DNA of 64,000 nucleotides from assembly GCF_009707865.1 (NCBI RefSeq), contig NZ_WMBA01000014.1, positions 62,001 through 126,000 of the forward strand, written 5' to 3'. The position numbers and the translations under genes are program-made. Of this stretch, positions 1 to 64,000 are shown piece by piece (the stretch's first letter is position 1; each line of letters begins with the position of its first letter). Under the pieces are notes generated by a model. It was not told where the DNA came from and searched no databases. It was given only the letters and a program-made list of their open reading frames with translations. This DNA comes from Amycolatopsis pithecellobii (GTDB taxonomy: Bacteria; Actinomycetota; Actinomycetes; Mycobacteriales; Pseudonocardiaceae).

Positions 1-2152
1 ATGACTTGAGCGTCCGCGCGAGCGGGTTTCCTTCGCCGTCGTAGGGCAAGTCCTCCCAGAGGACACCACCGACGCCCTGGGACAACGCGCCGAGGAGCTG
101 GCTGTCGACGAAATTCCGGTTCAGGATCACTCCGCAGTCGCCGACCGCGTAGCATTCCTCGAGGGTCACCACACCCGTGTCGCGGTCGACCCCGACCACG
201 GCGATCACCGCGGTGCAGGGATAAGCGGGGTAGAAGTTGGTCCGCCCCTGCGCATCCGGCTGATGCTGGAAATTGTGCGGTCCCTCGAGCTTCGTCACCT
301 CGAGCTGGGCGTGGTTGATACCCGTCGCGGTGGAGCCGTTCTTGAAGATGAACTCGGCGATTTCGGCGAATGACATCGACTTGGTCGCGCTGTGGACGAA
401 TCCTCCGGCGAATTCGATCTCATCGGCAGGGCACGCCAGCCGGTCCGCCGCGGCAACGGCGAGATGACCGCGGATTTCCCGCGCCGCCGCGGCGGCAGCT
501 GCCGCACTCGAGGTCGCGGCGCGGCTCCCGAATGATCCGAAGCCGTAGGGACATCGGTCGGTGTCGCCCTGGACCACTTCGACGCGCCGGATATCGATCC
601 CGAACTCCCGCGCGACCAGATACGCGATGGTCGTTTCGTTGCCGGTGCCGGGATTGGTGACACCAGCGAGTACCGTGACCGCACCACTGGGGTGCACACG
701 CACGGTCGCGCTGTCATGCCCCCGCGTCAGCGTGCCGATGAGCTCGCCCCCTTCGGGACACAGCTCGAAGCCCACCCCGATGCCGGCCAGCCTGCCTTGC
801 TGCCGCGCTTCACGTTGCCGGTCCCGAAGCTCGGCGTAGCCCGCGAGATCGAGCACTTTCGTGAGCACGCCGGCGTAGTCGGCGGAGTCGATGTGTTTGT
901 TGTGGACCCATCCCGGAATGCCGTCGGGGGGCTGGAAATTGCGGAACCGGACGGTCGCCGGATCCAGTCCGAGTTCGGCACCGATCAGGTCCATGACCCG
1001 CTCGAGAACGATGGCCGCCTGCTCCTTGCCGTATCCCCGGGCTCCGGCCCAGGGAGCCTTGTTCGTCACCACCGCCACACCGTCCACCTCGTAGTCGGCG
1101 CATCGGTAGGGGCCGGGGAAGGTGAAGCCGCCCATGGCGGTCAACCCCCAGCCGCTCCACGACGCGAGGCATCCGACGTTGCCGAGCATACGAACCTTGA
1201 GTCCCAGCAGGACACCGCTGTCGTCGAAGCCGAATTCCACGTCGTGGGTGAATTCGCGCGCACCGGCCAGCAACGCCTCCGATCGCGACTCCAGCCATTT
1301 CACCGGCGCCTGCGCAAGCCGGCTCAGGACGCACACGAGGACTTCCTCGGGGTAACCCACGAACTTCTGCCCGAAGGCACCGCCCATGCGCATTCCCGCC
1401 ACCCGGACCCGCTCCTCCGACACACCGAGGACATCGGACAGTCGCGTCCGCAGGATGTGGGGGTTCTGCGTGGAGGCCCAGAGCTCGATTCTGTCCGGCG
1501 TAATCCACGATCCGACGTAGCCACGGTTCTCCATGGGCGCCGCCTGATGCCGCCCCACCGTGATCCTGGTGGACCCGCGATGCCTGGCCGCACGGATCGC
1601 GGTGTCCGGATTCCCTTGCGCGTTCGGCAAATGCCCGATCACGTTGTCCGGCCAGTGCTCGAAAACCCTTGGCGCGTCCGGCCGCAGGGCAGCCTCCACA
1701 TCGAACACCGCGGGCAGTGGCGCGTAATCCACCACGATCGCCGATGCGGCAGCCTCCGCCGTCGCCAGTGAATCCGCGGCGACGGCGGCCACCGGCTCCC
1801 CGACCCAGCGGACCTTGTCCAACGCCAGCACCGGGAACTCCGCGCTGTTACACCCCATCAGCGCGGGGTCCATGAAATGCGGCACCGGCTTGGCCAGCTC
1901 CGCGGCGCGCTCGCCGGTGAGTACGACCTGAACCCCGGGAATCGCTTCAGCTCCGGCGGTATCGATGGAAACAATGCGCGCGTGCGGATGCGGGCTTCGC
2001 ACCAGCGCCGCGTGCAGCATGCCGGGAAGCACCACGTCGTCCACGTATTCCGCGCGGCCGGTCAGTACCCGGTCGCCGTGCTGCCGGCGCGGCCGGTCGC
2101 CCCACTCAGCCGAAACATCGGTTTCGGTGGATGAGGACTGTTGAAGGTCCAC
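1..2152 (-). CDS. Xanthine dehydrogenase-family molybdopterin-binding subunit (partial, C-terminus beyond left edge)
   Basis: Large catalytic subunit of a molybdenum hydroxylase (xanthine dehydrogenase / CO dehydrogenase superfamily), which hydroxylates ring or aldehyde carbons using water. About 717 residues are present; the family is usually 750-800, so the C-terminus lies off the window. The N-terminal a/b hammerhead domain reads GDRVLTGRAEYVDDV, followed by VGEPVAAVAADS, PMENRG and the MoCo-binding GGAFGQKF loop (about residue 257). Where form I CO dehydrogenases carry AYRCSFR, this protein has PWAGARGYGKEQ (about 367-378), so a true CO dehydrogenase is unlikely. I chose GTG at 2152 because GAAGGG lies just upstream and no ATG is in frame. 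It is probably last in the operon with the amidohydrolase and SDR. The medium (FAD) and small (2Fe-2S) subunits are not seen; they may lie to the left. Confidence 0.85.
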   Translation of the reverse strand, partial: MDLQQSSSTETDVSAEWGDRPRRQHGDRVLTGRAEYVDDVVLPGMLHAALVRSPHPHARIVSIDTAGAEAIPGVQVVLTGERAAELAKPVPHFMDPALMGCNSAEFPVLALDKVRWVGEPVAAVAADSLATAEAAASAIVVDYAPLPAVFDVEAALRPDAPRVFEHWPDNVIGHLPNAQGNPDTAIRAARHRGSTRITVGRHQAAPMENRGYVGSWITPDRIELWASTQNPHILRTRLSDVLGVSEERVRVAGMRMGGAFGQKFVGYPEEVLVCVLSRLAQAPVKWLESRSEALLAGAREFTHDVEFGFDDSGVLLGLKVRMLGNVGCLASWSGWGLTAMGGFTFPGPYRCADYEVDGVAVVTNKAPWAGARGYGKEQAAIVLERVMDLIGAELGLDPATVRFRNFQPPDGIPGWVHNKHIDSADYAGVLTKVLDLAGYAELRDRQREARQQGRLAGIGVGFELCPEGGELIGTLTRGHDSATVRVHPSGAVTVLAGVTNPGTGNETTIAYLVAREFGIDIRRVEVVQGDTDRCPYGFGSFGSRAATSSAAAAAAAAREIRGHLAVAAADRLACPADEIEFAGGFVHSATKSMSFAEIAEFIFKNGSTATGINHAQLEVTKLEGPHNFQHQPDAQGRTNFYPAYPCTAVIAVVGVDRDTGVVTLEECYAVGDCGVILNRNFVDSQLLGALSQGVGGVLWEDLPYDGEGNPLARTLKS

Positions 2153-2203
2153 GTCATACCCTTCGGTCGCTCGTCATCGAACGTCGAGATCCAGCCTGAC
2201 TAC

Positions 2204-2233
2204 CAGAATGTATGCGATAGTGTACGCATTCTG
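2204..2233. promoter_or_regulatory. 30-bp inverted repeat upstream of the molybdenum hydroxylase gene
   Basis: Perfect 7-bp arms CAGAATG and CATTCTG are separated by 16 bp in the 97-bp gap between the SDR and the molybdenum hydroxylase gene. A partly matching sequence (AATGC, then RTACA, then GYATA) occurs at 4055-4083 in the divergent promoter. A shared regulator is inferred; no regulator gene is adjacent. Confidence 0.45.
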
Positions 2234-2249
2234 CAGCTCGCCACAAGGG

Positions 2250-3053
2250 TCAGGCAGCGAGACCGATGAGCTCCATGGTGAGCTCGCGGAGGCGGCGCCG
2301 CGACGCCCCGTCGTAGGCCTGCGAACTCGCGCGCGACTTCCTCCGGCCATGGAAATAGTCACCGCTGCGACCGGCGCCCGTCGCGAGGGCGATGGTGTTG
2401 TCGGCGCCGTAGTCGGCGGAGTGACTCGGCCTGATCCCGGCGGCCCGCACCGGCACCGTGTCCAGGTGATCCCCTGGATGGAGACAATTGACGGTGATGT
2501 TCGTACCGTCCCATTCCCTCGCGAGATCGAAGGTGAACATGATGTCCGCGAGCTTGCTCTGCCCGTAGGCGCGATATCCCGAGTAATGACGTTCGAGCAT
2601 CACGTCGTCGAAGTCGATCGGGTCCTGCGCGGCCGAGGTCAGGTTGACGACCCGTGAGGGCTTCTCCCCGCCGAGCACCGGGCGGAGCAGATGCGTCAGG
2701 AGCACCGGCGCCAGATAGTTGACGGCGAAATGCAGTTCGTGACCGTCGTGACTTTCCCGGCGTGCCGAGTCGACCCGCGCGATGCCCGCGTTGTTGATCA
2801 GTACGTCGAGATGCCCGTACTCCGCCTTGATCGCGTGTGCCAAATCGCGCACGTCGTCAAGCGAGGCGAAATCGGCCCGCAGGAATTCGGCCGAACCACC
2901 GGCCCGGTCGACGGCCTCGACCACCTCCTTGCCCCGCGTGCCGTCGCGTCCATGGACGAGGAGGCGGCTTCCTTCGGCGGCGAGCTTTTCCACGACGCGC
3001 CGGCCGACCCCGTCCGTGGAACCCGTCACCAGAATAGTTCCGGCGAATGCCAT
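2250..3053 (-). CDS. SDR-family NAD(P)-dependent oxidoreductase
   Basis: Short-chain dehydrogenase/reductase of 267 residues, cytoplasmic, interconverting a hydroxyl and a keto group with NAD(P)H. Visible are the Rossmann motif GSTDGVG (residues 11-17), NNAG (87-90), the catalytic Ser in NLTS (about 140) and YGQSK (Tyr163, Lys167). The ATG at 3053 is chosen over an upstream in-frame start because GAAAGGTG precedes it and the Rossmann strand begins right after it. The C-terminal tail (SRRRLRELTMELIGL) is typical of retinol-dehydrogenase-like SDRs. It starts 20 bp after the amidohydrolase stop, so the two are almost certainly cotranscribed. Substrate unknown. Confidence 0.85.
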   Translation of the reverse strand: MAFAGTILVTGSTDGVGRRVVEKLAAEGSRLLVHGRDGTRGKEVVEAVDRAGGSAEFLRADFASLDDVRDLAHAIKAEYGHLDVLINNAGIARVDSARRESHDGHELHFAVNYLAPVLLTHLLRPVLGGEKPSRVVNLTSAAQDPIDFDDVMLERHYSGYRAYGQSKLADIMFTFDLAREWDGTNITVNCLHPGDHLDTVPVRAAGIRPSHSADYGADNTIALATGAGRSGDYFHGRRKSRASSQAYDGASRRRLRELTMELIGLAA

Positions 3054-3072
3054 TGAAATCACCTTTCGAATT

Positions 3073-4023
3073 TCACGCGGCGGCAATGCGTTCCGCGGCG
3101 GCGGGGAACAGCGCGAGGGCATTTCGGCCGACGCGATGCTTTTGGTCGGTGGTCAGTTCGCCGCACTCGAGCAGTGCGATGAGATTGGCCTCCACGGTGG
3201 CGTCCGTCGTGCAGGGCACACCACTGTCCGAGCCGTAGAGGATGTGGTCGGGCGTCGTCATGTGCAGCGCTGGGGCGAGCGCGGTCGGCATGGTCGCGGC
3301 GGTGTCCACGTAGAGGCGTCGCAGATGCTGCCGCATTTCGGCCGGGGTGATCCGGCCGGGGTTCGGCACCCAGCGTTCATGGCCCAGCAGCGCAAGCCTG
3401 CCGGAGATCGCGGGCAGCCCACCCCCGCCGTGCGCGACGACGAACCGGATCTCCGGATAACGCCGGAAAACCCCCGAGTACAGCATATCGACGAAAATGC
3501 GAGCGGTCTGGAAGGCGACCTCGAACAGCGCGGTCGGTCGCCCCATTTCACTGCCATAGGCATTCGGATGCGCGAAGACCACAGCCTTACGGCTATTCAG
3601 CTCGGCCCAGACCGGCTCCAGCCGGCTGTCGCCCAGGTGCACGCCACGGTACAAGCTCTGCACCGCGAACCCGTCCGCCCGCAGTTCCGCCGGCACCCGG
3701 CGAATCTCGGCCAGGCACGCGTCCGGGTCGTCGGTGGGCAGTGCGGCGAGCAGGCCGAATCGGTCAGGATACTCGCCGACCAGTTCGGCGCCGTAGTCGT
3801 TGGCAGCCCTGACCAAATGGTGTTCAGGGGGAACGTAGCTCAGCATCTGCATCTGGATCCCGGTCCGGTCCATGGCGTCGAGGGTTCGCCGGGCGTCCCA
3901 GGAATCCATCCGGTCGATGCACCAGCCGGCCTGCCGGAGGGCGTCGACCCTGGCCTGGCGTTCGTCGTCCGATTCCGGTGGAAAGAAGTGTGCGTGGACA
4001 TCGATCCATGCGCCGACCGGCAT
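3073..4023 (-). CDS. Amidohydrolase 2 family protein (ACMSD / 6-methylsalicylate decarboxylase type)
   Basis: A 316-residue TIM-barrel amidohydrolase of the family that contains 2-amino-3-carboxymuconate-semialdehyde decarboxylase and related aromatic-acid decarboxylases. Metal and catalytic residues are visible: HAH after the first strand (IDVHAHFFPP), a His in VFAHPNAYG, a His in FVVAHGGGG and an Asp in ILYGSDSG. These enzymes often remove a carboxyl group from aromatic or muconate acids, or hydrolyse lactones. The start at 4023 has AAGGGG six bases upstream; an in-frame ATG further upstream would enter the divergent promoter. It is the first gene of the leftward operon, facing the CoA-transferase gene. 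Confidence 0.85.
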   Translation of the reverse strand: MPVGAWIDVHAHFFPPESDDERQARVDALRQAGWCIDRMDSWDARRTLDAMDRTGIQMQMLSYVPPEHHLVRAANDYGAELVGEYPDRFGLLAALPTDDPDACLAEIRRVPAELRADGFAVQSLYRGVHLGDSRLEPVWAELNSRKAVVFAHPNAYGSEMGRPTALFEVAFQTARIFVDMLYSGVFRRYPEIRFVVAHGGGGLPAISGRLALLGHERWVPNPGRITPAEMRQHLRRLYVDTAATMPTALAPALHMTTPDHILYGSDSGVPCTTDATVEANLIALLECGELTTDQKHRVGRNALALFPAAAERIAAA

Positions 4024-4054
4024 TTCGTCCCCTTCAACTGCCGTTTCCTGTAGA

Positions 4055-4083
4055 CATGAATGCATACAAAAAAGTATAGTACC
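4055..4083. promoter_or_regulatory. Candidate operator in the divergent amidohydrolase / CoA-transferase promoter
   Basis: The 29-bp AT-rich stretch contains GAATGCATAC, an A-tract and GTATAG, giving ATAC-N6-GTAT. It resembles the inverted repeat at 2204-2233 read on the minus strand (AATGC plus 11 of 16 following positions). It lies between the two divergent starts. Confidence 0.35.
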
Positions 4084-4120
4084 GCGGATGGCAGTGGCCG
4101 ACGAAGTCGTGGAGGGGAAT

Positions 4121-5320
4121 GTGCGGAGCGATGACACCCCGGCTCCTCATGGTGATCCGGGTGCCGGGCCGTTGCACGGTATCCGGGTGCTCGACCTGAC
4201 CCGGGTCATCATGGGCCCCCTTGCCACGCAGATTCTCGCGGACCAGGGTGCCGATGTGATCCTGATCGAGGCCGACGGGGGCGACACCAACCGCGTGATG
4301 GGCCCGGGGCCGCACCCGGAGCTGTCCGGTATCGCGTTGAATCTGTTGCGGAACAAGCGTTCGGTGGACGTCGACTTGAAAACTCCAGCCGGCGTCGCCG
4401 CAGCCCACCGGCTCGCCGCCACGTGCGACATCGTCGTGGCGACCATGCGGCCGGCGGCCCTCGAGCGGCTGCGGCTGGACTACGCGACGCTGTCCGCGAT
4501 CAAGCCGGATCTGATCTACTGTCAGGCGCAAGGCTTCCCGTTGGACTCCGCACGCGCGAACGATCCGGCGTACGACGACATCATCCAGGCGGCCAGCGGC
4601 GTCTCGGACATGATGGAGCGGGTGTGGGGGCAGCCGGCCCTGTTGCCGACGGTCTTCACGGACAAAATCTGTGGTCTCGTGATCGCGCAGGCGGCCACCG
4701 CCGCGCTGGTGCATCGCCAGCGCACGGGCGAAGGCCAGCATGTCGAGGTCGCGATGCAGGAGGCCACGGCGGCGTTCATGCTGGCCGAGCACGGTAGCGG
4801 GGCAATCCCCGAACCGCCGACGCCCTACCCGGGTATGCCGGCAGCCGGATACCCGCGAGTGATGTCGGCCGAACGGCGTCCACATGTGACGAAGGACGGG
4901 CAGATACATTTGTTTCCGTATCTGCCGAAGCACTACGCGGCGATCTTCTCGGCCGCTGGAATACCGGACGCCGACAGCGATCCGCGTTACGTCGATCAGC
5001 GAGCCGCGCTGCGCAATTCCGACTCCCTTTACCGGGACATCCGCGCCGTTGCCACCACGCGTACGACCGACGAGTGGCTGGATTTCTGCACGCGAGCCGG
5101 TATCCCCGCCACTCGCGTCGCCAAACTCCAGGACCTCGTGGATGCGCTCCCGCTCGCGACCCATCCGGTGTCCGGTCCGTACCGCGTTCTGCCCCAGATG
5201 GCACGCTTTTCACGAACACCGGGCTCGCTCCGCAGACACGCGCCCTTGATCGGTGAGGACACCCACGATGCCCTCGCGGAAGTGGAGAACCTGCCCCAGC
5301 GATCGAAGGTACGCCGATGA
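4121..5320 (+). CDS. CaiB/BaiF family CoA transferase (class III)
   Basis: A formyl-CoA-transferase/CaiB-type enzyme of about 399 residues that moves CoA between carboxylic acids through an aspartyl-CoA anhydride. The N-terminus reads GIRVLDLTRVIMGPLATQILADQGADVILIE, then NKRSVDVDLKTPAG; the family's catalytic Asp normally falls in the YDDIIQAASG stretch seen here. The GTG at 4121 is preferred because GGAGGGG sits five bases upstream; the in-frame ATG at 4088 has no ribosome site. The stop overlaps the next gene's ATG (ATGA at 5317), so it is translationally coupled to two acyl-CoA dehydrogenases and a crotonase. It probably activates the acid that these enzymes oxidise. Confidence 0.88.
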   Translation: MRSDDTPAPHGDPGAGPLHGIRVLDLTRVIMGPLATQILADQGADVILIEADGGDTNRVMGPGPHPELSGIALNLLRNKRSVDVDLKTPAGVAAAHRLAATCDIVVATMRPAALERLRLDYATLSAIKPDLIYCQAQGFPLDSARANDPAYDDIIQAASGVSDMMERVWGQPALLPTVFTDKICGLVIAQAATAALVHRQRTGEGQHVEVAMQEATAAFMLAEHGSGAIPEPPTPYPGMPAAGYPRVMSAERRPHVTKDGQIHLFPYLPKHYAAIFSAAGIPDADSDPRYVDQRAALRNSDSLYRDIRAVATTRTTDEWLDFCTRAGIPATRVAKLQDLVDALPLATHPVSGPYRVLPQMARFSRTPGSLRRHAPLIGEDTHDALAEVENLPQRSKVRR

Positions 5321-6441
5321 ACCTGTCACCCACCGACTTGAGCCCGGACGAACAGCGCCTCCAGGCAGAGGTCCGGACCTTTCTCGACGACCGGCTGCCT
5401 TCCGGCAGCTACCGGCTCAACCTCGGTATCGGCGGCTGCGATCCCGAATTCTCTCGTGACCTCGCCCGGCGAGGCTGGGTGGGCATGGCGATCTCACCGG
5501 AATACGGTGGGCACGGCCGCAGCGCCGTCGACCGGCTCGTCGTCGTCGAGCAACTGCTGGCCCGCGGCGCCCCGGTCGGCTATCACTGGATCGCGGACAG
5601 GCAGAGCGGGCCGATCATCGAACGGTACGGATCCGAGGCTCAGAAGCGAGAACTGTTGCCCGGAATCGCGCGCGGTGAATTGTCGTTTTCCATCGGCATG
5701 TCCGAGCCCGACGCCGGCTCGGACCTCGCCTCACTGCGCTCACACGCACGGCGCGACGGTGACCGCTGGCTGCTGAACGGGACCAAGATCTGGACGACAG
5801 GCGCCGCAGAGGCGACGCACATTCTCGGCCTGTTCCGCACTTCCGAGGATCGCTACGGCGGGCTGACCCAGTTCGTGATCCCTTGCGACACACCCGGTGT
5901 GACCATCTCCCCCATCGTTTTCATCGACGGCTCGAGCGACTTCTGCGAAGTGTCGTTCGACGACGCCGGGCTCGGCGACGAGCACCGGCTCGGTGAGGTC
6001 GGCGACGGCTGGGCACAGAACACCGGTGAGCTGGTGCTCGAACGAGGCGGGGTGGACCGCTGGATGTCGATGTTCCCCTTCATCGAGCACTGGGCGAACG
6101 AGATTTCCCCGCACGATCACTCCGCACAGGCCGACCTGGGGACCATCACCGCGCGGATGTGGGCACTGCGCGGGCTGTCGTTGTCGATCGCCCGGCTCGT
6201 CGACGACGGCAGGTCACCGGTCACCGAAGCGGCGATGGTCAAGGAGCTCGCCACCCGCTGGGAGGCCGATTGTGTCCGGTTCGCCGCCCGTCATCTCGGT
6301 CGCGAGGCGGACCTGACATCGCCGGACCCGTGGGAATCCACGCTCGCCCGCGCGATGCTCGTCTCACCGTCGTGGACGATCCGGGGCGGTACCAACGAAA
6401 TCCTGCGCAACGTCGTCGCGAAAGGCTTGGCGCGCACATGA
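5317..6441 (+). CDS. Acyl-CoA dehydrogenase (likely alpha partner of a heteromeric pair)
   Basis: A 374-residue flavoprotein introducing an alpha-beta double bond into an acyl-CoA. It shows the FAD/substrate segments SFSIGMSEPDAGSDLAS and GTKIWTTGA and a C-terminal GGTNEILRNVVAKGL. It overlaps the CoA transferase upstream and the second acyl-CoA dehydrogenase downstream by four bases each. In actinobacteria such adjacent, dissimilar pairs (ChsE1/ChsE2, FadE28/FadE29 type) form alpha2-beta2 tetramers acting on CoA esters with short side chains on bulky groups. That assembly is inferred from gene order and from the C-terminal motif being present in one partner only. The natural substrate cannot be read from the sequence. 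Confidence 0.87.
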   Translation: MNLSPTDLSPDEQRLQAEVRTFLDDRLPSGSYRLNLGIGGCDPEFSRDLARRGWVGMAISPEYGGHGRSAVDRLVVVEQLLARGAPVGYHWIADRQSGPIIERYGSEAQKRELLPGIARGELSFSIGMSEPDAGSDLASLRSHARRDGDRWLLNGTKIWTTGAAEATHILGLFRTSEDRYGGLTQFVIPCDTPGVTISPIVFIDGSSDFCEVSFDDAGLGDEHRLGEVGDGWAQNTGELVLERGGVDRWMSMFPFIEHWANEISPHDHSAQADLGTITARMWALRGLSLSIARLVDDGRSPVTEAAMVKELATRWEADCVRFAARHLGREADLTSPDPWESTLARAMLVSPSWTIRGGTNEILRNVVAKGLART

Positions 6442-7508
6442 CCGAACCTCTCGTCCCCGACCCTGCGCTGTCCGCGGCCGCACACGAGTTCTTCTCCGAC
6501 CACGCCGGCGCGGCCACGGAGTTCGACCAAAAAGGACAGTTCCCGGGCGAACTGTGGCACGCCACCGAGGAACTGGGGCTGACGCTGATCGCGGTCGACG
6601 AGTCGCACGGGGGATCCGGCGGTTCGCTCACGGACCTGCTGACCGTCCTCATGACCGCGGCACGGTACGCGGCCCCGCTCCCACTCGCCGAGACCGCCCT
6701 CGCCGCGTATCTGCTCACCTCGGCCGGCGTCGCGGTACCGCCAGGACCGTTGACGATCGCCCCGCCGGGGGCTGGAAACACGCTCCGGCTGTCCGACGGA
6801 CGGTTGCAGGGCATCGTGGACGATATCCCGTGGGCCCGGTTCGCCACGCTCGTGATCGCGTTGGTGCACGACGACGACGGGCGCGCACACGTCGTCGCCT
6901 TCGATCCGTCCCGGTGCGACCGCGAGGACGGTGAGGACCTGGCCGGTATGCCCCGCGACCGGCTGCGCGTCGAGGATCCCGCGGTGGTCGACGCCATTAC
7001 CGGAATCACCGCGGCTGATCTGTTCGCCAAGGGGGCACTCATGCGGGCAGGCCAGATGGCCGGTTCGCTCGCGGCCACGCACCGGCTCACCGGCCGCTAC
7101 GTCGAGGACCGCGTGCAGTTCGGGCGCCCGATCGGCAGGTTTCAGGCGGTGCAGGCGCACACCGTGGCCACTGCTCAAGCCGCGGAAGTCACCGCGATGA
7201 GCACGTGGCGCGCGGCCGCCGCGGCCGGGCGGCGCCCAGCCCGGTTCGAGGCGTTCGCCGCCAAGCTCGTCGCGAACGAAAGCGCCCGCGTCGCGGTCCG
7301 GGCCGCACATCAAGCCCACGGCGCGATCGGCATGACCCGGGAGTATCCGCTGCATCTGCACACTCGCAGGTTGAACTCCTGGCAACACGAGTTCGGCAGC
7401 GAACGCGAGCTGTCCACGGCTATCGGGAACGCGGTGACGAAGACGTCCTTCGCCCGCACGATCGCCGATCACAACCCGGAAATCGAGGTGGCATGGCCGA
7501 GGACGTGA
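6438..7508 (+). CDS. Acyl-CoA dehydrogenase (likely beta partner)
   Basis: A 356-residue member of the acyl-CoA dehydrogenase superfamily. The N-terminal helical domain (EELGLTLIAVDESHGGSGGSLTDL) and the C-terminal domain (RYVEDRVQFGRPIGRFQAVQAHTVA, AHQAHGAIGMTREYPLHLHTRRL) are clear. The GGTNEI-type motif of its neighbour is missing, as is usual for the less active partner of heteromeric FadE pairs. The start at 6438 overlaps the previous stop (ATGA). The gene overlaps the following crotonase by 16 bases, which supports a single operon. Confidence 0.85.
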   Translation: MTEPLVPDPALSAAAHEFFSDHAGAATEFDQKGQFPGELWHATEELGLTLIAVDESHGGSGGSLTDLLTVLMTAARYAAPLPLAETALAAYLLTSAGVAVPPGPLTIAPPGAGNTLRLSDGRLQGIVDDIPWARFATLVIALVHDDDGRAHVVAFDPSRCDREDGEDLAGMPRDRLRVEDPAVVDAITGITAADLFAKGALMRAGQMAGSLAATHRLTGRYVEDRVQFGRPIGRFQAVQAHTVATAQAAEVTAMSTWRAAAAAGRRPARFEAFAAKLVANESARVAVRAAHQAHGAIGMTREYPLHLHTRRLNSWQHEFGSERELSTAIGNAVTKTSFARTIADHNPEIEVAWPRT

Positions 7509-8260
7509 CCGTCGAGCTCCACGATTTCGTAGCAGACATCGTGATCCATCGTGGCCCGGCGAATTTCTTCGACGCCAGGACATTGGGCCGGGTCGCGGAT
7601 ATCGGCGAGCAGTTGTCCGCGGGTGGACGGGCCCGCGTCATCGTGCTGAGCTCGGCGGGGAAACATTTCTGCGCCGGCGCGGATTTCGGGTCCAGCGCAC
7701 TCGAGCAGGACCGCGACCGGGCCGCCGCCGAGATCTACGGGCAGGGCGCCCGCCTGTTCGGCCTGCGGTTGCCGATCGTGGCGGCCGTCCAGGGGGCGGC
7801 GGTCGGTGGCGGGCTCGGTCTGGCCTGCGCGGCCGACTATCGGGTCGCCTCACCCCGGACGCGGTTCGTCGCGAATTTCAGCGCGCTGGGCTTCCACCAC
7901 GGCTTCGGTTTGTCGATCACCCTCCCCCGGATCATCGGCGACCAGCGCGCGTTGGACCTGCTACTCACCGCCCGGCGCGTCGACGGAACGGAAGCCCACC
8001 GAATCGGTCTGGCCGACCGGCTCGTCGACGAGGGCAGTGAGCGCGAGGGCGCGCTGACCATGGCCACCGAGATCGCCTCCCGGGCGCCACTCGCCGTCCA
8101 CGCGATCCGGCAGACGTTGCGATCGGACCTCGCGGCACAGGTCCGCTCGGCGCTCAGTCACGAACTCGAGGAGCAAAGCCGGTTGTGGCGCACGGAAGAC
8201 AGCCGCACCGGCCTCGCCGCGAGCCGGGCCCGCGAGATGCCCCGCTTCACCGGACGCTGA
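7493..8260 (+). CDS. Enoyl-CoA hydratase/isomerase family protein
   Basis: Crotonase-fold protein of 255 residues. The first oxyanion-hole segment HFCAGADF and the second AAVQGAAVGGGLGLACAADYRVA are intact, so an acyl-CoA thioester is expected to bind. The two Glu positions of true hydratases are not conserved: the stretch after the second hole reads VANFSALGFHHGFGLSITLPRIIG, with Ser and no acidic residue. It may therefore be an isomerase, hydrolase or lyase rather than a hydratase. It starts 16 bases inside the acyl-CoA dehydrogenase gene and ends the rightward operon, before a strong hairpin. Confidence 0.82.
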   Translation: MAEDVTVELHDFVADIVIHRGPANFFDARTLGRVADIGEQLSAGGRARVIVLSSAGKHFCAGADFGSSALEQDRDRAAAEIYGQGARLFGLRLPIVAAVQGAAVGGGLGLACAADYRVASPRTRFVANFSALGFHHGFGLSITLPRIIGDQRALDLLLTARRVDGTEAHRIGLADRLVDEGSEREGALTMATEIASRAPLAVHAIRQTLRSDLAAQVRSALSHELEEQSRLWRTEDSRTGLAASRAREMPRFTGR

Positions 8261-8295
8261 GCAGCGCGGCCACCGTGAAAGAACCGGGACAAGGT

Positions 8296-8324
8296 GCGGG
8301 TCCGTCGCCAGGCGACGGACCCGC
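8296..8324. terminator. Perfect 13-bp hairpin terminator between convergent genes
   Basis: Arms GCGGGTCCGTCGC and GCGACGGACCCGC are perfectly complementary with a CAG loop and are followed by TCTTGCTC. It lies between the crotonase stop (8260) and the TetR stop (8331), so it can serve both strands. Confidence 0.75.
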
Positions 8325-8330
8325 TCTTGC

Positions 8331-8984
8331 TCATCCCGCGTCCGGCACCCTTACCGCCCTCTCGGCGTAGATCGCCCGGTACCAGATCCTGCTCAGCGTG
8401 TCGGCCGCGTCGTCGATGTCGGGGAGCGGACGGCCGTACCGGCTCGACTGGATGAAGGAGTGGAAGGCGAACTGCTCCACCATCGATGCGAGCGCGACGG
8501 CGGCGAAGGTGGGGTCGAGATCCCCATCGGCAAGCACCCGGTCCAGGTAGCGCTCCTTGCGCTCGAAAGTCCGGTTTCGGAGCTCCCACCACCGGCGGTC
8601 GTACTCAGGCTTCGCTGCGGCCATGTCGATGAGCCCGGAGATCAGCTTCCTGTTCCGGCAGTAGGCCTCCAGGTAGCGGCGTGACGACTCCCGCAGGGAC
8701 GCCAGCTCCTCCCCCTTGGTCCAGCTGCCGGAGACGGACTCGCGCAACTCCTCCATGACCGACTCGAGGATCTCCCCGTAGACGGCCTCCTTGTTCGGGA
8801 AGTAGCGGTAGAGGGTCCCCAGCGCCACACCGGATTCGGCGGTCAGGTCGGCGACCGTGGACTGGAAGTACCCCCGCTCGGCGAGCACGCGCCGCCCCGC
8901 CTCAACGATCTTCGCCCGTGTCCGCCTGCCCCGGGCGGTCGGCACGGCAGCCAGCACCGGGGTCGTCGCTTCGGTCGTCGACAC
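8331..8984 (-). CDS. TetR/AcrR family transcriptional regulator
   Basis: A 217-residue repressor. The N-terminal helix-turn-helix is typical: ILEAGRRVLAERG-like helix, then TVADLTAESGVALGTLYRYFPNKEAVY. The ligand-binding C-terminal domain is rich in Arg and aromatic residues. GTG at 8984 is preferred because GGAGG lies seven bases upstream; an upstream ATG at 9008 is possible. It is divergent from the MHS transporter. The 21-bp sequence found at 9085-9105 and again at 11597-11617, next to the promoters of the transporter and the thiolase, is the likely operator. By analogy with FadR- and PaaR-type regulators the inducer could be an acyl-CoA, but this is inferred. Confidence 0.85.
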   Translation of the reverse strand: MSTTEATTPVLAAVPTARGRRTRAKIVEAGRRVLAERGYFQSTVADLTAESGVALGTLYRYFPNKEAVYGEILESVMEELRESVSGSWTKGEELASLRESSRRYLEAYCRNRKLISGLIDMAAAKPEYDRRWWELRNRTFERKERYLDRVLADGDLDPTFAAVALASMVEQFAFHSFIQSSRYGRPLPDIDDAADTLSRIWYRAIYAERAVRVPDAG

Positions 8985-9053
8985 TCGCCCACCTCCCCGA
9001 GGTCGCACCCGACCTCGTGCCTCAAGCGCCGATCTTAACTCCTGGTCGCGTTA

Positions 9054-9105
9054 TTGACGCCCTCCGCCCGCCTGATATATAACATGAGCTCACTTTCTAG
9101 TTTCA
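9054..9105 (+). promoter_or_regulatory. Promoter and TetR-type operator upstream of the MHS transporter
   Basis: TTGACG (9054-9059), an 18-bp spacer and TATAAC (9078-9083) form a sigma70-like promoter. Directly downstream, 9085-9105 holds TGAGCTCA followed by CTTTCTAGTTTCA, identical over 21 bases to 11597-11617. Position and duplication suggest a repressor site controlled by the adjacent TetR. Confidence 0.65.
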
Positions 9106-9186
9106 AGCTTCTGAAAGCGCGCTACCCCGCCCGGCGCTGCCCGACCGCCGAGCGTCCTTGACCATCCCAGAGAAGTGGTGAGTCAC

Positions 9187-10539
9187 ATGTCACGCACTCC
9201 GCCCGACGTTCACGCCGTCACTCGTTCCGAACATCGCAGACGCCTGATCGCCGGTGGTATCGGGAACTTCATGGAGTGGTTCGACTTCGCGATCTACGGC
9301 TTCTTCGCAGCCGCGATCGGCACGAACTTCTTCCCGAGCACGAGTAGCACGGCCTCCCTGCTGTCCGCACTGGCCGTCTACGCGATCGCGTTCCTGATGC
9401 GGCCCGTCGGAGGACTCGTCATCGGGGCCATCGGAGACCGACGGGGCCGTCGCTTCGCCCTGATGCTGTCCGTCGGGCTCATGGGCGCGGCGACCGCCTT
9501 GATCGCGGTGCTGCCGCCCTACTCGGCGATCGGCATCGCCGCACCGGCGGTCCTCGTCTTGCTGCGGTGTGTCCAGGGCTTCTCGGCCGGCGGCGAGTGG
9601 ACCGGATCCACGGCGTTCCTGGTCGAAAACGCCCCCGCGGGCCGGCGAGGTCTCGTCGCGAGCGTGGTCCCCATGACCGGGGCGATCGGAGTCGCCGCAG
9701 GAGCCGGCTCGGCCCTGCTGATCCAGAACCTGCTGGCAGCGGACCAGATCGCCACGTGGGGCTGGCGCATCCCCTTCCTCGCCGCATTCCCGCTGACGCT
9801 GGTGGGCCTCTACATCCGGATCAAGCTGGACGAGACCGCGGTCTTCCACCAGCTCCGGGCGCGCGACGAGGTGGCGGAGGCGCCGATCCGCACGGTCCTG
9901 CGCGCGGAGAAGCGCGGTGTCGCCATCTCCTTCGCGCTCTCCGCGATCACGGTCCTCGGCTTCTACTACATCGCGACCTACGTCGTCACATTCCTCACGA
10001 CGACGGCCGGAATGAAGCGCGGTACAGCGCTGTGGGTCGTGTCTGCCGGCGCCCTCGTCTACTCCGGTCTCTGCGTGGTCGCCGGCGCGCTCTCCGACCG
10101 CGTCGGGAGGCGACCGATATCCCTGGCAGGCGGGGCGGGACTGGCCCTCTTCGCCATCCCGGCCTTCCTCCTCATGGCGACCGGCCGGCCGGGCCCGGCG
10201 ATCCTCGGCATCGTGCTGTTCGGAGTTTTCCAGGCGATGCACATCAGCACCACGACGGTGATGCTCATCGAGCTCTTCCCCGCCCGCACCCGGATGACCG
10301 GAAGCGCGATCGGCTACAACCTCGGCGCCGCGCTCATCGCCGGTCCCGGCCCGCTGATCGCGGCCGCACTCGCTGCGACGGGTGGCTTCGCCGGTCTCCC
10401 CGCGACCTACATCGCCGTCGTGGCGGCGATCTGCAGCATCGCGTTGTTCTTCCTCCTGCCCGAGACGCGGTTCCGCCGCCTGGGTGGCCACGCCGCCGAT
10501 CCCGACCCCCGCCGCGCCGACGACGTCGTCGCCCCTTGA
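9187..10539 (+). CDS. MFS transporter, metabolite:H+ symporter (MHS) type
   Basis: About 450 residues with 12 predicted membrane helices, in the cytoplasmic membrane. N-terminal GNFMEWFDFAIYGFFA is diagnostic of MHS permeases (ProP, ShiA, KgtP class). The loop 2-3 motif GAIGDRRGRR and the QGFSAGGEWTGS segment in helix 4 are also present. It is expected to import an organic acid with protons. ATG at 9187 follows GGTGAG; GTG codons at 9175 and 9178 are alternatives. It is the first gene of the TetR-controlled unit with a crotonase downstream, so its substrate is probably the acid degraded by that operon. Confidence 0.88.
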   Translation: MSRTPPDVHAVTRSEHRRRLIAGGIGNFMEWFDFAIYGFFAAAIGTNFFPSTSSTASLLSALAVYAIAFLMRPVGGLVIGAIGDRRGRRFALMLSVGLMGAATALIAVLPPYSAIGIAAPAVLVLLRCVQGFSAGGEWTGSTAFLVENAPAGRRGLVASVVPMTGAIGVAAGAGSALLIQNLLAADQIATWGWRIPFLAAFPLTLVGLYIRIKLDETAVFHQLRARDEVAEAPIRTVLRAEKRGVAISFALSAITVLGFYYIATYVVTFLTTTAGMKRGTALWVVSAGALVYSGLCVVAGALSDRVGRRPISLAGGAGLALFAIPAFLLMATGRPGPAILGIVLFGVFQAMHISTTTVMLIELFPARTRMTGSAIGYNLGAALIAGPGPLIAAALAATGGFAGLPATYIAVVAAICSIALFFLLPETRFRRLGGHAADPDPRRADDVVAP

Positions 10540-10573
10540 CTTTCTCCGCCAGTCCCTTCCCTCGAGGAGTCGC

Positions 10574-11332
10574 ATGACCGCCGAAGTCCACCTGACCGTC
10601 GACGACGGCATCGCCGTAGTGACGATCGCCAACCCCACCGTCCGCAATGCCATGGACCTGGAGCTGTCCGGGAAGCTGACCGCGACCATGGACGCGATCG
10701 GCGCCGACGAGAAGATCGGTGCGGTCGTGATCACCGGCGAGCCACCCGCCTTCTGCGCGGGCGGCGACCTCGTCGAGCTCCAGGGGGCCGACCCGGCCCG
10801 GTTGCGGTCCGTCTACTCCGGGTTCCTCGCCGTCGCCCGGTCACCGCTCCCGACCGTCGCGGCCGTCAACGGAGCCGCCGTCGGCGCCGGACTCAACCTC
10901 GCCCTCGCCTGTGATCTCCGGCTCGCCGGTCCTCGAGCCCGCTTCGACACCCGGTTCCTGCAGCTGGGCCTGCACCCCGGCGGCGGCTATACCTGGATGG
11001 CCGACCGGGCCCTGGGAGCCCAGGGCGCCAAGGCTCTTACCCTGTTCGGCGACGTCCTCGACGCCGACGAGGCGGAACGGGTCGGTCTGGTCTGGCGCCG
11101 CTACGACGACGACGCCACAGTCCTCGCCGCCGCACGGGAGTTCGCCGGGCGGGCCGCCGCCGCACCCCGCTCGTTGGTCCAGACCACCAAGGCGACGATG
11201 AGCCTGACCGCTGGGGCCATCTCGCATGCCGAGGCCACGGAGATCGAGGTGCGGGCCCAGGCCGCGTCAACCGGTTCTCCGGAGTTCCTTGCGCGCGTCA
11301 CCGCCCTCCAGGCCCACATCAGCAGCCGCTAA
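10574..11332 (+). CDS. Enoyl-CoA hydratase/isomerase family protein
   Basis: A 252-residue crotonase. Oxyanion-hole segments AFCAGGDLVELQ and AAVNGAAVGAGLNLALACDLRLA are conserved. The catalytic Glu region reads RFDTRFLQLGLHPGGGYTWMADRALG, without the two Glu residues of classical hydratases, so the chemistry may be isomerisation or hydrolysis. ATG at 10574 has GAGGAG seven bases upstream. It is separated from the transporter by 34 bp and followed by a tandem-repeat region before the next promoter. Confidence 0.84.
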   Translation: MTAEVHLTVDDGIAVVTIANPTVRNAMDLELSGKLTATMDAIGADEKIGAVVITGEPPAFCAGGDLVELQGADPARLRSVYSGFLAVARSPLPTVAAVNGAAVGAGLNLALACDLRLAGPRARFDTRFLQLGLHPGGGYTWMADRALGAQGAKALTLFGDVLDADEAERVGLVWRRYDDDATVLAAAREFAGRAAAAPRSLVQTTKATMSLTAGAISHAEATEIEVRAQAASTGSPEFLARVTALQAHISSR

Positions 11333-11335
11333 CGC

Positions 11336-11490
11336 TTTCCCGACGCGCGAGTTGCGCGTTCCGGGCGCGCGAGTCGAGCTTTCCCGACGCGCGAGTCGAG
11401 CGTTCCCGTTGCGCGAGTTGAGCGTTCCCGCCGCGCGAGTTGAGCTTTCCCGTTGCGCGAGTTGCGCGTTCCGGGCGCGCAAGTTGAGCC
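11336..11490. repeat. Seven-copy tandem repeat of 21-23 bp
   Basis: Seven imperfect units share the core CGCGCGAGTTGAGC preceded by TTCCCG or TTCCGG, at 11336, 11359, 11380, 11403, 11425, 11446 and 11469. Copies alternate between GAGTTG and GAGTCG and between GAGC and GCGC. The array starts four bases after the crotonase stop and ends about 145 bp before the thiolase start. No spacers are present, so it is not CRISPR. It also creates open frames on the minus strand (NSR/QLA/RES-rich), which I regard as artefacts. Function unknown. Confidence 0.9.
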
Positions 11491-11567
11491 GATGGAGAAC
11501 GCCGGATGGACGACCCCGCCGGCCCCGCACCGACCAGCCGGACGCGCTCGAACCGCACGATCCGCTG

Positions 11568-11617
11568 TTGACCACACGCATTTCAAACATATAAAGTGAG
11601 CTCACTTTCTAGTTTCA
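11568..11617 (+). promoter_or_regulatory. Promoter and TetR-type operator upstream of the thiolase gene
   Basis: TTGACC (11568-11573), a 16-bp spacer and TATAAA (11590-11595) precede AAAGTGAGCTCACTTT, a perfect 16-bp palindrome at 11593-11608. Bases 11597-11617 repeat 9085-9105 exactly. The palindrome overlaps the -10 element, which fits repression by the upstream TetR. Confidence 0.68.
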
Positions 11618-11636
11618 TGGCAGGACGGAGCAGGGT

Positions 11637-12821
11637 ATGGACGACAACGCGGTGTGGCTTGTCGACGGCGTCCGGACGCCGTTCGGGCGCTTCGGCGGGG
11701 GGCTCTCGGAGGTCCCCGTCGTGGACCTGGCGGCGCACGTGCTCAAGGCCGCGCTGGCGAGGTCGGAATGGCCGATCGAGGCGCTTGACGAGCTGAACGT
11801 CGGCATGGCGATGCTGGAGGGCGGCCTCATGGTCCCGGCCCGGCAGTACGCCGTCGCGGCCGGGCTGCCGCAGGAACTGCCGACGTTGACCGTCGACCGG
11901 GCCTGCTGTTCGGGCATGACGACCGTCGGCCTGGGCGCACGAGCGATCGCGACGGGCGCGCGGTCGGTGCTCGCCGCGGGCGTCGAGAGCATGAGCCGGA
12001 CCCCGCGCCTGCTCCACGGCAGCCGCGCCTCCAAACGCGGCGACCTGCAGGTCGAGGACATCCTGATGTTGCGCTCGCCGTTGACCGGCGGGGAGCCGAT
12101 CGCGAAGTCGGCGGGGATCGAGGCGGTCAACCGGGGCGTCGGCCGCGAGGCCCAGGACGAGTGGGCGCTGGCAAGCCACGAGAAGTACTTCGCGGCCCTG
12201 GAGTCCGGCTACTTCGACGACGAGATCGTCGAGGTGGAGACACCCACCGGCGTCGTGGCCGCGGACGAGCAGCCGCGGCGGGGCGGCACGCTCGAGAAGC
12301 TCGCCCGCCTCACGCCGGTGTACGGCAGCCCGACGGTCACCGCGGGCAACGCTCCCGGTCTCAACGACGGGGCCGTCGCGCTGATCCTGGCCGGCACGCC
12401 CGCGGTCGAGAAGAACAATGTGGCCCCCCTCGCCCGGGTCCGCGGCCACTTCCAGACGGCGGCGGGTCCGACCTCCTCGGTGTATCTCCCCGGCTTGGCG
12501 ATCAGGGCGCTGCTGGACCGGCACGGTGTCTCCCTCGACGACGTCTCGGTCATCGAGATCAACGAGGCCTACGCCGCGACCGCACTCGTCAGCGTCAAGA
12601 CGCTGGCCGACGGCGACGACGGGCTCGAGACCAAGCTGCGGGCCCGGACCAACATCGCGGGTGGCGCGGTCGCGATCGGTCACCCGACCGGCGCGAGCGG
12701 CGCCCGCCTCGTCCTCACCGCGGCGCGACACCTCCGCGAGCGCGGCGGCCGCTACGCCGTCGCCGCGATCTGCGGGGGATTCGGACAAACGGACGCGGTG
12801 CTGATCGAGGCGGCACACTGA
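11637..12821 (+). CDS. Thiolase family protein (acetyl-CoA C-acyltransferase)
   Basis: A 394-residue thiolase catalysing CoA-dependent cleavage of a 3-oxoacyl-CoA (or the reverse). Nucleophilic Cys90 lies in VDRACCSGM, followed by the active-site EINEAYAA region, GGAVAIGHPTGASGAR (His349) and ICGGFGQTDAV (Cys379). All catalytic residues are in place and the length is standard. The start lies just after the TetR-type operator. It is the first gene of the second unit of the regulon, with acyl-CoA ligase and crotonase following. The short linker region and the SRASKRGDLQVED loop are family-typical. Confidence 0.9.
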   Translation: MDDNAVWLVDGVRTPFGRFGGGLSEVPVVDLAAHVLKAALARSEWPIEALDELNVGMAMLEGGLMVPARQYAVAAGLPQELPTLTVDRACCSGMTTVGLGARAIATGARSVLAAGVESMSRTPRLLHGSRASKRGDLQVEDILMLRSPLTGGEPIAKSAGIEAVNRGVGREAQDEWALASHEKYFAALESGYFDDEIVEVETPTGVVAADEQPRRGGTLEKLARLTPVYGSPTVTAGNAPGLNDGAVALILAGTPAVEKNNVAPLARVRGHFQTAAGPTSSVYLPGLAIRALLDRHGVSLDDVSVIEINEAYAATALVSVKTLADGDDGLETKLRARTNIAGGAVAIGHPTGASGARLVLTAARHLRERGGRYAVAAICGGFGQTDAVLIEAAH

Positions 12822-12889
12822 CACCGCCGGTCCTGCCGGCACAGCGCGGACCGCGCCGGCGCGCCAATTCGACACAGGAGCGATGACCG

Positions 12890-14494
12890 ATGAGAAGCAC
12901 GATGCAGGACACTCCCCTCACGGTCCCCCATTTCCTCCACCGGTCCGCGGCCTACTTCCCCGATCGGCACATCGTCACGACGACGCCGTCGGGCACCCGC
13001 CGGTCGACCTATGGTGACTGGGCCACGCGCGTCGGGCGTCTCGCGGGCGCTCTCGACGAGCTCGGCGTCGGGGCCGGGTCCAGTGTCGGTTACTACGGCT
13101 GGAACACCGCCAGCCAGCTCGAGGTGTATTTCGCGACCGTGTGCACCGGGCGGGTCTTCCACTCGATCAACGCCCGGCTCCCCGCCGACCATGTCGGCTA
13201 CACGATCGGGCACGCCGAGGACGAGGTGATCTTCGTCCAGAAGTCGCTGCTCGATGGTCTCGGCGCCGTGATCGAGAAGGGCCACAACCGCGTGAAGCAG
13301 GTGGTGGTCGTCTCCGATCCGGACGACGACAGCCCTGTCGTCGACAGGACGCTCGACTACGAGGCGGTGCTCTCGGCCGCGTCCCCGGTCGGCCTGTCGG
13401 TCGCCGACGAGCGCCTGCCCGCCTCCATCTGCTACTCGGGTGGCACGACGGGCCTCCCGAAGGCGGTCGTCTATTCCCATCGTGCGCTCTACCTGCACAC
13501 GATGTCCCTCCTGCAGACCGACAACGTCGGCATCTCCGAGAGCGACGTCGTCCTGCCACTGGTACCGATGGCACACGCGAACGGCTGGGGGCTCCCGCAA
13601 GCCGCGGTCGCGGCGGGCGCGACGCTCGTCCTACCCGGACGTGACCTGTCGGGCCCGAAGATCGCCGAGCTCATCGCCTCCGAAGCCGTGTCGGTGTCGG
13701 CGGCGGTACCCACCGTGTGGACCCGCGTACTCCCCGAGCTGGCGGGCAAGGACACCAAGGCAGTCCGGGAGCTGTGTTCCGGCGGGTCAGCGGCGTCGGC
13801 GCGACTGATGGACCTGGCGCGCGAGGTGACAGGGCGGCCCCTGCTCCAGGTCTGGGGCATGACCGAGACCGGGGCCTTCGCCGCCCTCGCCAGGGAGCGG
13901 TCCAAGGACGCTGCGGGACGGGCGGCCGCGGTCAGGGCGTCCCAGGGCTTCCCGGTCGCCGGAATCGACATGCGCGTGGTGGATCCGGACACGCGCACCC
14001 CCGTTCCCCGCGACGGGACGACGATCGGCGAGCTGCAGTGCCACGGGCCGTCCGTCATCGCCTCCTACCACGACGACGCGCGCTCGCCGGAGGCCTTCAC
14101 GGTCGACGGCTGGCTCCGCACCGGCGACATGGCGGTGGTCGACTCCGAAGGCTGCCTGAGACTCGTCGACCGGACGAAGGATGTGATCAAGTCAGGCGGG
14201 GAATGGGTCTCCTCCATCGACCTCGAACACGCACTGCTGGCGCATCCCGCCATCGCTTCGGCAGCCGTTTTCGGCGTCCCATCGGAGGAGTGGGGCGAAC
14301 GTCCGGTGGCCTGCGTGGTCCCACACCCGGGCATGGCCCTCGACAGCGACGAAGTGCTCCGCCACCTCAGCGGCCGAGTGGCGAAATTCTGGGTGCCGGA
14401 CCGCGTCCTGATCCTCGGCGCATTGCCCACCACCGCCGTCGGGAAGATCGACAAGAAGGCGCTCCGGACGACCTTCGAAAAAACCGATACCTGA
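12890..14494 (+). CDS. AMP-dependent acyl-CoA synthetase (fatty-acid/aromatic-acid CoA ligase)
   Basis: A 534-residue adenylate-forming ligase that activates a carboxylic acid to acyl-AMP and then acyl-CoA. The P-loop YSGGTTGLPKAV, the A5 motif QVWGMTETG, the A7/A8 region WLRTGDMAVVDSEGCLRLVDRTKDVIKSGGEWVSS and the A10 lysine in TAVGKIDKKALR are intact. The closest type is the medium/long-chain fatty-acid or alkylbenzoate ligase. CAGGAGCG lies upstream; an ATG four codons in is an alternative start. It sits between the thiolase and a crotonase and likely feeds them. Confidence 0.88.
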   Translation: MRSTMQDTPLTVPHFLHRSAAYFPDRHIVTTTPSGTRRSTYGDWATRVGRLAGALDELGVGAGSSVGYYGWNTASQLEVYFATVCTGRVFHSINARLPADHVGYTIGHAEDEVIFVQKSLLDGLGAVIEKGHNRVKQVVVVSDPDDDSPVVDRTLDYEAVLSAASPVGLSVADERLPASICYSGGTTGLPKAVVYSHRALYLHTMSLLQTDNVGISESDVVLPLVPMAHANGWGLPQAAVAAGATLVLPGRDLSGPKIAELIASEAVSVSAAVPTVWTRVLPELAGKDTKAVRELCSGGSAASARLMDLAREVTGRPLLQVWGMTETGAFAALARERSKDAAGRAAAVRASQGFPVAGIDMRVVDPDTRTPVPRDGTTIGELQCHGPSVIASYHDDARSPEAFTVDGWLRTGDMAVVDSEGCLRLVDRTKDVIKSGGEWVSSIDLEHALLAHPAIASAAVFGVPSEEWGERPVACVVPHPGMALDSDEVLRHLSGRVAKFWVPDRVLILGALPTTAVGKIDKKALRTTFEKTDT

Positions 14495-14518
14495 CCCCTC
14501 AAGAGAGGCGAGTACACC

Positions 14519-15289
14519 GTGTCAGACGTGACGTTCGCGGTCCCCCACAACCGAACGGCGGTCATCACCATCGACCGTCCGGCCGCCCGCAACGCCATCA
14601 CCCCGGAGATGGCGAGCCGGATCGAGGAGTACTGGGACCGGATCGAGGCCGACGATTCCGTCTGGGTCGGCATCATCACCGGTACCGGGCCCGTATTCTG
14701 CGCCGGCGCCGACCTGAAGCGGATGGCAGGCGAGGGCGGCGGGCCCGCCGGGACCGAGCGAGGCGGATTCGCCGGGATCGCCGACCGGGTACGGACGAAA
14801 CCGCTGATCGCGGCGGTGAACGGCCCCGCCGTGGCCGGAGGCTGCGAGATCGTGCTGGCCGCCGACCTCGTCGTCGCGGTGCCGCGGGCGAGCTTCGGCC
14901 TCCCCGAGGTCAAGCGGTCCCTCGTCGCCGCCGCGGGCGGGCTCTACCACACCCCGCGAGCGCTACCGCGGAACCTGGCGATGGAGATGGCCCTCACCGG
15001 TGACCCGGTCAGCGCGGAGCGCGCATTCACCCACGGCCTGGTCAACGTGCTCGCCGAGGAGGACCGGCTACTCGACGAGGCGTTGTCGCTCTCGGACCGG
15101 ATCTGCGCCAACGCACCGCTGGCCGTGCGGGAGAGCCGGCGGGTTCTGCTCGAGGGAATGGCCCTCGACGAGCACGCCGCGCGCTCCCTCGCCGCGGAGA
15201 GCATGAGCTGGATCAGGACCACCGAAGACTTCGCGGAGGGGCCGCGGGCTTTCGTGGAGAAGCGGGCCCCTCAGTGGTCGGGCCGGTAG
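14519..15289 (+). CDS. Enoyl-CoA hydratase-related protein (crotonobetainyl-CoA hydratase type)
   Basis: A 256-residue crotonase with VFCAGADLKRM and AAVNGPAVAGGCEIVLAADLVVA oxyanion loops. Unlike the other two crotonases in the window, it keeps an acidic residue in the FGLPEVKRSLVAAAGGLYHTPR stretch, in the pattern of CaiD-like enzymes. The C-terminus FAEGPRAFVEKRAPQWSGR is characteristic of active hydratases. It starts with GTG at 14519 after AGAGAGGCGAG, 24 bases after the ligase stop. Likely role: hydration of the unsaturated CoA ester in the TetR-regulated pathway. Confidence 0.87.
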   Translation: MSDVTFAVPHNRTAVITIDRPAARNAITPEMASRIEEYWDRIEADDSVWVGIITGTGPVFCAGADLKRMAGEGGGPAGTERGGFAGIADRVRTKPLIAAVNGPAVAGGCEIVLAADLVVAVPRASFGLPEVKRSLVAAAGGLYHTPRALPRNLAMEMALTGDPVSAERAFTHGLVNVLAEEDRLLDEALSLSDRICANAPLAVRESRRVLLEGMALDEHAARSLAAESMSWIRTTEDFAEGPRAFVEKRAPQWSGR

Positions 15290-15368
15290 CGACCGGCGAC
15301 GCGGCCACTGAATAGACGGTGCGGCGGAGTGGTACTCCGGTCTACACAGTCACGAGGAGGTGGTCGTC

Positions 15369-15599
15369 GTGCCGTCGCAGCGACCGGACATCGGGCATCA
15401 GATCGAATTGCCCGTCCTGGGAGAAATGCATTTGCCGCCACCGAACCGTTTGGCGTATTTCGCCGGTTTGGGTGTGCTGGCCGCATTCGGCGTGGTGGAA
15501 TGGCCGCTCGCCGTGGTCGTGGCGGCTGGGCACCTGCTGGCTGATCAGCACTGGTCCCAGGTGGTGAGTGGCCTCGGGGAGTCGTTGGAAGAGGCGTGA
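15369..15599 (+). CDS. Small membrane protein related to the N-terminal half of the following proline-rich protein
   Basis: Function not known. The 76-residue product contains HLPPPNRLAYFAGLGVLAAFGVVEWPLAVVVAAGHLLA, one or two membrane segments after a short LPVLGEM leader. The same pattern (LPPP, YYAGL, LAA, VIEWPVA) occurs in the larger protein at 15924, so the two are paralogues. GTG at 15369 is chosen because GAGGAGG lies eight bases upstream; GTG at 15360 would overlap that site. It probably belongs to the CtpI-type ATPase module further right. Confidence 0.62.
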   Translation: MPSQRPDIGHQIELPVLGEMHLPPPNRLAYFAGLGVLAAFGVVEWPLAVVVAAGHLLADQHWSQVVSGLGESLEEA

Positions 15600-15633
15600 T
15601 CGCGTTGCTGCGATCAGACCGGGTACCGGGACA

Positions 15634-15807
15634 GATGGTGATGCCGATCGCCAGGAACAGGGCGGGGACGACCCAGCGGCCGATCCGGCGTAGTAAACGG
15701 ATGGTTGTCTTCCTGGTCGATGCGAAGTACCCGAGATTCGTGGCGGTGAACGCACCTACAGCGGTACCGATCGTGCCGGGGAGAAGCAGCACCGGCCAGG
15801 ATCTCAC
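15634..15807 (-). pseudogene. Remnant of a CadD-like cadmium-resistance transporter
   Basis: Minus-strand reading gives TIGTAVGAFTATNLGYFAST, which resembles the first helix of CadD-family transporters (GTAxxAFxATNxDD), joined directly to LLRRIGRWVVPALFLAIGITI, which resembles the final helix (RWxxPVVxIxIGIxIL). The roughly 130 residues expected between them are absent. I interpret this as a gene reduced to its two ends by an internal deletion. It fills most of the 320-bp gap between 15600 and 15923; nothing else is seen there. Family assignment is by motif memory only. Confidence 0.4.
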
Positions 15808-15923
15808 TCGTATGGGGTGAACGCGACCCGCGTGACGGTTTCCGGCGGCCTTTGGTTCAGTTGATATTGGTTGTGTCGTAACGTTTCCCTTGTCCCTCAA
15901 CATTCTCTTCGAGAGGGGTCGCC

Positions 15924-16883
15924 ATGCCCACGGAGTCTTCTGAGACTGCCCGGACCGCCACCGACACGGAATCCGTCGAGCAGGCGCCCAGCTCGGAAAG
16001 GCAACCGCGGGAAGTCTCCGCAAAACCGGAGCACGGCCCGCGCACGGCCACGGTGAACCTTCCGTTCATGACGGCACAATTCCGTGCGCCCGAATTTCAC
16101 CTACCCCACCTACGGACACCGCAAGTCGGTCGCGCGGAGCTGTCCGCCGCCGCGGACACGGCTCGGTCCCTGCTGCCACCCCCTCGGCAAGCGTGGTACT
16201 ACGCCGGTCTCGCCATTCTCGCCGCGGTCGAGGTGATCGAATGGCCGGTCGCCGCGGCGATCGGGGTCGGCACCGCCGTGGTCGGCCGCCGTGGCGGGGA
16301 GCAACGCCGGCGGGAGGCCATCAGTAAGGAACCGGCGGCCGCCACGAAAACCCCCGCGAAGACAGACGTCGATGGCGCGGCGGCGAAGGAACCCACGAGC
16401 GCCGCGCCGCCCGCCGCTCCCATCCCAGCGCCGGAAACAGGTGCGGGCGCTTCGACATCGCCTCCTCTAGTGGAGAGCACCGAGACTACGGGCGCGCCCG
16501 CGTCCCAGCCGGAGGCGAAAACCGCGGACCAGGTCGGAAGCGCCGCACCGCCCACCACGCCTGAACCCACGACCACCCCAACACCGCCGCCTCCAGCCCA
16601 GAGCACCGAGACCACGGAGGCACCCGCGTCCCAGCCCGCACCGCCGACCCAGCCCGAGGCACACACCGCAGGCCAGGCGGAAACCGCCGCACCGCCCACC
16701 ACCCCAACACCCGAAACAGCTACAGGCACTCCAACGCCGCCGCCTTCAGCGGAGAGCACCGAGACTGCGGGCGCCGGTGTGTCCCAGCCCGGGGCGCACA
16801 CCGCGAGCCAGGCGGGAACCGCCGCACGGGAACCCCGAACGGGCGAGGCGGAGCAGTCTGCCGGGCCGGCATCCCCGCAGTAG
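15924..16883 (+). CDS. Membrane-anchored protein with long Pro/Thr/Ala/Glu-rich tail
   Basis: Function not known. The 319 residues comprise a polar N-terminus (1-40), a stretch with VNLPFMTAQFRAPEFHLPHLRTPQVGR, a hydrophobic segment at about 91-120 (WYYAGLAILAAVEVIEWPVAAAIGVGTAVV) and a 190-residue low-complexity tail. The tail consists of degenerate repeats of STETxxAPASQP, AAPPTTPxPxT and HTASQAGTA. The membrane segment matches the small protein at 15369. GAGAGGGG precedes the ATG. It ends six bases before the CtpI-type ATPase start, so the two are cotranscribed. It could be an accessory or scaffolding subunit of the pump. Confidence 0.72.
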   Translation: MPTESSETARTATDTESVEQAPSSERQPREVSAKPEHGPRTATVNLPFMTAQFRAPEFHLPHLRTPQVGRAELSAAADTARSLLPPPRQAWYYAGLAILAAVEVIEWPVAAAIGVGTAVVGRRGGEQRRREAISKEPAAATKTPAKTDVDGAAAKEPTSAAPPAAPIPAPETGAGASTSPPLVESTETTGAPASQPEAKTADQVGSAAPPTTPEPTTTPTPPPPAQSTETTEAPASQPAPPTQPEAHTAGQAETAAPPTTPTPETATGTPTPPPSAESTETAGAGVSQPGAHTASQAGTAAREPRTGEAEQSAGPASPQ

Positions 16884-16889
16884 CCGCGG

Positions 16890-19800
16890 ATGCTCGTCTC
16901 TGCCCTGCACCGGGCGACTACCAAGATCCTCTCGCCCGTCCTCGACGGCCTGACCTCCCTCGCCGGACTGCCCGGCCCCCGCCGGGTATGGGCGCAGGAC
17001 GACCGGCTCCACGTCGAGGTGTCGGGTATCCACCAGCCCGGTACCGAGGACGCGGCGGAAATGCTGCGCCGGCGGCTGCTGGACCTTCCGGGCGTGCGCC
17101 GGGTCGAGATCAACGGTCACCTCGGCCGGGCGCTGGTGGTCCACGATGCGGACGTCACGGATCGGCGGGCCGTGCTCGCGACGATCGCGGAGGCGGAACG
17201 GCGCGCGCCGCTGGCCGGCCACGGTCGCGCGCCGGCGAGCGCGACGCATCCGGGCAATCCCGGGCCTGGCCTGCTGGACGTCGTCGCGTTCGGGCTGAAC
17301 CTGGCCGGGGCTGGTTACACGGCGGCCGGCAGCCTGCTACCGGTACCAGGCCTGCGGTCGAGGTGGCCGACGATCAGCACGATGGTGGACTCGACACCCA
17401 GGCTGCGCAAGGTCGTGGAAAGCGCACTCGGGCGACCCGCGACCGATGCCGTTCTGGCGTTCACCGGGGTGGCCGGCCAGATCGCCACCCGCAGACCCTT
17501 CGGTCTCCTCACGGACGCGGGGTACCGGCTCCTGCTCAGCGGCGAGGCACTCGGCAGGCAACAGGCTTGGCGGCAGTGGGAACGCGCGACGGCAACCCAC
17601 GCCGGGGCACACGAGGCGGGCGCGATGGACTACCGCGGCCGGCCGGTACCGCTGCCTGACGGTCCCGTCGAGAAGGTCGCGACGACCTCGGCCGCGCTTG
17701 CTGTCGCGGCTTACGCAGGTGTGCGCGTCACCGCCCGGGGTGCCGAGCGCGCCAATGCCGTCTTGACGGCTGGGGTGCCGCGCGCGGCGAAGGTGGGGCG
17801 CGAGGGGTTCGCGAGCCGGCTGGCGCGGGACTTTTCGCGAGCCGGTTCGCTGATCTTCGAGCCAGACGCCGTGCGCAGGCTCGATCGCGTCGACGCCACG
17901 GTGCTCGATCCGGCGCTGTTGCTGACGGGCAGGTACGAGATCGACGCGGTCGAGCCCGTCGACGATCAGGTGGACGCCGCCGAGTTGTCCCGCCGCGCAC
18001 ATGACCTTGTCGACCGGCGCCACCCGTATCGGGGCCGCGAACACGACGAGTGGGCCGTCGCGCCGGTCGACCTCTCGTCACCGGGCGAGCTGGGGCGCCG
18101 TGCCCGGGAGATGTCCGGGCGGCGCGCGATGGTGCTCGTGGTGTCCCATGCGGCCGTGCCCGCGGGTCTGATGCGGGTGCTGCCGGAACTTGATCCTTTG
18201 GCGGAGGCGCTTGTCGAGGCTGCGCGCGACGCCGGCACCGTCGCACTCGGCGCGCCGGATCCGGAACTGGCGGGGCAGTTGCGGATCGCCAAGCCGGCGC
18301 CGGAGGGCAGCCTCGTCGACCGGGTCGCAGATCTGCAAACCGAGGGCCGGGTCGTCGCCGTCCTCACGCGCGACCGCGCCGCCCTGGCGTTGGCGGACCT
18401 CGGCATCAGCCTGCGCGGGCGGTCCGGTTCGGTCCCCTGGGGTGCCGATGTCGTGTGCCCGGACGCGGGGCAGGCGTGCCTGCTGCTCTCGGCCGTTCCC
18501 ATGGCACGCCGGACGAGCCGGGATTCCGCGCGCCTGTCAGTGGCGGGTTCGGCGGCGGGGGCCCTGCTCGGCGGGTTCGGGCCCGCCACCGGTGCCGCAG
18601 GACGTGCGTCCTTTCCCGTCCACCTGACAGCCGTGATGTCGCTCGCCACCGGCGCCTGGCACGCCGTCACCCTCGCCGCTCGCCCCGCGCCGGTTCCGGT
18701 GGACCGCACCCCGTGGCATGCGATGTCCCGGCGAGCGGTGCTGACCACGCTGTCGACCACCTGGGCGGGCCTGCCCGATCCGGAGGCCGCGCGGCGGCAT
18801 GGCCGTACCCCGGACACGCCCGACATCGCCGAGGAGGGACTGGCCCGGGCCTCGCTCGAGGAACTCGCGAACCCATTGACGCCCGCACTGGCCGCCGGCG
18901 CGGGCATTTCCGCGAGCATCGGTTCGCTGGGGGACGCCCTGCTCATCGCGGGGGTGCTCGCGCTCAACGGCCTCATCGGCGGCGCCGAACGGGTCGGCGC
19001 CAGCCGGGAATTGCGGCATCTCCTGACCGCCAGCACCACGCGGGCCCGGGTCCGCCGGCGCGAAGGCGCGCGTGAGGTGCTGGCCGGAGACCTGGCCACC
19101 GGGGACGTGGTCGAGCTGCAGGCCGGCGACGTCGTCCCGGCCGACTGCCGGCTACTGGACGCGCCCGGTCTCGAGGTCGACGAATCCAGCCTTACCGGCG
19201 AATCTCAGCTCGTCACGAAGTCGATTCGCGCCACGGCCGCCACCGAGATCGCCGACCGGTCGTCCATGATCTACCAGGGCACGGTCGTCGCCGCGGGACG
19301 TGCGGTTGCCGTCGTCGTCGCCACCGGCGCCCATACCGAAGCCGGCCGCAGCGCTCAGGCCAATGGCGAGCGACCCGAAACCGGGGTGCAGACCAGGCTC
19401 AGCGTCCTGGCCGGCCGCACGCTCCCGATCGCCATCGGTGCGGGTATCGCGTTGATGGCGGTGAATCTGCTGCGCGGCCGCAGCATCGGGCAGGCGTCAG
19501 GGCCGGCCGTGAGCCTGGCTGTCGCCGCCGTTCCGGAGGGCCTGCCGTTCGTGGCCACCGTCGCCGAACTCGCGTCGGCTCGGCGGCTGGCACACCAGGG
19601 CGTGCTCGTGCACAGCGCGAGCACCATCGAAGCGCTTGGCCGCGTTGACATCCTGTGCTTCGACAAGACCGGGACGCTGACCGCGGGGCACATCGCGCTG
19701 CGGCGTGTCTCCGACGGCATCCGGGACGAGCGCGTCGAGGACCTCGGCAACCCCCTGCGCCGCGTGCTCGCGGCGGCGATGCGGGCCAGCCCCTGGCATG

Positions 19801-21215
19801 AAGGTGCCGCGACGGTGCCCCACCCCACGGACCGCGCGGTGCTCGACGGCGGGCAGGCGGGCGGCGTCACCCCACAGGAAGCCATGGGCGAGCTCACTGG
19901 GGTCGCGGACATCGCGTTCGAACCCGCACGCGGCTACCACGCGGCCCTCGCCCGGCATCGCGACGGCCTGCTCCTGAGCGTCAAGGGCGCGCCAGAGGTG
20001 CTGCTTCCGCGGTGTACCTCCTGGCAGGAGCGCCCTCTTGATGACGATGCACGCAAGCGGGTGGAAGCCGAGATCGAGCGCCTCGCCCGTGGCGGATACC
20101 GGGTTCTCGCCGTCGGCGAGCGTGCCGCGTCCGACCGTGCCGAACTCGACGACGACCGGATCCACGACCTCGAACTGTGCGGTTTCGTCGCCCTCGCCGA
20201 TCCCGTCCGCCCGACCGCGGCGGCCGCGGTGAGCCAGCTGCGGGACGCGGGGGTGAACGTCGTCATGGTCACCGGGGACCACCCGAGCACGGCCGCGGCG
20301 ATCGGCGCCGAACTCGACATGATCAACGGTCGCCGCGTACTCACCGGCGCTGAATTGGAGCGACTCCCCGACGAGGAGTTGCCCGGCGTTCTGGCGGATG
20401 TCGCGGTCTTCGCCCGCGTCAGCCCGGCACAGAAGGCGCGCCTGGTGCGGCAGCTCCGCAAGGCAGGCCGGGTAGTGGCGATGACGGGCGACGGAGCCAA
20501 CGACGCGCCCGCTATCCGCCTCGCGCACGTAGGAATCGCGCTGGGTCGGCGCGCCACGCCCGCGGCGCGTGAGGCCGCGGACCTGGTCGTCGTCGACGAC
20601 CGGATCGAAACCATCACCACCGCCCTCGTGGAGGGCCGGGCGATGTGGTCGTCCGTCCGCGACGCCGTGGGCATCCTGCTGGGCGGCAACCTCGGCGAGA
20701 TCCTGTTCACCGTCATCGCCGGCGTGGCCAGCACGAGAGATGCACTCAACGCCCGCCAGCTGCTGCTGATCAACCTGCTCACCGACGTCCTGCCCGCGAT
20801 GGCCGTCGCGGTGCGCCCCCCGGTCGGCACCACCACTGAAGCACTCGTCGCCGAGGGACCCGAAGCCTCGCTCGGCGGCGTGCTGCTTCGCGACGTGTAC
20901 CGGCGGGCTGCGATCACCGCGGGTGCCGCCACGGCCGGATGGCTCCTGGCCCGCCCGCTCAGCACACCTGCTCAAGCCAGCACCACCGCACTCGTCGCAC
21001 TGGTCGGCGGGCAGCTGACCCAGACCGTGGCGATACGCGGCCGCACCCCACTCGTGGTCGCCGCCACCGCCGGCTCCCTCGCCGCCCTCGTCGCAGTAGT
21101 GCAGATTCCTGGGCTGAGCCACTTTTTCGGCTGCCGCCCCCTCCTTCCACACCAATGGGCCGTCGCCGCCGGCGCCGCCGCCGCGGCCGGCACCGCGGAG
21201 CTCCTGCACCGCTGA
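16890..21215 (+). CDS. Large P-type cation-transporting ATPase, CtpI-like
   Basis: A 1441-residue P-type ATPase, much longer than ordinary pumps (700-950), like mycobacterial CtpI. The first 700 residues contain an HMA-like ferredoxin-fold segment (VEINGHLGRALVVHD) without a CXXC pair, then a long region typical of this clade. The conventional core follows: TGES (769-772), PEGLP in the membrane helix, phosphorylated Asp925 in CFDKTGTLTAG, KGAPE, the hinge TGDGANDA (1199-1206) and C-terminal helices. PEGLP instead of CPC argues against Cu/Zn/Cd transport and resembles P2-type calcium or magnesium pumps; the ion is not determinable. No clear ribosome site precedes ATG 16890; coupling to the upstream gene is likely. 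Confidence 0.88.
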   Translation: MLVSALHRATTKILSPVLDGLTSLAGLPGPRRVWAQDDRLHVEVSGIHQPGTEDAAEMLRRRLLDLPGVRRVEINGHLGRALVVHDADVTDRRAVLATIAEAERRAPLAGHGRAPASATHPGNPGPGLLDVVAFGLNLAGAGYTAAGSLLPVPGLRSRWPTISTMVDSTPRLRKVVESALGRPATDAVLAFTGVAGQIATRRPFGLLTDAGYRLLLSGEALGRQQAWRQWERATATHAGAHEAGAMDYRGRPVPLPDGPVEKVATTSAALAVAAYAGVRVTARGAERANAVLTAGVPRAAKVGREGFASRLARDFSRAGSLIFEPDAVRRLDRVDATVLDPALLLTGRYEIDAVEPVDDQVDAAELSRRAHDLVDRRHPYRGREHDEWAVAPVDLSSPGELGRRAREMSGRRAMVLVVSHAAVPAGLMRVLPELDPLAEALVEAARDAGTVALGAPDPELAGQLRIAKPAPEGSLVDRVADLQTEGRVVAVLTRDRAALALADLGISLRGRSGSVPWGADVVCPDAGQACLLLSAVPMARRTSRDSARLSVAGSAAGALLGGFGPATGAAGRASFPVHLTAVMSLATGAWHAVTLAARPAPVPVDRTPWHAMSRRAVLTTLSTTWAGLPDPEAARRHGRTPDTPDIAEEGLARASLEELANPLTPALAAGAGISASIGSLGDALLIAGVLALNGLIGGAERVGASRELRHLLTASTTRARVRRREGAREVLAGDLATGDVVELQAGDVVPADCRLLDAPGLEVDESSLTGESQLVTKSIRATAATEIADRSSMIYQGTVVAAGRAVAVVVATGAHTEAGRSAQANGERPETGVQTRLSVLAGRTLPIAIGAGIALMAVNLLRGRSIGQASGPAVSLAVAAVPEGLPFVATVAELASARRLAHQGVLVHSASTIEALGRVDILCFDKTGTLTAGHIALRRVSDGIRDERVEDLGNPLRRVLAAAMRASPWHEGAATVPHPTDRAVLDGGQAGGVTPQEAMGELTGVADIAFEPARGYHAALARHRDGLLLSVKGAPEVLLPRCTSWQERPLDDDARKRVEAEIERLARGGYRVLAVGERAASDRAELDDDRIHDLELCGFVALADPVRPTAAAAVSQLRDAGVNVVMVTGDHPSTAAAIGAELDMINGRRVLTGAELERLPDEELPGVLADVAVFARVSPAQKARLVRQLRKAGRVVAMTGDGANDAPAIRLAHVGIALGRRATPAAREAADLVVVDDRIETITTALVEGRAMWSSVRDAVGILLGGNLGEILFTVIAGVASTRDALNARQLLLINLLTDVLPAMAVAVRPPVGTTTEALVAEGPEASLGGVLLRDVYRRAAITAGAATAGWLLARPLSTPAQASTTALVALVGGQLTQTVAIRGRTPLVVAATAGSLAALVAVVQIPGLSHFFGCRPLLPHQWAVAAGAAAAAGTAELLHR

Positions 21216-21324
21216 ACCAGCCTGTCAACCGCGGTTCACCCGCTGACTACCTGCGCACTACCCGGGCAACACGACGATGAGTGACCCTGGCTCGTCACCA
21301 CGTCGAACTGTCCCAGGAGTCGTT

Positions 21325-21450
21325 ATGCCTGACCTGCTCGCCACCATCCTCGCCAAAGCGGGCATGCTGCTACTCGAAGCCGTGATCGTGCGCGTCGTCC
21401 GGGAGATCTTCCTTCACGTCACCAAGCCTGCCCACACCGCGGTCGTATGA
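21325..21450 (+). CDS. 41-residue amphipathic membrane micropeptide downstream of CtpI-like ATPase
   Basis: Function not known. The ORF encodes MPDLLATILAKAGMLLLEAV followed by IVRVVREIFLHVTKPAHTAVV: a hydrophobic helix interrupted by basic residues. The start has a consensus AGGAG site six bases upstream. It lies 110 bp after the large ATPase. Size, signal and hydrophobicity fit a small regulatory subunit of a P-type pump (as KdpF or sarcolipin-like peptides are for other pumps), but this is only an analogy. Confidence 0.6.
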   Translation: MPDLLATILAKAGMLLLEAVIVRVVREIFLHVTKPAHTAVV

Positions 21451-21485
21451 ACGCCAAAAGCCCGTACCCGGGGTAGTTTTGCCGG

Positions 21486-21854
21486 GTGCGGCGGGAGAGC
21501 GTCTCGGTGCGGGTCGGAGGGGGCTGCCTGGTCGTGGTCAGTGCCGGGATCCTGGGCTTCGGCCTGGTCACCGCGCTGGTACCGACGTCCGGCGACGCGT
21601 TGCTGTACCGCGCTGATGGGCTGGCCTCCATCGGGGTGGGCCTGTTCGGCGGCCTCATCGCAGTGCTGCCCTTCCGCCGGCTGGAGCGGTGGGCCTGGTT
21701 CGCCTTGTGGTTCTACCCGCTGTTCTGGGCGGCACACCTGATCTTCAGTTTGCCGCCCGGCAAAGACCACATCCATCAAGTCGTGTTCATCGTCCTCTCG
21801 CTCGCCGGCCTGCTGGCCCCGGCACGGGAGTTCTTCGCCGCCAGAGCGCGGTAA
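21486..21854 (+). CDS. Small integral membrane protein, unknown function
   Basis: Not recognised. A 122-residue protein with about four hydrophobic helices: GGGCLVVVSAGILGFGLVTAL, LASIGVGLFGGLIAVL, WAWFALWFYPLFWAAHLIF and VVFIVLSLAGLLAP. A basic C-terminus (REFFAARAR) suggests cytoplasmic orientation. The start is GTG at 21486 or, with GGGAGAG nine bases upstream, GTG at 21507. It converges with the SnoaL-like gene, whose stop is 13 bases away. There is no obvious link to either neighbour. Confidence 0.65.
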   Translation: MRRESVSVRVGGGCLVVVSAGILGFGLVTALVPTSGDALLYRADGLASIGVGLFGGLIAVLPFRRLERWAWFALWFYPLFWAAHLIFSLPPGKDHIHQVVFIVLSLAGLLAPAREFFAARAR

Positions 21855-21867
21855 CCCAGAGCACACC

Positions 21868-22362
21868 TCAACTGCCGGCCGCCTCGACGTTCGCCGCTGC
21901 GGCGGCGTACACGCTCGATGCGTCGCCTCGCGCACCGTCGATGTGGATGAGCAGCTTCGTCATGCGCCACCCGTCTCCTCGCCTTACGAGATCAATCTCG
22001 TATCGGCCATACGCGAGGTACATCCCGTCATCGGTCTCATCGACCCAATGCGGGCAATACATGTGCGCCCTTACGTGCGCGTGGTCGCCGTCGACCTCGA
22101 TGATGTGGCCCGGATTGAGGTGCGTGGTGCCCAGAAAACCGCCGTTGCGAGCGATCAGCCCCGCCATGAACTCGTCGACAGGCTGGGGCTCGGCGACCTT
22201 CTCCATGACCGTCGCCGCATCGATCAGGAACTGATCGTCGAGGACGTCGCGCACGGCCGCCCAATCCTTCACGTCCAACGCCATGAAGTACCGGTGGATC
22301 GTGTCGGAAATGAGGCTGCGGTCATAGAGGTACGCGATCTTTTCTGCTGTGCTGAGTCCCAT
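21868..22362 (-). CDS. SnoaL-like / NTF2-superfamily protein (nuclear transport factor 2 fold)
   Basis: A 164-residue cone-shaped NTF2-fold protein of the SnoaL_4 group, which includes dehydratases, isomerases and cyclases. The first helix EKIAYLYDRSLISDTIHRYFMALDVKDW, the WAAVRDVLDD turn, GTTHLNPGHIIEVDGDHAHVRAHMYCPHW and the closing strand DGWRMTKLLIHIDG are typical. His residues in the pocket (TTHLNPGH) could be catalytic. It starts 32 bases after the serine-hydrolase stop, last in a leftward operon with a FAD monooxygenase. Role probably an isomerase or dehydratase step on a hydroxylated intermediate; not proven. Confidence 0.78.
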   Translation of the reverse strand: MGLSTAEKIAYLYDRSLISDTIHRYFMALDVKDWAAVRDVLDDQFLIDAATVMEKVAEPQPVDEFMAGLIARNGGFLGTTHLNPGHIIEVDGDHAHVRAHMYCPHWVDETDDGMYLAYGRYEIDLVRRGDGWRMTKLLIHIDGARGDASSVYAAAAANVEAAGS

Positions 22363-22393
22363 GAACGGCCTCCTGGTGTCGGCGCGGGCGTGG

Positions 22394-23590
22394 TCAGTCG
22401 ATGACAGCGGCGAGGGCGAGATCGGACAAGCGCCGCAGCCGGGTGAAATGCGCGAGCCCCTCGAGCAGACCCGCGGAGAGGAAGATGAACGTCAGTTCGC
22501 GCTCCGGGTCGATCATCCACATCGTCGATCCCGAGCCGACGGAGCCGAAGGCGCGTTCGGAGGCCGTGAAACCGAAAGGCGACAGGTAGTCACCGACCCC
22601 GCGCACATATCCACCACCGTAGGTGAAGTTGGCCGGGAACTCCGCGATGCGACGAGCCTCCTTGTTGAAGTCCCAGAAGTCGTTCGGCTTGTCTCCGGTG
22701 TGGTTCCGGTACGCGTAGTCGACGATCGCCGGGGAGAGCAGCCTGGTCTGCCCCAGGCTGCCGCGACGTCGCAGCACCTCCGTGAAGGTCAGCACGTCGC
22801 GTATCGTGCTGAAGGCCATGCCGGCGGGCAGCTCGAAGTTCTCGTCGACGATGTCGTTGAGCGACTCCATGACACTCACCTCCGCGGCCCCCGGCGTCAG
22901 CTCGGCCATGCGAAGCGGCACGCGGCGTGGGTCGTCGAGAGCGAGTCCGAATGAGCTGTCCGCCATGCCGAGCGGCTCGAAGAGGTCCTCGCGACCGATG
23001 TCGAGGAATCGCCGTCCACCGGCATCGATCCGGCGCACTACTTCGCCGAGGATGCCGTAGCTGGCGAACGGGTTGTAGACCACTCGCTCGCCCGGCCGGT
23101 TGGCGAGCTGTTGGGCGCACACCGCCGCCGTCATCTTCTCGAGATCCCCCCAATCAGGACCCCACTGGTACGGCGGCGGTGGGACGAAACCAGCCCAGGT
23201 CCCCCCGGTATGGGTCAGCAGCTGCGCCACCGTGACGTCCTGCTTGCCGCGCACGGCGAACTCGGGGATGACATCCGCGATCCTCGTCGTGAATTCCAGC
23301 TGCCCGCGGTCGATGGCCATGAGGACGAGAGCCGCCGTGTATGCCTTTCCCGTTGACATCAGCAGGAAGATGTCATCGACTGCGGCCTCACGACCACGTG
23401 CGAGGTCGGTGTGGCCGATCGTTTCCAGGTAGCCGATACGGCCACCGCGCGCCACGAGCAGCACCGCTCCGTGGTGGCGACCGGAGGCGACGTCTCTGCG
23501 GACCGCGTCGCCCAAGCGGGTCAGCGCGCCCACGTCGAACCCCAGTTCGCCCGGCTCTTCGACGTCCAGTTCCTCGGCCACTACTCTCAT
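22394..23590 (-). CDS. Serine hydrolase of the beta-lactamase / esterase EstB family
   Basis: About 398 residues. The SxxK motif is present in LLMSTGKAY (Ser nucleophile, Lys base). The second motif is probably [14 protein letters not shown] (Tyr base), and the third region reads [15 protein letters not shown]. The closest families are class-C-like esterases, transesterases and amidases rather than true beta-lactamases; no signal peptide is visible, so a cytoplasmic ester or lactone hydrolase is likely. The ATG at 23590 overlaps the monooxygenase stop (ATGA), showing coupling. A start far upstream would lie inside the monooxygenase and is rejected. Confidence 0.84.
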
Positions 23591-24855
23591 GAATTCTTTC
23601 CTGTCGTCGACTCGGTTGATGCCGGCTTCGTACCCGGGGCGGCCGGCATCCGCTTGCCCAGCTCCGCGACCATCGCGAACGCACCCGTCAGTGCGTCCCC
23701 GTACTGCTTGGCGAGCTGCTTGCGAAGGAAGGGTGTGCGATCGAGCAGCAGGTCCCGGACAACTCGCTTGACCGGGTTCGTCGTGTGCATCAGCTGTCCC
23801 ATCATGTACGCGAACGCGACCACGGCGTCGGTCTCCGGTTTCCGGTCCGCCTCGTACTTCGCGAGCACCGGGGACAATTCCGCGAGGTTCGACAAGTCGA
23901 CGCCGGCGAGCGTGCAAGCCAGATAGAAGCCGTCCACGATCGCCATTCCGGCGCCGTATCCCGCGTACGGGTTGGTCGCGTGGGCAGCGTCTCCCATGAC
24001 GGCGATACGGCCTTTCACCCACGAGGGCAGGGCATCCCGGTCACGGATGACCCAGGGCACGAAATGCTCCAACGGTGTGCTCCTGATCATCTCGGGCACC
24101 GGATAGGCGACGCCATCGGCGATCGCCATGACCCGCTCCTTGATGGCCTCCGGTTCCGGCATGGACGATCTCGAGTCACGGCGCTCCATGACCCACCAGT
24201 GCCAGCCCTTCTGGCCGTGATACTCCATCGGCGTATACCCGCATTGGTAACCCCGCGGATCCAACGACATCCGCGCCATCGAGCGGTCCCGGAAGGACTC
24301 GAAGGTGTGCCCCAGCCACACCGTCAGGTGGTTGTCACGGATTGGCCTGTCGCCCTCGAGGTACTTCCGGACCACCGAGTGCAGTCCGTCCGCGCCGATG
24401 ATCAGGTCCGCCTCGAATGCGGTGCCGTCCTCGAAATGGGCCGTGGCGCCCGAGTCGTCCTGTGACACGCCGACGCATCGCTTACCGGACTGGATCAACC
24501 CGGGCGGCAGCGCCTGGTGGAGCTCCTCGTAGAGAGCCGATCGCATGGCCCCCAACCACAACGGGGTGTCGATCGTCTTGTCGACCTTGGTCGGGTACGC
24601 CCCGATGACGCGTCCGTCGGGACGGGTGAAGACGGGGACCGCGGGCGAGCCGAGTGACCCGATGTCGATGCCGAGGATCTCCAGGGCCTTCAGCGGCGGC
24701 GGCCACAGCGCGATGCCCGCCCCGACCGGCTTGACCTCCGGCCAGCGCTCGAACACCGTGACGTCGTGCCCGACCCGGGACAAACCCAGCGCCGCGCTGA
24801 GACCTCCGGGGCCCGCGCCGATGATGGCGACCCTCTTACCTTCAGCTCTTACCAT
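23587..24855 (-). CDS. FAD-dependent monooxygenase (class A aromatic hydroxylase)
   Basis: A 422-residue NAD(P)H-dependent flavoprotein hydroxylase of the salicylate / 3-hydroxybenzoate hydroxylase family. The GxGxxG motif is GAGPGG (13-18), the DG motif is [13 protein letters not shown] and the GD motif is [22 protein letters not shown], which binds FAD and the substrate channel. The C-terminal tail (about 385-422) is Lys/Ala-rich and lacks a thioredoxin domain. It is likely to hydroxylate the ring of an aromatic or heteroaromatic acid. It is flanked by an amidohydrolase upstream (82-bp gap) and a coupled serine hydrolase downstream. Confidence 0.88.
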
Positions 24856-24937
24856 GTGGCCTCTCCTCGTGCGGACGGCTCTGTCGCAACGGCGTAGACG
24901 CTATGAGCCGCACGAAAAGCCTGGCGAAATGCGCGCA

Positions 24938-26326
24938 TCAGTCGCGGGCAACGAGGAGGCCTTCGGCGAAGCGAGACCCGATGCGGGTGAGCAGCCGGTC
25001 GTGGCAATGCCGGGCGCGGTCGGCCAACGCATCGAGGTCGGTGTCGACCAGCGCGAAGTCCCTCTTCACGATCCGTCCCCGGACCATGACGAGCTCGACG
25101 TTGCCCGGGTTGGCACCCATGACGACGCTCCCGGTCGGGTAGCTGACGGGCGCCAGATTCGCACTCCTCGCATCGAGTGCCACGATGTCCGCTTCCTTGC
25201 CCACCTCCAGCGTGCCGGTGCGGTCGAGCAGACCGTTCGCCCGTGCGCCCTCCATGGTCGCGAACCGCAGCACGTCACGCGTGCTGAGCGGCAAGCTGAG
25301 CGGGTTCGATCCCGAGGCGATGGCGGCCGCGTTGACCTCGCCGCGAACACTCGACAACGCCGCCCTCATGACGCTGAACATTTCGCCGCTGATGTTGAAA
25401 CAGGTGTCCACCGACAGGCTCGGCCTGATCCCGAGCGCGAGGAGCCGTCGGATCGCTATCGGACCGATGGCCATGTGGAGCTCGAGCTCGGGCGCGACCG
25501 AGACGGTGCCCCCGCTCTCGGCTATCAAGGCCAGCTCACGATCACTCAGCGAGTTGCAGTGCACCCAGGTGGTGTCCGGCGTCAGGCCGGCCGCGGATCG
25601 TTGCTTCTCGACGGGCCCGACCTTCGCCCAGTTGGCGTTGCCGACGTGGATGCTCGTTCGCAGTCCCAGCTCCCGGGCTTGACGGGCCTCGGCGGCGATG
25701 ACTTCTTCGGTGGCGACCTCACCCCCTCGCGCGGCCATGGCGAGACGAGTGAGCTGATCGTCGGAGGGGTAGTACTGCTCCCGCAACCGGCGGATGTCGT
25801 CCGACGGAGGGGTCCGTCCGGCACCGGGCCCCGTCTCGAGGAACTCGCTGAGCACGGTCATCGACTGCCCGTATCCGAGAATCGACCGCGCGCCGGAGTC
25901 GCGGTGCGCGGCGACAGCCGCGTCACTGTGCTCGGGCGTGAGGTGATTGTGGTTCCAGTCGAAAATCTGGGTGCATCCTCCGTCGAGCGCCTCGGCCAGA
26001 CCGATGCGCAGCGCGACGTACATGTCCTCGGCCGTGTATGACGGACCGAGCTTCCCCCACATATCGCGGACGTAGTTCTCGATGGTCCAGTCCGCACCGG
26101 CATACCGGAACAACGACTGCCACAGGTGCCGGTGTGTGTCGACGAATCCCGGAGTCAGCACGCGACCGTTCATGTCGAGGACCTCGCAGGCGGCAGGATC
26201 GACGACGATATCCGGCCCCATGGCCGCGATCACGCCGTTGTCGACCAGGACGTCGCACACCGCGGACTCGGCCTGCGCCGGGTCGACCGGCACGACCGTA
26301 CCGCCGCGCAGCAGGGTTTTTGTCAT
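24938..26326 (-). CDS. Amidohydrolase family protein (TRZ/ATZ/cytosine-deaminase type)
   Basis: A 462-residue metal-dependent hydrolase of the AtzA/TrzN/SAH-deaminase clade. The N-terminal composite beta-sandwich (LLRGGTVVPVDPAQ) leads to THRHLW (HxH metal ligands), then His in TSIHVGNANW, WVHCNSLSD and the metal Asp region SLSVDTCFN. The C-terminal EVGKEADIVALDARS sandwich closes the fold. It probably deaminates or dehalogenates an N-heterocycle. ATG at 26324-26326 follows a weak ribosome site; an upstream ATG at 26365 is not supported. A second member of the family is partly present at 63603. Confidence 0.85.
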   Translation of the reverse strand: MTKTLLRGGTVVPVDPAQAESAVCDVLVDNGVIAAMGPDIVVDPAACEVLDMNGRVLTPGFVDTHRHLWQSLFRYAGADWTIENYVRDMWGKLGPSYTAEDMYVALRIGLAEALDGGCTQIFDWNHNHLTPEHSDAAVAAHRDSGARSILGYGQSMTVLSEFLETGPGAGRTPPSDDIRRLREQYYPSDDQLTRLAMAARGGEVATEEVIAAEARQARELGLRTSIHVGNANWAKVGPVEKQRSAAGLTPDTTWVHCNSLSDRELALIAESGGTVSVAPELELHMAIGPIAIRRLLALGIRPSLSVDTCFNISGEMFSVMRAALSSVRGEVNAAAIASGSNPLSLPLSTRDVLRFATMEGARANGLLDRTGTLEVGKEADIVALDARSANLAPVSYPTGSVVMGANPGNVELVMVRGRIVKRDFALVDTDLDALADRARHCHDRLLTRIGSRFAEGLLVARD

Positions 26327-26349
26327 GGCAACGACGCTAATCCCGCGCC

Positions 26350-26802
26350 CGCAAATGCACGACAAACCGCGGGTGGGACCTCGAGCTCCACCGTGCGGGT
26401 TCCGCGAGCCGTTCGAGCACCGTCACGGCTACGACGTCTTCCACTTCGGCCAGAAGACGGAGCCGTTCTCGCTGCTGAACCTGGAGATCCCGGTCATCGT
26501 CGCGATCAACGGCCCCCTGCCCTGGCGACGGCGTGCACACGCTGTTCCGTGAGCTACTGGGCCACAACCGCGGCAAGTACTTCCTGCTGACCGGCGAGAC
26601 CCTGGATGCCCGGCAATGCCTCGATCTCGGGCTGGTCAGCGAAGTCGTCCCCAGGACAAGCTCCTCGAGCGAGCCTGGGAAATCGCCGAAACGATCTTCA
26701 TGGCGCGCAACCGCATCCAACGCCGCGTCACCCGATCGCTTCTCGTCCAGCCCTGGCCAAGGAAGCCGGCTTCGACATCTCGAACGTCAAGCAGGCCGGC
26801 TC
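26350..26802 (+). pseudogene. Decayed enoyl-CoA hydratase/isomerase gene
   Basis: Fragments in three frames form a crotonase in order. The segment [29 protein letters not shown] matches the second half of the oxyanion loop; [37 protein letters not shown] matches the helix and C-terminal part; [19 protein letters not shown] continues in another frame. At least two frameshifts and a missing N-terminus make it non-functional. It fills the interval between the amidohydrolase and the VOC protein and shows that this cluster once carried a beta-oxidation step. Confidence 0.65.
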
Positions 26803-27219
26803 GTGACCCGCATCCACCACGCCAACATCCGGGTTTCCGATCCGCGGGCCAGCCTGAACTTCTACTGCGCAGTCGGCCTTGACGTCGTTGGCTGCATGCG
26901 GATGCCGGGGCTCTGCACCGTGTACCTCGGCGCGCCCCATGGCGACGCGGTTCTCGAGTTCTCGGTCAACGAGACCGGTGATCCCGGATGGTCGACCGCA
27001 CCGGGAACGGGACACCTCGCGCTGGCCGTCGACGACCTCGATGCGACGATCAAAAAGCTTGCGGCGCAAGGCATCGAGCCCGAGGGACCGGCGTACCACC
27101 CGGGCGGACGGCAAGAGGCGCGGGTCGCCTTCTACCGTGACCCGGACGGCAATCGCGTCGAGATCGTGAACGGCGAATTCCCTCCGCCGAAGGACGTGTT
27201 GCCGGACGGGCTGGTCTGA
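26803..27219 (+). CDS. VOC-family (glyoxalase/extradiol dioxygenase-like) protein
   Basis: A 138-residue vicinal oxygen chelate protein. Two bab-b-b modules can be read: [27 protein letters not shown] with metal-ligand His, VLEFSVNE, then [24 protein letters not shown] and [18 protein letters not shown], in which the terminal Glu is a typical metal ligand. The pattern is glyoxalase I-like; ring-cleaving or isomerising chemistry is possible. The start is the GTG at 26803, inside the pseudogene frame; no strong ribosome site exists, so upstream extension is possible. It is convergent with the large regulator gene. Confidence 0.75.
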
Positions 27220-27274
27220 GCGATGACACCCGCCGAAGCTCACCACGCTCCGGGTGTCGCCGTCACGATCAGAC
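27214..27274. terminator. Putative bidirectional hairpin between VOC and regulator genes
   Basis: Arms GTCTGA/TCAGAC outside and GACACCCG/CGGGTGTC inside form a long imperfect stem over the convergent gene ends at 27219 and 27269. No T-tract is visible. Confidence 0.45.
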
Positions 27275-30274
27275 GCGCAGGTCGTCGAGAAGCCTGCGGG
27301 TCGAGCCGCTCGGCACGGCCGGCACCTCTGCCAGTGCCTTCTCACACTGCCGGAACAAGGAGATCACCCGATCGCCGTCGCCGACCGCGGCAGCGATCCG
27401 CATCGCCAGGCGCCACGCGCGCTCCCGGTACCGGTCGGCCGCGAGGACCTCCCTCACCAGGACATGAGCCACTCCCAGCTGGTTCGCCGCGAACGCCGCT
27501 TCCGCCGCCGCGAAACGGATGTCGACCACGAGGTCCTGCCACACCGCCCGCTGCCCGATGGCCCACATCGATCGCGCGGACGCGAGGAATTCGCCGCCCG
27601 TCACTTCCGCCAGCAGTCTTTGCGCGAGCTCCAGCCGCTGCCGGCCGTTGACGTCGCGCAACCGGCGATAGGCGCTCTGGGCTTCCACGAAGTCGCTCGT
27701 CAGCTCGCCGAACGTCCACGTCACGCGCTCCGCGTCGACCTCGATGCACTGCCCACCGGGAAACACCTCGCGCACGGCGCTGACAGCCATCCGCAGGTAT
27801 GCCTGTGCGGCCTTGTCGCTCTTGCTCTCGAACAGTGCGCCGATCAGCTCTGCCCGCAGGGCGCTGCCACCGCTCATCGCCAGATAGGACAACAGCTCGA
27901 CCGTCTTCAGCAGCTTCAGTTCGTGGAACCGGCCCCCGATCTCCAGCCCCAGCGGCGGCGTCTCCCGAACCCTGATGAGGGCCGCATCCGGCACGTCCGG
28001 CCGCATCTCTGCCTGCACCAGAAGCGTGCGTCCCAGATCGCGCCACGGCCCGTCCGAATCCACCTCGGCATCGAGCCGGCGCGACAGCACGGCGGGGAAT
28101 TCCGCCAAGGCACGGCCGATGAGGTGCATCGAACCGATCTGCCGCGACACCGACAGCGCCAGGTCGGCGGCGTCATCGGCGCCGGACTCGTTGTTGACCC
28201 GCCACTCCGCCTCCGAGAGGTAGACAGCCGCGGTCGGGAGGAACAGCCGGCGATCCCACCGCCGCATGAGTCCAACGGCTTCCCGGAGGTGGGCCACCGC
28301 GTCGTGCTCACGTTCCTCGAGGAGCGCGATCAACCCGCGCCACAGCTCAAGTTGCTCCACCACCCGCACCCGGTCGAGGGCTGTCGGCTCACGTTCCACG
28401 GCGCGCAGCGCCGCGGCGGCTTGGGCGGGGTCCTTCTGGAACCTGAGGGCGAGCATCGCCTCCGTGAGCAGGGCGAAGATGCGGAACAGCGGCGCGTCCG
28501 TGCGCGCGAGGCGGTCACGGCCGTCGATGAGGGCCGCCCAGGCATCCTCAGGACGACCGCACTCGGCGAGGAGCTCTGCGGTGAGCCGGGTGCCCGTCCA
28601 CCCGTGCGACGACTCTCCCGCGACGGCCAGCGCCTCCTCCAGGCGTCCCAGACCGGTCAATGCACCGAGCCGGCTCAACCGGACCGCGGTCATCGCGGAT
28701 GGCGAGCGGTGCAAGAGCTGCTCGAATCGACCGTGCGCCAGGTCCACCCGGGCGAGCAGCCCGTCGATTTCCGTGCCCGAGTCCGCGGGACGATCCCGGT
28801 AGTGGGTCGGGTCATTGATGAGCTCGACGCCGATGCAGAAGCGGATGACATCGATGCGGGCGTCGGACGGTGCCGAGTCGAGCAACCGGCCGGCGTCGTC
28901 GAGACGTCCCACCAGGAAGTAACACCAAGCCATCACCCCGAGCATGCGGGAGTCGATCGTGGGTCCGCCGGTCGACGACCCGGCGAGGCGGAGCATCCGG
29001 TCGGCTGCCTCGGCGCCCGCACCGTACTCCTCACGCTCCAACGCGACGAGCATCTGCGCCGCGGTCAGCTCCGGTGACTCCTCCACGCGCCACCGCCGGA
29101 AAGCGGCGAGCCACCGGTCAGCGACATCGAGATCGAGTCGGCGGGTGACGTCGAGGATCACCGTCTTCGCCAGGTCCTCGGCCCGCGCGACGTCGCCGGC
29201 GGCGATGAGCTCATCGACGGCGTCCTCGATCTGGCCCTCGTCCGCCAGCAGGTCGCCGTGGGCCTGCCGGATGGTCTGCTGGTCGGCGTGGCCGAGCTCG
29301 AGGAACCGGCTGAGGAGGTACTCGCGAAAGCGCGGGTGAGCTCGCATCGACAGGGATTGATGATCCAGTTCCACCGGCAGGTGCATCTCGGCAAGCTCCG
29401 CCAGCAGGGTCCCTCCGTCGTTGAACCCCAGCGCGGCCGCACGGGCCGGCGTCACCTCGGTCAGCACCGACGTCGAAATCAGGAACGACCGCAGGCGACC
29501 CGGCAGCCCGGACATGATCTCGGTGGACAGGTAACTGTGCAGCGGGTCGACCTCGCCGCCCGTTCCGTGCACGTGCTGCTCCGACGTCCACGAGCCGAAC
29601 AGGATGCCCGCTGCCCACCCTCCCGTGGCGGCCACCGCCACCTGTGGATCGACCTCGGGCCGTGAGATCGCTTCCAGAGCCTCGCGAGCCTCGTCCACGG
29701 TGAAAGCCAAGTCCTGCTCGACGACCGTTCCGACCAGTCCGCCCAGCTCTTCGCGCGACAACAAGAGCTGCATCTCCACGCGGGAGATGACGACGACACG
29801 GGCCCCGCCCGGGAGATGACGGATGAACGAGCTGAGGACAGCTCGCGCTCCGGCCGAGGCGACGACCTTCTCAGCCTCGTCGAGGACGATGACCAACCTC
29901 CGGGGACCGACGGCCTCGGCGAGCAACGCGGCCGTCTCGACGTGCCCGACCTCGTCCCCGAACGCAGCCTCCACGACCGGCGGGATCGACCCGTCGGTGG
30001 CGCGCAGGACCGCCTCGAGGTAGATCAACAATCGCCCGGCGGCGCGCTCGGACACATCGAGACGCAGCCAGCAGCTCAGCCGGTCAAGACCCGGGAGAGC
30101 TTGGGCGACGGCCGTGGTCTTACCGGATCCCGCCGTCGCGGTGACCATCAGGACCGTGTGCGCCGAGAGCCGGTCGTGGATCAGGTCGATGACCCGCTGC
30201 CGAGGCCGTACGTCGTCACCGAGGTGGGGAGGCCGAAGCCGCGCCGCCACAAGACGCATGCCCTGATCGGTCAC
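27269..30274 (-). CDS. MalT/LuxR-like STAND regulator with C-terminal SARP-type activator domain
   Basis: A 1001-residue ATP-dependent transcription activator. N-terminal AAA/STAND NTPase: Walker A TATAGSGKTT (45-54), Walker B RLVIVLDEAE. The middle is an alpha-helical, TPR-like sensor region rich in Ala and Leu. The C-terminus carries an OmpR-like winged helix (LLKTVELLSYLAMSGGSALRAELIGALFE, then AYLRMAVSAVREVFP) followed by the bacterial activator domain (AERAWRLAMRIAAAVGDGDRVISLFRQCEKAL-like). The order resembles actinobacterial AfsR/SARP-family regulators with reversed architecture. It is the likely controller of the amidohydrolase/monooxygenase cluster; the FAH-family hydrolase lies immediately upstream. 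Signal unknown. Confidence 0.82.
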   Translation of the reverse strand: MTDQGMRLVAARLRPPHLGDDVRPRQRVIDLIHDRLSAHTVLMVTATAGSGKTTAVAQALPGLDRLSCWLRLDVSERAAGRLLIYLEAVLRATDGSIPPVVEAAFGDEVGHVETAALLAEAVGPRRLVIVLDEAEKVVASAGARAVLSSFIRHLPGGARVVVISRVEMQLLLSREELGGLVGTVVEQDLAFTVDEAREALEAISRPEVDPQVAVAATGGWAAGILFGSWTSEQHVHGTGGEVDPLHSYLSTEIMSGLPGRLRSFLISTSVLTEVTPARAAALGFNDGGTLLAELAEMHLPVELDHQSLSMRAHPRFREYLLSRFLELGHADQQTIRQAHGDLLADEGQIEDAVDELIAAGDVARAEDLAKTVILDVTRRLDLDVADRWLAAFRRWRVEESPELTAAQMLVALEREEYGAGAEAADRMLRLAGSSTGGPTIDSRMLGVMAWCYFLVGRLDDAGRLLDSAPSDARIDVIRFCIGVELINDPTHYRDRPADSGTEIDGLLARVDLAHGRFEQLLHRSPSAMTAVRLSRLGALTGLGRLEEALAVAGESSHGWTGTRLTAELLAECGRPEDAWAALIDGRDRLARTDAPLFRIFALLTEAMLALRFQKDPAQAAAALRAVEREPTALDRVRVVEQLELWRGLIALLEEREHDAVAHLREAVGLMRRWDRRLFLPTAAVYLSEAEWRVNNESGADDAADLALSVSRQIGSMHLIGRALAEFPAVLSRRLDAEVDSDGPWRDLGRTLLVQAEMRPDVPDAALIRVRETPPLGLEIGGRFHELKLLKTVELLSYLAMSGGSALRAELIGALFESKSDKAAQAYLRMAVSAVREVFPGGQCIEVDAERVTWTFGELTSDFVEAQSAYRRLRDVNGRQRLELAQRLLAEVTGGEFLASARSMWAIGQRAVWQDLVVDIRFAAAEAAFAANQLGVAHVLVREVLAADRYRERAWRLAMRIAAAVGDGDRVISLFRQCEKALAEVPAVPSGSTRRLLDDLRV

Positions 30275-30387
30275 TGGTGTCGCCTCTCGACGTCGTCATC
30301 GAGAACCTGTCCGCACTCCGGCTCGATTGCACCAGTCAGCCATGGCCTACGCAAATAAAAGCGAAATCTCGCCCTTTGCCGGGGCGG

Positions 30388-31410
30388 TCAGGCGAGGAAG
30401 TGGTGCTCGGCCGAGCGCCCATCCGCGGTCCGCATACGCGGTCGGGCGGGCGAGGCGTTCGGCTGTGGCCGACCGAGCCGGTTGCAGGTCTCCCCCAGCC
30501 CCTCGATGGCCAGGACGATCTCATCACCGGGCGACAACTCACGTCCCAGCTCGATGGAGGAGCCGCCATTGCAGGTTCCGCTGCCGAGCAGCGTGCCGGC
30601 GGGAAGGCGTTCACCCTGCGAGGCCCACGACACGATCTCGGCCACCGACCAGATCATGCGATCGCTCGTCGTCTCGCACCACGTGTCCCCGTTGACCCGC
30701 ACGCTCATGGCGAGACGCTCACCGGACAGCTCGTCGAGCGATACGACCACGGGTCCGGACACGCACGCGAAGTGCTTGCCTTTCGACGGGCCCAGGCCCC
30801 CCGACATCTCCCGTCCCTGGATGTCACGAGCGCTGACGTCGTTCAGGATCGTCAAGCCCAGCACGTGGTCCAGCGCCTCGTCCGGCGTGACGTCGTGAGT
30901 GGTCTTGCCGAGCACGATGCCCAACTCCACCTCGTAGTCCAGGCGCTGCGAATAGGAGGGCCACGGAATCTCGTCGAACGGTCCGATGAAGGACCGGGGA
31001 TCGCCTGCGTAACAGACCGGCAATTCGTACATGATCTCGGGCACGGGCTTGCCCTGCCACTCGTAGCCGAATCGGAAATGCTCCTCGAAGACCATGAAGT
31101 CGCGGTAACTCGCCGGGTCGAGCGCGTTGGTGAGTTCGAGTGGACCATCCCAGACCGCACCCCGGCTCAGATCCACCACAGCACGGGACGCGAGTTCGAG
31201 AAAACCGGTGCCGCCCCGCAGCGCCGACGAAAGGCTCCCGGGCACCCAGGCGGTGGCCAGTTCAGCCGCGCGATCATTCTCCGCACCGTTGCGGAGGAGA
31301 TCGTCTCGTACCCAGCTACGAAGGTCCATCCACGGCCCATCGCCCGTCGACACGAGGACGCGGTGCTCGGTGCTGCCGAAACTGTCCACCACTGCGCGCG
31401 CAAACTTCAC
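30388..31410 (-). CDS. Fumarylacetoacetate hydrolase (FAH) family protein
   Basis: A 340-residue metal-dependent C-C hydrolase/decarboxylase. The family metal motif is RLDYEVELGIVLG, followed by VLGLTILNDVSARDIQ and SKGKHFACVSGPVVV, with GSGTCNGGSSIELGRELSPGDEI near the C-terminus. These enzymes hydrolyse ring-cleavage products such as 4-oxalocrotonate or acylpyruvates. GTG at 31410 is favoured, with CAGGAG upstream, over an ATG ten codons earlier. Its position before the regulator and its C-C bond hydrolysis role fit a catabolic cluster for an aromatic or N-heterocyclic compound. Confidence 0.84.
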   Translation of the reverse strand: MKFARAVVDSFGSTEHRVLVSTGDGPWMDLRSWVRDDLLRNGAENDRAAELATAWVPGSLSSALRGGTGFLELASRAVVDLSRGAVWDGPLELTNALDPASYRDFMVFEEHFRFGYEWQGKPVPEIMYELPVCYAGDPRSFIGPFDEIPWPSYSQRLDYEVELGIVLGKTTHDVTPDEALDHVLGLTILNDVSARDIQGREMSGGLGPSKGKHFACVSGPVVVSLDELSGERLAMSVRVNGDTWCETTSDRMIWSVAEIVSWASQGERLPAGTLLGSGTCNGGSSIELGRELSPGDEIVLAIEGLGETCNRLGRPQPNASPARPRMRTADGRSAEHHFLA

Positions 31411-31549
31411 GACCGGCTCCTGTCCCGCGACCGCACGCACGGTACATCCGTGGTGCTCTCAAGGGACCAGCGTGCGCGCATCCGCGCAAAGGCGGGCGAA
31501 ACCGTCTGTTCAAGCCTCGACACTCGCCAGGTCCGGAGGCACGTATCGG

Positions 31550-31946
31550 GGTCGCGGAGATCGACACCGGGTGCACCTACTGTGATCTTGTCGGCCATCT
31601 CGAGGCGCTCCGCATCGGGATGGCCGACCCGGCCTTTCGCAACGTGCTCCCGGCCTTGACAGCCGACCTGGCGGACGATGAGGAATTGCGGAAGAACTTC
31701 CTTACCGTGGTCTGGGAACCCCGCCGGGAGGCCTGCGTCGGATCACTGCGGAAGGGTGAGGCGCGGGGTGATATCCGCCCCGGGCTCGACATCGATTTGC
31801 TCATAGACCTGTTCGCCGCGCCCGTCGTGTTCCGCGTGCTGTTCGGGCACCGGGAACTCGACCAGAAGTTCGTGCGGGAGGTCGTGAGCGCTGCGCTGTC
31901 CGGAGTGGGCATGGCCGAGGACGGCTTCTGCGCCCACACCGGCTGA
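31550..31946 (+). pseudogene. 5'-truncated TetR-family regulator (ligand-binding domain only)
   Basis: The reading frame encodes EIDTGCTYCDLVGHLEALRIGMADPAFRNVLPALTADLADDEELRKNF, then RPGLDIDLLIDLFAAPVVFRVLFGHRELDQKFVREVVSAAL, the C-terminal domain of the TetR_C_11-type regulators. The N-terminal helix-turn-helix that should precede it is missing and the upstream codons do not form a start with a ribosome site. I infer a deletion that removed the DNA-binding part. It faces away from the FAH gene. Confidence 0.65.
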
Positions 31947-31952
31947 GCACGG

Positions 31953-32931
31953 TCAGGATGGGATACCCAAGGCGCGGTAGATGGCGCTGCTGTAGGCCGC
32001 GGCCCGTGGTGAGCCAAGGATGTCGGCACCCATGTTGTTCATCACGTAACTGATGGTGGCCTTGCGTTGGTCTGCTCGTCGAAGATGACCTCGATGGTGG
32101 CGGGTTTGAGAAGCCGCCCGTTACCGGAGGCGCCGGAGCGGGCGATCGGGGCCAGGATGTCCCCCAGCGAGGCGGCGTTCCCGTCCCCGTTGGCCGCCCC
32201 CGGCTCGGCGGCCCGCCAGGACGGGGAGTTGGCCGCCTCCGCGCTGAACGAGGGACCGGTGAACGTCTTGTATGCGACGGTGTCCCCGTCCAATGTGGAC
32301 GGATCGAAATCGAGGGCCGGGGTGAGGACATCGGCCACCCGGTGGACATCGCCGTCCCGCAGGCCGATCTGGAAGTCGACACCCAGCGGCTTGGCGATGG
32401 ACCCGCGCACGAACTCGCGCAGTGACATCCCGGTCAAGTGGTGCACGAGCTCGCCGATCAAGCGGCCGTAGTTCAACACGTGATAGCCGGACGCCGAGCC
32501 GGGACGCCACCAGGGCGCCTGGGCGGCCATCCTCGCGGCGGGGTCCGCACGTCGTAAAGGTCCTCCAGCCGCGCGGGTTGCCGCAGCCCCGAGACACCCG
32601 AGCTGTGGGACAGCAAGTGCCGTACCTCGACCTGTCCCTTGCCCTTCACGGCGAACTCGGGCCAGTAACGGGCAACCGGCGCATAGACGTCCAGTTCGCC
32701 GGCATCGACGAGGAGCAGCGCGGCCAGGCTCGTCACGGTTTTCGTGATCGACCAGACATGGGTGACCGTGTCCCGGCGCCATGGCCGGATGCGCGCCGCG
32801 TCACGGTACCCACCCCGCAGGTCGACCACCCGGTCGCCGTCCGCGTCGACGACCAGCGACACGCCCACCTCGGCCCCGGCACCCAGTTGACCCGCCACAG
32901 CATCCCGGACGTATCGGTGAGCTCGCGGCAC
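31953..32931 (-). pseudogene. Frameshifted serine hydrolase (beta-lactamase family)
   Basis: Minus-strand fragments line up as one gene. The first (about 32560-32931) has GVSLVVDADGDRVVDLRGGYRDAARIRPW, the catalytic SxxK in WSITKTVTS and RHLLSHSSGVSGL. After a frameshift near 32550 the frame continues with NYGRLIGELVHHLTGMSLREFVRGSIAKPLGVDFQIGL and later LKPATIEVIFDEQT. A second frameshift near 32066 restores QRKATISYVMNNMGADILGSPRAAAYSSAIYRALGIPS, ending at 31953. At least two frame changes make it inactive. The family is that of the serine hydrolase at 22394. Confidence 0.78.
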
Positions 32932-33275
32932 GGGCGGGTGTTTCGACCCGTCAGGTACGTTTCTACGAAGCCAAGGAGTTGATCACCTCGGTACGGAGCC
33001 CGAACAACTACCGCGACTACGACGAGACCGCCCTGGGCCCCGTTCAGCAAATCCGAGAGTTGCTGAACGCGGGCCTTTCGACAGACGTCATCCGCGCGAT
33101 ACTGCCCTGCCTGAACTCACCGCGTGATCCGATCGTTTTCGAAGGCGTCACCGCCGACACGATCGCAACGCTGCAACGCGAGCGAGACAGGCTGACCGAA
33201 CGCATCGACATTCTGACCCGCAACCGGAACGCGGTCACCGCCTACCTGGCGGAGCTGCGCAAGCGCGCGAACTGA
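32910..33275 (+). CDS. MerR-family transcriptional regulator with lost or unclear start
   Basis: About 121 residues: RIGELAARAGVSTRQVRFYEAKELI (helix-turn-helix), NNYRDYDETALGPVQQIRELLNAGLSTDVIRAILPCL and a C-terminal coiled coil (LQRERDRLTERIDILTRNRNAVTAYLAELRKR). These are conserved parts of the DNA-binding and dimerisation regions of MerR. However, the RIGEL sequence is not preceded by ATG, GTG or TTG near a ribosome site. The 5' end overlaps the disrupted serine hydrolase on the other strand. A recombination junction that removed its initiation region is likely, so it may be a pseudogene. Confidence 0.55.
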   Translation, partial: RIGELAARAGVSTRQVRFYEAKELITSVRSPNNYRDYDETALGPVQQIRELLNAGLSTDVIRAILPCLNSPRDPIVFEGVTADTIATLQRERDRLTERIDILTRNRNAVTAYLAELRKRAN

Positions 33276-33299
33276 GCGTGGCCCGCGGCCAGGCTCGGC

Positions 33300-33808
33300 T
33301 CCACGGGCGGTGTGGACCGGGCGCTCCCGCGAAACGAAGGTCGCCCAGGCGCCGGCGGCGCCAAGCTCAGCGGAGCGGGCCAGATCGACCGCGAGTTCAG
33401 GAATCCCCGGCCGGGTGCAGCACTCCCCCTTCCCGGGCGCGCACCGGCACCACGTGACCCGGCCGCACGAACTCGTCCACCCCCCGCGCCGGGTGAGGCC
33501 GACGCCGCGATGGTCAGGGCCCGGTCCCGCGCCGAGATACCGGTACCGGTCCCGCAGGCGTCCACGGTCACCCGGTAGGCAGGGCCGAATCTGTCGCGGC
33601 CACCGAGCATCGGTGGCAGGTGCAGGCGATCGCACGTCGGCCCAGGCAGCGCGACGCACAGGAATCCGGACGTGTGCCGGACGGTGAACGCCACCAGTTC
33701 CGGGGTCGCGCGGGCGGCCGCGAAGACCAGGGCTCCCTCGCCTTCCCGGCCGACCGCCACCACCGGGCGCCTGGACGCGATCGCGTCGATCGCGTGTTGG
33801 ACCGTCAT
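33300..33808 (-). pseudogene. Decayed 3,4-dihydroxy-2-butanone-4-phosphate synthase (RibB-like)
   Basis: The first frame reads HAIDAIASRRPVVAVGREGEGALVFAAARATPELVAFTVRHTSGFLCVALPGP, then LPPMLGG and VTVDACGTGTGISARDRALTIAASASPG, a RibB core. A second frame continues DEFVRPGHVVPVRAREGGVLHPAG and a third PELAVDLARSAELGAAGAWATFVSRE, which match the PGHVFPL, GGVL and VDLARLAG segments. At least two frameshifts are needed. The metal-binding DDEDREDEGD region has become VGREGEGAL, so even the unbroken part lacks ligands. The lysate of the riboflavin pathway is presumably supplied elsewhere in the chromosome. Confidence 0.72.
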
Positions 33809-34140
33809 CGCTGCTGTGACTCCTGGAGCACACCCCAGTACGACTGCAGCGGCCTGGCGTGCTGGCCGCCGTCGACCGGGATCACCACCGCGGGCATCTC
33901 AACCCCGCTTGACTTCGAAGAGCCGCTATACATTGTTCCCCCAGCGCGTCGTCCTGTGCGAGCTGCCGAATCGGCGGGTTCATGACGCCGGCATTGTTGA
34001 TGAGATAGATCAGCGTGCGGCCTTCGTTCAGCAGTTGGTCGGTAGGAGAGGCAACCGAGCTCAGCGAGGCCAGGTCGAGGGCACGCACCGACACCTTCCC
34101 CAGCCGGCATCAGCAAGGTTTGGCGGGCGATCACGTAACC
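33805..34140 (-). pseudogene. SDR remnant joining N-terminal and C-terminal fragments
   Basis: One frame reads VRALDLASLSSVASPTDQLLNEGRTLIYLINNAGVMNPPIRQL, the core of a short-chain dehydrogenase up to the NNAG motif. A second frame shortly after reads PAVVIPVDGGQHARPLQSYW, the typical end of an SDR (VDGGQ). The catalytic YxxxK part is missing. An internal deletion of about 100 residues with a frame change is inferred. It lies between the RibB remnant and the intact alpha/beta hydrolase. Confidence 0.6.
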
Positions 34141-34180
34141 GTTGATGCGCAGGACCGCGCAGCGCGACTCCTCGGTGTTT

Positions 34181-34936
34181 TTAGCCTTTGGCACGTTGCC
34201 AGAAGTCGCGGAGCAGCCGTACGGCGCCGTCTGGGTCTTGATGCATCCAGTAATGCGATTTGCCGGGTAGGACGGCGAACTCGGCGTCGAGCCGCCCCGC
34301 CGTCTGGCGGCTCAGATCGACACTGGCGTAGGGGTCCTCATCGGGGCACACGATCAGCCCCGGAACGGAACGTGCCGCCTCCATCTGCGGACCCCACGAG
34401 TTATAGGTGTAGAAGTTGGGGACGGCGTCGCGGTACAGCAGGTACATCGTGTCCGTCATCACCTTGTCGGCCGCATGGTCGATGCGGTCCATGGAGGCGT
34501 CGTTGATTCCCCGCGGCCGCAGGTAACCAGCGAATGATCCTGCGGGCGCGGTCATACCGGCCAAGAAGTCACGGCCCTGCGGCGACTGGATCATCTGAGC
34601 GCCTCCGTGCCATGCGTAGTCGGGGTGCCAAGCTTCGCCCACGTCGGCGACCCACGAGCGGCAATTGATGCCGTAGGCGGACACTGCACGGATAGTGAGG
34701 TGAGCTCCCCAGTCATGAGCGACGAGGTCCAGCGGGCCTGGCATTTCCCGCAACCGGTCGACAAGCCAGGAAGCATACGCCTCGTTGCTGTCCAGTTCTG
34801 CGGGGCGTGGGATGCCGAATCCGGGCAGATGCACGACTTCGCTGTCAACATCGAGGCGCTGCCGGACGACATCCCACACGACGGGTGTCTCGGGCACACC
34901 GTGGATGAAAACTACCGTCACAACTGTCTCCTGCAC
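34181..34936 (-). CDS. Alpha/beta hydrolase (epoxide hydrolase / haloalkane dehalogenase type)
   Basis: A 251-residue alpha/beta hydrolase. IHGVPE (11-16) forms the oxyanion hole and the nucleophile elbow is VAHDWGAH with Asp75, not Ser, as in epoxide hydrolases and haloalkane dehalogenases. A catalytic His is likely in PGKSHYWMHQDPDG near the C-terminus. The fold length is short but complete. It is cotranscribed with the quinone oxidoreductase (24-bp gap), so it may hydrolyse an epoxide or halide in the response controlled by the MarR regulator. Confidence 0.85.
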   Translation of the reverse strand: MQETVVTVVFIHGVPETPVVWDVVRQRLDVDSEVVHLPGFGIPRPAELDSNEAYASWLVDRLREMPGPLDLVAHDWGAHLTIRAVSAYGINCRSWVADVGEAWHPDYAWHGGAQMIQSPQGRDFLAGMTAPAGSFAGYLRPRGINDASMDRIDHAADKVMTDTMYLLYRDAVPNFYTYNSWGPQMEAARSVPGLIVCPDEDPYASVDLSRQTAGRLDAEFAVLPGKSHYWMHQDPDGAVRLLRDFWQRAKG

Positions 34937-34960
34937 ACGTAAGGTAGCGACCCGGCGTGG

Positions 34961-35944
34961 TCATGGGATGAGGACGAGTTTGCCTTCGACTTCGCGGTTC
35001 TCGAGGCGGCGGTGCGCCTCGGCGGCTTGGTCGAGCGGCAGGGTCGTGACCTCCGGTTTGAGCGTTCCAGCCCGCAATAGTTCGACCAGCGCGGTCATGT
35101 CGGCCCGAAATCCGGCCGGGTCCTTGTCAACTGCTCGTTCCACCGTGTGCACCACCACGCGGGCACCGGGGGTGAGCTTTGCTCGTACGAGGGCGCCGAC
35201 GGTGCGCACCATAGCGCCGACCTTGGAGTATCCAGCGCCGATGGCAAAGCTGAAGCCGTACGAAACGACCACGCCCGACCGTTTCGTGGTGCGACGCGAA
35301 CGTGCCAGCGACGGCCCGCCCACCGGATCGAAGGTGGCCGCGACGGGCTCCGGCACCGCGGCCGTATCTGCTACCCAGGTGGCGCCGTTGGCCTCGACTC
35401 GGGCGCGCCGGGCTCGGCTGGAGGTGCCGTAGACCTCGACTCCGGCTGCGCGGGCGATCTGGCACAACGCCGACCCGACACCACCGGCGGCGCCGAGTAT
35501 CAGCACCGCCTGCCCCGGGACCGCTCTGACTTTGCGATGAAACATCTGCCAGGCCGTGAGGTAATTGAGCACCAGCGCGTCGAGTTCCTCGGCGGAAGGT
35601 CCCTCGGGTAGCGGCGCGGCCCGCTGCGAGGTCGCCAATACGTGGGTGGCGTACCCGCCGACACCGGCCAGGGCGCCGACCCGCTGGCCGACGGCGACAT
35701 CGTCGACACCGGCCCCCACCTTCTCGACGTGGCCCACGACGTCAAACCCCAGCACGTCCGGAAGGGGGCCGGGGTTGAGCCCCTCACGGGTGGAGACGTC
35801 GTTGAAGGCCACCCCGGCAGCCTCCACCCTGATGAGGACCTGACCCGGGCCGGGCTCCGGCACCGACATGGGCTCCACCTGGAGCATCTCGGGGCCGCCC
35901 GTCGCGGTCAGCCGTACATGTCTTGGGTTTGCGTCATCCCTCAT
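34961..35944 (-). CDS. MDR-family NADPH:quinone oxidoreductase-like protein
   Basis: A 327-residue medium-chain dehydrogenase/reductase without the Cys ligands of zinc enzymes. GroES-like N-terminal domain (VLIRVEAAGVAFNDVSTREG, LGFDVVGHVEKVGAGV), nucleotide-binding motif LILGAAGGVGSALCQIARAAG and C-terminal LDQAAEAHRRLENREVEGKLVLIP. Typical reaction: NADPH-dependent reduction of a quinone or enone. The ATG at 35944 is used; an operator-like TGAG-TTT-CTCA sits directly upstream at 35960-35970. It follows the MarR gene on the same strand. Confidence 0.86.
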   Translation of the reverse strand: MRDDANPRHVRLTATGGPEMLQVEPMSVPEPGPGQVLIRVEAAGVAFNDVSTREGLNPGPLPDVLGFDVVGHVEKVGAGVDDVAVGQRVGALAGVGGYATHVLATSQRAAPLPEGPSAEELDALVLNYLTAWQMFHRKVRAVPGQAVLILGAAGGVGSALCQIARAAGVEVYGTSSRARRARVEANGATWVADTAAVPEPVAATFDPVGGPSLARSRRTTKRSGVVVSYGFSFAIGAGYSKVGAMVRTVGALVRAKLTPGARVVVHTVERAVDKDPAGFRADMTALVELLRAGTLKPEVTTLPLDQAAEAHRRLENREVEGKLVLIP

Positions 35945-35959
35945 ACCTGAGAATATACA

Positions 35960-35970
35960 TGAGTTTCTCA
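35960..35970. promoter_or_regulatory. Candidate MarR half-size operator between marR-like and oxidoreductase genes
   Basis: TGAG-TTT-CTCA is a perfect 4-bp-arm palindrome whose GAGTTTCTC core is shared with the large palindrome at 36441-36473. It lies 15 bases before the oxidoreductase start. Confidence 0.5.
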
Positions 35971-35977
35971 AGCAAAG

Positions 35978-36424
35978 TCAGACGGGCCGACCGCTGTCTC
36001 TCTGCGGACCGGCCAGTGCCTTGGCCAGCAAGCTATGCAAGAGCCGCTGTTCCTTGTCGTCAAGATCGGCGAAGGGCGAACGCTTCGCAACGATGGCGAG
36101 CAGGCGCTGGCGGATCTTTCGGCCCTCGGCGGTCAGTACCAGCGTCCGCACGCGCCCGTCGCGGGGATGCGGGCGCCGCTCGGCGAGCCCGCGTTCCTCC
36201 AGCTGCACACTGAGCAGGGTGATGTTGGAAGGGTCACAGTGCAGGAGGGTGGCGAGCTTACGCAGCGACTGTGGCTCGTCCCCAGGATTCAAGACCCACA
36301 GCAGGTTCGCTGTCGGTCCAGTGAGTTCCAGCCGCTCAAGACCCTCCTGCATCCTGCCGGTGACCTGACCGGCGATGGCTGTCACCTGGTACAGCAGCGA
36401 CGCCGCAATTTCATTCTCCGCCAT
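35978..36424 (-). CDS. MarR-family transcriptional regulator
   Basis: A 148-residue MarR protein with the N-terminal helices (EIAASLLYQVTAIAGQVTGRMQEGLERL), the winged helix SLRKLATLLHCDPSNITLLSVQLEERGLAERRPHPRDGRVRTLVLTAEG and C-terminal dimerisation helix. It is the first gene of a leftward operon with the oxidoreductase and alpha/beta hydrolase. The perfect palindrome at 36441-36473, 17 bases before its ATG, points to autorepression. Ligand likely an aromatic or electrophilic compound. Confidence 0.87.
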   Translation of the reverse strand: MAENEIAASLLYQVTAIAGQVTGRMQEGLERLELTGPTANLLWVLNPGDEPQSLRKLATLLHCDPSNITLLSVQLEERGLAERRPHPRDGRVRTLVLTAEGRKIRQRLLAIVAKRSPFADLDDKEQRLLHSLLAKALAGPQRDSGRPV

Positions 36425-36440
36425 GGATGAAGCTTACCTT

Positions 36441-36473
36441 CGTTAACTCATGGAGTTTCTCCATGAGTTAACG
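36441..36473. promoter_or_regulatory. 33-bp perfect palindrome upstream of the MarR gene
   Basis: Arms CGTTAACTCATGGAG and CTCCATGAGTTAACG are perfect complements around TTT. The palindrome lies between the MarR start and the pseudogene remnants to the right, where it would block transcription. It is the strongest operator candidate in the window. Confidence 0.75.
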
Positions 36474-36639
36474 AGGTCCCACCCGGCCTCATCAAGACCG
36501 CTCGAGCCATGCCGCCGTCAGGACGCGAACGGAGGCCTCTGGCCGTGTACGAAGAAAAACGCGGAGCGTGGCTGGTCTACAGGAACTCGCTGCGGTACGT
36601 CGACGCCGGCTCGGCACGAAACCTCCGATTTCCGGGCCA

Positions 36640-36890
36640 TCGAGGGCCTGGACGCGTCCCGGCTGATGATCGATTCCAACGCAGTCATCGGCCTTGACCT
36701 GCGGGTGCTGTGGGACGAGCGGGACACGCTCGAACCGTGGCTCGCGCCGCTGGTTCCGCTGCTGGATGCGCGGGTGATCCGGCGGATCGTGTCGGAGGTC
36801 GTCCCGTTCGCCGACGCGGCCAGGGCGAACCAGATCCTGACCGGCAGGCAGAACGTGGGGAAAGTGCTTCTCGTACCGGAGCAGTCTTGA
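36640..36890 (+). pseudogene. C-terminal fragment of an MDR-family dehydrogenase
   Basis: The frame encodes NAVIGLDLRVLWDERDTLEPWLAPLVPLLDARVIRRIVSEVVPFADAARANQILTGRQNVGKVLLVP, the end of an MDR quinone oxidoreductase. The catalytic and Rossmann parts are absent; the upstream sequence (36480-36630) does not form related frames. It belongs to the decayed interval between 36480 and 37498. Confidence 0.65.
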
Positions 36891-36921
36891 ACCGGCCCAA
36901 GAAGAAAGGTGAGGAACAGTA

Positions 36922-37071
36922 ATGAGCAGCAGTAAAGAATTCCGCTCGCATGTGGTCCAGGTTGGTGAGCATCGCGTCCACATGAACGCGTGGGGGTTCA
37001 ACCGGCGTCGCGGTTTGGTTGGCCGTCATCGCACGGCTTCTCCCTCCGAACTCGGGGAAGTGACCGCGTAG
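36922..37071 (+). CDS. 49-residue ORF resembling an alpha/beta hydrolase N-terminus
   Basis: The product begins MSSSKEFRSHVVQVGEHRVHMNAWG, similar to N-termini of alpha/beta hydrolases before the HGxP loop. A strong GAAAGGTGAGGA site precedes the ATG. The frame then changes to a basic sequence and ends at 37071. It may be the surviving start of a gene whose remainder has been deleted, or a short peptide with retained translation. Function unknown. Confidence 0.4.
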   Translation: MSSSKEFRSHVVQVGEHRVHMNAWGFNRRRGLVGRHRTASPSELGEVTA

Positions 37072-37081
37072 CTCGCCGCGG

Positions 37082-37177
37082 CGATTCGCTCGCCGGCAAC
37101 AGCACGGCCGACCCGGCACGGGCCTGCTCGATGATCGTGCCCAGGTCCCGCTTACCGTAGAACAGTGCGGCTTCCAT
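37082..37177 (-). pseudogene. 5' end of a zinc-type alcohol dehydrogenase gene
   Basis: The minus-strand frame begins MEAALFYGKRDLG, the typical opening of a zinc-binding MDR enzyme, preceded by AAAGGAG seven bases upstream. The following codons no longer resemble the family. I infer that only the translation start and first strand are left. Confidence 0.4.
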
Positions 37178-37189
37178 GATCGGCTCCTT

Positions 37190-37485
37190 TGCTCAATCAC
37201 TGACGCGAGACGAGTACGCCATCACGAACGGGCACGACCCCGCGGTGCGCGACTACATCGCCAAGGAATGCCCGAGCTGCACGGTACAGACGAACAAGTA
37301 CGTCCTACCGAACTTCCTCGACCCCCATCAGCGGCCCGGCCGCACAGGCGAGCACGACCTTGCAGGCCAATCCGTCCCTGAACTGGGTCACTTGTTTCGA
37401 CGCCTGCCTCTACCAGGCCATCCCGGCGGTCGACCGGGCCGGGCTGAGCAAACGCGTCAGCGCCACCGGCTTCAACTCGAGACCG
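37190..37485 (+). pseudogene. Fragment of a sugar-type ABC transporter substrate-binding protein
   Basis: One frame gives TNGHDPAVRDYIAKECPSCTVQTNKYVLP; a second, +1 shifted, gives AAQASTTLQANPSLNWVTCFDACLYQAIPAVDRAGLSKRVSATGFN, which matches the ribose-binding-type segment ending in AGL and KVSATGFN. The N-terminus, signal peptide and C-terminus are absent. It is a decayed transporter fragment, with no permease or ATPase gene next to it. Confidence 0.6.
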
Positions 37486-37498
37486 CGCTGCCGCGGAG

Positions 37499-38212
37499 TC
37501 ACGCGGGCTGTTCGAGCTTGGGCGTGGACAGCCCGGTGAGCCGAATACCGGCGTGGGTCTTGTAGCGCCGGTTGACTCCGATCAGCAAAGCGGTCATCCG
37601 TTCGCAGACTCCACTCAGGTCCAGCGGGCCGCAGTCGATCGCCCGGAGCCCGGGAATTCGGGCGATAAGCGCTGCCGCGGCCTCCTTGTCGACCTTCTTG
37701 TCACCGCAAAGCAACACGTCCTCATCAAGGTGCCGTGCCGTGTCCCGCAACGTGGCGGCGCTGACGGTCTGCAGCGCGGAAACGACGGAAACGCCACCAG
37801 GCAACAGGTCCTGCGCCTGCTCCGCCGCTGAGCCTGCCCATGGGGTGATCGGCCGGAGGCCACGTCGTCCTGGCACCATCGGCGCGGTCGTGTCGATCAG
37901 CAGCTGGCCCGGCTGAATGACGTCGGCGATCGAACGGATGGTTTCGATGTGGGCGCTGAAGGGCACCGCAACGACGACGACGGGCGCGTCTTTGATCATC
38001 TCGGCGTTCTCACCGCCTGACGCCCCAGGAAGGTTCGCCGCTGTCGCCTTCGCCGCGTCGGCGCGACGAGAACCGATTCTCACGTGGACGCCGGCATGCG
38101 CCCACCGGGTCGCGAGCCCGAGGCCGAGCGCTCCGGTGCCACCGACGATGGTGACGGTCTCGATGTGCGGAGCCGGATGGTCGAGGGATGATGCAGGATG
38201 CGTTGGGTGCAT
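37499..38212 (-). CDS. F420-dependent NADP oxidoreductase (Fno/NpdG-like)
   Basis: A 237-residue NADPH:F420 oxidoreductase-like protein. The Rossmann fold begins TIVGGTGALGLGLATRWAHAGVHVRIGSRR, where the Ser-Arg-Arg end fits NADP specificity. The F420-reductase signature KVDKEAAAALIARIPGLRAIDCGPL and CERMTALLIGVNRRYKTHAGIRLTG is present. The role is to make reduced F420 from NADPH for the LLM-class oxidoreductase in the same operon. The ATG at 38212 is used; longer upstream readings overlap the aldehyde dehydrogenase. It is the last gene of the GntR operon. Confidence 0.84.
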   Translation of the reverse strand: MHPTHPASSLDHPAPHIETVTIVGGTGALGLGLATRWAHAGVHVRIGSRRADAAKATAANLPGASGGENAEMIKDAPVVVVAVPFSAHIETIRSIADVIQPGQLLIDTTAPMVPGRRGLRPITPWAGSAAEQAQDLLPGGVSVVSALQTVSAATLRDTARHLDEDVLLCGDKKVDKEAAAALIARIPGLRAIDCGPLDLSGVCERMTALLIGVNRRYKTHAGIRLTGLSTPKLEQPA

Positions 38213-38244
38213 GGGAGATCGCTTTCGTTCGGGTCTGGGTGAGT

Positions 38245-39654
38245 TCATTCGCTGAGCGGGTGATCCTGCCCGTTCCGTGCGGGTCCGACCCAGACGCTCT
38301 TGACGTTGGTGAACTGCCGGAGCCCGAAGGCGCCGAGCTCCCGCCCGTAGCCACTGCGCTTGACGCCACCGAACGGCAGGCGGGGGTCGGAGGCGACGAT
38401 CCCGTTGATGAAGACGGCTCCGGCGTCGATGTGGGGAACGATGTGGTCGGCGCGGTCGAGATCGGTCGTCCACAGTGCGGCACCGAGACCGAACTCGGTG
38501 GCATTGGCGAGATCGACGGCCTCGGCCGGATCTTTCGCGCGCAGGACAGCGGCAACGGGGCCGAATGTTTCTTCCGCCGCGACTGCCATCGCCGGAGTGA
38601 CCTGATCGAGGACGGCCGGCTGGAAATAGAATCCAGGGCCGTCCGGGACGGTGGCGCCGGTCACGACGCGGGCACCTGCTGCGACGCTGCGGGCGACCTG
38701 GTCGATCAGATCGGCGCGAATACCGGCCCTGGCGAGCGGGCCGACTCGGGTGCCGCGATCAAGGGGATCGCCGACGGTCAGTGCAGCGACACCGGCTGCG
38801 AACGCTTCGGTGAACTCATCGGCGACGGCGTCTTCGACGATGAAGCGCTTGGCTGAGATGCAGCTCTGCCCGGTGTTGAGCATGCGCGCGGTGACCGCTG
38901 CCGCGGCGGCTGCTGGTACGTCGGCATCGGCGAGGACGATGAACGGGTCGGAGCCACCGAGTTCGAGCACCTGCGGCTTGAGGTGCTGTGCCGCCATGGC
39001 GGCGACCGCGGCTCCCACCTCGGTGGAACCGGTGAGGGTCAGCGCGTGGATGCGGTCGTCGGCGAGGAGGTCGGGCACGGCGCCGGGGCCGACGAGCAGC
39101 GTGGTGAACAGGCCCGGCGGGCAGCCGGCACGGTCCCAGATATCGGCGATCGCGAGTGCGCAGCGCGGGACGTTCGACGCGTGCTTCAGGACCGCGCCGT
39201 TGCCTGCGAGCAGCGCCGGCGGGGCGAATCGGAACACCTGCCAGAGCGGGAAGTTCCATGGCATCACGGCGAGCACCAAGCCAAGCGGGTCATAGGCGAT
39301 ATGGCTTCGCGTGGCAGCGGTCGCGACGGGTTGGCCGGCCAGGAGCGCCGGGCCTTCGGACGCGTAGTAGTCGCAGCACCACGCGCATTTCTCGACCTCG
39401 GCTTCCGCTTCGGCGATGGGCTTGCCCATCTCCTCGGTGATCAGTGTGGCAAGCCGGTTTCGGTCGGCGCGCAGCAACGCGGCGGCACGCTCGAGATGCT
39501 TGGCTCGGACGTCGACCGGCGTCGACCGCCACTGGCCGGCCGCGGCTGTGGCTCGCTCGAGCGCGGTCTCGATCTGTGCCGGACTGTGCGGGTCGAATCG
39601 AGCCAGCACTTGCTCGGTGGCGGGGTTGACGGAGTTGATCTGGCGAACGGACAT
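38245..39654 (-). CDS. NAD(P)-dependent aldehyde dehydrogenase (succinate-semialdehyde dehydrogenase-like)
   Basis: A 469-residue aldehyde dehydrogenase with catalytic Cys265 in MLNTGQSCISAKRF and general base Glu231 in LELGGSDPF. Binding motifs MPWNFPLWQ, LTGSTEVG and FGPVAAV are standard, and the PFGGVKRSGYGRELG C-terminus is the one seen in GabD/Sad enzymes. It oxidises an aldehyde, perhaps a semialdehyde, to the acid. It starts 32 bases after the transglutaminase-like gene and is followed by the F420-reductase gene. Confidence 0.87.
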   Translation of the reverse strand: MSVRQINSVNPATEQVLARFDPHSPAQIETALERATAAAGQWRSTPVDVRAKHLERAAALLRADRNRLATLITEEMGKPIAEAEAEVEKCAWCCDYYASEGPALLAGQPVATAATRSHIAYDPLGLVLAVMPWNFPLWQVFRFAPPALLAGNGAVLKHASNVPRCALAIADIWDRAGCPPGLFTTLLVGPGAVPDLLADDRIHALTLTGSTEVGAAVAAMAAQHLKPQVLELGGSDPFIVLADADVPAAAAAAVTARMLNTGQSCISAKRFIVEDAVADEFTEAFAAGVAALTVGDPLDRGTRVGPLARAGIRADLIDQVARSVAAGARVVTGATVPDGPGFYFQPAVLDQVTPAMAVAAEETFGPVAAVLRAKDPAEAVDLANATEFGLGAALWTTDLDRADHIVPHIDAGAVFINGIVASDPRLPFGGVKRSGYGRELGAFGLRQFTNVKSVWVGPARNGQDHPLSE

Positions 39655-39685
39655 CGTGGTGTCGCTCCTCGGGTCGATAGGAAAG

Positions 39686-40426
39686 TCAGGCGACGGCCTG
39701 CCGGATCACCAGTTCCGGATCCGGCCCGCGCCAGAGGATGTCGTCGGCGGCCACACGGGCGTGCGCGCCCGGCGATCCGAGTGCGTCGAGGACCTCGCGA
39801 GCGACCCGCAGGTACCAGTCCGCAACCTCGGCGGGATAGTCCGAGTAGCTTCCGTTTTCGCGCAACACCGGTCCCTCGACGGTCGGGATGTCGGTGTGAC
39901 CGTCGTAGGCGACGGTGTAGGGCTTCCCGAGCCGGGCCGCGGTGGGTGCGTCGATGGTGGCGTCGAGCTTGATCCAGCGACCGTCGATGAAGGCTTCGCC
40001 GAGCGAGTGCCACGGCAGCGGGCGCCCGACCGGCCCGCCCCACAGCACGCGAACCTCGGGCGAGAGGAATTCCATTTTCGGCGCGTCCAGTGCCTGGAAG
40101 GCGACGCGCGCCGGGATTCCCGCCGCGCGGGACAGGGCGACGAACGTGCTTGCTTTCCCCATGCAGAAGGCGACGCCGTGCTCAAGCACTGCGCTCGCGG
40201 CTGTGCGGCCCTGCGCGAGATAGCGAAACGAGGCGAGGATGTCGTAGGGAAGGTCGCGGACGTAGTGATAAATGCGGCCCAGTCGTTCGACATCGGTCGT
40301 CGTGCCTGTCGTGAGTTCGCGGGCGGTGGCGACGACGATCGGGTGGTCCGAGTCGATGTACGCGGTCGGGCGGAGGTATTCCTCGCCGGCGGTCTCGGTC
40401 TTCTGGCAGGTGCTGTCGGAAGGCAT
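39686..40426 (-). CDS. Transglutaminase-like cysteine protease-fold protein
   Basis: A 246-residue transglutaminase-like protein with catalytic Cys in GVAFCMGKASTFVALSRAAGIPARV, His in PWHSLGEAFIDGRW and Asp in IKLDATID. The segment around the Cys is the classical core of the superfamily. There is no signal peptide, so it is cytoplasmic. Cytoplasmic members can be amidases, peptidases or acyl transferases. Its location between an aldehyde dehydrogenase and an F420-dependent oxidoreductase suggests a hydrolytic step in the same pathway. Its exact activity is unknown. Confidence 0.82.
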   Translation of the reverse strand: MPSDSTCQKTETAGEEYLRPTAYIDSDHPIVVATARELTTGTTTDVERLGRIYHYVRDLPYDILASFRYLAQGRTAASAVLEHGVAFCMGKASTFVALSRAAGIPARVAFQALDAPKMEFLSPEVRVLWGGPVGRPLPWHSLGEAFIDGRWIKLDATIDAPTAARLGKPYTVAYDGHTDIPTVEGPVLRENGSYSDYPAEVADWYLRVAREVLDALGSPGAHARVAADDILWRGPDPELVIRQAVA

Positions 40427-40475
40427 GGTGAGGCTCGCTTTCTGCGGTGCGGGGGGCTTATGCGGACCGGGTGGC

Positions 40476-41489
40476 TCAGGCGGACCGGCGGTCGAGGTGC
40501 GGCAGGATCTGCTCGCCGACGACGTCGAGGTGGTCTGATTCCGCCACGTCCGGGACCGTGAAGAGGAAGTGATTGATCCCTTGGTCCTGGTATTCGCGAA
40601 TGCGCGCGAGACAGGCTTCGGGAGAGCCGGTGATGAGGCCGCTTTCGGGGATCGACTTGAACCGCGCGCGCAGCTGTTGCTGCGCCGCGGGCGACTCGGT
40701 GGGTGCGAGCAGCGTCGTCAGTGACAGCTGAAGAGTGGCTGGGTCGCGGCCGATCGCCTCGCATTCGCGGTCGAGCAGCGCGCGGCGTTCGCCGCATTTC
40801 CCGGCCGGCCACCACCGGACGTTGATTCCGTTCGCATACCGGACGGCGATACGGCCGACCCGCAAGCCTTCGCCACCGACCCACAAGGGAGGGTGCGGTT
40901 GCTGAACAGGCGGCGGGTCACAGATCGCGCCGTTGATCTCGTAGAACTTCCCGTGGAATTCGGGGTTCGGCTCGGTCCAGACGCTGCGCAGCACCTGGAG
41001 TGACTCGGCGAGCGCCGAGACCCGGTCACCGGTCGACGGGAACGGAATTCCGTACGCTTCGAACTCCTGCTGAAACCAGCCCGCACCCAGGCCGAGATCC
41101 ACCCGCCCCTCCGAGATCACGTCGAGGGTGGCGGCCATCTTGGCGAGGACGGCGGGGAAGCGGTACGAGTTGCACAGCACGCTGGTGCCCAGACGCAGCG
41201 TCCTGGTGTCCCGGGACAGCGCCGACAAGGCCGTCCAGCACTCGAGCAGGGGAATCGACGACGGTCCCTCGGCCGACGCGCCGGCTTCGGCCCCGCCGGT
41301 GATCCCGGCATCCCGGACGTAGTCATCCGGGCTGAGGGTCAGGAAGTGGTCGCACAGCCACACGGAGTCGAACCCGTGGGACTCCGCGACCCGGGCGACG
41401 CGGGCCATGTCCGGGTAGTTGCCCACGGACAGGCCACGGATGGTCAGGGCGAGGATCAACCCGATGTGCGGGCGATCGGCGTCGGTCAT
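40476..41489 (-). CDS. LLM-class F420-dependent oxidoreductase
   Basis: A 337-residue luciferase-like monooxygenase-fold protein (TIM barrel). The N-terminus LIGLILALTIRGLSVGNYPDMARVARVAESHGFDSVWLCDHF-like, ATLDVISEGRVDLGLGAGWFQQEF, PHPPLWVGGEGLRVGRIAVRYANGINVRWW and a C-terminal FLFTVPDV are conserved F420-type elements. F420 instead of FMN is inferred because a F420-reductase lies in the same operon. It may reduce or oxygenate a carbonyl or aromatic compound. It overlaps the GntR stop (ATGA). Confidence 0.86.
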   Translation of the reverse strand: MTDADRPHIGLILALTIRGLSVGNYPDMARVARVAESHGFDSVWLCDHFLTLSPDDYVRDAGITGGAEAGASAEGPSSIPLLECWTALSALSRDTRTLRLGTSVLCNSYRFPAVLAKMAATLDVISEGRVDLGLGAGWFQQEFEAYGIPFPSTGDRVSALAESLQVLRSVWTEPNPEFHGKFYEINGAICDPPPVQQPHPPLWVGGEGLRVGRIAVRYANGINVRWWPAGKCGERRALLDRECEAIGRDPATLQLSLTTLLAPTESPAAQQQLRARFKSIPESGLITGSPEACLARIREYQDQGINHFLFTVPDVAESDHLDVVGEQILPHLDRRSA

Positions 41490-42316
41490 GGACGCAACCT
41501 TTCTGTTCTTTCTGTCATCCCGACCGGGCCGCGGGAGATGACGCGAGGAAGGGTCACGGTGAAGCCGTAACGTTCCGGTCGGTAGTGGAAGACCACGACC
41601 TCCAGCGGGCGGTTCTCGTGGTCGAAGCTGACGCGATCGAGGACGAGGACCGGTGCGCCCTCATCGATCTCCAGCGCCGCCGCGACTTCCGCGGAGGCAC
41701 CGGCGGCGTGGATCTCGTGCCGGGCTTCGGCGATGCGGGTGCCCAGGCGCTGTTCCCACATCGTGTAGGTGGTTTCGGTCGCGGGTTCGGCCGACCGCAA
41801 GGGCTCCGCAGCGTCGAGTACACGCGTCGGGAGGTGAATGGTCACCAGCGCGACAGGCTGTTCTCCGTCGCCGTATCGCCGACGGATGGTGAGCACTTCC
41901 TGCTCGCCCATGACCTGTGCGACGTGTGCCGATGCGGGTTCGATGCCGAAGCTCACGACGTCGATATGCGGGGTGACGCCGCGGTCGAGCAGGACCTCGG
42001 TGATCGTGCGGACTCCGGAGGACAGCTCCTGGTCCAGCGGCTCGGACACGAAGGTGCCCAGCCCCTGCTTGCGCACCACCCAACCCTGAGATTCGAGGAC
42101 GCCCACCGCGGCCCGGACGGTGATCCGGCTCAATCCGGACTCCGCGATCAGCTCCTTCTCGGTGGGCAGCCGCGCGCCAGGTGGCAGCTGTTGCTTGACG
42201 ATCTGGGCCTTGATCTGCTCCGCCAGTTGCACGGTCGCCGGCGTACGGCCCCGCTCGATCCGCAGGTCAGCGGCCGACAGGTCCAGGCGGAACTCGGAGT
42301 CCTTATGGGATGTCAT
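41486..42316 (-). CDS. GntR-family transcriptional regulator with UTRA domain
   Basis: A 276-residue HutC-subfamily regulator. The winged helix reads QIKAQIVKQQLPPGARLPTEKELIAESGLSRITVRAAVGVLESQGWVVRKQGLGTFV, and the UTRA effector domain follows (RRYGDGEQPVALVTIHLPTRVL, LDRVSFDHENRPLEVVVFHYRPERYGF). The ATG at 42316 is taken because the HTH begins about 30 residues later. The stop overlaps the LLM gene start. The palindrome at 42414-42437 is its probable operator, controlling both this operon and the divergent monooxygenase/MFS pair. Confidence 0.88.
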   Translation of the reverse strand: MTSHKDSEFRLDLSAADLRIERGRTPATVQLAEQIKAQIVKQQLPPGARLPTEKELIAESGLSRITVRAAVGVLESQGWVVRKQGLGTFVSEPLDQELSSGVRTITEVLLDRGVTPHIDVVSFGIEPASAHVAQVMGEQEVLTIRRRYGDGEQPVALVTIHLPTRVLDAAEPLRSAEPATETTYTMWEQRLGTRIAEARHEIHAAGASAEVAAALEIDEGAPVLVLDRVSFDHENRPLEVVVFHYRPERYGFTVTLPRVISRGPVGMTERTERLRP

Positions 42317-42401
42317 AAGTCGTATTGAACCGGTTGGCGGCCCGGCGCCGCACCGCGACCGGCGCACGAGACCGGGCACCGGGTTCGCCGCTGGCTGAGC
42401 C

Positions 42402-42437
42402 TTGACAGCATGCATAAGACGTTTTATAACGTCTTAT
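42402..42437 (+). promoter_or_regulatory. Sigma70-type promoter with GntR palindrome
   Basis: TTGACA (42402-42407), exactly 17 bp and TATAAC (42425-42430) make a near-consensus promoter toward the monooxygenase gene. A perfect palindrome with 10-bp arms ATAAGACGTT and AACGTCTTAT around TTAT covers 42414-42437 and so overlaps the -10 element. A binding protein would block transcription. Confidence 0.8.
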
Positions 42438-42483
42438 CGACGGGGATGCAAGAGGCCCCCACTACCCGCAGACTGGAGACACC

Positions 42484-42795
42484 GTGTCCGACGAGATTCC
42501 CGTGACCGTGATCGCCCGTTTCACTCCGGCGCCCGAGCGCGCCGCGCAACTACAGGCGCTACTCGGCGGGATGGTCGCACCGACCCGTTCCGAACCGGGT
42601 TGCCGCCTCTACAACCTGTTCACCGCCCACGGAGACGACACCGAGTTCGTGCTCATCGAGCGCTATGAGGACACTCCCGCGCTCGAGGCCCACCGCGCCT
42701 CCGCGCACTACAAGAACTACCGGGCCCAGCTGCCGGACCTGCTGGCCAAACCGATCGATGTCACTGTCCTTGCCCCGGTCGACGTGCTCGACTGA
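42484..42795 (+). CDS. Antibiotic biosynthesis monooxygenase (ABM) / YgiN-like protein
   Basis: A 103-residue cofactor-free ABM-domain protein: VIARFTPAPERAAQLQALLGGMVAPTRSEPGCRLYNLFT, VLIERYEDTPALEAHRASAHYKNY and a closing strand. Members oxidise quinols or polyketide phenols without metal or flavin, as dimers. GTG at 42484 starts it. It is the first gene under the GntR promoter and precedes an MFS transporter by 29 bp. It could oxidise the product of the LLM enzyme; this is inferred. Confidence 0.82.
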   Translation: MSDEIPVTVIARFTPAPERAAQLQALLGGMVAPTRSEPGCRLYNLFTAHGDDTEFVLIERYEDTPALEAHRASAHYKNYRAQLPDLLAKPIDVTVLAPVDVLD

Positions 42796-42824
42796 GTTCG
42801 GCACCAAGCTCAAAGGAGAGCATT

Positions 42825-44186
42825 GTGTCCGACCTGGAAAGCGGCGTGCCGCCGCTCAACACCCTTGATCAACCCGTAACTATGCGCAGTATCGACAAGA
42901 CCAGCCGCCGGGCGCTCGTGGCGTCATGGCTCGGATGGACGTTCGACGGGTTCGAGACCTACGCGCTCGTCCTGGCGGGGTCGGCCGCCGTCACCAGTCT
43001 CGGTACCAGCGCCCAGCTCGAACGGCTTCCCGCATATGTCGGCGCACTGGTGGCCGCGACCCTCGCGGGGTGGGCCTTGGGAGGGATCGTCGCCGGGTTC
43101 GCCGCGGACTACCTCGGCCGGCGGCGCACCCTCATCATTTCGATCCTCTGGTACGCATTGTTCACAGGCATGACCGCCTTGGCACCCGACTACTGGTGGT
43201 TGCTGGCCCTGCGCTTCATCACCGGCATGGGGTTGGGCGCGGAGTGGGGCAGCGCGACGACGCTCATCGGCGAGCTGTGGCCCGATCGCAGCCGTGGGCG
43301 CGCCGCGGCTGTGCTGCAATCCGGTTTCGGCGTAGGCGCGGTGCTCGCTGCCGTTGCCTGGTTCCTGTTGCAGCCGGCCGGCGGCCAAGCCTGGCGGTAC
43401 CTTTTCCTCGTCGGCACGCTTCCGGCGCTGGTCGTGCTTTACGTGCGTCGTGCGGTTCGTGATCCGGAGATGTGGACGACGGTTCGTGACCGCCGGCGCA
43501 ATGCCAAAGCAACGGCAGCCAGTGGCGGGCAGGTCGCCGAGCATGACCGCGAGCTCTTGCGCTCCCCGTTCGTCTCCGTGTTCAGTCAACCCCACCTTCG
43601 CCGCCGTGCCGTCCGGTTACTGGTGATCACCGTTGTGTCGGTGATCGGTCTCTACGGCGTGTCGTCGTGGATCCCGCAGTACACCGGGCAGCTCGCCGCG
43701 CACACCGGACATCGCGGGAACACGTGGTCCGCGAATGCGGGGTTGGTGTTCAACGCCGCCTCGGTACCCGGCTACCTGCTGCTGGGCTACCTGGCGGACC
43801 GATGGGGCCGAAAACCCACCATGCTCCTGTACTACGTCGGGTCCGCGGTTATTCTTCCGGTCTTCTTCTTCGCCGTGAGCACGCCGGAGATCGCGCTGAT
43901 CGCGGCTGGGATCGCCGGGTTCTTCATTCTGGGGCAGTTCGCCTGGATGCCGATTTACATGCCCGAACTGTTCCCGACCACGGGCCGCGCTACCGCGATC
44001 TCGGCGGTGTTCAATTCCGCCCGGATCGCAGGCTCCCTGGTCACGCTCTTCACAGGCGTGCTCATCAGCCTGCTGGGCGGCATCTCGACGGCGGCGACCA
44101 CTGTCGGCGTGGCGTCGTATGTCATCGCCCTGGCGATGATCTGGTTCGTTGGGCCGGAAACCAAGGGCCGGCCGCTCCCCCGCTGA
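42825..44186 (+). CDS. MFS transporter (aromatic-acid:H+ symporter-like)
   Basis: A 453-residue, 12-helix inner membrane transporter. WLGWTFDGFETYALVLAG at helix 1 and GFAADYLGRRRTLI in loop 2-3 match the AAHS/sialic acid symporter type, together with TGMGLGAEWGSATTLIGELWPDRSRGRAAA (helix 4-5). It most likely imports the compound processed by the F420/GntR cluster, or a related aromatic acid. GTG start at 42825 follows AAAGGAGAG. It shares a promoter with the ABM protein. Confidence 0.86.
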   Translation: MSDLESGVPPLNTLDQPVTMRSIDKTSRRALVASWLGWTFDGFETYALVLAGSAAVTSLGTSAQLERLPAYVGALVAATLAGWALGGIVAGFAADYLGRRRTLIISILWYALFTGMTALAPDYWWLLALRFITGMGLGAEWGSATTLIGELWPDRSRGRAAAVLQSGFGVGAVLAAVAWFLLQPAGGQAWRYLFLVGTLPALVVLYVRRAVRDPEMWTTVRDRRRNAKATAASGGQVAEHDRELLRSPFVSVFSQPHLRRRAVRLLVITVVSVIGLYGVSSWIPQYTGQLAAHTGHRGNTWSANAGLVFNAASVPGYLLLGYLADRWGRKPTMLLYYVGSAVILPVFFFAVSTPEIALIAAGIAGFFILGQFAWMPIYMPELFPTTGRATAISAVFNSARIAGSLVTLFTGVLISLLGGISTAATTVGVASYVIALAMIWFVGPETKGRPLPR

Positions 44187-44360
44187 GGCCGGACGCCGGG
44201 ACCAGGCTGATCCGAGCGGTGTCGTGACAGATGCTTCACGAACCCGCTCGGGTCAGCACACCGCTTTTCGGCTCACCTGACCGGTCATCTGAGTGCGTAT
44301 GCTGCTCCGTACTCCCTTCTCAGGGACGAGCGACCGGATGGCGAGTGAAGGGATGCGGCC

Positions 44361-45461
44361 GTGACCTTCCAGACTCCAGCACCGTTCGAAGAGTTGAGCA
44401 TGCCCGTCATCACTGGCTTCTTCGACACGCAGCTTTTCGAGGGAACAAGTCTCGACCGCCTGATCGAGCGGTCGGCGTTCTTCACGCGTGCCGCGGTGGG
44501 AAGGATCACCGAAGATGGCCGAGGCGTCGCCCGCAACGAGCGCGGTTCCCTGATGCCGGCCACCCAACCTCCCACCGCGTCCTCGCACCGGGTGCCGGGC
44601 ACCGGCGGATGGGTTTGGGTAGATCGCGTTCCCGAACCCGCGGTCCAGTACTTTCTCGACCGGCTGGCGGCGACCGTATCGATCATCGAGCGCTGGGGCG
44701 CGTCCCTGACCAATACGACGACCTCGCCGATCAGCGTGCTCGTCGATCGCTCGTCGAGTGAGATCGCGCAGGAACTGGCGCTCTCGCAACTTGGTATCGC
44801 CCGCGACACCGCGATCCGGGTTGTCCTGTGCGATGGCCCCGGTGCGGGCGTCGAGCATCTCGCGGACACGATCGCCAAGCGACGACGGGTCGTCGCCCGC
44901 ACCAATCGCCAGGGGAAAACGATCCTCCTGCTGGTGGCGAACGACGCGGACGATCTCGCGGTACCGGGAGTCCCGGTTGACGTGCGGGTCGCCTACAGCA
45001 AGGTCGTGCCGGCAGCACGCACCCACGATGCGTACGTCAACGCTCACGACGCGTACCTGTTCAGCAGGCCCTCGTTGCATGACCTGGGCCCGTACCAACC
45101 CATCGAAGGCGTGTTGATCGACGGTTCCCGGCTCGCCGGGCTCAGCGCCCTCTGCCGCCTCAGCCACGAAGACATCGAAATCGTGCCGGAGATCGGGACT
45201 CTCGATATGTTGGCCGAGCAGCACGGGGAACAGATTCTCCCGATCTTGTATGCCTACGCGATCACGGGTTCGCTGCGCAAGGCCGCCAACCAGCTCTACC
45301 TGCATCACAACTCCGTCGCCTACTGGGTGCGAAAGGCGGAGGCCGAACTCGGCTACTCGCTTGCCGAGCCGAATCGGCGCGCGCAATTCTTCATCACGGT
45401 GTGCCTGTATCGCCTCTGGAAGGAAAATCATCGGCTCCATTCCGTCGGCATCGAAGGCTGA
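44361..45461 (+). CDS. PucR-family helix-turn-helix transcriptional regulator
   Basis: A 366-residue regulator. The C-terminal PucR HTH_30 domain reads ILPILYAYAITGSLRKAANQLYLHHNSVAYWVRKAEAELGYSL. The central region (TISVLVDR to FSRPSLHDLGPYQP) is a GGDEF-like sensor fold as in CdaR/PucR proteins, in which the diguanylate motif is degenerate. GTG at 44361 follows AAGGGA. It precedes the MFS/ligase/epoxide hydrolase operon by 263 bases on the same strand and is the most likely activator of that operon. The gap 45462-45724 has no other gene. Confidence 0.8.
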   Translation: MTFQTPAPFEELSMPVITGFFDTQLFEGTSLDRLIERSAFFTRAAVGRITEDGRGVARNERGSLMPATQPPTASSHRVPGTGGWVWVDRVPEPAVQYFLDRLAATVSIIERWGASLTNTTTSPISVLVDRSSSEIAQELALSQLGIARDTAIRVVLCDGPGAGVEHLADTIAKRRRVVARTNRQGKTILLLVANDADDLAVPGVPVDVRVAYSKVVPAARTHDAYVNAHDAYLFSRPSLHDLGPYQPIEGVLIDGSRLAGLSALCRLSHEDIEIVPEIGTLDMLAEQHGEQILPILYAYAITGSLRKAANQLYLHHNSVAYWVRKAEAELGYSLAEPNRRAQFFITVCLYRLWKENHRLHSVGIEG

Positions 45462-45724
45462 CGTGGATCGCGCGCTCGATCGGTAAACCTTGCCCGTGCC
45501 GTTCGTCGGCTACTTCCGGCCGGAGGCCGCGCGTCGTCGCCCCGCCAAGTGTCCTACGCGGCGGACAAGACCTCGGACAGTTGGCCAATGCCGGGCGCAC
45601 TGGCGACTGACATTGTGTTGTCAGCGCGACGTGCTCGCTGCGGCCGGATACCGGAACATCCCTGCTCGGTGCGTACGCGTGTGGCGTCAATGTCGATGCT
45701 GTAAACCGAGAAGGGCACGATCCC

Positions 45725-47029
45725 ATGACGGAACCCCCAGAGGTGAGCTCTCCGGCTACTCCACCGGATCGCCAGTTCAAGGCGCATCGTCTGATGGCGA
45801 CGATCGCGGCGTTCGGAATGATGGTTACGGTTTCCACGGCGATCGGAACAGGCTTCACGGTCGTCCCCGGCACGAAACGGTTCGGTGTCGGAGCCGGCCA
45901 GTATCTCGTGTGGTTCTCGATCTTCATGATCGCGTCCGCCGTCGTGTACGCATTTACCGGGAACCTCGTGAAGCGCCACGGAGCGAGGATCGTCTCGATC
46001 GTCGGCAGTATCGGGGTCGCCGTCAGCTACACGGGTATGGCGCTTTCCCCCACCATCTCCGTGTTCTACCTCTGGTCGGCGGTGCTCGGGATCGCCTGGA
46101 CCGGTTGCACGTTCCTGATGGCGACGCACCTGACGACGGCTTGGCACACACACCGTCGCCGCGGCACCGTCGTCGGCATCGTCGCGATGGGAGGGGGTAC
46201 CGGGGGGTTCCTCTGGGGGCTCGTCTTTCCGCCGATCGTCGCCGCGGGTGGCTTCACCGGCGCGTTCGTCGCTCTGGCCGGATTCGTTGTGGTCTTCGCG
46301 GTCCTCCCCGCGGTTTTCCTGGTGCGTGAACCCAAAATCGAGAACGCGGCGAAACCCCTGGACGGGGCGGAGACGGCTCGGCACAAGAAGGCGCTGAGGA
46401 CCGGCTTCGTGGGTGTCACCATCCTGCTCTGTCTCGCGTTCTTCCTCTTCTCACTCGAGTCGGTCTTCGGATCCGTGCAACCGGCGGTCTTCGCGAATCT
46501 CGGCATCGCTCCGACGACTGCCGGGCTCCTCTTTTCCATGTACAACCTCAGCGCCCTGATCGCCAAGCCGATTCTCGGTTACTCCTACGACCGGCTCGGC
46601 GTCATCGCGCTGTACACGGCTCTCGTGATCCTGTTCGTCCTGGGTCTGCCTTCGGTTGCGCTCTTCGGCCGGCTCGGTGGTGGGATTCTCTTCGCACTGA
46701 TCCCGATCACGGCACTTTCGATCTCGGTGCCCACCGTCGTCCTGCCGCTGATCACCGTGCGATCGGTGGGCCAAGCACGATTTCCGCTCGTCTATGGCAC
46801 CTCGCTGTCGGTGTTGTCGCTCGGTAGTGCCGTGGCCGCTCCGATTTGGGGGGTCACCTTCGATCTGACGGGTTCATACAACCTGGCGATGTACGGCGGC
46901 GGCGCGGCCGGCATCGTCGGCGTGATCGTGTCCTACTTCGCCTACCGTATCGGACACAAGCGAAACGGCGCCGAGAATGCGGTCGCCGAAACAGATTCTG
47001 TTGGTTCGGTCTTCCCCGCCAACAAGTAG
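45725..47029 (+). CDS. MFS transporter (OFA/monocarboxylate type)
   Basis: A 434-residue permease with 12 predicted helices. TAIGTGFTVVPGTKRFG and VVYAFTGNLVKRHGARI, TGCTFLMATHLTTAWHTHRRRGTVVGIVAMGGGTGGFLWG and PVIL-like repeat segments fit the oxalate/formate and monocarboxylate families. Long polar C-terminus KRNGAENAVAE is cytoplasmic. It is the first structural gene after the PucR regulator, 40 bases before the acyl-CoA synthetase, so uptake is likely of the acid activated next. Confidence 0.84.
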   Translation: MTEPPEVSSPATPPDRQFKAHRLMATIAAFGMMVTVSTAIGTGFTVVPGTKRFGVGAGQYLVWFSIFMIASAVVYAFTGNLVKRHGARIVSIVGSIGVAVSYTGMALSPTISVFYLWSAVLGIAWTGCTFLMATHLTTAWHTHRRRGTVVGIVAMGGGTGGFLWGLVFPPIVAAGGFTGAFVALAGFVVVFAVLPAVFLVREPKIENAAKPLDGAETARHKKALRTGFVGVTILLCLAFFLFSLESVFGSVQPAVFANLGIAPTTAGLLFSMYNLSALIAKPILGYSYDRLGVIALYTALVILFVLGLPSVALFGRLGGGILFALIPITALSISVPTVVLPLITVRSVGQARFPLVYGTSLSVLSLGSAVAAPIWGVTFDLTGSYNLAMYGGGAAGIVGVIVSYFAYRIGHKRNGAENAVAETDSVGSVFPANK

Positions 47030-47069
47030 GCGTCTTCCATAACCTCAGGGACAGGAGTTTCCCTTCAGC

Positions 47070-48626
47070 ATGTACACGCAGGATTCCGTTCGTCGACCGC
47101 TCAATACAGTGGACTTCTTGGTCAATGCGCTCAACCAGAATTCGTCCCGTCCGCTGCTGCATCTCTCGGACGGTGAGACATTGACCGTCGGACAGACGCG
47201 GGACTCGACTTCCCAGTATGTCCAGGCGCTGACCGGCCTCGGCGTCGGCGAGGGCACGCGGGTCGCGCTGGTCTCCAGCAACCTGCCGGAGGTGCTGCAC
47301 GCGGCTCATGCCACTCAGATCGTGGGTGGGGTCTACATTCCCTTGCATCCCATGGGGTCACGGTCCGACCACTTGAACATCGTGGGTGACGCCGAGGTCG
47401 AATGGCTGATCTTCGAGGGCGGGGCCTACGATGCGCGCGCGGCCGAGCTTGCCGCAGCGGTACCGGGCCTGAAGTTGGTCGCGCTCGGGTGGACGGAACT
47501 GGCCGAAGATCTTCGAAGCCTGGCGGGCTCGATGCGACCGCAGCCGCTGAAGGCACCGATGCTGGATCCCGCCGGCATCGAGCGAATCTCGTACTCCGGC
47601 GGAACGACGGGCAAGCCCAAGAGCATGGCATCTCGCCGCGCAACCAGCGCGGCGCTCTGGAGCATCATGCTGGCGGAGTGGGAATGGCCCCGAACGCCGC
47701 GCGTCCTGTCCTGCGCGCCGCTCAGTCACGCGGGCGGCACGATGTTCCTGCCGACGCTACTGAAGTACGGCACGATCCTGATCCACCCGGGATTCGACCC
47801 GCTGGCGGTCCTGCAGGCGATCCAGGACTACCAGATCAACTGCATGATGCTGGTGCCCACCATGATCTATGCGCTGCTGGACCATCCCCGCTTCGAGGAA
47901 TTCGATCTTTCGAGCCTGGAGACGATCTTCTACGGCGCCTCCGCGATGTCACCGGTCCGGCTTAAGGAAGCCATCGAGCGGATCGGTCCCGTGTTCTTCC
48001 AGTTCTACGGCCAGGCCGAAGCCCCGATGACCGTCACGGTGCTTCGGAAGGCGGAGCATGATGTCAACAATCTCGAACGGCTGAGCAGTTGCGGCCGTCC
48101 GGTGCCTTGGCTGCTGGTCGAACTCCTCGATTCCGAAAACCGCCCGGTGCCGGAGGGCGAGCCCGGGGAGATCTGCGTCCGGGGACCGATCGTCATGGAC
48201 GGTTACCGCGACAATCCGGAACTGAACGCCGAAGTGTTCAGTGGTGGCTGGCTGCACACGGGCGACGTGGCGATCCGCGACGCCGACGGTTTCCTGCGCA
48301 TCGTGGATCGCAAGAAGGACATGATCGTTTCCGGAGGCTTCAACATTTATCCTCGCGAGATCGAGGACACGCTGGCGCTCCACCCCGCGGTCGCTCAGTC
48401 CGCGGTCATCGGCGTGCCACATCCGAAATGGGGTGAGGCGGTCAAGGCTCTGGTGGTGCTGAAGCCGGGGCAGACCGCCACGGCCGAAGAACTCATCGCT
48501 CTGGTGGCCGAACGAAAAGGACGCTTCCAGGCGCCCAAAGGGGTGGAGTTCATCTCCGCGATCCCCAACACCGCCGTCGGCAAGCCGGACAAGAAGGCCC
48601 TACGGGCCAGGCATGGATCCCTTTGA
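47070..48626 (+). CDS. AMP-dependent acyl-CoA synthetase
   Basis: A 518-residue adenylate-forming ligase. The P-loop is ISYSGGTTGKPKSMAS, with FYGQAEAPMTVT at A5, WLHTGDVAIRDADGFLRIVDRKKDMIVSGGFNIYPREIEDTL and the A10 lysine NTAVGKPDKKALR. The substrate-binding segment is distinct from that of the ligase at 12890. It begins 40 bases after the MFS stop. It overlaps the next gene's putative upstream frame but the real next start is 48641. Expected role: activation of the imported acid. Confidence 0.88.
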   Translation: MYTQDSVRRPLNTVDFLVNALNQNSSRPLLHLSDGETLTVGQTRDSTSQYVQALTGLGVGEGTRVALVSSNLPEVLHAAHATQIVGGVYIPLHPMGSRSDHLNIVGDAEVEWLIFEGGAYDARAAELAAAVPGLKLVALGWTELAEDLRSLAGSMRPQPLKAPMLDPAGIERISYSGGTTGKPKSMASRRATSAALWSIMLAEWEWPRTPRVLSCAPLSHAGGTMFLPTLLKYGTILIHPGFDPLAVLQAIQDYQINCMMLVPTMIYALLDHPRFEEFDLSSLETIFYGASAMSPVRLKEAIERIGPVFFQFYGQAEAPMTVTVLRKAEHDVNNLERLSSCGRPVPWLLVELLDSENRPVPEGEPGEICVRGPIVMDGYRDNPELNAEVFSGGWLHTGDVAIRDADGFLRIVDRKKDMIVSGGFNIYPREIEDTLALHPAVAQSAVIGVPHPKWGEAVKALVVLKPGQTATAEELIALVAERKGRFQAPKGVEFISAIPNTAVGKPDKKALRARHGSL

Positions 48627-48640
48627 AACAGGAGCAATAC

Positions 48641-49183
48641 ATGAACAGAATGACCCTTGTCGACAAGATTCCGGACGAAGTACTGGAACCAGCGCTTCAA
48701 ACGAACCTGGGGCGCGCCCTGTACCACAACCCGAAGCTCTGTGTCGCGTTCAAGGCGCTTGCTTCAGGAGTGCACTTCGAATCGCACCTCGAGCCGCGTT
48801 TGCGTGAGCTGGCCATCCTGCGCATCAGCGCCGAACTTCGGTCGGATGTCGAATGGGGGCAGCACTTCCGGATCGCGACGACGGCGGCGGTCTACGGAAA
48901 GGTCAACGTCTCCATCGCGGAGGCGCGCGACGTACGCGACGGCCGGCTCGAAGGTTTCGCGGCGCGGGAGAGGTGCGCGATGGAATACGCCATGGCTTTC
49001 GAAAATAATTCCGTGGACGACGAAATATGGGCTCGCGTCTCGGCGCATTTCACCCCGGTCGAGGTGCTCGACCTCACCGTACTCGCCGGCCTCTACGGAA
49101 TGGCGGGCAGGCTCACCAACGCGCTTGCCGTACCGATGGACGAGGGAATTCTGCCGATCTCGGCAGTCGACTCGCCGGCGTGA
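48641..49183 (+). CDS. Carboxymuconolactone decarboxylase (CMD) family protein
   Basis: About 180 residues of the CMD/AhpD fold. The conserved helix is RLRELAILRISAELRSDVEWGQHFRIA, with EWxxH as in CMD, and IAEARDVRDGRLEGFAARERCAMEYAMAF follows. The CXXC pair of AhpD peroxidases is absent, so a decarboxylase, dehydratase or isomerase role is more likely than peroxidase. The start at 48641 has CAGGAGC seven bases upstream. It lies between the acyl-CoA synthetase and an epoxide hydrolase-like gene, 17 bases before the latter. Confidence 0.83.
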   Translation: MNRMTLVDKIPDEVLEPALQTNLGRALYHNPKLCVAFKALASGVHFESHLEPRLRELAILRISAELRSDVEWGQHFRIATTAAVYGKVNVSIAEARDVRDGRLEGFAARERCAMEYAMAFENNSVDDEIWARVSAHFTPVEVLDLTVLAGLYGMAGRLTNALAVPMDEGILPISAVDSPA

Positions 49184-49200
49184 TCAAAAGGAAAAGGACA

Positions 49201-50370
49201 ATGAAGATCGACCCATTCAGGGTTCATGTTCCGGATAGTGAGATCGACGCGCTTCGCTCCCGCCTGGCCCACACACGCTGGGCGCCCGAGCTTGACAACG
49301 AGGACTGGTCCTACGGAGTCAACGGCACCTACCTGCGTGAATTGATGGCCTATTGGCAGGACGACTTCGACTGGCGTGCGCAGGAGGCGCGGATCAACGA
49401 GTTCCCGCAGTTCCGCACCGAGATCGACGGAGTGCCGATTCATTTTCTCCAGGTGCGCGGCAAAGGGCCCGACCCCGTTCCCATCGTGCTCAACCACGGA
49501 TGGCCCTGGACGTTCTGGGACTTCAAGGACGTCATCATGGCGCTCGCCGATCCTGCCGCACATGGCGGCGATCCCGGGGACGCCTTTGACGTCATCGTCC
49601 CCTCGCTGCCGGGCTTCACCTTCTCCGGGCCGTTGCCCAGGAACGGCATCGGCTATGTCGAAACAGCCGCTCTGTGGGTAAAGCTGATGCGGGAACTCGG
49701 CTACGAGCGGTTCGTCACGCACGGCGGCGACGCGGGCGCGTTCGTGAGCGCACGGCTTGGACACGCGCATCCGGAATCGATGATCGGCGTCCATCTGAGC
49801 TTCCCGATTCTGCCCGGGGTATCCCATGATGCCTTCGACCCCGCCGATCTCACTCCGGAAGAGCGGGCCATCATCGCGGGCCAGGAAAGGGGCCCGGGGG
49901 CGTTCAACCATGTGTTGATCAATGCCTTCGACCCGCAGACTCTCGCCTGGGCGCTGCATGACAGTCCCGTGGGGCAGGCAGCGTGGCTACTGCAGCGCCG
50001 CCGAGCGTGGAGCGATTGCCACGGAGACGTGGAGACCAAGTTCGACAAGGACACGCTCCTCACGCATTTTTCGCTGTACTGGTTCACCAACAGTTTTGCC
50101 GGGTCGGAACTGTTCTGCCAAGCGTCACGGTTCCACCTGCCCATGAGCCTGGCCAACGACGTCAAGCCCGAAATCAGCGTGCCGACCGCCGTTGCCGCGC
50201 TCCCCAAGGATCTGATGTACCGGCCGCGCTCGCTGGTCGCCGCACACAGCGATCTGCGCCAGTGGACCCTGTTCCCCAGCGGAGGCCATTTCGCGGCCGC
50301 CGAAGAACCGGAACTGATCACCGAAGACATCCGCTCGTTCGTGCGCCCCTTGCGGGGCCAGCATGGCTGA
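49201..50370 (+). CDS. Epoxide hydrolase N-terminal domain protein (alpha/beta hydrolase)
   Basis: A 389-residue microsomal-epoxide-hydrolase-like enzyme with the N-terminal EHN domain (DSEIDALRSRLAHTRWAPE, WRAQEARINEFPQFRTEIDGVPIHFLQV) and the alpha/beta core. The oxyanion loop is HGWP (99-102) and the nucleophile elbow THGGDAGAF has Asp177. Most relatives have GGDWGG there; the Trp-Gly pair is replaced by Ala-Gly. The catalytic His is in PSGGHFAAAEEPE. Whether epoxide or lactone is the substrate is unknown. AAAAGGAAAAGGACA precedes the ATG. The gene overlaps the OB-fold gene by eight bases. Confidence 0.86.
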   Translation: MKIDPFRVHVPDSEIDALRSRLAHTRWAPELDNEDWSYGVNGTYLRELMAYWQDDFDWRAQEARINEFPQFRTEIDGVPIHFLQVRGKGPDPVPIVLNHGWPWTFWDFKDVIMALADPAAHGGDPGDAFDVIVPSLPGFTFSGPLPRNGIGYVETAALWVKLMRELGYERFVTHGGDAGAFVSARLGHAHPESMIGVHLSFPILPGVSHDAFDPADLTPEERAIIAGQERGPGAFNHVLINAFDPQTLAWALHDSPVGQAAWLLQRRRAWSDCHGDVETKFDKDTLLTHFSLYWFTNSFAGSELFCQASRFHLPMSLANDVKPEISVPTAVAALPKDLMYRPRSLVAAHSDLRQWTLFPSGGHFAAAEEPELITEDIRSFVRPLRGQHG

Positions 50371-50770
50371 ACGATTCATTCCCGAACCGACGCCCGAGAC
50401 ACAGACTTTCTGGGACAAAGCGCGACTTGGCGAGCTATGGCTGCCCAAGTGCGTTCAGACGGGCCGGGTGTTCTTTCCCCCGCGCGCCTCGTCGCCCTTC
50501 ACCGGCGGCCCGGTTTCCTGGGAAAGGGCGAGCGGCCGGGCCAGTTTGGCGTCCTATGTCATCGTCCATCGCCCCGCCCCCGGATTCGAGGAAGGGCCAT
50601 ACATCGTCGCGATCGTGGCACTCGAGGAGGGGCCGCACATGCTCACGAATCTGCCCGGCACCTCGCCCGAACCGGCCGGACTCCCCATCGGCGCGCCACT
50701 GGAGCTGACCTTCGAGCAGCGGGGAGATGTCGCCATCCCGCAGTTCCGCCTGGTGGGGAGCCGGATATGA
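50363..50770 (+). CDS. Zn-ribbon/OB-fold (DUF35-type) protein, thiolase partner
   Basis: A 135-residue DUF35-type protein. The N-terminal rubredoxin-like ribbon (LPKCVQTGRVFFPPRASSPFTGGPVSWERASG) retains a single Cys, so zinc is probably not bound as in typical members. The OB fold contains LASYVIVHRPAPGFEEGPYIVAIVALEEGPHMLTNLPG. It overlaps the following thiolase-like gene by four bases. Such pairs occur in steroid and benzylsuccinate catabolism (ChsH2 domain with Ltp2, BbsA with BbsB), where the OB-fold protein completes a retro-aldol or thiolytic enzyme. Confidence 0.82.
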   Translation: MAERFIPEPTPETQTFWDKARLGELWLPKCVQTGRVFFPPRASSPFTGGPVSWERASGRASLASYVIVHRPAPGFEEGPYIVAIVALEEGPHMLTNLPGTSPEPAGLPIGAPLELTFEQRGDVAIPQFRLVGSRI

Positions 50771-51909
50771 GCGGCGGTGGGCAGGACGTCGTCATCGTCG
50801 GCGCGCAGGAGTCGTCGCGCCTGGGGACCGTCCCCGATATGACGGCCATGTCGCTGGCCTGCGAGTCCGCTGTCCTGGCGCTCGCCGACGCGGGCCTTTC
50901 CGCCGCCGACGCGGACGGCGTCGCGGCGGTGCTTCCGCCTACCGACGTCGCCTTCATGCTGGGCGTGCGTCCGCGCTGGCTGGATGGCACCAACGTGGGC
51001 GGCTGCTCCTACCTGCTTCAGGTCAGGCATGCCGCGGCGGCGCTCAGGACGGGCCAGGCGAATGTCGTCGTCGTTGCCCACGGCGAGTCGGGCCGGTCGC
51101 GCCTCGGGCCGCCCTACGTCATGGACCCCACGAGCCCGGGAACGCAGTTCGAAATGCCCTATGGGGTGGTCGGGACCTATTCGCGCTTCACGCTGCCGGT
51201 CGTGGCTTATCTTCACAAGCACGGGCTCAAGCCCGAGGACCTGGCCGAGGTGCCCGTAGCGCAGTCGCGTTGGGCGAACCGCAATCCACGCGCGTTCCGG
51301 CCGGAGTTGCTGACCGTCGAGGACGTGCTGGCCTCGCCGCTCATCGCCTGGCCGTTCCATCGCCTTCACTGCTGTCCCGTCAACGACGGCGGCGCGGCGC
51401 TCGTGCTCACCACCCGGGAGCGCGCGGCGGACATGGACCTGAAACACCGTCCCGTGACAGTGCTGGGCTCAGGCGAAAGCGGTGAAGGGCCGGGCGCCAT
51501 CTTCATGGAGGATCTCACCACTTTTCGCGCCTTCCGGGAGGCGTCCAGGGAAGCGATGCGGACAGCACAGATCACCCATGAGACTGTCGATCATCTGATG
51601 ATCTACGACGCCTTCGCCCATCTGCCGCTCTACGGCCTGGAGGACATGGGCTTCGTCAAGCCGGGCGAAGCCGTGGATTTCATCAGGAGCGGGGCGACGA
51701 TCCCCGGCGGAAAACTGCCGCTCAACACCAATGGCGGTGGCCTGCTTTATGCGCATACCGGCATGTACGGCATGTTCGCCCTCCAAGAGGGAGTCCGGCA
51801 ATTGCGCGGAACCGCGCCGGCACAGGTCCATGGCGCGAGGACAAGCCTCGTGCTGGGCGTCGGCGGCATGTTCAGCGCGGCGGGCGCCGTGGTGCTCGGC
51901 GCGGACTGA
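50767..51909 (+). CDS. Thiolase-like protein (Ltp2/SCP-x thiolase domain type)
   Basis: A 380-residue thiolase-fold protein of the lipid-transfer-associated group. VVIVGAQESSRLG, TNVGGCSYLLQVRHAAAALRTGQANVVVVAHGESG, PFHRLHCCPVNDGGAALVLTTRERA, IYDAFAHLPLYGLEDMGFVKPGEAVDF and LPLNTNGGGLLYAHTG are characteristic. The CxSG nucleophile of degradative thiolases is not seen at its usual place, and the HP signature near the C-terminus is replaced by GLLYAHTG, as in Ltp2-like aldolases. I infer a retro-aldol or thiolytic cleavage with the OB-fold partner. ATGA overlap at 50767. Confidence 0.84.
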   Translation: MSGGGQDVVIVGAQESSRLGTVPDMTAMSLACESAVLALADAGLSAADADGVAAVLPPTDVAFMLGVRPRWLDGTNVGGCSYLLQVRHAAAALRTGQANVVVVAHGESGRSRLGPPYVMDPTSPGTQFEMPYGVVGTYSRFTLPVVAYLHKHGLKPEDLAEVPVAQSRWANRNPRAFRPELLTVEDVLASPLIAWPFHRLHCCPVNDGGAALVLTTRERAADMDLKHRPVTVLGSGESGEGPGAIFMEDLTTFRAFREASREAMRTAQITHETVDHLMIYDAFAHLPLYGLEDMGFVKPGEAVDFIRSGATIPGGKLPLNTNGGGLLYAHTGMYGMFALQEGVRQLRGTAPAQVHGARTSLVLGVGGMFSAAGAVVLGAD

Positions 51910-51954
51910 ACCGAACGCGGAATCTCTGTCATCGACCGAACGGGGAACACCTCC

Positions 51955-52800
51955 ATGAGAACAGGAACAAGCGAACGGCCGGACCTGCCCGTTGCCGTGG
52001 TGATCGGGGCAGGCGGCATGGGCATGTCGATCGCCCGGCGGCTCGGCAATCACTACCGGGTCCTGCTCGTGGACCTCAACGCCGAGCGGGTCGCGGAGCG
52101 GGCCGCCGCCATGCGTGACGATGGATACGACGCGCGGAGCCACCAGTGCGACATCACCGACTCCGCTTCCGTCGACCGCCTCGCCGAGACCGTCGCCGAA
52201 ACCGGTCCGTGCCGCGCGGTCGCCCATGTCGCGGCCATGTCGCCGAGCATGGGGTCGTGGCGGGAAATTCTGACGCTCAACCTGATCGGCGCGGCGTATG
52301 TGGAACGCGCACTGCTCCCCCGTGCGCAACCGGCCACCGCGGCGGTGTTCGTCTCCTCCGTCGCCGCCCACCTGATAGGCGACCCCGGCGCGGAGGCCAT
52401 GGCCGTGCTGGACGATCCGCTCGCGCCCGGCTTCCTCGAGGCTCTGGAAAATCTCGTGGCCGAGCACACACCGGCAATGGCCTATTCGCTGGCCAAGTTG
52501 GCCCTCAATCGGATGTGCGAGCGACGCGCCTGGGCCTGGGGCCAACGCGGCGCGAGGATCGTATCGATGTCTCCGGGAATGATCGCCACCCCGATGGGCG
52601 CGCTGGAATTCACCGGAGAGGGCCGCGACTCGAAACTGAAGTTGCTCGAGCGCACCCCGCTGGGACGGGAAGGCACCATGGTCGAAACGGCGGACGCCAT
52701 CGAATTTCTGGTGTCCAGCCGCGCGTCTTTCATTACGGGCACAGACCTTCTGGTCGACGGCGGGGTCAGGGCCGCGATTCGCCCTTCGCGGGAAACCTGA
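51955..52800 (+). CDS. SDR-family oxidoreductase
   Basis: A 281-residue short-chain dehydrogenase. GAGGMGMSIARRLG is the cofactor loop, which in place of GxxxGxG has a GxGGMG arrangement, followed by VDLNAERV (Asp favouring NAD). The catalytic YSLAK has Tyr177 and Lys181, and the C-terminal TGTDLLVDGG is typical. A Ser in VFVSSVAAHLIG completes the triad. A 15-20 residue insert around LDDPLAPGFLEALENLVAEH is like 3alpha-hydroxysteroid dehydrogenase types. It follows the thiolase-like gene by 45 bases, last in the PucR operon before a 270-bp gap. Confidence 0.85.
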   Translation: MRTGTSERPDLPVAVVIGAGGMGMSIARRLGNHYRVLLVDLNAERVAERAAAMRDDGYDARSHQCDITDSASVDRLAETVAETGPCRAVAHVAAMSPSMGSWREILTLNLIGAAYVERALLPRAQPATAAVFVSSVAAHLIGDPGAEAMAVLDDPLAPGFLEALENLVAEHTPAMAYSLAKLALNRMCERRAWAWGQRGARIVSMSPGMIATPMGALEFTGEGRDSKLKLLERTPLGREGTMVETADAIEFLVSSRASFITGTDLLVDGGVRAAIRPSRET

Positions 52801-53073
52801 TTCCTCCCGGACCTACCTGGCATGAAGACCTGCTAGGTCGTGGTTCATAAGCGGCGGAGCCGCTTGCTGTGGGCCGTCAACTGGCACGCTGCTGCCGAAT
52901 TCTCAGGTGGTTCCTCGCGAGGACAGCGCCGACGTGGTGTATCGGCATACATGAGGAGGCGATCCCGGAGCGAGGGGCCGCCTGAGGTTCCGCTACCCGC
53001 ACCGCTACGCAAACCACGTTCGAAACAGTCTCTAGAACCGTCTTAGCCGGTTCCGCGATGGCCAGGAGGTCTC

Positions 53074-54249
53074 ATGCCCCGTCTCACCAGCGACGTGCAA
53101 GCATTCGAAGCCCACGCAACTGACGCTGACCTCGACGATCTGCGCGCGCGACTGGCCGCGGCGCGGCTACCGGAGGCCGAGACGGTCTATCGCGCCGCGC
53201 CCGACCCTCGCCGATGGGCACAGGGCGTTCCTCTCGCCGACCTCGTCGACGTCGTGAACTACTGGCGCACCGGGTACGACTGGCGGTCGTTCGAAGAGCG
53301 CCTCAACCGTATCGGCCAGTTCCGCACGACCATTGATGATCTGGGAATCCACTTCCTGCACCGCCGGTCCGCGCGCGCAGATGCCACTCCGCTGATCTTG
53401 ACGCACGGCTGGCCAGGCAGCATTGCCGAGTTCATCGATGTAGTGGACGAGCTGGCAGATCCGGAAGACGCGGACGCGCCGGCGTTCCACGTCGTGGTCC
53501 CGTCGCTGCCAGGCTTTGGTTACAGCGACAAGCCGGCCACCACCGGGTGGGGAACCGAAAAGATCGCGGCCGCATGGGTGGAACTGATGGGGAGGCTCGG
53601 CTACCGCAAGTTCGCCGCCCACGGCGGCGACTGGGGAGGCAATATCACCACGGTTCTCGGCGGCAGGTTCCCGGCGCACGTTCTCGGCATCCACACCACG
53701 TTCGCGGAGGGACCGCCCGGGTTGACAACGGACGGGCTGACGGCCCTCGAGCGTGAGTGGACCGAGGAGACCCGCGACTTCTACGAGGGCCCCCACGGGG
53801 CGTACGCGAAACAGCAGGCGACCCGACCGCAGACCATCGGCTACTCGCTCGTCGACTCACCGGTCGGGCTTCTTGCCTGGATCCTCGACAAGTTCGCCGA
53901 ATGGTCAGACACCGAAGACAGCCCGTTCGAGACGATTTCCCGAGATCGCGTTCTTGACGACGTCACCCTGTATTGGCTGACGCGGACCGGCGCATCGTCG
54001 GCCCGCATTTACTACGAAAGCCACAACTCGCTGGACCCGGAACTTCGGGTCGACGTTCCCTCGGCAATCACTACGTATCCCCGCGACATCGAGAAGTGTC
54101 CGCGCCCCTGGGCACAGGAGCGATACCGGCAAATCGTCCGATGGCACTCGCCGGAAACCGGCGGCCATTTCCCGTCGCTGGAGATTCCCGGGTATTTCGT
54201 CAAAGACCTGCAAGAAGGCCTCGCGGCAGTGCTGGCTACTCATCGGTGA
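53074..54249 (+). CDS. Epoxide hydrolase with N-terminal EHN domain
   Basis: A 391-residue enzyme homologous to that at 49201, but canonical: EHN domain (DADLDDLRARLAAARLP, YWRTGYDWRSFEERLNRIGQFRTTIDDLGIHFLH), HGWPGS (111-116), nucleophile elbow AAHGGDWGGN with Asp186 and catalytic His in TGGHFPSLE. It hydrolyses epoxides to diols via an alkyl-enzyme ester. The ATG at 53074 has CAGGAGG upstream. It is separated from the SDR by 273 bp with no gene recognised, and it converges with the FAD monooxygenase gene, 17 bases away. Confidence 0.88.
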   Translation: MPRLTSDVQAFEAHATDADLDDLRARLAAARLPEAETVYRAAPDPRRWAQGVPLADLVDVVNYWRTGYDWRSFEERLNRIGQFRTTIDDLGIHFLHRRSARADATPLILTHGWPGSIAEFIDVVDELADPEDADAPAFHVVVPSLPGFGYSDKPATTGWGTEKIAAAWVELMGRLGYRKFAAHGGDWGGNITTVLGGRFPAHVLGIHTTFAEGPPGLTTDGLTALEREWTEETRDFYEGPHGAYAKQQATRPQTIGYSLVDSPVGLLAWILDKFAEWSDTEDSPFETISRDRVLDDVTLYWLTRTGASSARIYYESHNSLDPELRVDVPSAITTYPRDIEKCPRPWAQERYRQIVRWHSPETGGHFPSLEIPGYFVKDLQEGLAAVLATHR

Positions 54250-54266
54250 ATCCGGCGGCGTCGACA

Positions 54267-56171
54267 TCAGGGACTCTTCACCCCTGAGAGAGTGCGCAGT
54301 ATTTCCCTGGCCATAGTGGCGTTCTCGCCGAACGCGACGCCCACCGGCCTGACGAACAGACTCGGTGTCCTCGCGCTGGTATACGGGCCGAGGGCGAACC
54401 GGCGTGGGTGGGGAATACCGGTCCTGCCGACGATTCGATGCGTGGGAGTGGTCAGCACCCTTCCCGTCGGAGCGGCGCCGTCCCCCAGGGTTTCCTCCGT
54501 AACCTCACCGCGTGCGTGGAGTGCACGAAGCAACGGACTGGCCGTGCGGGTCAGATCCGGTACCGGCAGTCTGGCCTCGACGAGACAGCTCGCGACGACC
54601 ACTGTGGGGTGACTTTCGCCACCGGCCAAGAATTGTCTGCGCCGCTCGTCCGTCCGGACCCACATTCCCGGCCCCAGGAAGGAGACCACGCCGGCACGGG
54701 AAAGCGCTATCAGCTCACTAACCCGGCTCGGCGGTGGCCCCGAGGTGAAATAGTTGCTGAATCCCGACCACCATCCGTCGATGTCGTGGATCTGCGAGCC
54801 GGCGGCCATCCTGCCGGTCGCCACCAGCCGCGCGAGCATGTGCCCTGCCGACCGGACCGCGTTGACGGCGCCGAGTTCCGCGCTGAACGCGGTGTCCGTG
54901 CGTCGGCGCAGGATCTCGTGCAAATGCTCCTGCAGGTGGTCGGTGAACTCGGCCGCGCCGGTGAACCGCAGGCTCCCCAGCGGGCGGTCGGCGACAGCCA
55001 GATCGAGCCGGTCGGCCACCGCAGGCACGGCCCGTGCCTCCAGCTCACTCAGCTCGTCACCAGTGCCACTCACCGCATAGTGGTGGGCGAATTCGGCAAA
55101 GCCCATTCGGACACGCTCCGGGTGGCCGGTGAACAGTTCGTGGTAATAGCCCCAGCCGATCTCCTTCGCCACCAGCGGCCACACGTCGGCCCGGAAGTCG
55201 AGCGGCTTCGCCGCCGCGGCCAGCCGGCTGACCTCTCCCGGCCCGAAGAATCTCGGCAGGATCGCGGGCTTTCCCTGCAGTCGGTAGCCAGGCTTCGGCA
55301 GGTGTGGAACGCCTCGCCGGGAACCCACATAGAGCTTGGGCTCGGCACCCGACGGCCGGTACACCAGCCGGTCACCCTCCTCGCTGAACACTCCACCCCG
55401 TTCTTCTGTCAACAGCACCATGAGGTCCGTGGCTGCCAGCCCGAAACCACGCACCAGGACTGTCTCTCCCGGCCCGAAACCGGAAAAGTCCAGATCGGCG
55501 GTGTAGCCGGGCGGGAGGTAGGTCAAGTCATGCCGGGCCGCGAAATCGAGCAGGTCCCGCTCGTGCGGAGCCGGTCCGGCCTCCAGATGCCCCAGCGTGA
55601 GTACCACCGCATCGACGACGAGCGGGCCGTAGCCGGAATCAAGCCACACCGTTTGTGGCCCGTCCGTGCCGCCGGTGACATCGACGGCCGAGGCGGCATG
55701 TATGTGGACATCGACGCCACGGGGCACATTGTTCAGGGTCTCATTGAAATACCAGGTCAGATACGCGCTTTGCAGCCGGCGGGTGGCGAAATGACCCGGA
55801 TCCGTTACATCCAATTCGGGCAATAGTGCAGCATCCACGTCGGCATTCAGTTGTCCCTTCCGTACCGCCTCGACCCATTCCAGCAGACTGAAATCGGCTA
55901 CTGGTGCGTTCGCGCTCGCCATGCCATGCATAGTGACGTCGTATGCGCGCGAGTTCATCCGGAGCAACGGAGATTGCGCCTTTCGCCACACCCTGCCGGG
56001 GCCCGGCGGAAAGGGGTCCACGAAATGGACGGTGAGCGGCCGTCCGTTCAGTATTTCGGTCGCGTTCGCGCCGATCCGGTTGAGCACGCCCGTCCCGCGA
56101 GGGCCCGCACCCACGATCGCCATGGACACGCGAGCGGGATCGTTTGATGGCAGAGCGAGGTGGCCGCGCAT
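54267..56171 (-). CDS. FAD/NAD(P)-binding monooxygenase-like protein (CreE/FzmM-like candidate)
   Basis: A 634-residue flavoprotein of the FAD_NAD_binding_9 family. GAGPRG (21-26) is the dinucleotide loop, then PLTVHFVDPFPPGPGRVWR and LLRMNSRAYDVTMHG, and a second nucleotide site at LVRGFGLAATDLMVLL. This family includes enzymes that oxidise an amino group, including those forming nitrosuccinate from aspartate (CreE, FzmM). ATG at 56171 follows AAAGGAAAG. It is divergent from a fumarase-superfamily lyase, as CreE and CreD are functionally paired in nitrite-forming clusters. The assignment to that reaction is inferred, not shown; another amine or amino acid is possible. Confidence 0.62.
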   Translation of the reverse strand: MRGHLALPSNDPARVSMAIVGAGPRGTGVLNRIGANATEILNGRPLTVHFVDPFPPGPGRVWRKAQSPLLRMNSRAYDVTMHGMASANAPVADFSLLEWVEAVRKGQLNADVDAALLPELDVTDPGHFATRRLQSAYLTWYFNETLNNVPRGVDVHIHAASAVDVTGGTDGPQTVWLDSGYGPLVVDAVVLTLGHLEAGPAPHERDLLDFAARHDLTYLPPGYTADLDFSGFGPGETVLVRGFGLAATDLMVLLTEERGGVFSEEGDRLVYRPSGAEPKLYVGSRRGVPHLPKPGYRLQGKPAILPRFFGPGEVSRLAAAAKPLDFRADVWPLVAKEIGWGYYHELFTGHPERVRMGFAEFAHHYAVSGTGDELSELEARAVPAVADRLDLAVADRPLGSLRFTGAAEFTDHLQEHLHEILRRRTDTAFSAELGAVNAVRSAGHMLARLVATGRMAAGSQIHDIDGWWSGFSNYFTSGPPPSRVSELIALSRAGVVSFLGPGMWVRTDERRRQFLAGGESHPTVVVASCLVEARLPVPDLTRTASPLLRALHARGEVTEETLGDGAAPTGRVLTTPTHRIVGRTGIPHPRRFALGPYTSARTPSLFVRPVGVAFGENATMAREILRTLSGVKSP

Positions 56172-56384
56172 GCTTTCCTTTTTCGTGACGCTGGACCGGC
56201 GCGAGGACCTCGAACCGGCAGAACACCCCACGAGGGTGGCGGAGTTTTTTGGTTACCAGTGGGTACGAAGCCTCGGGTCGACAATGAGTGCCCATTCGAC
56301 TTCACCTCATGCGCAAACCATGTTCCGCCACGCCCGCGCTGATTAGCATTCTGGTGTTGATGTTCGGGAAAGAGGGGATCGGCA

Positions 56385-57791
56385 ATGGAGTTCGACGCCC
56401 CGGCGGCGTGCAGGCATGAGCGGAGCCACATCACCGATTCGATTTTCCACGGTCATTCTTATGCGACCGCGGCGAGCAAACGGATCTTCTGCGATGTCTG
56501 CCGTTACCAGCGTTGGCTGGACGTCGAAGCGGCGCTCGCCATGACCCAGGGTGAACTCGGAATTCTGCCGGCCAAGGCCGCCAAGGACATCGAGGCGTCC
56601 GCACGGGTGGAATTACTGGACCTCGACGCCGTCCGCGAGGACGCCCTCCGCTCCGGCCACTCCCTCATCGGGCTGCTTCGCGCCTTGCGGCGCGTCACTC
56701 CGGACGATTCGGGTGAATACCTGCACTACGGCGCAACCACCCAGGACATCCAAGATACCGCTCAGTCTCTGGAGATCCGTGATGTTCTCGACGAACTCGA
56801 CCAGCTTCTGCGGTCGATCGTCACGTCTCTGGTCCGGCTCGCCGAACGACACGGTGACGCGCTGTCCCTCGGCCGGACCCACGCGCAACCCGCGCTGCCG
56901 ATGGGGTTCGGGGTCAAACTGGCGGGCTGGATCGACGAGATCCTGCGCCATGCCGAGCGGGTCGCGACGATGCGCCCCCGGGTGCTGACCGTGCAGATGT
57001 TCGGCGCGGTCGGCACGATGGCGGGTTTCGGCGAGCACGGCCCGGCGGTGCTGAGTGGGTGCGCCGCGCGACTCGGCCTTGGCGTCCCGGCTTCCAGTTG
57101 GCACACCGCCCGGGATCGCGTCGCCGAGTACGTCTCGACCCTCGCGATGATCGCCGCCACCCTGGCCCGGATCGCCGACGAGATCCGGCTCTTGTCCCGG
57201 CCCGAATTCGCCGAGGTCGAAGAAGCCTGGCAGCACGGCGAAATCGGCAGCAGCACCATGCCGCACAAACGCAATCCCGAACGGTGCGAGCAGGTCGTCG
57301 CACTCGCACGGCTGTGCGCGGGGCTGGTCGCCCCGGCCCTGATGGCCATGACCGGCGACGGCGAGCGCGATGCCCGTGCGCTACGTGTCGAATGGGCGTG
57401 CGTAGCGGACGCCGCTCATTATTGCCTGGCTGCCGCGACACTCACGGCGGGTGTCCTCGACGGGCTCCGGGTCGACACCCACAGGCTGGCCGCCAACGTC
57501 CGCCGTGCCGGCGACCAGTTGGCCACCGAACGGCTGATGCTCGCCCTGGCACGCAAGCTGGGCAGGCAAACCGCATACGAACGGGTGTACGACCTCGTGC
57601 AGCGCGCCCACGCCGACGGCCGCTCCGTTCGCGCACAGCTTGCCGACGACCCCACCCTGGCCGGTCTGCTCGATCCCGTCGAACTCGATCACGTCTTCGA
57701 CCCCATGAGCCACCTCGGCAGGTCCCCGCAGCTCACCCGGCGGGCCGTCGAGGCAGCGACGTCCTGGCTGCAAAAGACCTCCCCGTGGTGA
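56385..57791 (+). CDS. Fumarase/aspartase-superfamily lyase (adenylosuccinate-lyase-like; CreD-type candidate)
   Basis: A 468-residue lyase of the aspartase/fumarase superfamily, tetrameric with shared active sites. Signature segments are HYGATTQD (114-121), the His166 region GRTHAQPALPMGFG and the flexible loop EIGSSTMPHKRNP (288-298), whose Ser is the usual base. These enzymes release fumarate from succinyl groups. CreD and FzmL of the nitrosuccinate pathway, as well as adenylosuccinate lyase, iminodisuccinate lyase and argininosuccinate lyase, belong here. The start has GAGGGG eight bases upstream. It overlaps the MFS gene by four bases. The true substrate is unresolved. Confidence 0.78.
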   Translation: MEFDAPAACRHERSHITDSIFHGHSYATAASKRIFCDVCRYQRWLDVEAALAMTQGELGILPAKAAKDIEASARVELLDLDAVREDALRSGHSLIGLLRALRRVTPDDSGEYLHYGATTQDIQDTAQSLEIRDVLDELDQLLRSIVTSLVRLAERHGDALSLGRTHAQPALPMGFGVKLAGWIDEILRHAERVATMRPRVLTVQMFGAVGTMAGFGEHGPAVLSGCAARLGLGVPASSWHTARDRVAEYVSTLAMIAATLARIADEIRLLSRPEFAEVEEAWQHGEIGSSTMPHKRNPERCEQVVALARLCAGLVAPALMAMTGDGERDARALRVEWACVADAAHYCLAAATLTAGVLDGLRVDTHRLAANVRRAGDQLATERLMLALARKLGRQTAYERVYDLVQRAHADGRSVRAQLADDPTLAGLLDPVELDHVFDPMSHLGRSPQLTRRAVEAATSWLQKTSPW

Positions 57792-59023
57792 CGCCGGCCG
57801 ACGAGACCGGACTTGTCAAACGGTTCACCTCGTTCGACCGAAACGTCCGGCTGCTCCTGGTCAACCAGTTCACCATCAATGCCGCGTTCTACATGCTCAT
57901 GCCATACCTGGCGGTATATCTCTCCGGCACGGTCGCGCTGGCAAGCTGGGGAGTCGGGCTCGTCCTGGGATTGCGCAACTTCAGCCAGCAGGGCATGTAC
58001 CTGGTCGGCGGCACGATCACCGACCGCTTTGGCTACCGCGCGCCGATCATCGCCGGGTGTGCACTGCGTGTCCTGGGCTTCGCCCTCTTAGGCGTCGTCA
58101 CCAGCCTTCCGGCGCTGATCATCGCCTCGGCGGCCACCGGCTTCGCCGGTGCACTGTTCCTCCCCGCGGTCCGGATCGGGCTGGCGGAGGCGGCGGGGCC
58201 GCGCCGGCTGGAGGCGTTTGCCCTGTCGAATGTGTGCAACCGCACCGGGATCCTGGTCGGACCGCTGATCGGGCTCGCACTGACCGGGATCGACTTCCGG
58301 CTCACCTGCCTGGTGTCGGCTTCGGTATTCGCGATCCTGACGGCGGTTCAGATCCGTGCCCTGCCCGTTCAGCAGACCTCGCGGCAAGGCGGCCACCTCC
58401 TTCACGACCTGCGTGAGGTGCTGGGGAATCGCAGGCTCATCCGGTTCGCACTCGTGATGACCGGCGTATACGTCCTGTCTTTCCAGATCTACCTGGCGCT
58501 GCCGCTGGAGACGACGCACCGTGCGGGCGGCACGGTCATGATCACCGTGCTGTTCGCGACCACCGGCGTCATGGCGATCGTCGGCCAACTCCGGCTGGTC
58601 CGCTTCTGCCGGCGACATCTCGGCGAGGTTCGCTCCCTCGCGGTCGGAGCGTTGATACTTGCCCTGGCGTTTCTGCCGTTGGCCCTACCGGTCGGTTCGA
58701 CGAGTCCGTGGCGGTTCGCCCCGCTGCTCGCTTCCGCGGTACTGCTGGGACTGGGCACGATGGTGGCGTTCCCGTTCGAAATGGACGCCGTGGTGGCACT
58801 GGCCGACGACAGGCTGGTCGCGACACACTACGGCTTGTCCAGCACGATCACGGGAGTCGGGATTCTGGCCGGGAACCTGTTCACCGGGACGATCCTGAAT
58901 CTCGCCTGGTCCGCGCGAATGTCCGCGGTGCCGTGGCTCGGCCTCACACTGCTGGGCCTGATCTGTACGCTCGGCATGGGCAATTTCCGGTCGATCCGTC
59001 AACGGGAAAAGACCAGTAGCTGA
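57788..59023 (+). CDS. MFS transporter (drug/metabolite efflux-like)
   Basis: About 411 residues and 11-12 predicted helices. The N-terminus LLLVNQFTINAAFYMLMPYLAVYLSG and GGTITDRFGYRAPIIAG (loop 2-3), RTGILVGPLIG and C-terminal LGLTLLGLICTLGMGNF match MFS transporters of the DHA1-like kind. Such transporters usually export. Start is GTG at 57788 (GTGA overlap with the lyase stop) or the preceding GTG at 57785. It may export a small nitrogen compound or its product, or import an amino-dicarboxylate; direction cannot be read from sequence. Confidence 0.84.
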   Translation: MTPADETGLVKRFTSFDRNVRLLLVNQFTINAAFYMLMPYLAVYLSGTVALASWGVGLVLGLRNFSQQGMYLVGGTITDRFGYRAPIIAGCALRVLGFALLGVVTSLPALIIASAATGFAGALFLPAVRIGLAEAAGPRRLEAFALSNVCNRTGILVGPLIGLALTGIDFRLTCLVSASVFAILTAVQIRALPVQQTSRQGGHLLHDLREVLGNRRLIRFALVMTGVYVLSFQIYLALPLETTHRAGGTVMITVLFATTGVMAIVGQLRLVRFCRRHLGEVRSLAVGALILALAFLPLALPVGSTSPWRFAPLLASAVLLGLGTMVAFPFEMDAVVALADDRLVATHYGLSSTITGVGILAGNLFTGTILNLAWSARMSAVPWLGLTLLGLICTLGMGNFRSIRQREKTSS

Positions 59024-59025
59024 GT

Positions 59026-59059
59026 GCCCTCAGGCCGGAACGCGGTCCTGCCTGAGGGC
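59026..59059. terminator. Hairpin between convergent MFS and MmgE/PrpD genes
   Basis: GCCCTCAGGC and GCCTGAGGGC form a perfect 10-bp stem around 14 bases. It overlaps the 3' end of the MmgE/PrpD gene and lies just after the MFS stop. It probably acts on the plus-strand transcript and perhaps both. Confidence 0.65.
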
Positions 59060-60373
59060 CGTGAGCAACGCCGCCAGGTCGCCACCGGCGTCCAGACCAC
59101 GGATCAGCGCCGGAATGCCGGTCAGTTCGGGGGCGTGGCCGGTGAGTTCGGCGAATTTCGTGGATTGATCGACCGATACGGAGAACGTCTGCTCCCGGTT
59201 GCGCCGCTGTGCGTGCACCTGCCCGTCGGCGAACTTCAGCGTGACCTCGGCGAACCGGTCGCCGGGCCGCTCATGGTCCGGCGGCACGCTGTTATCCGGC
59301 GAGCGGCGGACTTTGGTCGCAAGGGCGGCGATACGGCCATCGACCGGTCCTTCGCCAAACCGGGTCAGGTGCAGTGAACCGTCGATCAACGCGGCGGCGA
59401 TGACGTATTCCAGGCTGAACCGCGCCTCGACGCCGGTGGCCGGGTTCCGAATGGCCGGCGCGGTATCCGCACCGGGCGGGAACGACACCACGATCTCGGC
59501 GATATCGTCGACCGTGCGCGGTGGCAGCCCACTATGCAGTGCCAGCGCAGCTTCCGCTGCCTGGTGTGTACCGCCGCAGGTGGGAAAGCGTTTGAACACC
59601 AGGCCGGGAGCGACAATGCGCCAGGTCTTGCCCCAGCCGTCGAGCAGCCGCGACGGATCTTGTGCGTCGAAGCCGAACACGGCGAAGAATCCGGTCTGCG
59701 AGTCGAGCACGTCGGTGTTTCCGTCAAGACCGGCAGCGCTGAATTCCGCTGCCTGCAGGCCCGCACGCGCGGCGAGCCCCGCATGCAAGGGTTTGACTTG
59801 CGAACCGAACTGTGCCCGCAGGCCTGCGGCCTGTGTCGCGGCGATACCCAGAGCCACCGTGGTCCGCCCTGGTGTGAGACCGCGTAGCCGTGCGACGGCG
59901 GCCGACGCCGCGATCGTGCCGAGTGTGGAGGTCGAGTGGCAACCCCGCGGATAATGGCGCGTTCCGGTGGCGTTACCCAGTCTCGCCGCAACCTCCACGC
60001 CGACGATGTAAGCGTCCAGGAAGGCGTTCGCTTCCGTGCTTTCCGTTGCAACGCCCAGCAGGGCAGGCAGGATGACCGAACTGGGGTGACCGCGCATGTC
60101 GGTGTGGTAGTCGTCGAAGTCCAATGCGTGGCCGAGATACCCGTTGATCACCGCGGCATCGGCCGGCCGCGCACCCGCGGCCGAACCGACGACTACCGAA
60201 GGTCCACCGTCGTCCGCGCCGAGAGCGTGCCGGACGGCGGTCACGCCCGAGTCCGCCGCGCCACCGAGCGCAACGGCGATGAAGTCGAGCAACCCCGCGC
60301 GTGCGGCCTGTCGTGCGGCACCATCCGGTCGCACCGACGTGATCGCGCGTGCCAACTCGGTGTCCGTGCTCAC
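59030..60373 (-). CDS. MmgE/PrpD family protein
   Basis: A 447-residue member of the MmgE/PrpD superfamily, which contains 2-methylcitrate dehydratase, cis-aconitate decarboxylase and iminodisuccinate epimerase. Pocket residues follow the family pattern: GHALDFDDYH (acidic pair), MRGHPSSVILPALLG (His), YPRGCHSTSTLGTIAASAAVARLRG (His) and FGSQVKPLHAGLAARAG (Lys and His). The GTG at 60373 has AGGGGAG six bases upstream. The neighbouring lyase and D-amino-acid-oxidase-like gene make iminodisuccinate epimerase-type chemistry on an amino-dicarboxylate attractive, though the family has several activities. Confidence 0.84.
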   Translation of the reverse strand: MSTDTELARAITSVRPDGAARQAARAGLLDFIAVALGGAADSGVTAVRHALGADDGGPSVVVGSAAGARPADAAVINGYLGHALDFDDYHTDMRGHPSSVILPALLGVATESTEANAFLDAYIVGVEVAARLGNATGTRHYPRGCHSTSTLGTIAASAAVARLRGLTPGRTTVALGIAATQAAGLRAQFGSQVKPLHAGLAARAGLQAAEFSAAGLDGNTDVLDSQTGFFAVFGFDAQDPSRLLDGWGKTWRIVAPGLVFKRFPTCGGTHQAAEAALALHSGLPPRTVDDIAEIVVSFPPGADTAPAIRNPATGVEARFSLEYVIAAALIDGSLHLTRFGEGPVDGRIAALATKVRRSPDNSVPPDHERPGDRFAEVTLKFADGQVHAQRRNREQTFSVSVDQSTKFAELTGHAPELTGIPALIRGLDAGGDLAALLTALRQDRVPA

Positions 60374-60437
60374 TTGTGCTCCCCTGGTGCGTCGATGGAT
60401 CCTCCTGCGAATGCAGCCACGCCCCACCCGAAGCTGG

Positions 60438-61526
60438 TCAGGCAACGAGCCCAGTAAGGAGGTCGACCGCCTCCTCGGCGCACCCCCAGGAAAAGGTGAA
60501 TCCGGAGCCGCCGTGGCCGGTGTTGTGGACGATCCTGGTGCCCGGCTCGCATTCCAGCCGGACGTTGCGCTGCCGGTACGGTCGCAGCCCGACACGCACC
60601 GGGTTACCCTCGACCAGCCGCAGATCGCGCAGGACCGGCAGGAATTCCTGGCATCGGCGCAGCATCGCGGCGATCGGCGGATAGGACGCCATTGTCAGGT
60701 CTGTTGACCATTCGCCTGCCTCGACCAGACCGCCCAGCACCAGCCGATCGTGGCCGCGCGGCACGATGAAGACCATGTTCTGCCCCTCCACTGCCTCGTC
60801 GAACGAAAGGCAGTGCGCCTCGGTCACCCTGTGGTCGCGGTAGGCGTGAACCACCGCGCCCCGTAACGGGGTCATGTCGTCGTCGGCGAGCTCAACAGAG
60901 CCGAGCCCGGAGCAGTTCACGATCGCCGTGGCCCCGTAAGCCTCGCGCAGCTGGGTTTCCTGGTCCGCCAGACGCCCGGAGACGCGCCCGGGGCGCACCA
61001 CGCACCCCGCGTCGAGCACCGCATCCATCAGCCATTCCAGGTACTTGTCGGTGTCCACCATCGGCGCCAGATGGCAGTAGGCGTCGACCACGCCCGCGTC
61101 GGTCGAGACTCCGTTCTCCTTGATCAGCCTTTCGTCGTGGCGGAAGTCTTCGACTCGTTCACGCAGCTCGGTCATCTTGCGGTACTCGTCCGGGTCGTGC
61201 TCGACCGGCGTCCGGAAGTAGAAGTTCGCCGTACGCAGGTGCACTCCGGTGGCCGGATCGTCCGCCATCTGGCGGAACACGTCGTACGAACGGGCCGCCC
61301 AGTCTTTCGACCGCGCGAGCGAAACCTGGTCACGATGCTGCCCGCACACCGCGGGCGGCCACTCCCACAACGCCCCTGCCACGTTCGACGTGACATGCGG
61401 CGCGAATCTGTCGGCGAGCACGATCACGTCATAGCCTCTCCTCCTGGCGCAGAGTGCCGTGGTCAGCCCGATGACGCCTGCCCCGACGATGAGTACTCGA
61501 GCGGATCCAGCTGAGTACGCGCGCAT
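60438..61526 (-). CDS. D-amino-acid oxidase family FAD enzyme (D-aspartate oxidase-like possibility)
   Basis: A 362-residue DAO-family flavoenzyme oxidising a D-amino acid to the 2-oxo acid, ammonia and peroxide. FAD loop VLIVGAGVIGLTTALCARRRG, then GAVVHAYRDHRV and VFIVPRGHDRLVLGGLVEAG (family signature), RVGLRPYRQRNVRLE with the carboxylate-binding Arg, and IVHNTGHGGSGFTFSWGCAEE. A second Arg in the pocket would indicate D-aspartate; this cannot be judged here. It begins the leftward unit with MmgE/PrpD (64-bp gap). D-aspartate oxidation would fit a pathway that produces D-aspartate from iminodisuccinate. Confidence 0.84.
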   Translation of the reverse strand: MRAYSAGSARVLIVGAGVIGLTTALCARRRGYDVIVLADRFAPHVTSNVAGALWEWPPAVCGQHRDQVSLARSKDWAARSYDVFRQMADDPATGVHLRTANFYFRTPVEHDPDEYRKMTELRERVEDFRHDERLIKENGVSTDAGVVDAYCHLAPMVDTDKYLEWLMDAVLDAGCVVRPGRVSGRLADQETQLREAYGATAIVNCSGLGSVELADDDMTPLRGAVVHAYRDHRVTEAHCLSFDEAVEGQNMVFIVPRGHDRLVLGGLVEAGEWSTDLTMASYPPIAAMLRRCQEFLPVLRDLRLVEGNPVRVGLRPYRQRNVRLECEPGTRIVHNTGHGGSGFTFSWGCAEEAVDLLTGLVA

Positions 61527-61988
61527 ATGGACCTCTCGCTGTTCGACGACATTGGTCGATTGCAGTCAAGCACCGTCGAAACAAAGCCAGGCAATATTAT
61601 GTTCATTCGACCGAAAACTCTGCGCGGCGGAACAGGCGACAATGACGGGTCCCGCCTGCGGTAGCAGACGACGAGGGAGCAGCGCAAGGATTCGATATTC
61701 TCCTCGAATCAGTACCAACAATTTCGGCCGATTCGTACGCTGTGCAGCAGGAAGGTTTCGGTCGCCTTCGGCCCCGCAAACAATGTGTGCCGGCAAATGA
61801 GCCCAGGAACGTGCGGTTGCCGAACAGAGCAAGGGATGGCCATGACCCTGTTCCGCCTGGACGCCGGTATCCAGGAGGAAGGCTCGACGTCCTTCCCGCC
61901 GACGCGTGGGGCACCGCCGTCAGCGCCCGGGACGACGATTCTCCCAGGCCGCTGACGGGCACAACGGTCGTACCTCACACGCTCGAAA
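61527..61988. other. Intergenic 462 bp without a recognised gene
   Basis: Nothing recognisable was found. Open frames on both strands are short, lack ribosome sites and show no family motif. The first 60 bases after 61526 are less GC-rich and could carry the promoter of the D-amino-acid oxidase gene, but no clear -35/-10 pair was seen. Confidence 0.6.
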
Positions 61989-63584
61989 TCACGACCGTCC
62001 GCGGAGCTCGAACTTCTGAATCTTGCCGGTGGACGTCTTGGGCAGCTCTTCGATGATCTCGACGTCCCGAGGGGCTTTGTAGCGCGCGATCTTCGACTTC
62101 ACGTGCTCGATCAGTTCCTCGGGTGTGGCCTCGCCGCCCGGCGCAAGCACGACGAACGCCTTCGGTCGCTCGCCCCACTTTTCGTCGGGCACGCCGACCA
62201 CCGCGACCTCCAGGACCGCCGGATGGGAGACGACAGCCTGCTCGACCTCGACCGTGGAGATGTTCTCTCCGCCGGAGATGACGATGTCCTTGGCACGGTC
62301 GCGCAGTTCCACGTAGCCGTCGGGGTGCATCACACCCAGGTCGCCGGAGTGGAACCAGCCGCCCTCGAACGCCTTCTCGGTGCCGGCCGGGTCCTTGTAG
62401 TACCCGGTCATCACGTTGTTGCCGCGCATGACGATCTCGCCCATCGTCCGCCCGTCCCGCGGCACGTCACGCATGTCCTTGTCCACCACGCGGAGGCGGT
62501 CGGTCTGCAGCATCCCGACGCCCTGGCGGGCCTGCAGCCGGGCACGCTCCCCGGGGCCGAGTTCGTCCCACGCGCGCTGGTGCTGGTTGACCGAATAGGG
62601 CCCGTAGGTCTCGGTGAGCCCGTAGACGTGCACGATCCGGAAGCCCATTTCCGCCATCTGCAGGATGGTGGTGGGGCTCGGCGGGGCGCCGGCGGTGGTG
62701 ACGACGAGCTGGTAGTCCAGCTTTGCCGCCTGTTCCGCGCGCATGATCGTGGTGACGACGGTGGGTGCGCCGTTGAGGTGGGTGACCCGGTGTTCGGTGA
62801 TCAGCTGCCAGATCCGGTCACCGCGGACCTCGCGCAGGCAGATGTGGGTGCCGCCGATGCCGGTGAGCGCCCACGGGGTGCACCAGCCGTTGCAGTGGAA
62901 CATCGGCAGCGTCCAGAGGTAGACGCTGTCCGGCGTGTGCGCCGAGTGCACGATCTCGCCGAAGGAATTCAGGTACGCGCCACGATGCGAGTACTGCACG
63001 CCCTTGGGCCGGCCGGTGGTGCCGGAGGTGTAGTTGATCGAGATCGTCGAGTCCTCGTCGGCGACCTCCCATGGCAGCGGGTCGTCCGAGCCGCGGGCGA
63101 GCAGGTCGTCGTAGCGCACGCCGGAGCCGGTGCCGTCGCCCGGGTTCGCCGGGTCGATCACCGTGATGATCTCCTCGACGGTCTGCAACTCCCGGGCGAC
63201 GGGCTCGACCTGCGGGTACAGCGCGGCGTCGACCACGAGCACCGTCGCGCCCGAGTGGTCGAGGATGTAGCGGATCTCCTCGGTGGACAGCCGGGTGTTG
63301 ATCGCGACCAGGATCGCCCCGGCCAGCGGCACGGCGAAGTGCGCCACCAGCATCTCGGGCAGGTTGGGCAGCAGGTATGCCACCCTGTCCCCGCGCTCGA
63401 CACCGAATCCGCGCAGACCGTGCGCCACCCGGGTCGCCTCCGCGGCGAACTCCGCATACGTCCAGGTGCGGTCGCCGTAGACGATCGCGGTCTTGTCCGG
63501 ATAGACGTTCGCCGAACGTTCCAGAAAGGCCAAGGGCGTCAGCGGAGTCCGCCCGACGCGGGAAATAGAGGCGTTCATGGTCAT
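61989..63584 (-). CDS. AMP-dependent long-chain fatty-acid-CoA-ligase-like protein
   Basis: A 531-residue acyl-CoA synthetase with INYTSGTTGRPKGVQYSHRG (P-loop), HVYGLTETYGPYSVN (A5), WFHSGDLGVMHPDGYVELRDRAKDIVISGGENIS (A7-A8) and TSTGKIQKFELRGRS with the A10 lysine. It lies closest to the acetyl/acyl-CoA synthetases of the FadK/medium-chain type. Start ATG 63584, or ATG two codons later. It is followed on the right by an amidohydrolase on the same strand, 18 bases away, so both are in one leftward operon. Confidence 0.88.
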   Translation of the reverse strand: MTMNASISRVGRTPLTPLAFLERSANVYPDKTAIVYGDRTWTYAEFAAEATRVAHGLRGFGVERGDRVAYLLPNLPEMLVAHFAVPLAGAILVAINTRLSTEEIRYILDHSGATVLVVDAALYPQVEPVARELQTVEEIITVIDPANPGDGTGSGVRYDDLLARGSDDPLPWEVADEDSTISINYTSGTTGRPKGVQYSHRGAYLNSFGEIVHSAHTPDSVYLWTLPMFHCNGWCTPWALTGIGGTHICLREVRGDRIWQLITEHRVTHLNGAPTVVTTIMRAEQAAKLDYQLVVTTAGAPPSPTTILQMAEMGFRIVHVYGLTETYGPYSVNQHQRAWDELGPGERARLQARQGVGMLQTDRLRVVDKDMRDVPRDGRTMGEIVMRGNNVMTGYYKDPAGTEKAFEGGWFHSGDLGVMHPDGYVELRDRAKDIVISGGENISTVEVEQAVVSHPAVLEVAVVGVPDEKWGERPKAFVVLAPGGEATPEELIEHVKSKIARYKAPRDVEIIEELPKTSTGKIQKFELRGRS

Positions 63585-63602
63585 GTTTTTCGGCTCCAGA
63601 GC

Positions 63603-64000
63603 TCAGATACGGGCCGGCTCGGCTAACACGCCGGTGAGCAGGCTCGTCTTTCCTCCGCTCCTGCGGACCACGCGCTCGCGCGCGTCTCGTGCCTCGGAGC
63701 ATACTTTCTCGATATCGACATCAACCAGTTTTCCACGCCATTTTCTGATCTTCCCGGCGACCATCACCGTGTCGACGTTGCTTGTGTCCATGGCGGTGAC
63801 GATCGCGCCGTAAGCATCGTTGACCGGTGCCACGTTGATCAGATCGGTGCGTAGCAGGATCAGGTCAGCTTGTTTCCCGACGGCGATCGAGCCCGTCCGG
63901 TCCGCCAGTCCGGTCGCGGACGCACCTGCCAGCGTTGCGAAGTTCACGACGTCGTGCGATCGCAGCAGGGCCGGCGCCGTCTCCCCGCGGAGCATCAACT
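63603..64000 (-). CDS. Amidohydrolase family protein (partial, N-terminal part beyond right edge)
   Basis: The C-terminal about 130 residues of a TRZ/ATZ-type amidohydrolase: VNFATLAGASATGLADRTGSIAVGKQADLILLRTDLINVAPVNDAYGAIVTAMDTSNVDTVMVAGKI. The frame runs through base 64000, so the metal-binding part lies outside the window. Order of elements matches the complete paralogue at 24938 (VGKEADIVALD, GSVVMGANPGNVELVMVRGRIV), and both contain a similar C-terminal helix. Probable operon with the acyl-CoA synthetase. Substrate is likely a heterocyclic amine or amide; not determined. Confidence 0.82.
   Translation of the reverse strand, partial: LMLRGETAPALLRSHDVVNFATLAGASATGLADRTGSIAVGKQADLILLRTDLINVAPVNDAYGAIVTAMDTSNVDTVMVAGKIRKWRGKLVDVDIEKVCSEARDARERVVRRSGGKTSLLTGVLAEPARI

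Follow-up and report, generated by a model that had tools for sequence, protein, structure and literature searches.

Gene content and organisation of the locus

Five genes occupy positions 54,267 to 61,526 of the window, the 64,000-nucleotide stretch of Amycolatopsis pithecellobii DNA analysed here. Pfam matches place all five in the families, and hence the enzyme classes, assigned by the initial annotation. The features, with the evidence for each, are as follows.

54267..56171, minus strand: FAD/NAD(P)-binding monooxygenase, hereafter the flavoprotein (Pfam PF13454, sole PDB relative 8cp2, residues, tree)
56172..56384, no strand: divergent intergenic region between the flavoprotein and lyase genes (sequence)
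56385..57791, plus strand: lyase of the fumarase superfamily, in the clade of FlcB-like C-S lyases (NCBIfam, residues, trees, AU test)
57785..59023, plus strand: MFS transporter (Pfam, NCBIfam, homologous loci, plasmid pairs)
59030..60373, minus strand: MmgE/PrpD protein, YxeQ type (Pfam, residues, neighbourhoods of relatives)
60438..61526, minus strand: DAO-family FAD oxidoreductase (Pfam PF01266, similarity to mammalian DAAO)

Three gene starts were refined from the sequence: the flavoprotein probably begins at 56171 (ATG) and not at 56231, the MFS protein begins at 57785 (GTG), and the MmgE/PrpD protein begins at 60373 (GTG) and not at 60595. The flavoprotein and lyase genes are divergent and 213 nt apart. 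The MFS gene shares 7 nt with the lyase gene, whose stop is at 57791. It converges on the MmgE/PrpD gene across a gap of 6 nt, and the MmgE/PrpD and DAO genes are co-directional. A TACC-N4-GGTA repeat at 56254, with a probability of about 1.4% in its stretch as judged by letter shuffling, was considered as a copper operator; this idea was dropped because the repeat is missing from all 36 regions compared upstream of related cysteine-synthase-family/MFS pairs.

The complete five-gene set was seen only here among the genomes examined. Searches through the flavoprotein, lyase, MmgE/PrpD, MFS and DAO proteins (the last within the genus, 19 genomes) found no conserved five-gene synteny. At the nucleotide level no plasmid record covered 80% of the entire region, and the ten matches listed were MFS matches.

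The lyase

The lyase matches Lyase_1 (150.2 bits) and ADSL_C (62.9 bits) in Pfam. Its NCBIfam scores are 611.1 bits for PRK08937 (cut-off 626), 440.3 for XcbD (600) and 241.8 for the nitrosuccinate-lyase model NF052556 (650); no curated cut-off is reached, and neither an FlcB nor a 2SL model is among the matches. The NF052556 cut-off is passed by a match in 9 of 296 genomes of the class. A housekeeping adenylosuccinate lyase was ruled out as a candidate, PurB being located on contig C99 (426.3 bits, above its cut-off).

In a tree of 92 rows the lyase falls inside a 57-row set, supported at 96%, that holds the FlcB-type, XcbD-like and 2SL-locus rows and most of the FlcC-type rows; CreD, CMLE, Tad1 and 3c8t lie in a separate 26-row set (99%). 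In the analysis that included the AU test, the lyase groups with actinobacterial and FlcB-type rows at 100%, and the topology that unites it with CreD is rejected (p 7.74e-6; 42 of 87 rows). Its 17 active-site letters are common to 17 of the 20 actinobacterial FlcB-like rows.

The published hydronitration fingerprint, E49/H118/D125/H253/R341 with the loop SSxMPxKRNP, is present in the lyase. It does not discriminate, however, because the FlcB-like rows carry both the residues and the loop. The fingerprint thus also occurs in lyases outside the nitrosuccinate pathway and is unsafe by itself for annotating nitrite-making clusters. Differences from CreD are found at positions 123, 170, 346 and 347, where 12 CreD rows have Ser, Leu (Met in one), Trp and His and the lyase has Thr, His, Leu and Arg; the His at position 170 is that of ADSL-type lyases. 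From its clade and residues we propose that the enzyme is a reversible cysteine-fumarate lyase.

One of the nearest known settings is the fluopsin C cluster of Pseudomonas, flcABCDE, in which FlcB joins cysteine and fumarate and FlcA is a methyltransferase (PMC11363339); FlcB and 2SL both work on S-succinyl thiols (PMC11363339; PMC9706529). The Pseudomonas lyase encoded beside the methyltransferase gene belongs to the same clade as the window lyase, and the active-site strings of the two, 17 letters long, agree everywhere but at position 346. The fluopsin C cluster also has a second lyase, and the Pseudomonas locus examined (L088) carries two haem-oxygenase-like oxidases and a methyltransferase; none of these was seen among the scanned neighbours of the window lyase, which has FAD enzymes instead. 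We infer that the window-like Pseudomonas enzyme is FlcB from the letter order of the cluster, the identity of FlcA and the adjoining methyltransferase gene. The opposite assignment is favoured by the loop, since the window-like enzyme has KRNP and the other Pseudomonas lyase KQNP, and PMC13411527 proposes KRNP for nitrite-using enzymes and counts PaFlcC among them. Under either assignment, both FlcB and FlcC act on C-S bonds.

The MmgE/PrpD protein

The MmgE/PrpD protein scores 174.2 bits against MmgE_PrpD_N and 73.8 bits against MmgE_PrpD_C. Its relatives were sampled by opening ten loci, all plasmid-borne and all outside Actinomycetota; nine of them are loci of the S-(2-succino)cysteine (yxe) type, and none of the ten shows a lyase gene. 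By comparison, none of three opened loci of two paralogues from the same genome is yxe-type. The protein is 46–49% identical to six yxe-locus proteins and 27–32% identical to five of its own paralogues. On these comparisons it is YxeQ-like, a class defined here by the yxe-locus proteins compared and not by YxeQ itself. PMC9706529 lists the function of YxeQ as unknown within the S-(2-succino)cysteine locus.

Iminodisuccinate epimerase shares the MmgE/PrpD fold (202 bits, 36.5% identity), and its catalytic His and Tyr are retained. Because the same pair occurs in 7bra and in the yxe-locus proteins, it is not specific to iminodisuccinate epimerase. It is nevertheless consistent with the hint in the initial annotation that this protein could epimerise a succinyl adduct, and by analogy we propose that it acts as an epimerase of the succinyl carbon. 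A search for an iminodisuccinate-lyase reference led to one unannotated plasmid record, 39.7% identical to iminodisuccinate epimerase.

The MFS transporter

The transporter matches MFS_1 with 92.9 bits. Among NCBIfam models the exporter MdtH comes nearest, at 136.8 bits against a cut-off of 469. In all 29 fetched loci outside the window, a cysteine-synthase-family gene lies directly upstream of the MFS homologue, in the place taken here by the lyase; a second MFS copy in the same genome has no such gene upstream. These neighbours themselves fall below the cysteine-synthase cut-offs, at best 248 of 350 bits for the SbnA family and 174 of 344 for cysKM. The arrangement in which a cysteine-synthase-family gene overlaps an MFS gene probably resembles the mycobacterial cysK2-Rv0849 pair. 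The window shares with these pairs the MFS family and the overlap with an upstream enzyme gene, and differs in that the upstream enzyme is a lyase and not a PLP enzyme. That a putative thiol-fumarate lyase here takes the cysteine-synthase-family position ahead of a transporter of one and the same MFS family hints that S-substituted cysteines are what this MFS family moves.

The FAD enzymes

The flavoprotein matches NAD_binding_9 (PF13454) with 121.5 bits, and 8cp2 is its only relative in the PDB. The tree places it outside the CreE clade, and a topology that unites it with CreE is not rejected by the AU test (p 0.205; 24 rows). Of the aspartate-chamber residues it retains R13, N62 and the C-terminal Arg and has lost K266, A276 and the 409–416 motif; the chamber letters RNRRRRNR are kept in all 12 CreE-type rows. 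True flavoprotein-lyase pairs are co-directional at nine of nine loci, and the pair here is divergent. Relatives of the flavoprotein occur at other loci, 10 of 24 near luciferase-type monooxygenases, and no relative of the lyase has the flavoprotein alongside at the loci examined. The protein is thus related to the aspartate N-hydroxylases (CreE/FzmM) yet appears to stand outside their group; it is possibly an N-oxygenase, and its divergent adjacency is the single indication that it may belong with the other genes. The DAO-family protein (PF01266, 141.5 bits; about 100 bits to mammalian DAAO) is possibly an amino-acid oxidase.

A possible S-succinylcysteine module

Three of the five genes, encoding the lyase, the MmgE/PrpD protein and the transporter, point by separate tests to an S-substituted cysteine. 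Given the families, the lyase clade, the genomic company and the active-site letters, we tentatively favour, with somewhat less than even confidence, an S-succinylcysteine module. Like FlcB and 2SL, the lyase would reversibly join L-cysteine, or a close thiol, to fumarate. By analogy with iminodisuccinate epimerase and its own substrate, the YxeQ-type protein would epimerise the succinyl carbon, and the transporter encoded by the overlapping gene would export S-succinylcysteine or a derived product. The two FAD enzymes, to judge from their position, may oxidise the amino group, the DAO by deamination and the CreE-related enzyme by N-oxygenation, in the place that FlcE has in fluopsin C.

The CreE/CreD pathway to nitrite and fumarate, with which the locus had initially been compared, was rejected and now seems extremely improbable. 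The enzyme classes and the published nitrite fingerprint are shared with that pathway, and the flavoprotein tree taken alone does not exclude it; but the lyase reaches only 242 of 650 bits and groups with C-S lyases and not with CreD, the aspartate chamber is mostly lost, lyase positions 123, 170, 346 and 347 differ, and so does gene order. The flavoprotein-lyase pair is not syntenic among the homologues examined, an outcome that the initial annotation had named as counting against its reading. Its remark that the set fits no known pathway completely holds. A C-N route, in which the lyase would make or cleave an N-succinyl amino acid such as iminodisuccinate, the epimerase invert it and the DAO oxidise a D-amino acid such as D-aspartate, could draw on the epimerase relationship with its His/Tyr pair and on the ADSL-type His at position 170. 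It is distinctly improbable, since the MmgE/PrpD protein resembles yxe-locus proteins more closely than it does iminodisuccinate epimerase and its partner lyase lies in the C-S set of the 92-row tree.

Salvage or detoxification is a rather unlikely reading. S-(2-succino)cysteine arising by spontaneous succination would be broken down through a version of the yxe (scm) route of Bacillus and others that uses a lyase; the transporter would serve for import or as a safety exporter, and some other modification of the amine would replace N-acetylation. Both loci have a YxeQ-type MmgE/PrpD protein, a lyase belonging to the broader C-S set and a transporter; YxeQ-type proteins occur in breakdown loci, and 2SL stands in place of YxeK in 27 of 102 yxe loci (PMC9706529). 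Against this, the window has additional FAD enzymes, the lyase belongs to the FlcB-like and not the 2SL branch (34% identity to the 2SL-locus lyase), the transporter resembles exporters, and the yxe acetyltransferase (GNAT), deacetylase (amidohydrolase) and ABC transporter are absent from the 12 proteins scanned with Pfam at 45.7–63.6 kb. That the genes are chance neighbours, in separate transcription units with unrelated roles, is unlikely: conserved five-gene synteny was not found in the searches and the flavoprotein's relatives lie elsewhere, but the lyase and MFS genes overlap, the lyase occupies a place that belongs to a cysteine-synthase-family gene in all 29 homologous loci, and the MmgE/PrpD protein points independently to the same metabolite.

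A more specific form of the S-succinylcysteine reading, which we regard as decidedly unlikely, is a flavin route to a small metal ligand derived from S-succinylcysteine. Here the lyase would mask the cysteine thiol with fumarate, the CreE-related N-oxygenase and DAO-type oxidase would replace the diiron enzymes FlcE and FlcD, and YxeQ would be an S-(2-succino)cysteine epimerase, the YxeQ-type enzyme setting the stereochemistry for unmasking; the coupled transporter, of a family found also in copper islands, would export the ligand.

The proposed S-succinylcysteine module suggests a testable role for YxeQ: since a protein of its type lies next to a fumarate lyase of C-S type and retains the epimerase residues, epimerisation of the succinyl carbon becomes open to experiment. 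Such an activity, if real, would fit the stereoselectivity of FlcB and FlcC, which PMC13411527 describes as opposite to that of other members of the superfamily.

Organisation of the five-gene set

Contig C50 of the 7.9 Mb source assembly (G+C 67.5%) carries the window. The five genes are real and belong to the families named in the initial annotation; gene borders were refined.

Features of the five-gene set, with refined borders
54267-56171, minus strand, flavoprotein
56385-57791, plus strand, lyase
57785-59023, plus strand, MFS protein, overlapping the lyase gene by 7 nt
59030-60373, minus strand, MmgE/PrpD protein
60438-61526, minus strand, DAO-family FAD oxidoreductase (DAO), possibly an amino-acid oxidase

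Among the genomes searched, the complete set was seen once, in the window. Neighbourhood counts refer to loci opened or fetched, a subset of all matches, and many of the lyase loci are contigs of small size; plasmids were sampled to a limited extent. The flanks (45725-54249 and 61989-63584) encode acyl-CoA synthetases, two epoxide-hydrolase-like proteins, a thiolase-like protein and an SDR, a degradation-type surrounding. At 38245-42415, genes for an aldehyde dehydrogenase, a transglutaminase-like protein, a luciferase-type monooxygenase and a GntR/UTRA regulator follow one another on the minus strand, apparently separate from the set.

The lyase, the MmgE/PrpD protein and the MFS protein are unrelated in ancestry, and each points, by mutually independent tests, to an S-substituted cysteine.

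The lyase

Model scores of the lyase are 611.1 bits with the 'adenylosuccinate lyase' subfamily PRK08937 (cut-off 626), 440.3 bits with XcbD, a 3-sulfopropionylcysteine synthase (cut-off 600), and 241.8 bits with nitrosuccinate lyase (cut-off 650). In a 92-row tree, with the second PurB-like row omitted, it falls in a 57-row set (96% support) containing 17/17 FlcB-type, 7/7 XcbD-like and two 2SL-like rows, together with 10 of the 15 rows labelled FlcC-type within this analysis; the other five lie outside both this set and a separate 26-row set (99%) that includes CreD, CMLE, Tad1 and 3c8t. FlcB joins L-cysteine and fumarate into S-succinyl-L-cysteine (PMC11363339), and 2SL reversibly cleaves N-acetyl-S-(2-succino)cysteine (PMC9706529). 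Identity to our 2SL reference, a Pantoea plasmid locus read as such from its order of lyase, GNAT, amino-acid ABC transporter and amidohydrolase genes, is 34.4%.

The initial annotation compared the lyase with CreD of the aspartate-nitrosuccinate pathway; a tree joining the two is rejected (p 7.74e-6; 42/87 rows). A fingerprint proposed for nitrite-using lyases, E49/H118/D125/H253/R341 with the loop SSxMPxKRNP (PMC13411527), is present in the window lyase together with the loop, but does not discriminate, because FlcB-like rows carry both too. Positions 123, 170, 346 and 347 are T, H, L and R in the window lyase and S, L (M in one row), W and H in 12 CreD rows. Its 17 active-site letters are identical in 17 of 20 actinobacterial FlcB-like rows, and a Pseudomonas lyase adjoining a methyltransferase gene differs solely at 346. 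Nitrosuccinate lyases above the 650-bit cut-off occur in 9/296 class genomes, and all nine fetched loci have a flavoprotein gene directly upstream on the same strand.

Enzymes potentially able to oxidise an amino group are frequent neighbours of FlcB-like lyases. Of 83 loci outside the window, 43 contain an ELFV dehydrogenase, and six loci share a family of class V aminotransferases. Haem-oxygenase-like oxidases are found near the lyase of Pseudomonas locus L088. A second actinobacterial neighbourhood type (L085, L086, L087, L099, L109) has a class V aminotransferase, a GCS2-type ligase and an amidohydrolase in 5/5 loci. In L075 (8882-15863) and L155 (1240-5534), FlcB-like lyases lie near PAPS-reductase-type and EF-Tu-type GTPase genes, in appearance a pair for the CysD/CysN sulfate adenylyltransferase. 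Desulfobulbaceae-type records place the lyase beside an ELFV dehydrogenase and either a ThiF gene (L104, 7284-12153) or a NicO nickel-transport gene (L121, 7274-12256), or beside ZnuA-type metal-uptake genes (L133, 639-4827, Candidatus Electronema; L139, 9950-12463); a metal-ligand role would be a guess.

The MmgE/PrpD protein

The best solved relative is B. subtilis 'IRG1' (7bra; 307 bits, 42.9% identity), with iminodisuccinate epimerase also found (202 bits, 36.5%). Identity is 46-49% to six proteins from yxe-type loci, which break down S-(2-succino)cysteine, and 27-32% to five paralogues of the source genome. YxeQ is probably an MmgE/PrpD relative, as listed in a hit table of PMC8752978; the comparison here is with yxe-locus proteins. 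Two residues of iminodisuccinate epimerase with roles described in PMC7347537, a His and a Tyr, are conserved.

Plasmid matches at E <= 1e-45 number 49, of which 10 were opened (L252-L256, L258, L302, L304, L306, L311). Nine of the ten are yxe-type loci, with monooxygenases counted by family. The one locus that is not yxe-type encodes a protein 37.5% identical, rank 48 of 49. As a control, the same search with two paralogues of the source genome gave 2 and 5 records; none of three opened loci had three yxe-type components, although a branched-chain ABC transporter occurs in one and, at a distance of 4 kb, a luciferase-type gene in another. A lyase gene was found in 0/10 opened MmgE/PrpD loci. 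Within its taxonomic family the window gene is single (1/297 genomes at 1e-65).

The MFS gene and its usual partner

MFS homologues occur in 117/297 family genomes at 1e-70. Loci were fetched from 29 of these genomes, one from each and not counting the window; their MFS proteins are 58-64% identical, and in 29/29 a cysteine-synthase-family gene lies directly upstream, the position held by the lyase in the window. One such partner scores best with the SbnA family (248, cut-off 350) and reaches 174 with cysteine synthase (cut-off 344). The plasmid pairs overlap by 4 nt in 5/5 opened records; two of these pairs (L259, L265) lie in copper-resistance islands with multicopper oxidase and CopC or CopD genes. 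In arrangement they probably resemble the mycobacterial cysK2-Rv0849 pair. Both mycobacterial genes are listed under the copper regulator RicR (PMC10470581), and CysK2 is linked to S-sulfocysteine (PMC9048740). A second MFS-family copy of the source genome (57%; contig C22, L297, 3473-6417) has a divergent luciferase-type monooxygenase gene upstream and no cysteine-synthase-family gene at its locus.

The two FAD enzymes

The sole PDB relative of the flavoprotein is 8cp2, an aspartate N-hydroxylase identified through PMC10404684. Both 8cp2 and 11/11 CreE-type proteins (L192-L202) have RNRRRRNR at positions 13/62/266/276/409/412/413/416. The window flavoprotein shares R13 and N62 of this aspartate chamber, with Lys at 266 and Ala at 276. 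The 409-416 motif is missing from it, and its C-terminal RP still has the Arg. In a 60-row tree it joins 47 proteins that lie apart from the CreE group (100%), and its terminal branch is long (0.9; median 0.13). Under the AU test a tree uniting it with CreE is not rejected (p 0.205, 24 rows), and the residues therefore carry the argument. In the substrate helix, within a stretch with a one-residue gap, it has an Arg versus Leu/Ile in its sisters, which may mark an anionic substrate.

Relatives at 1e-60 occur in 171/297 family genomes. They form a widespread family of aspartate-N-hydroxylase kin that is without the aspartate chamber (L015-L043, L233-L250), for which we know of no assigned function. 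The conserved neighbourhood that the initial annotation named as a check was not found for this pair: no lyase homologue lay near the flavoprotein relatives in 29 fetched sister loci or 24 wider loci, and no flavoprotein near the lyase relatives of L045-L153. Luciferase-type monooxygenases, assigned by clustering with a tested representative, occur in 10 of the 24 wider loci, one of which also has GNAT, rhodanese and ABC permease genes.

Judged by their position, the flavoprotein and DAO could take the amino-group-oxidising place seen near FlcB-like lyases. Mammalian DAAO aligns with the DAO at about 100 bits; by this alignment the substrate Arg is kept, Tyr224 is replaced by Gln and Tyr228 by Phe. 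Five of the lyase loci (L074 partly, L078-L080, L154) also contain DAO-family matches (29-39% identity), and within the genus the DAO is single (1/19 genomes at 1e-50).
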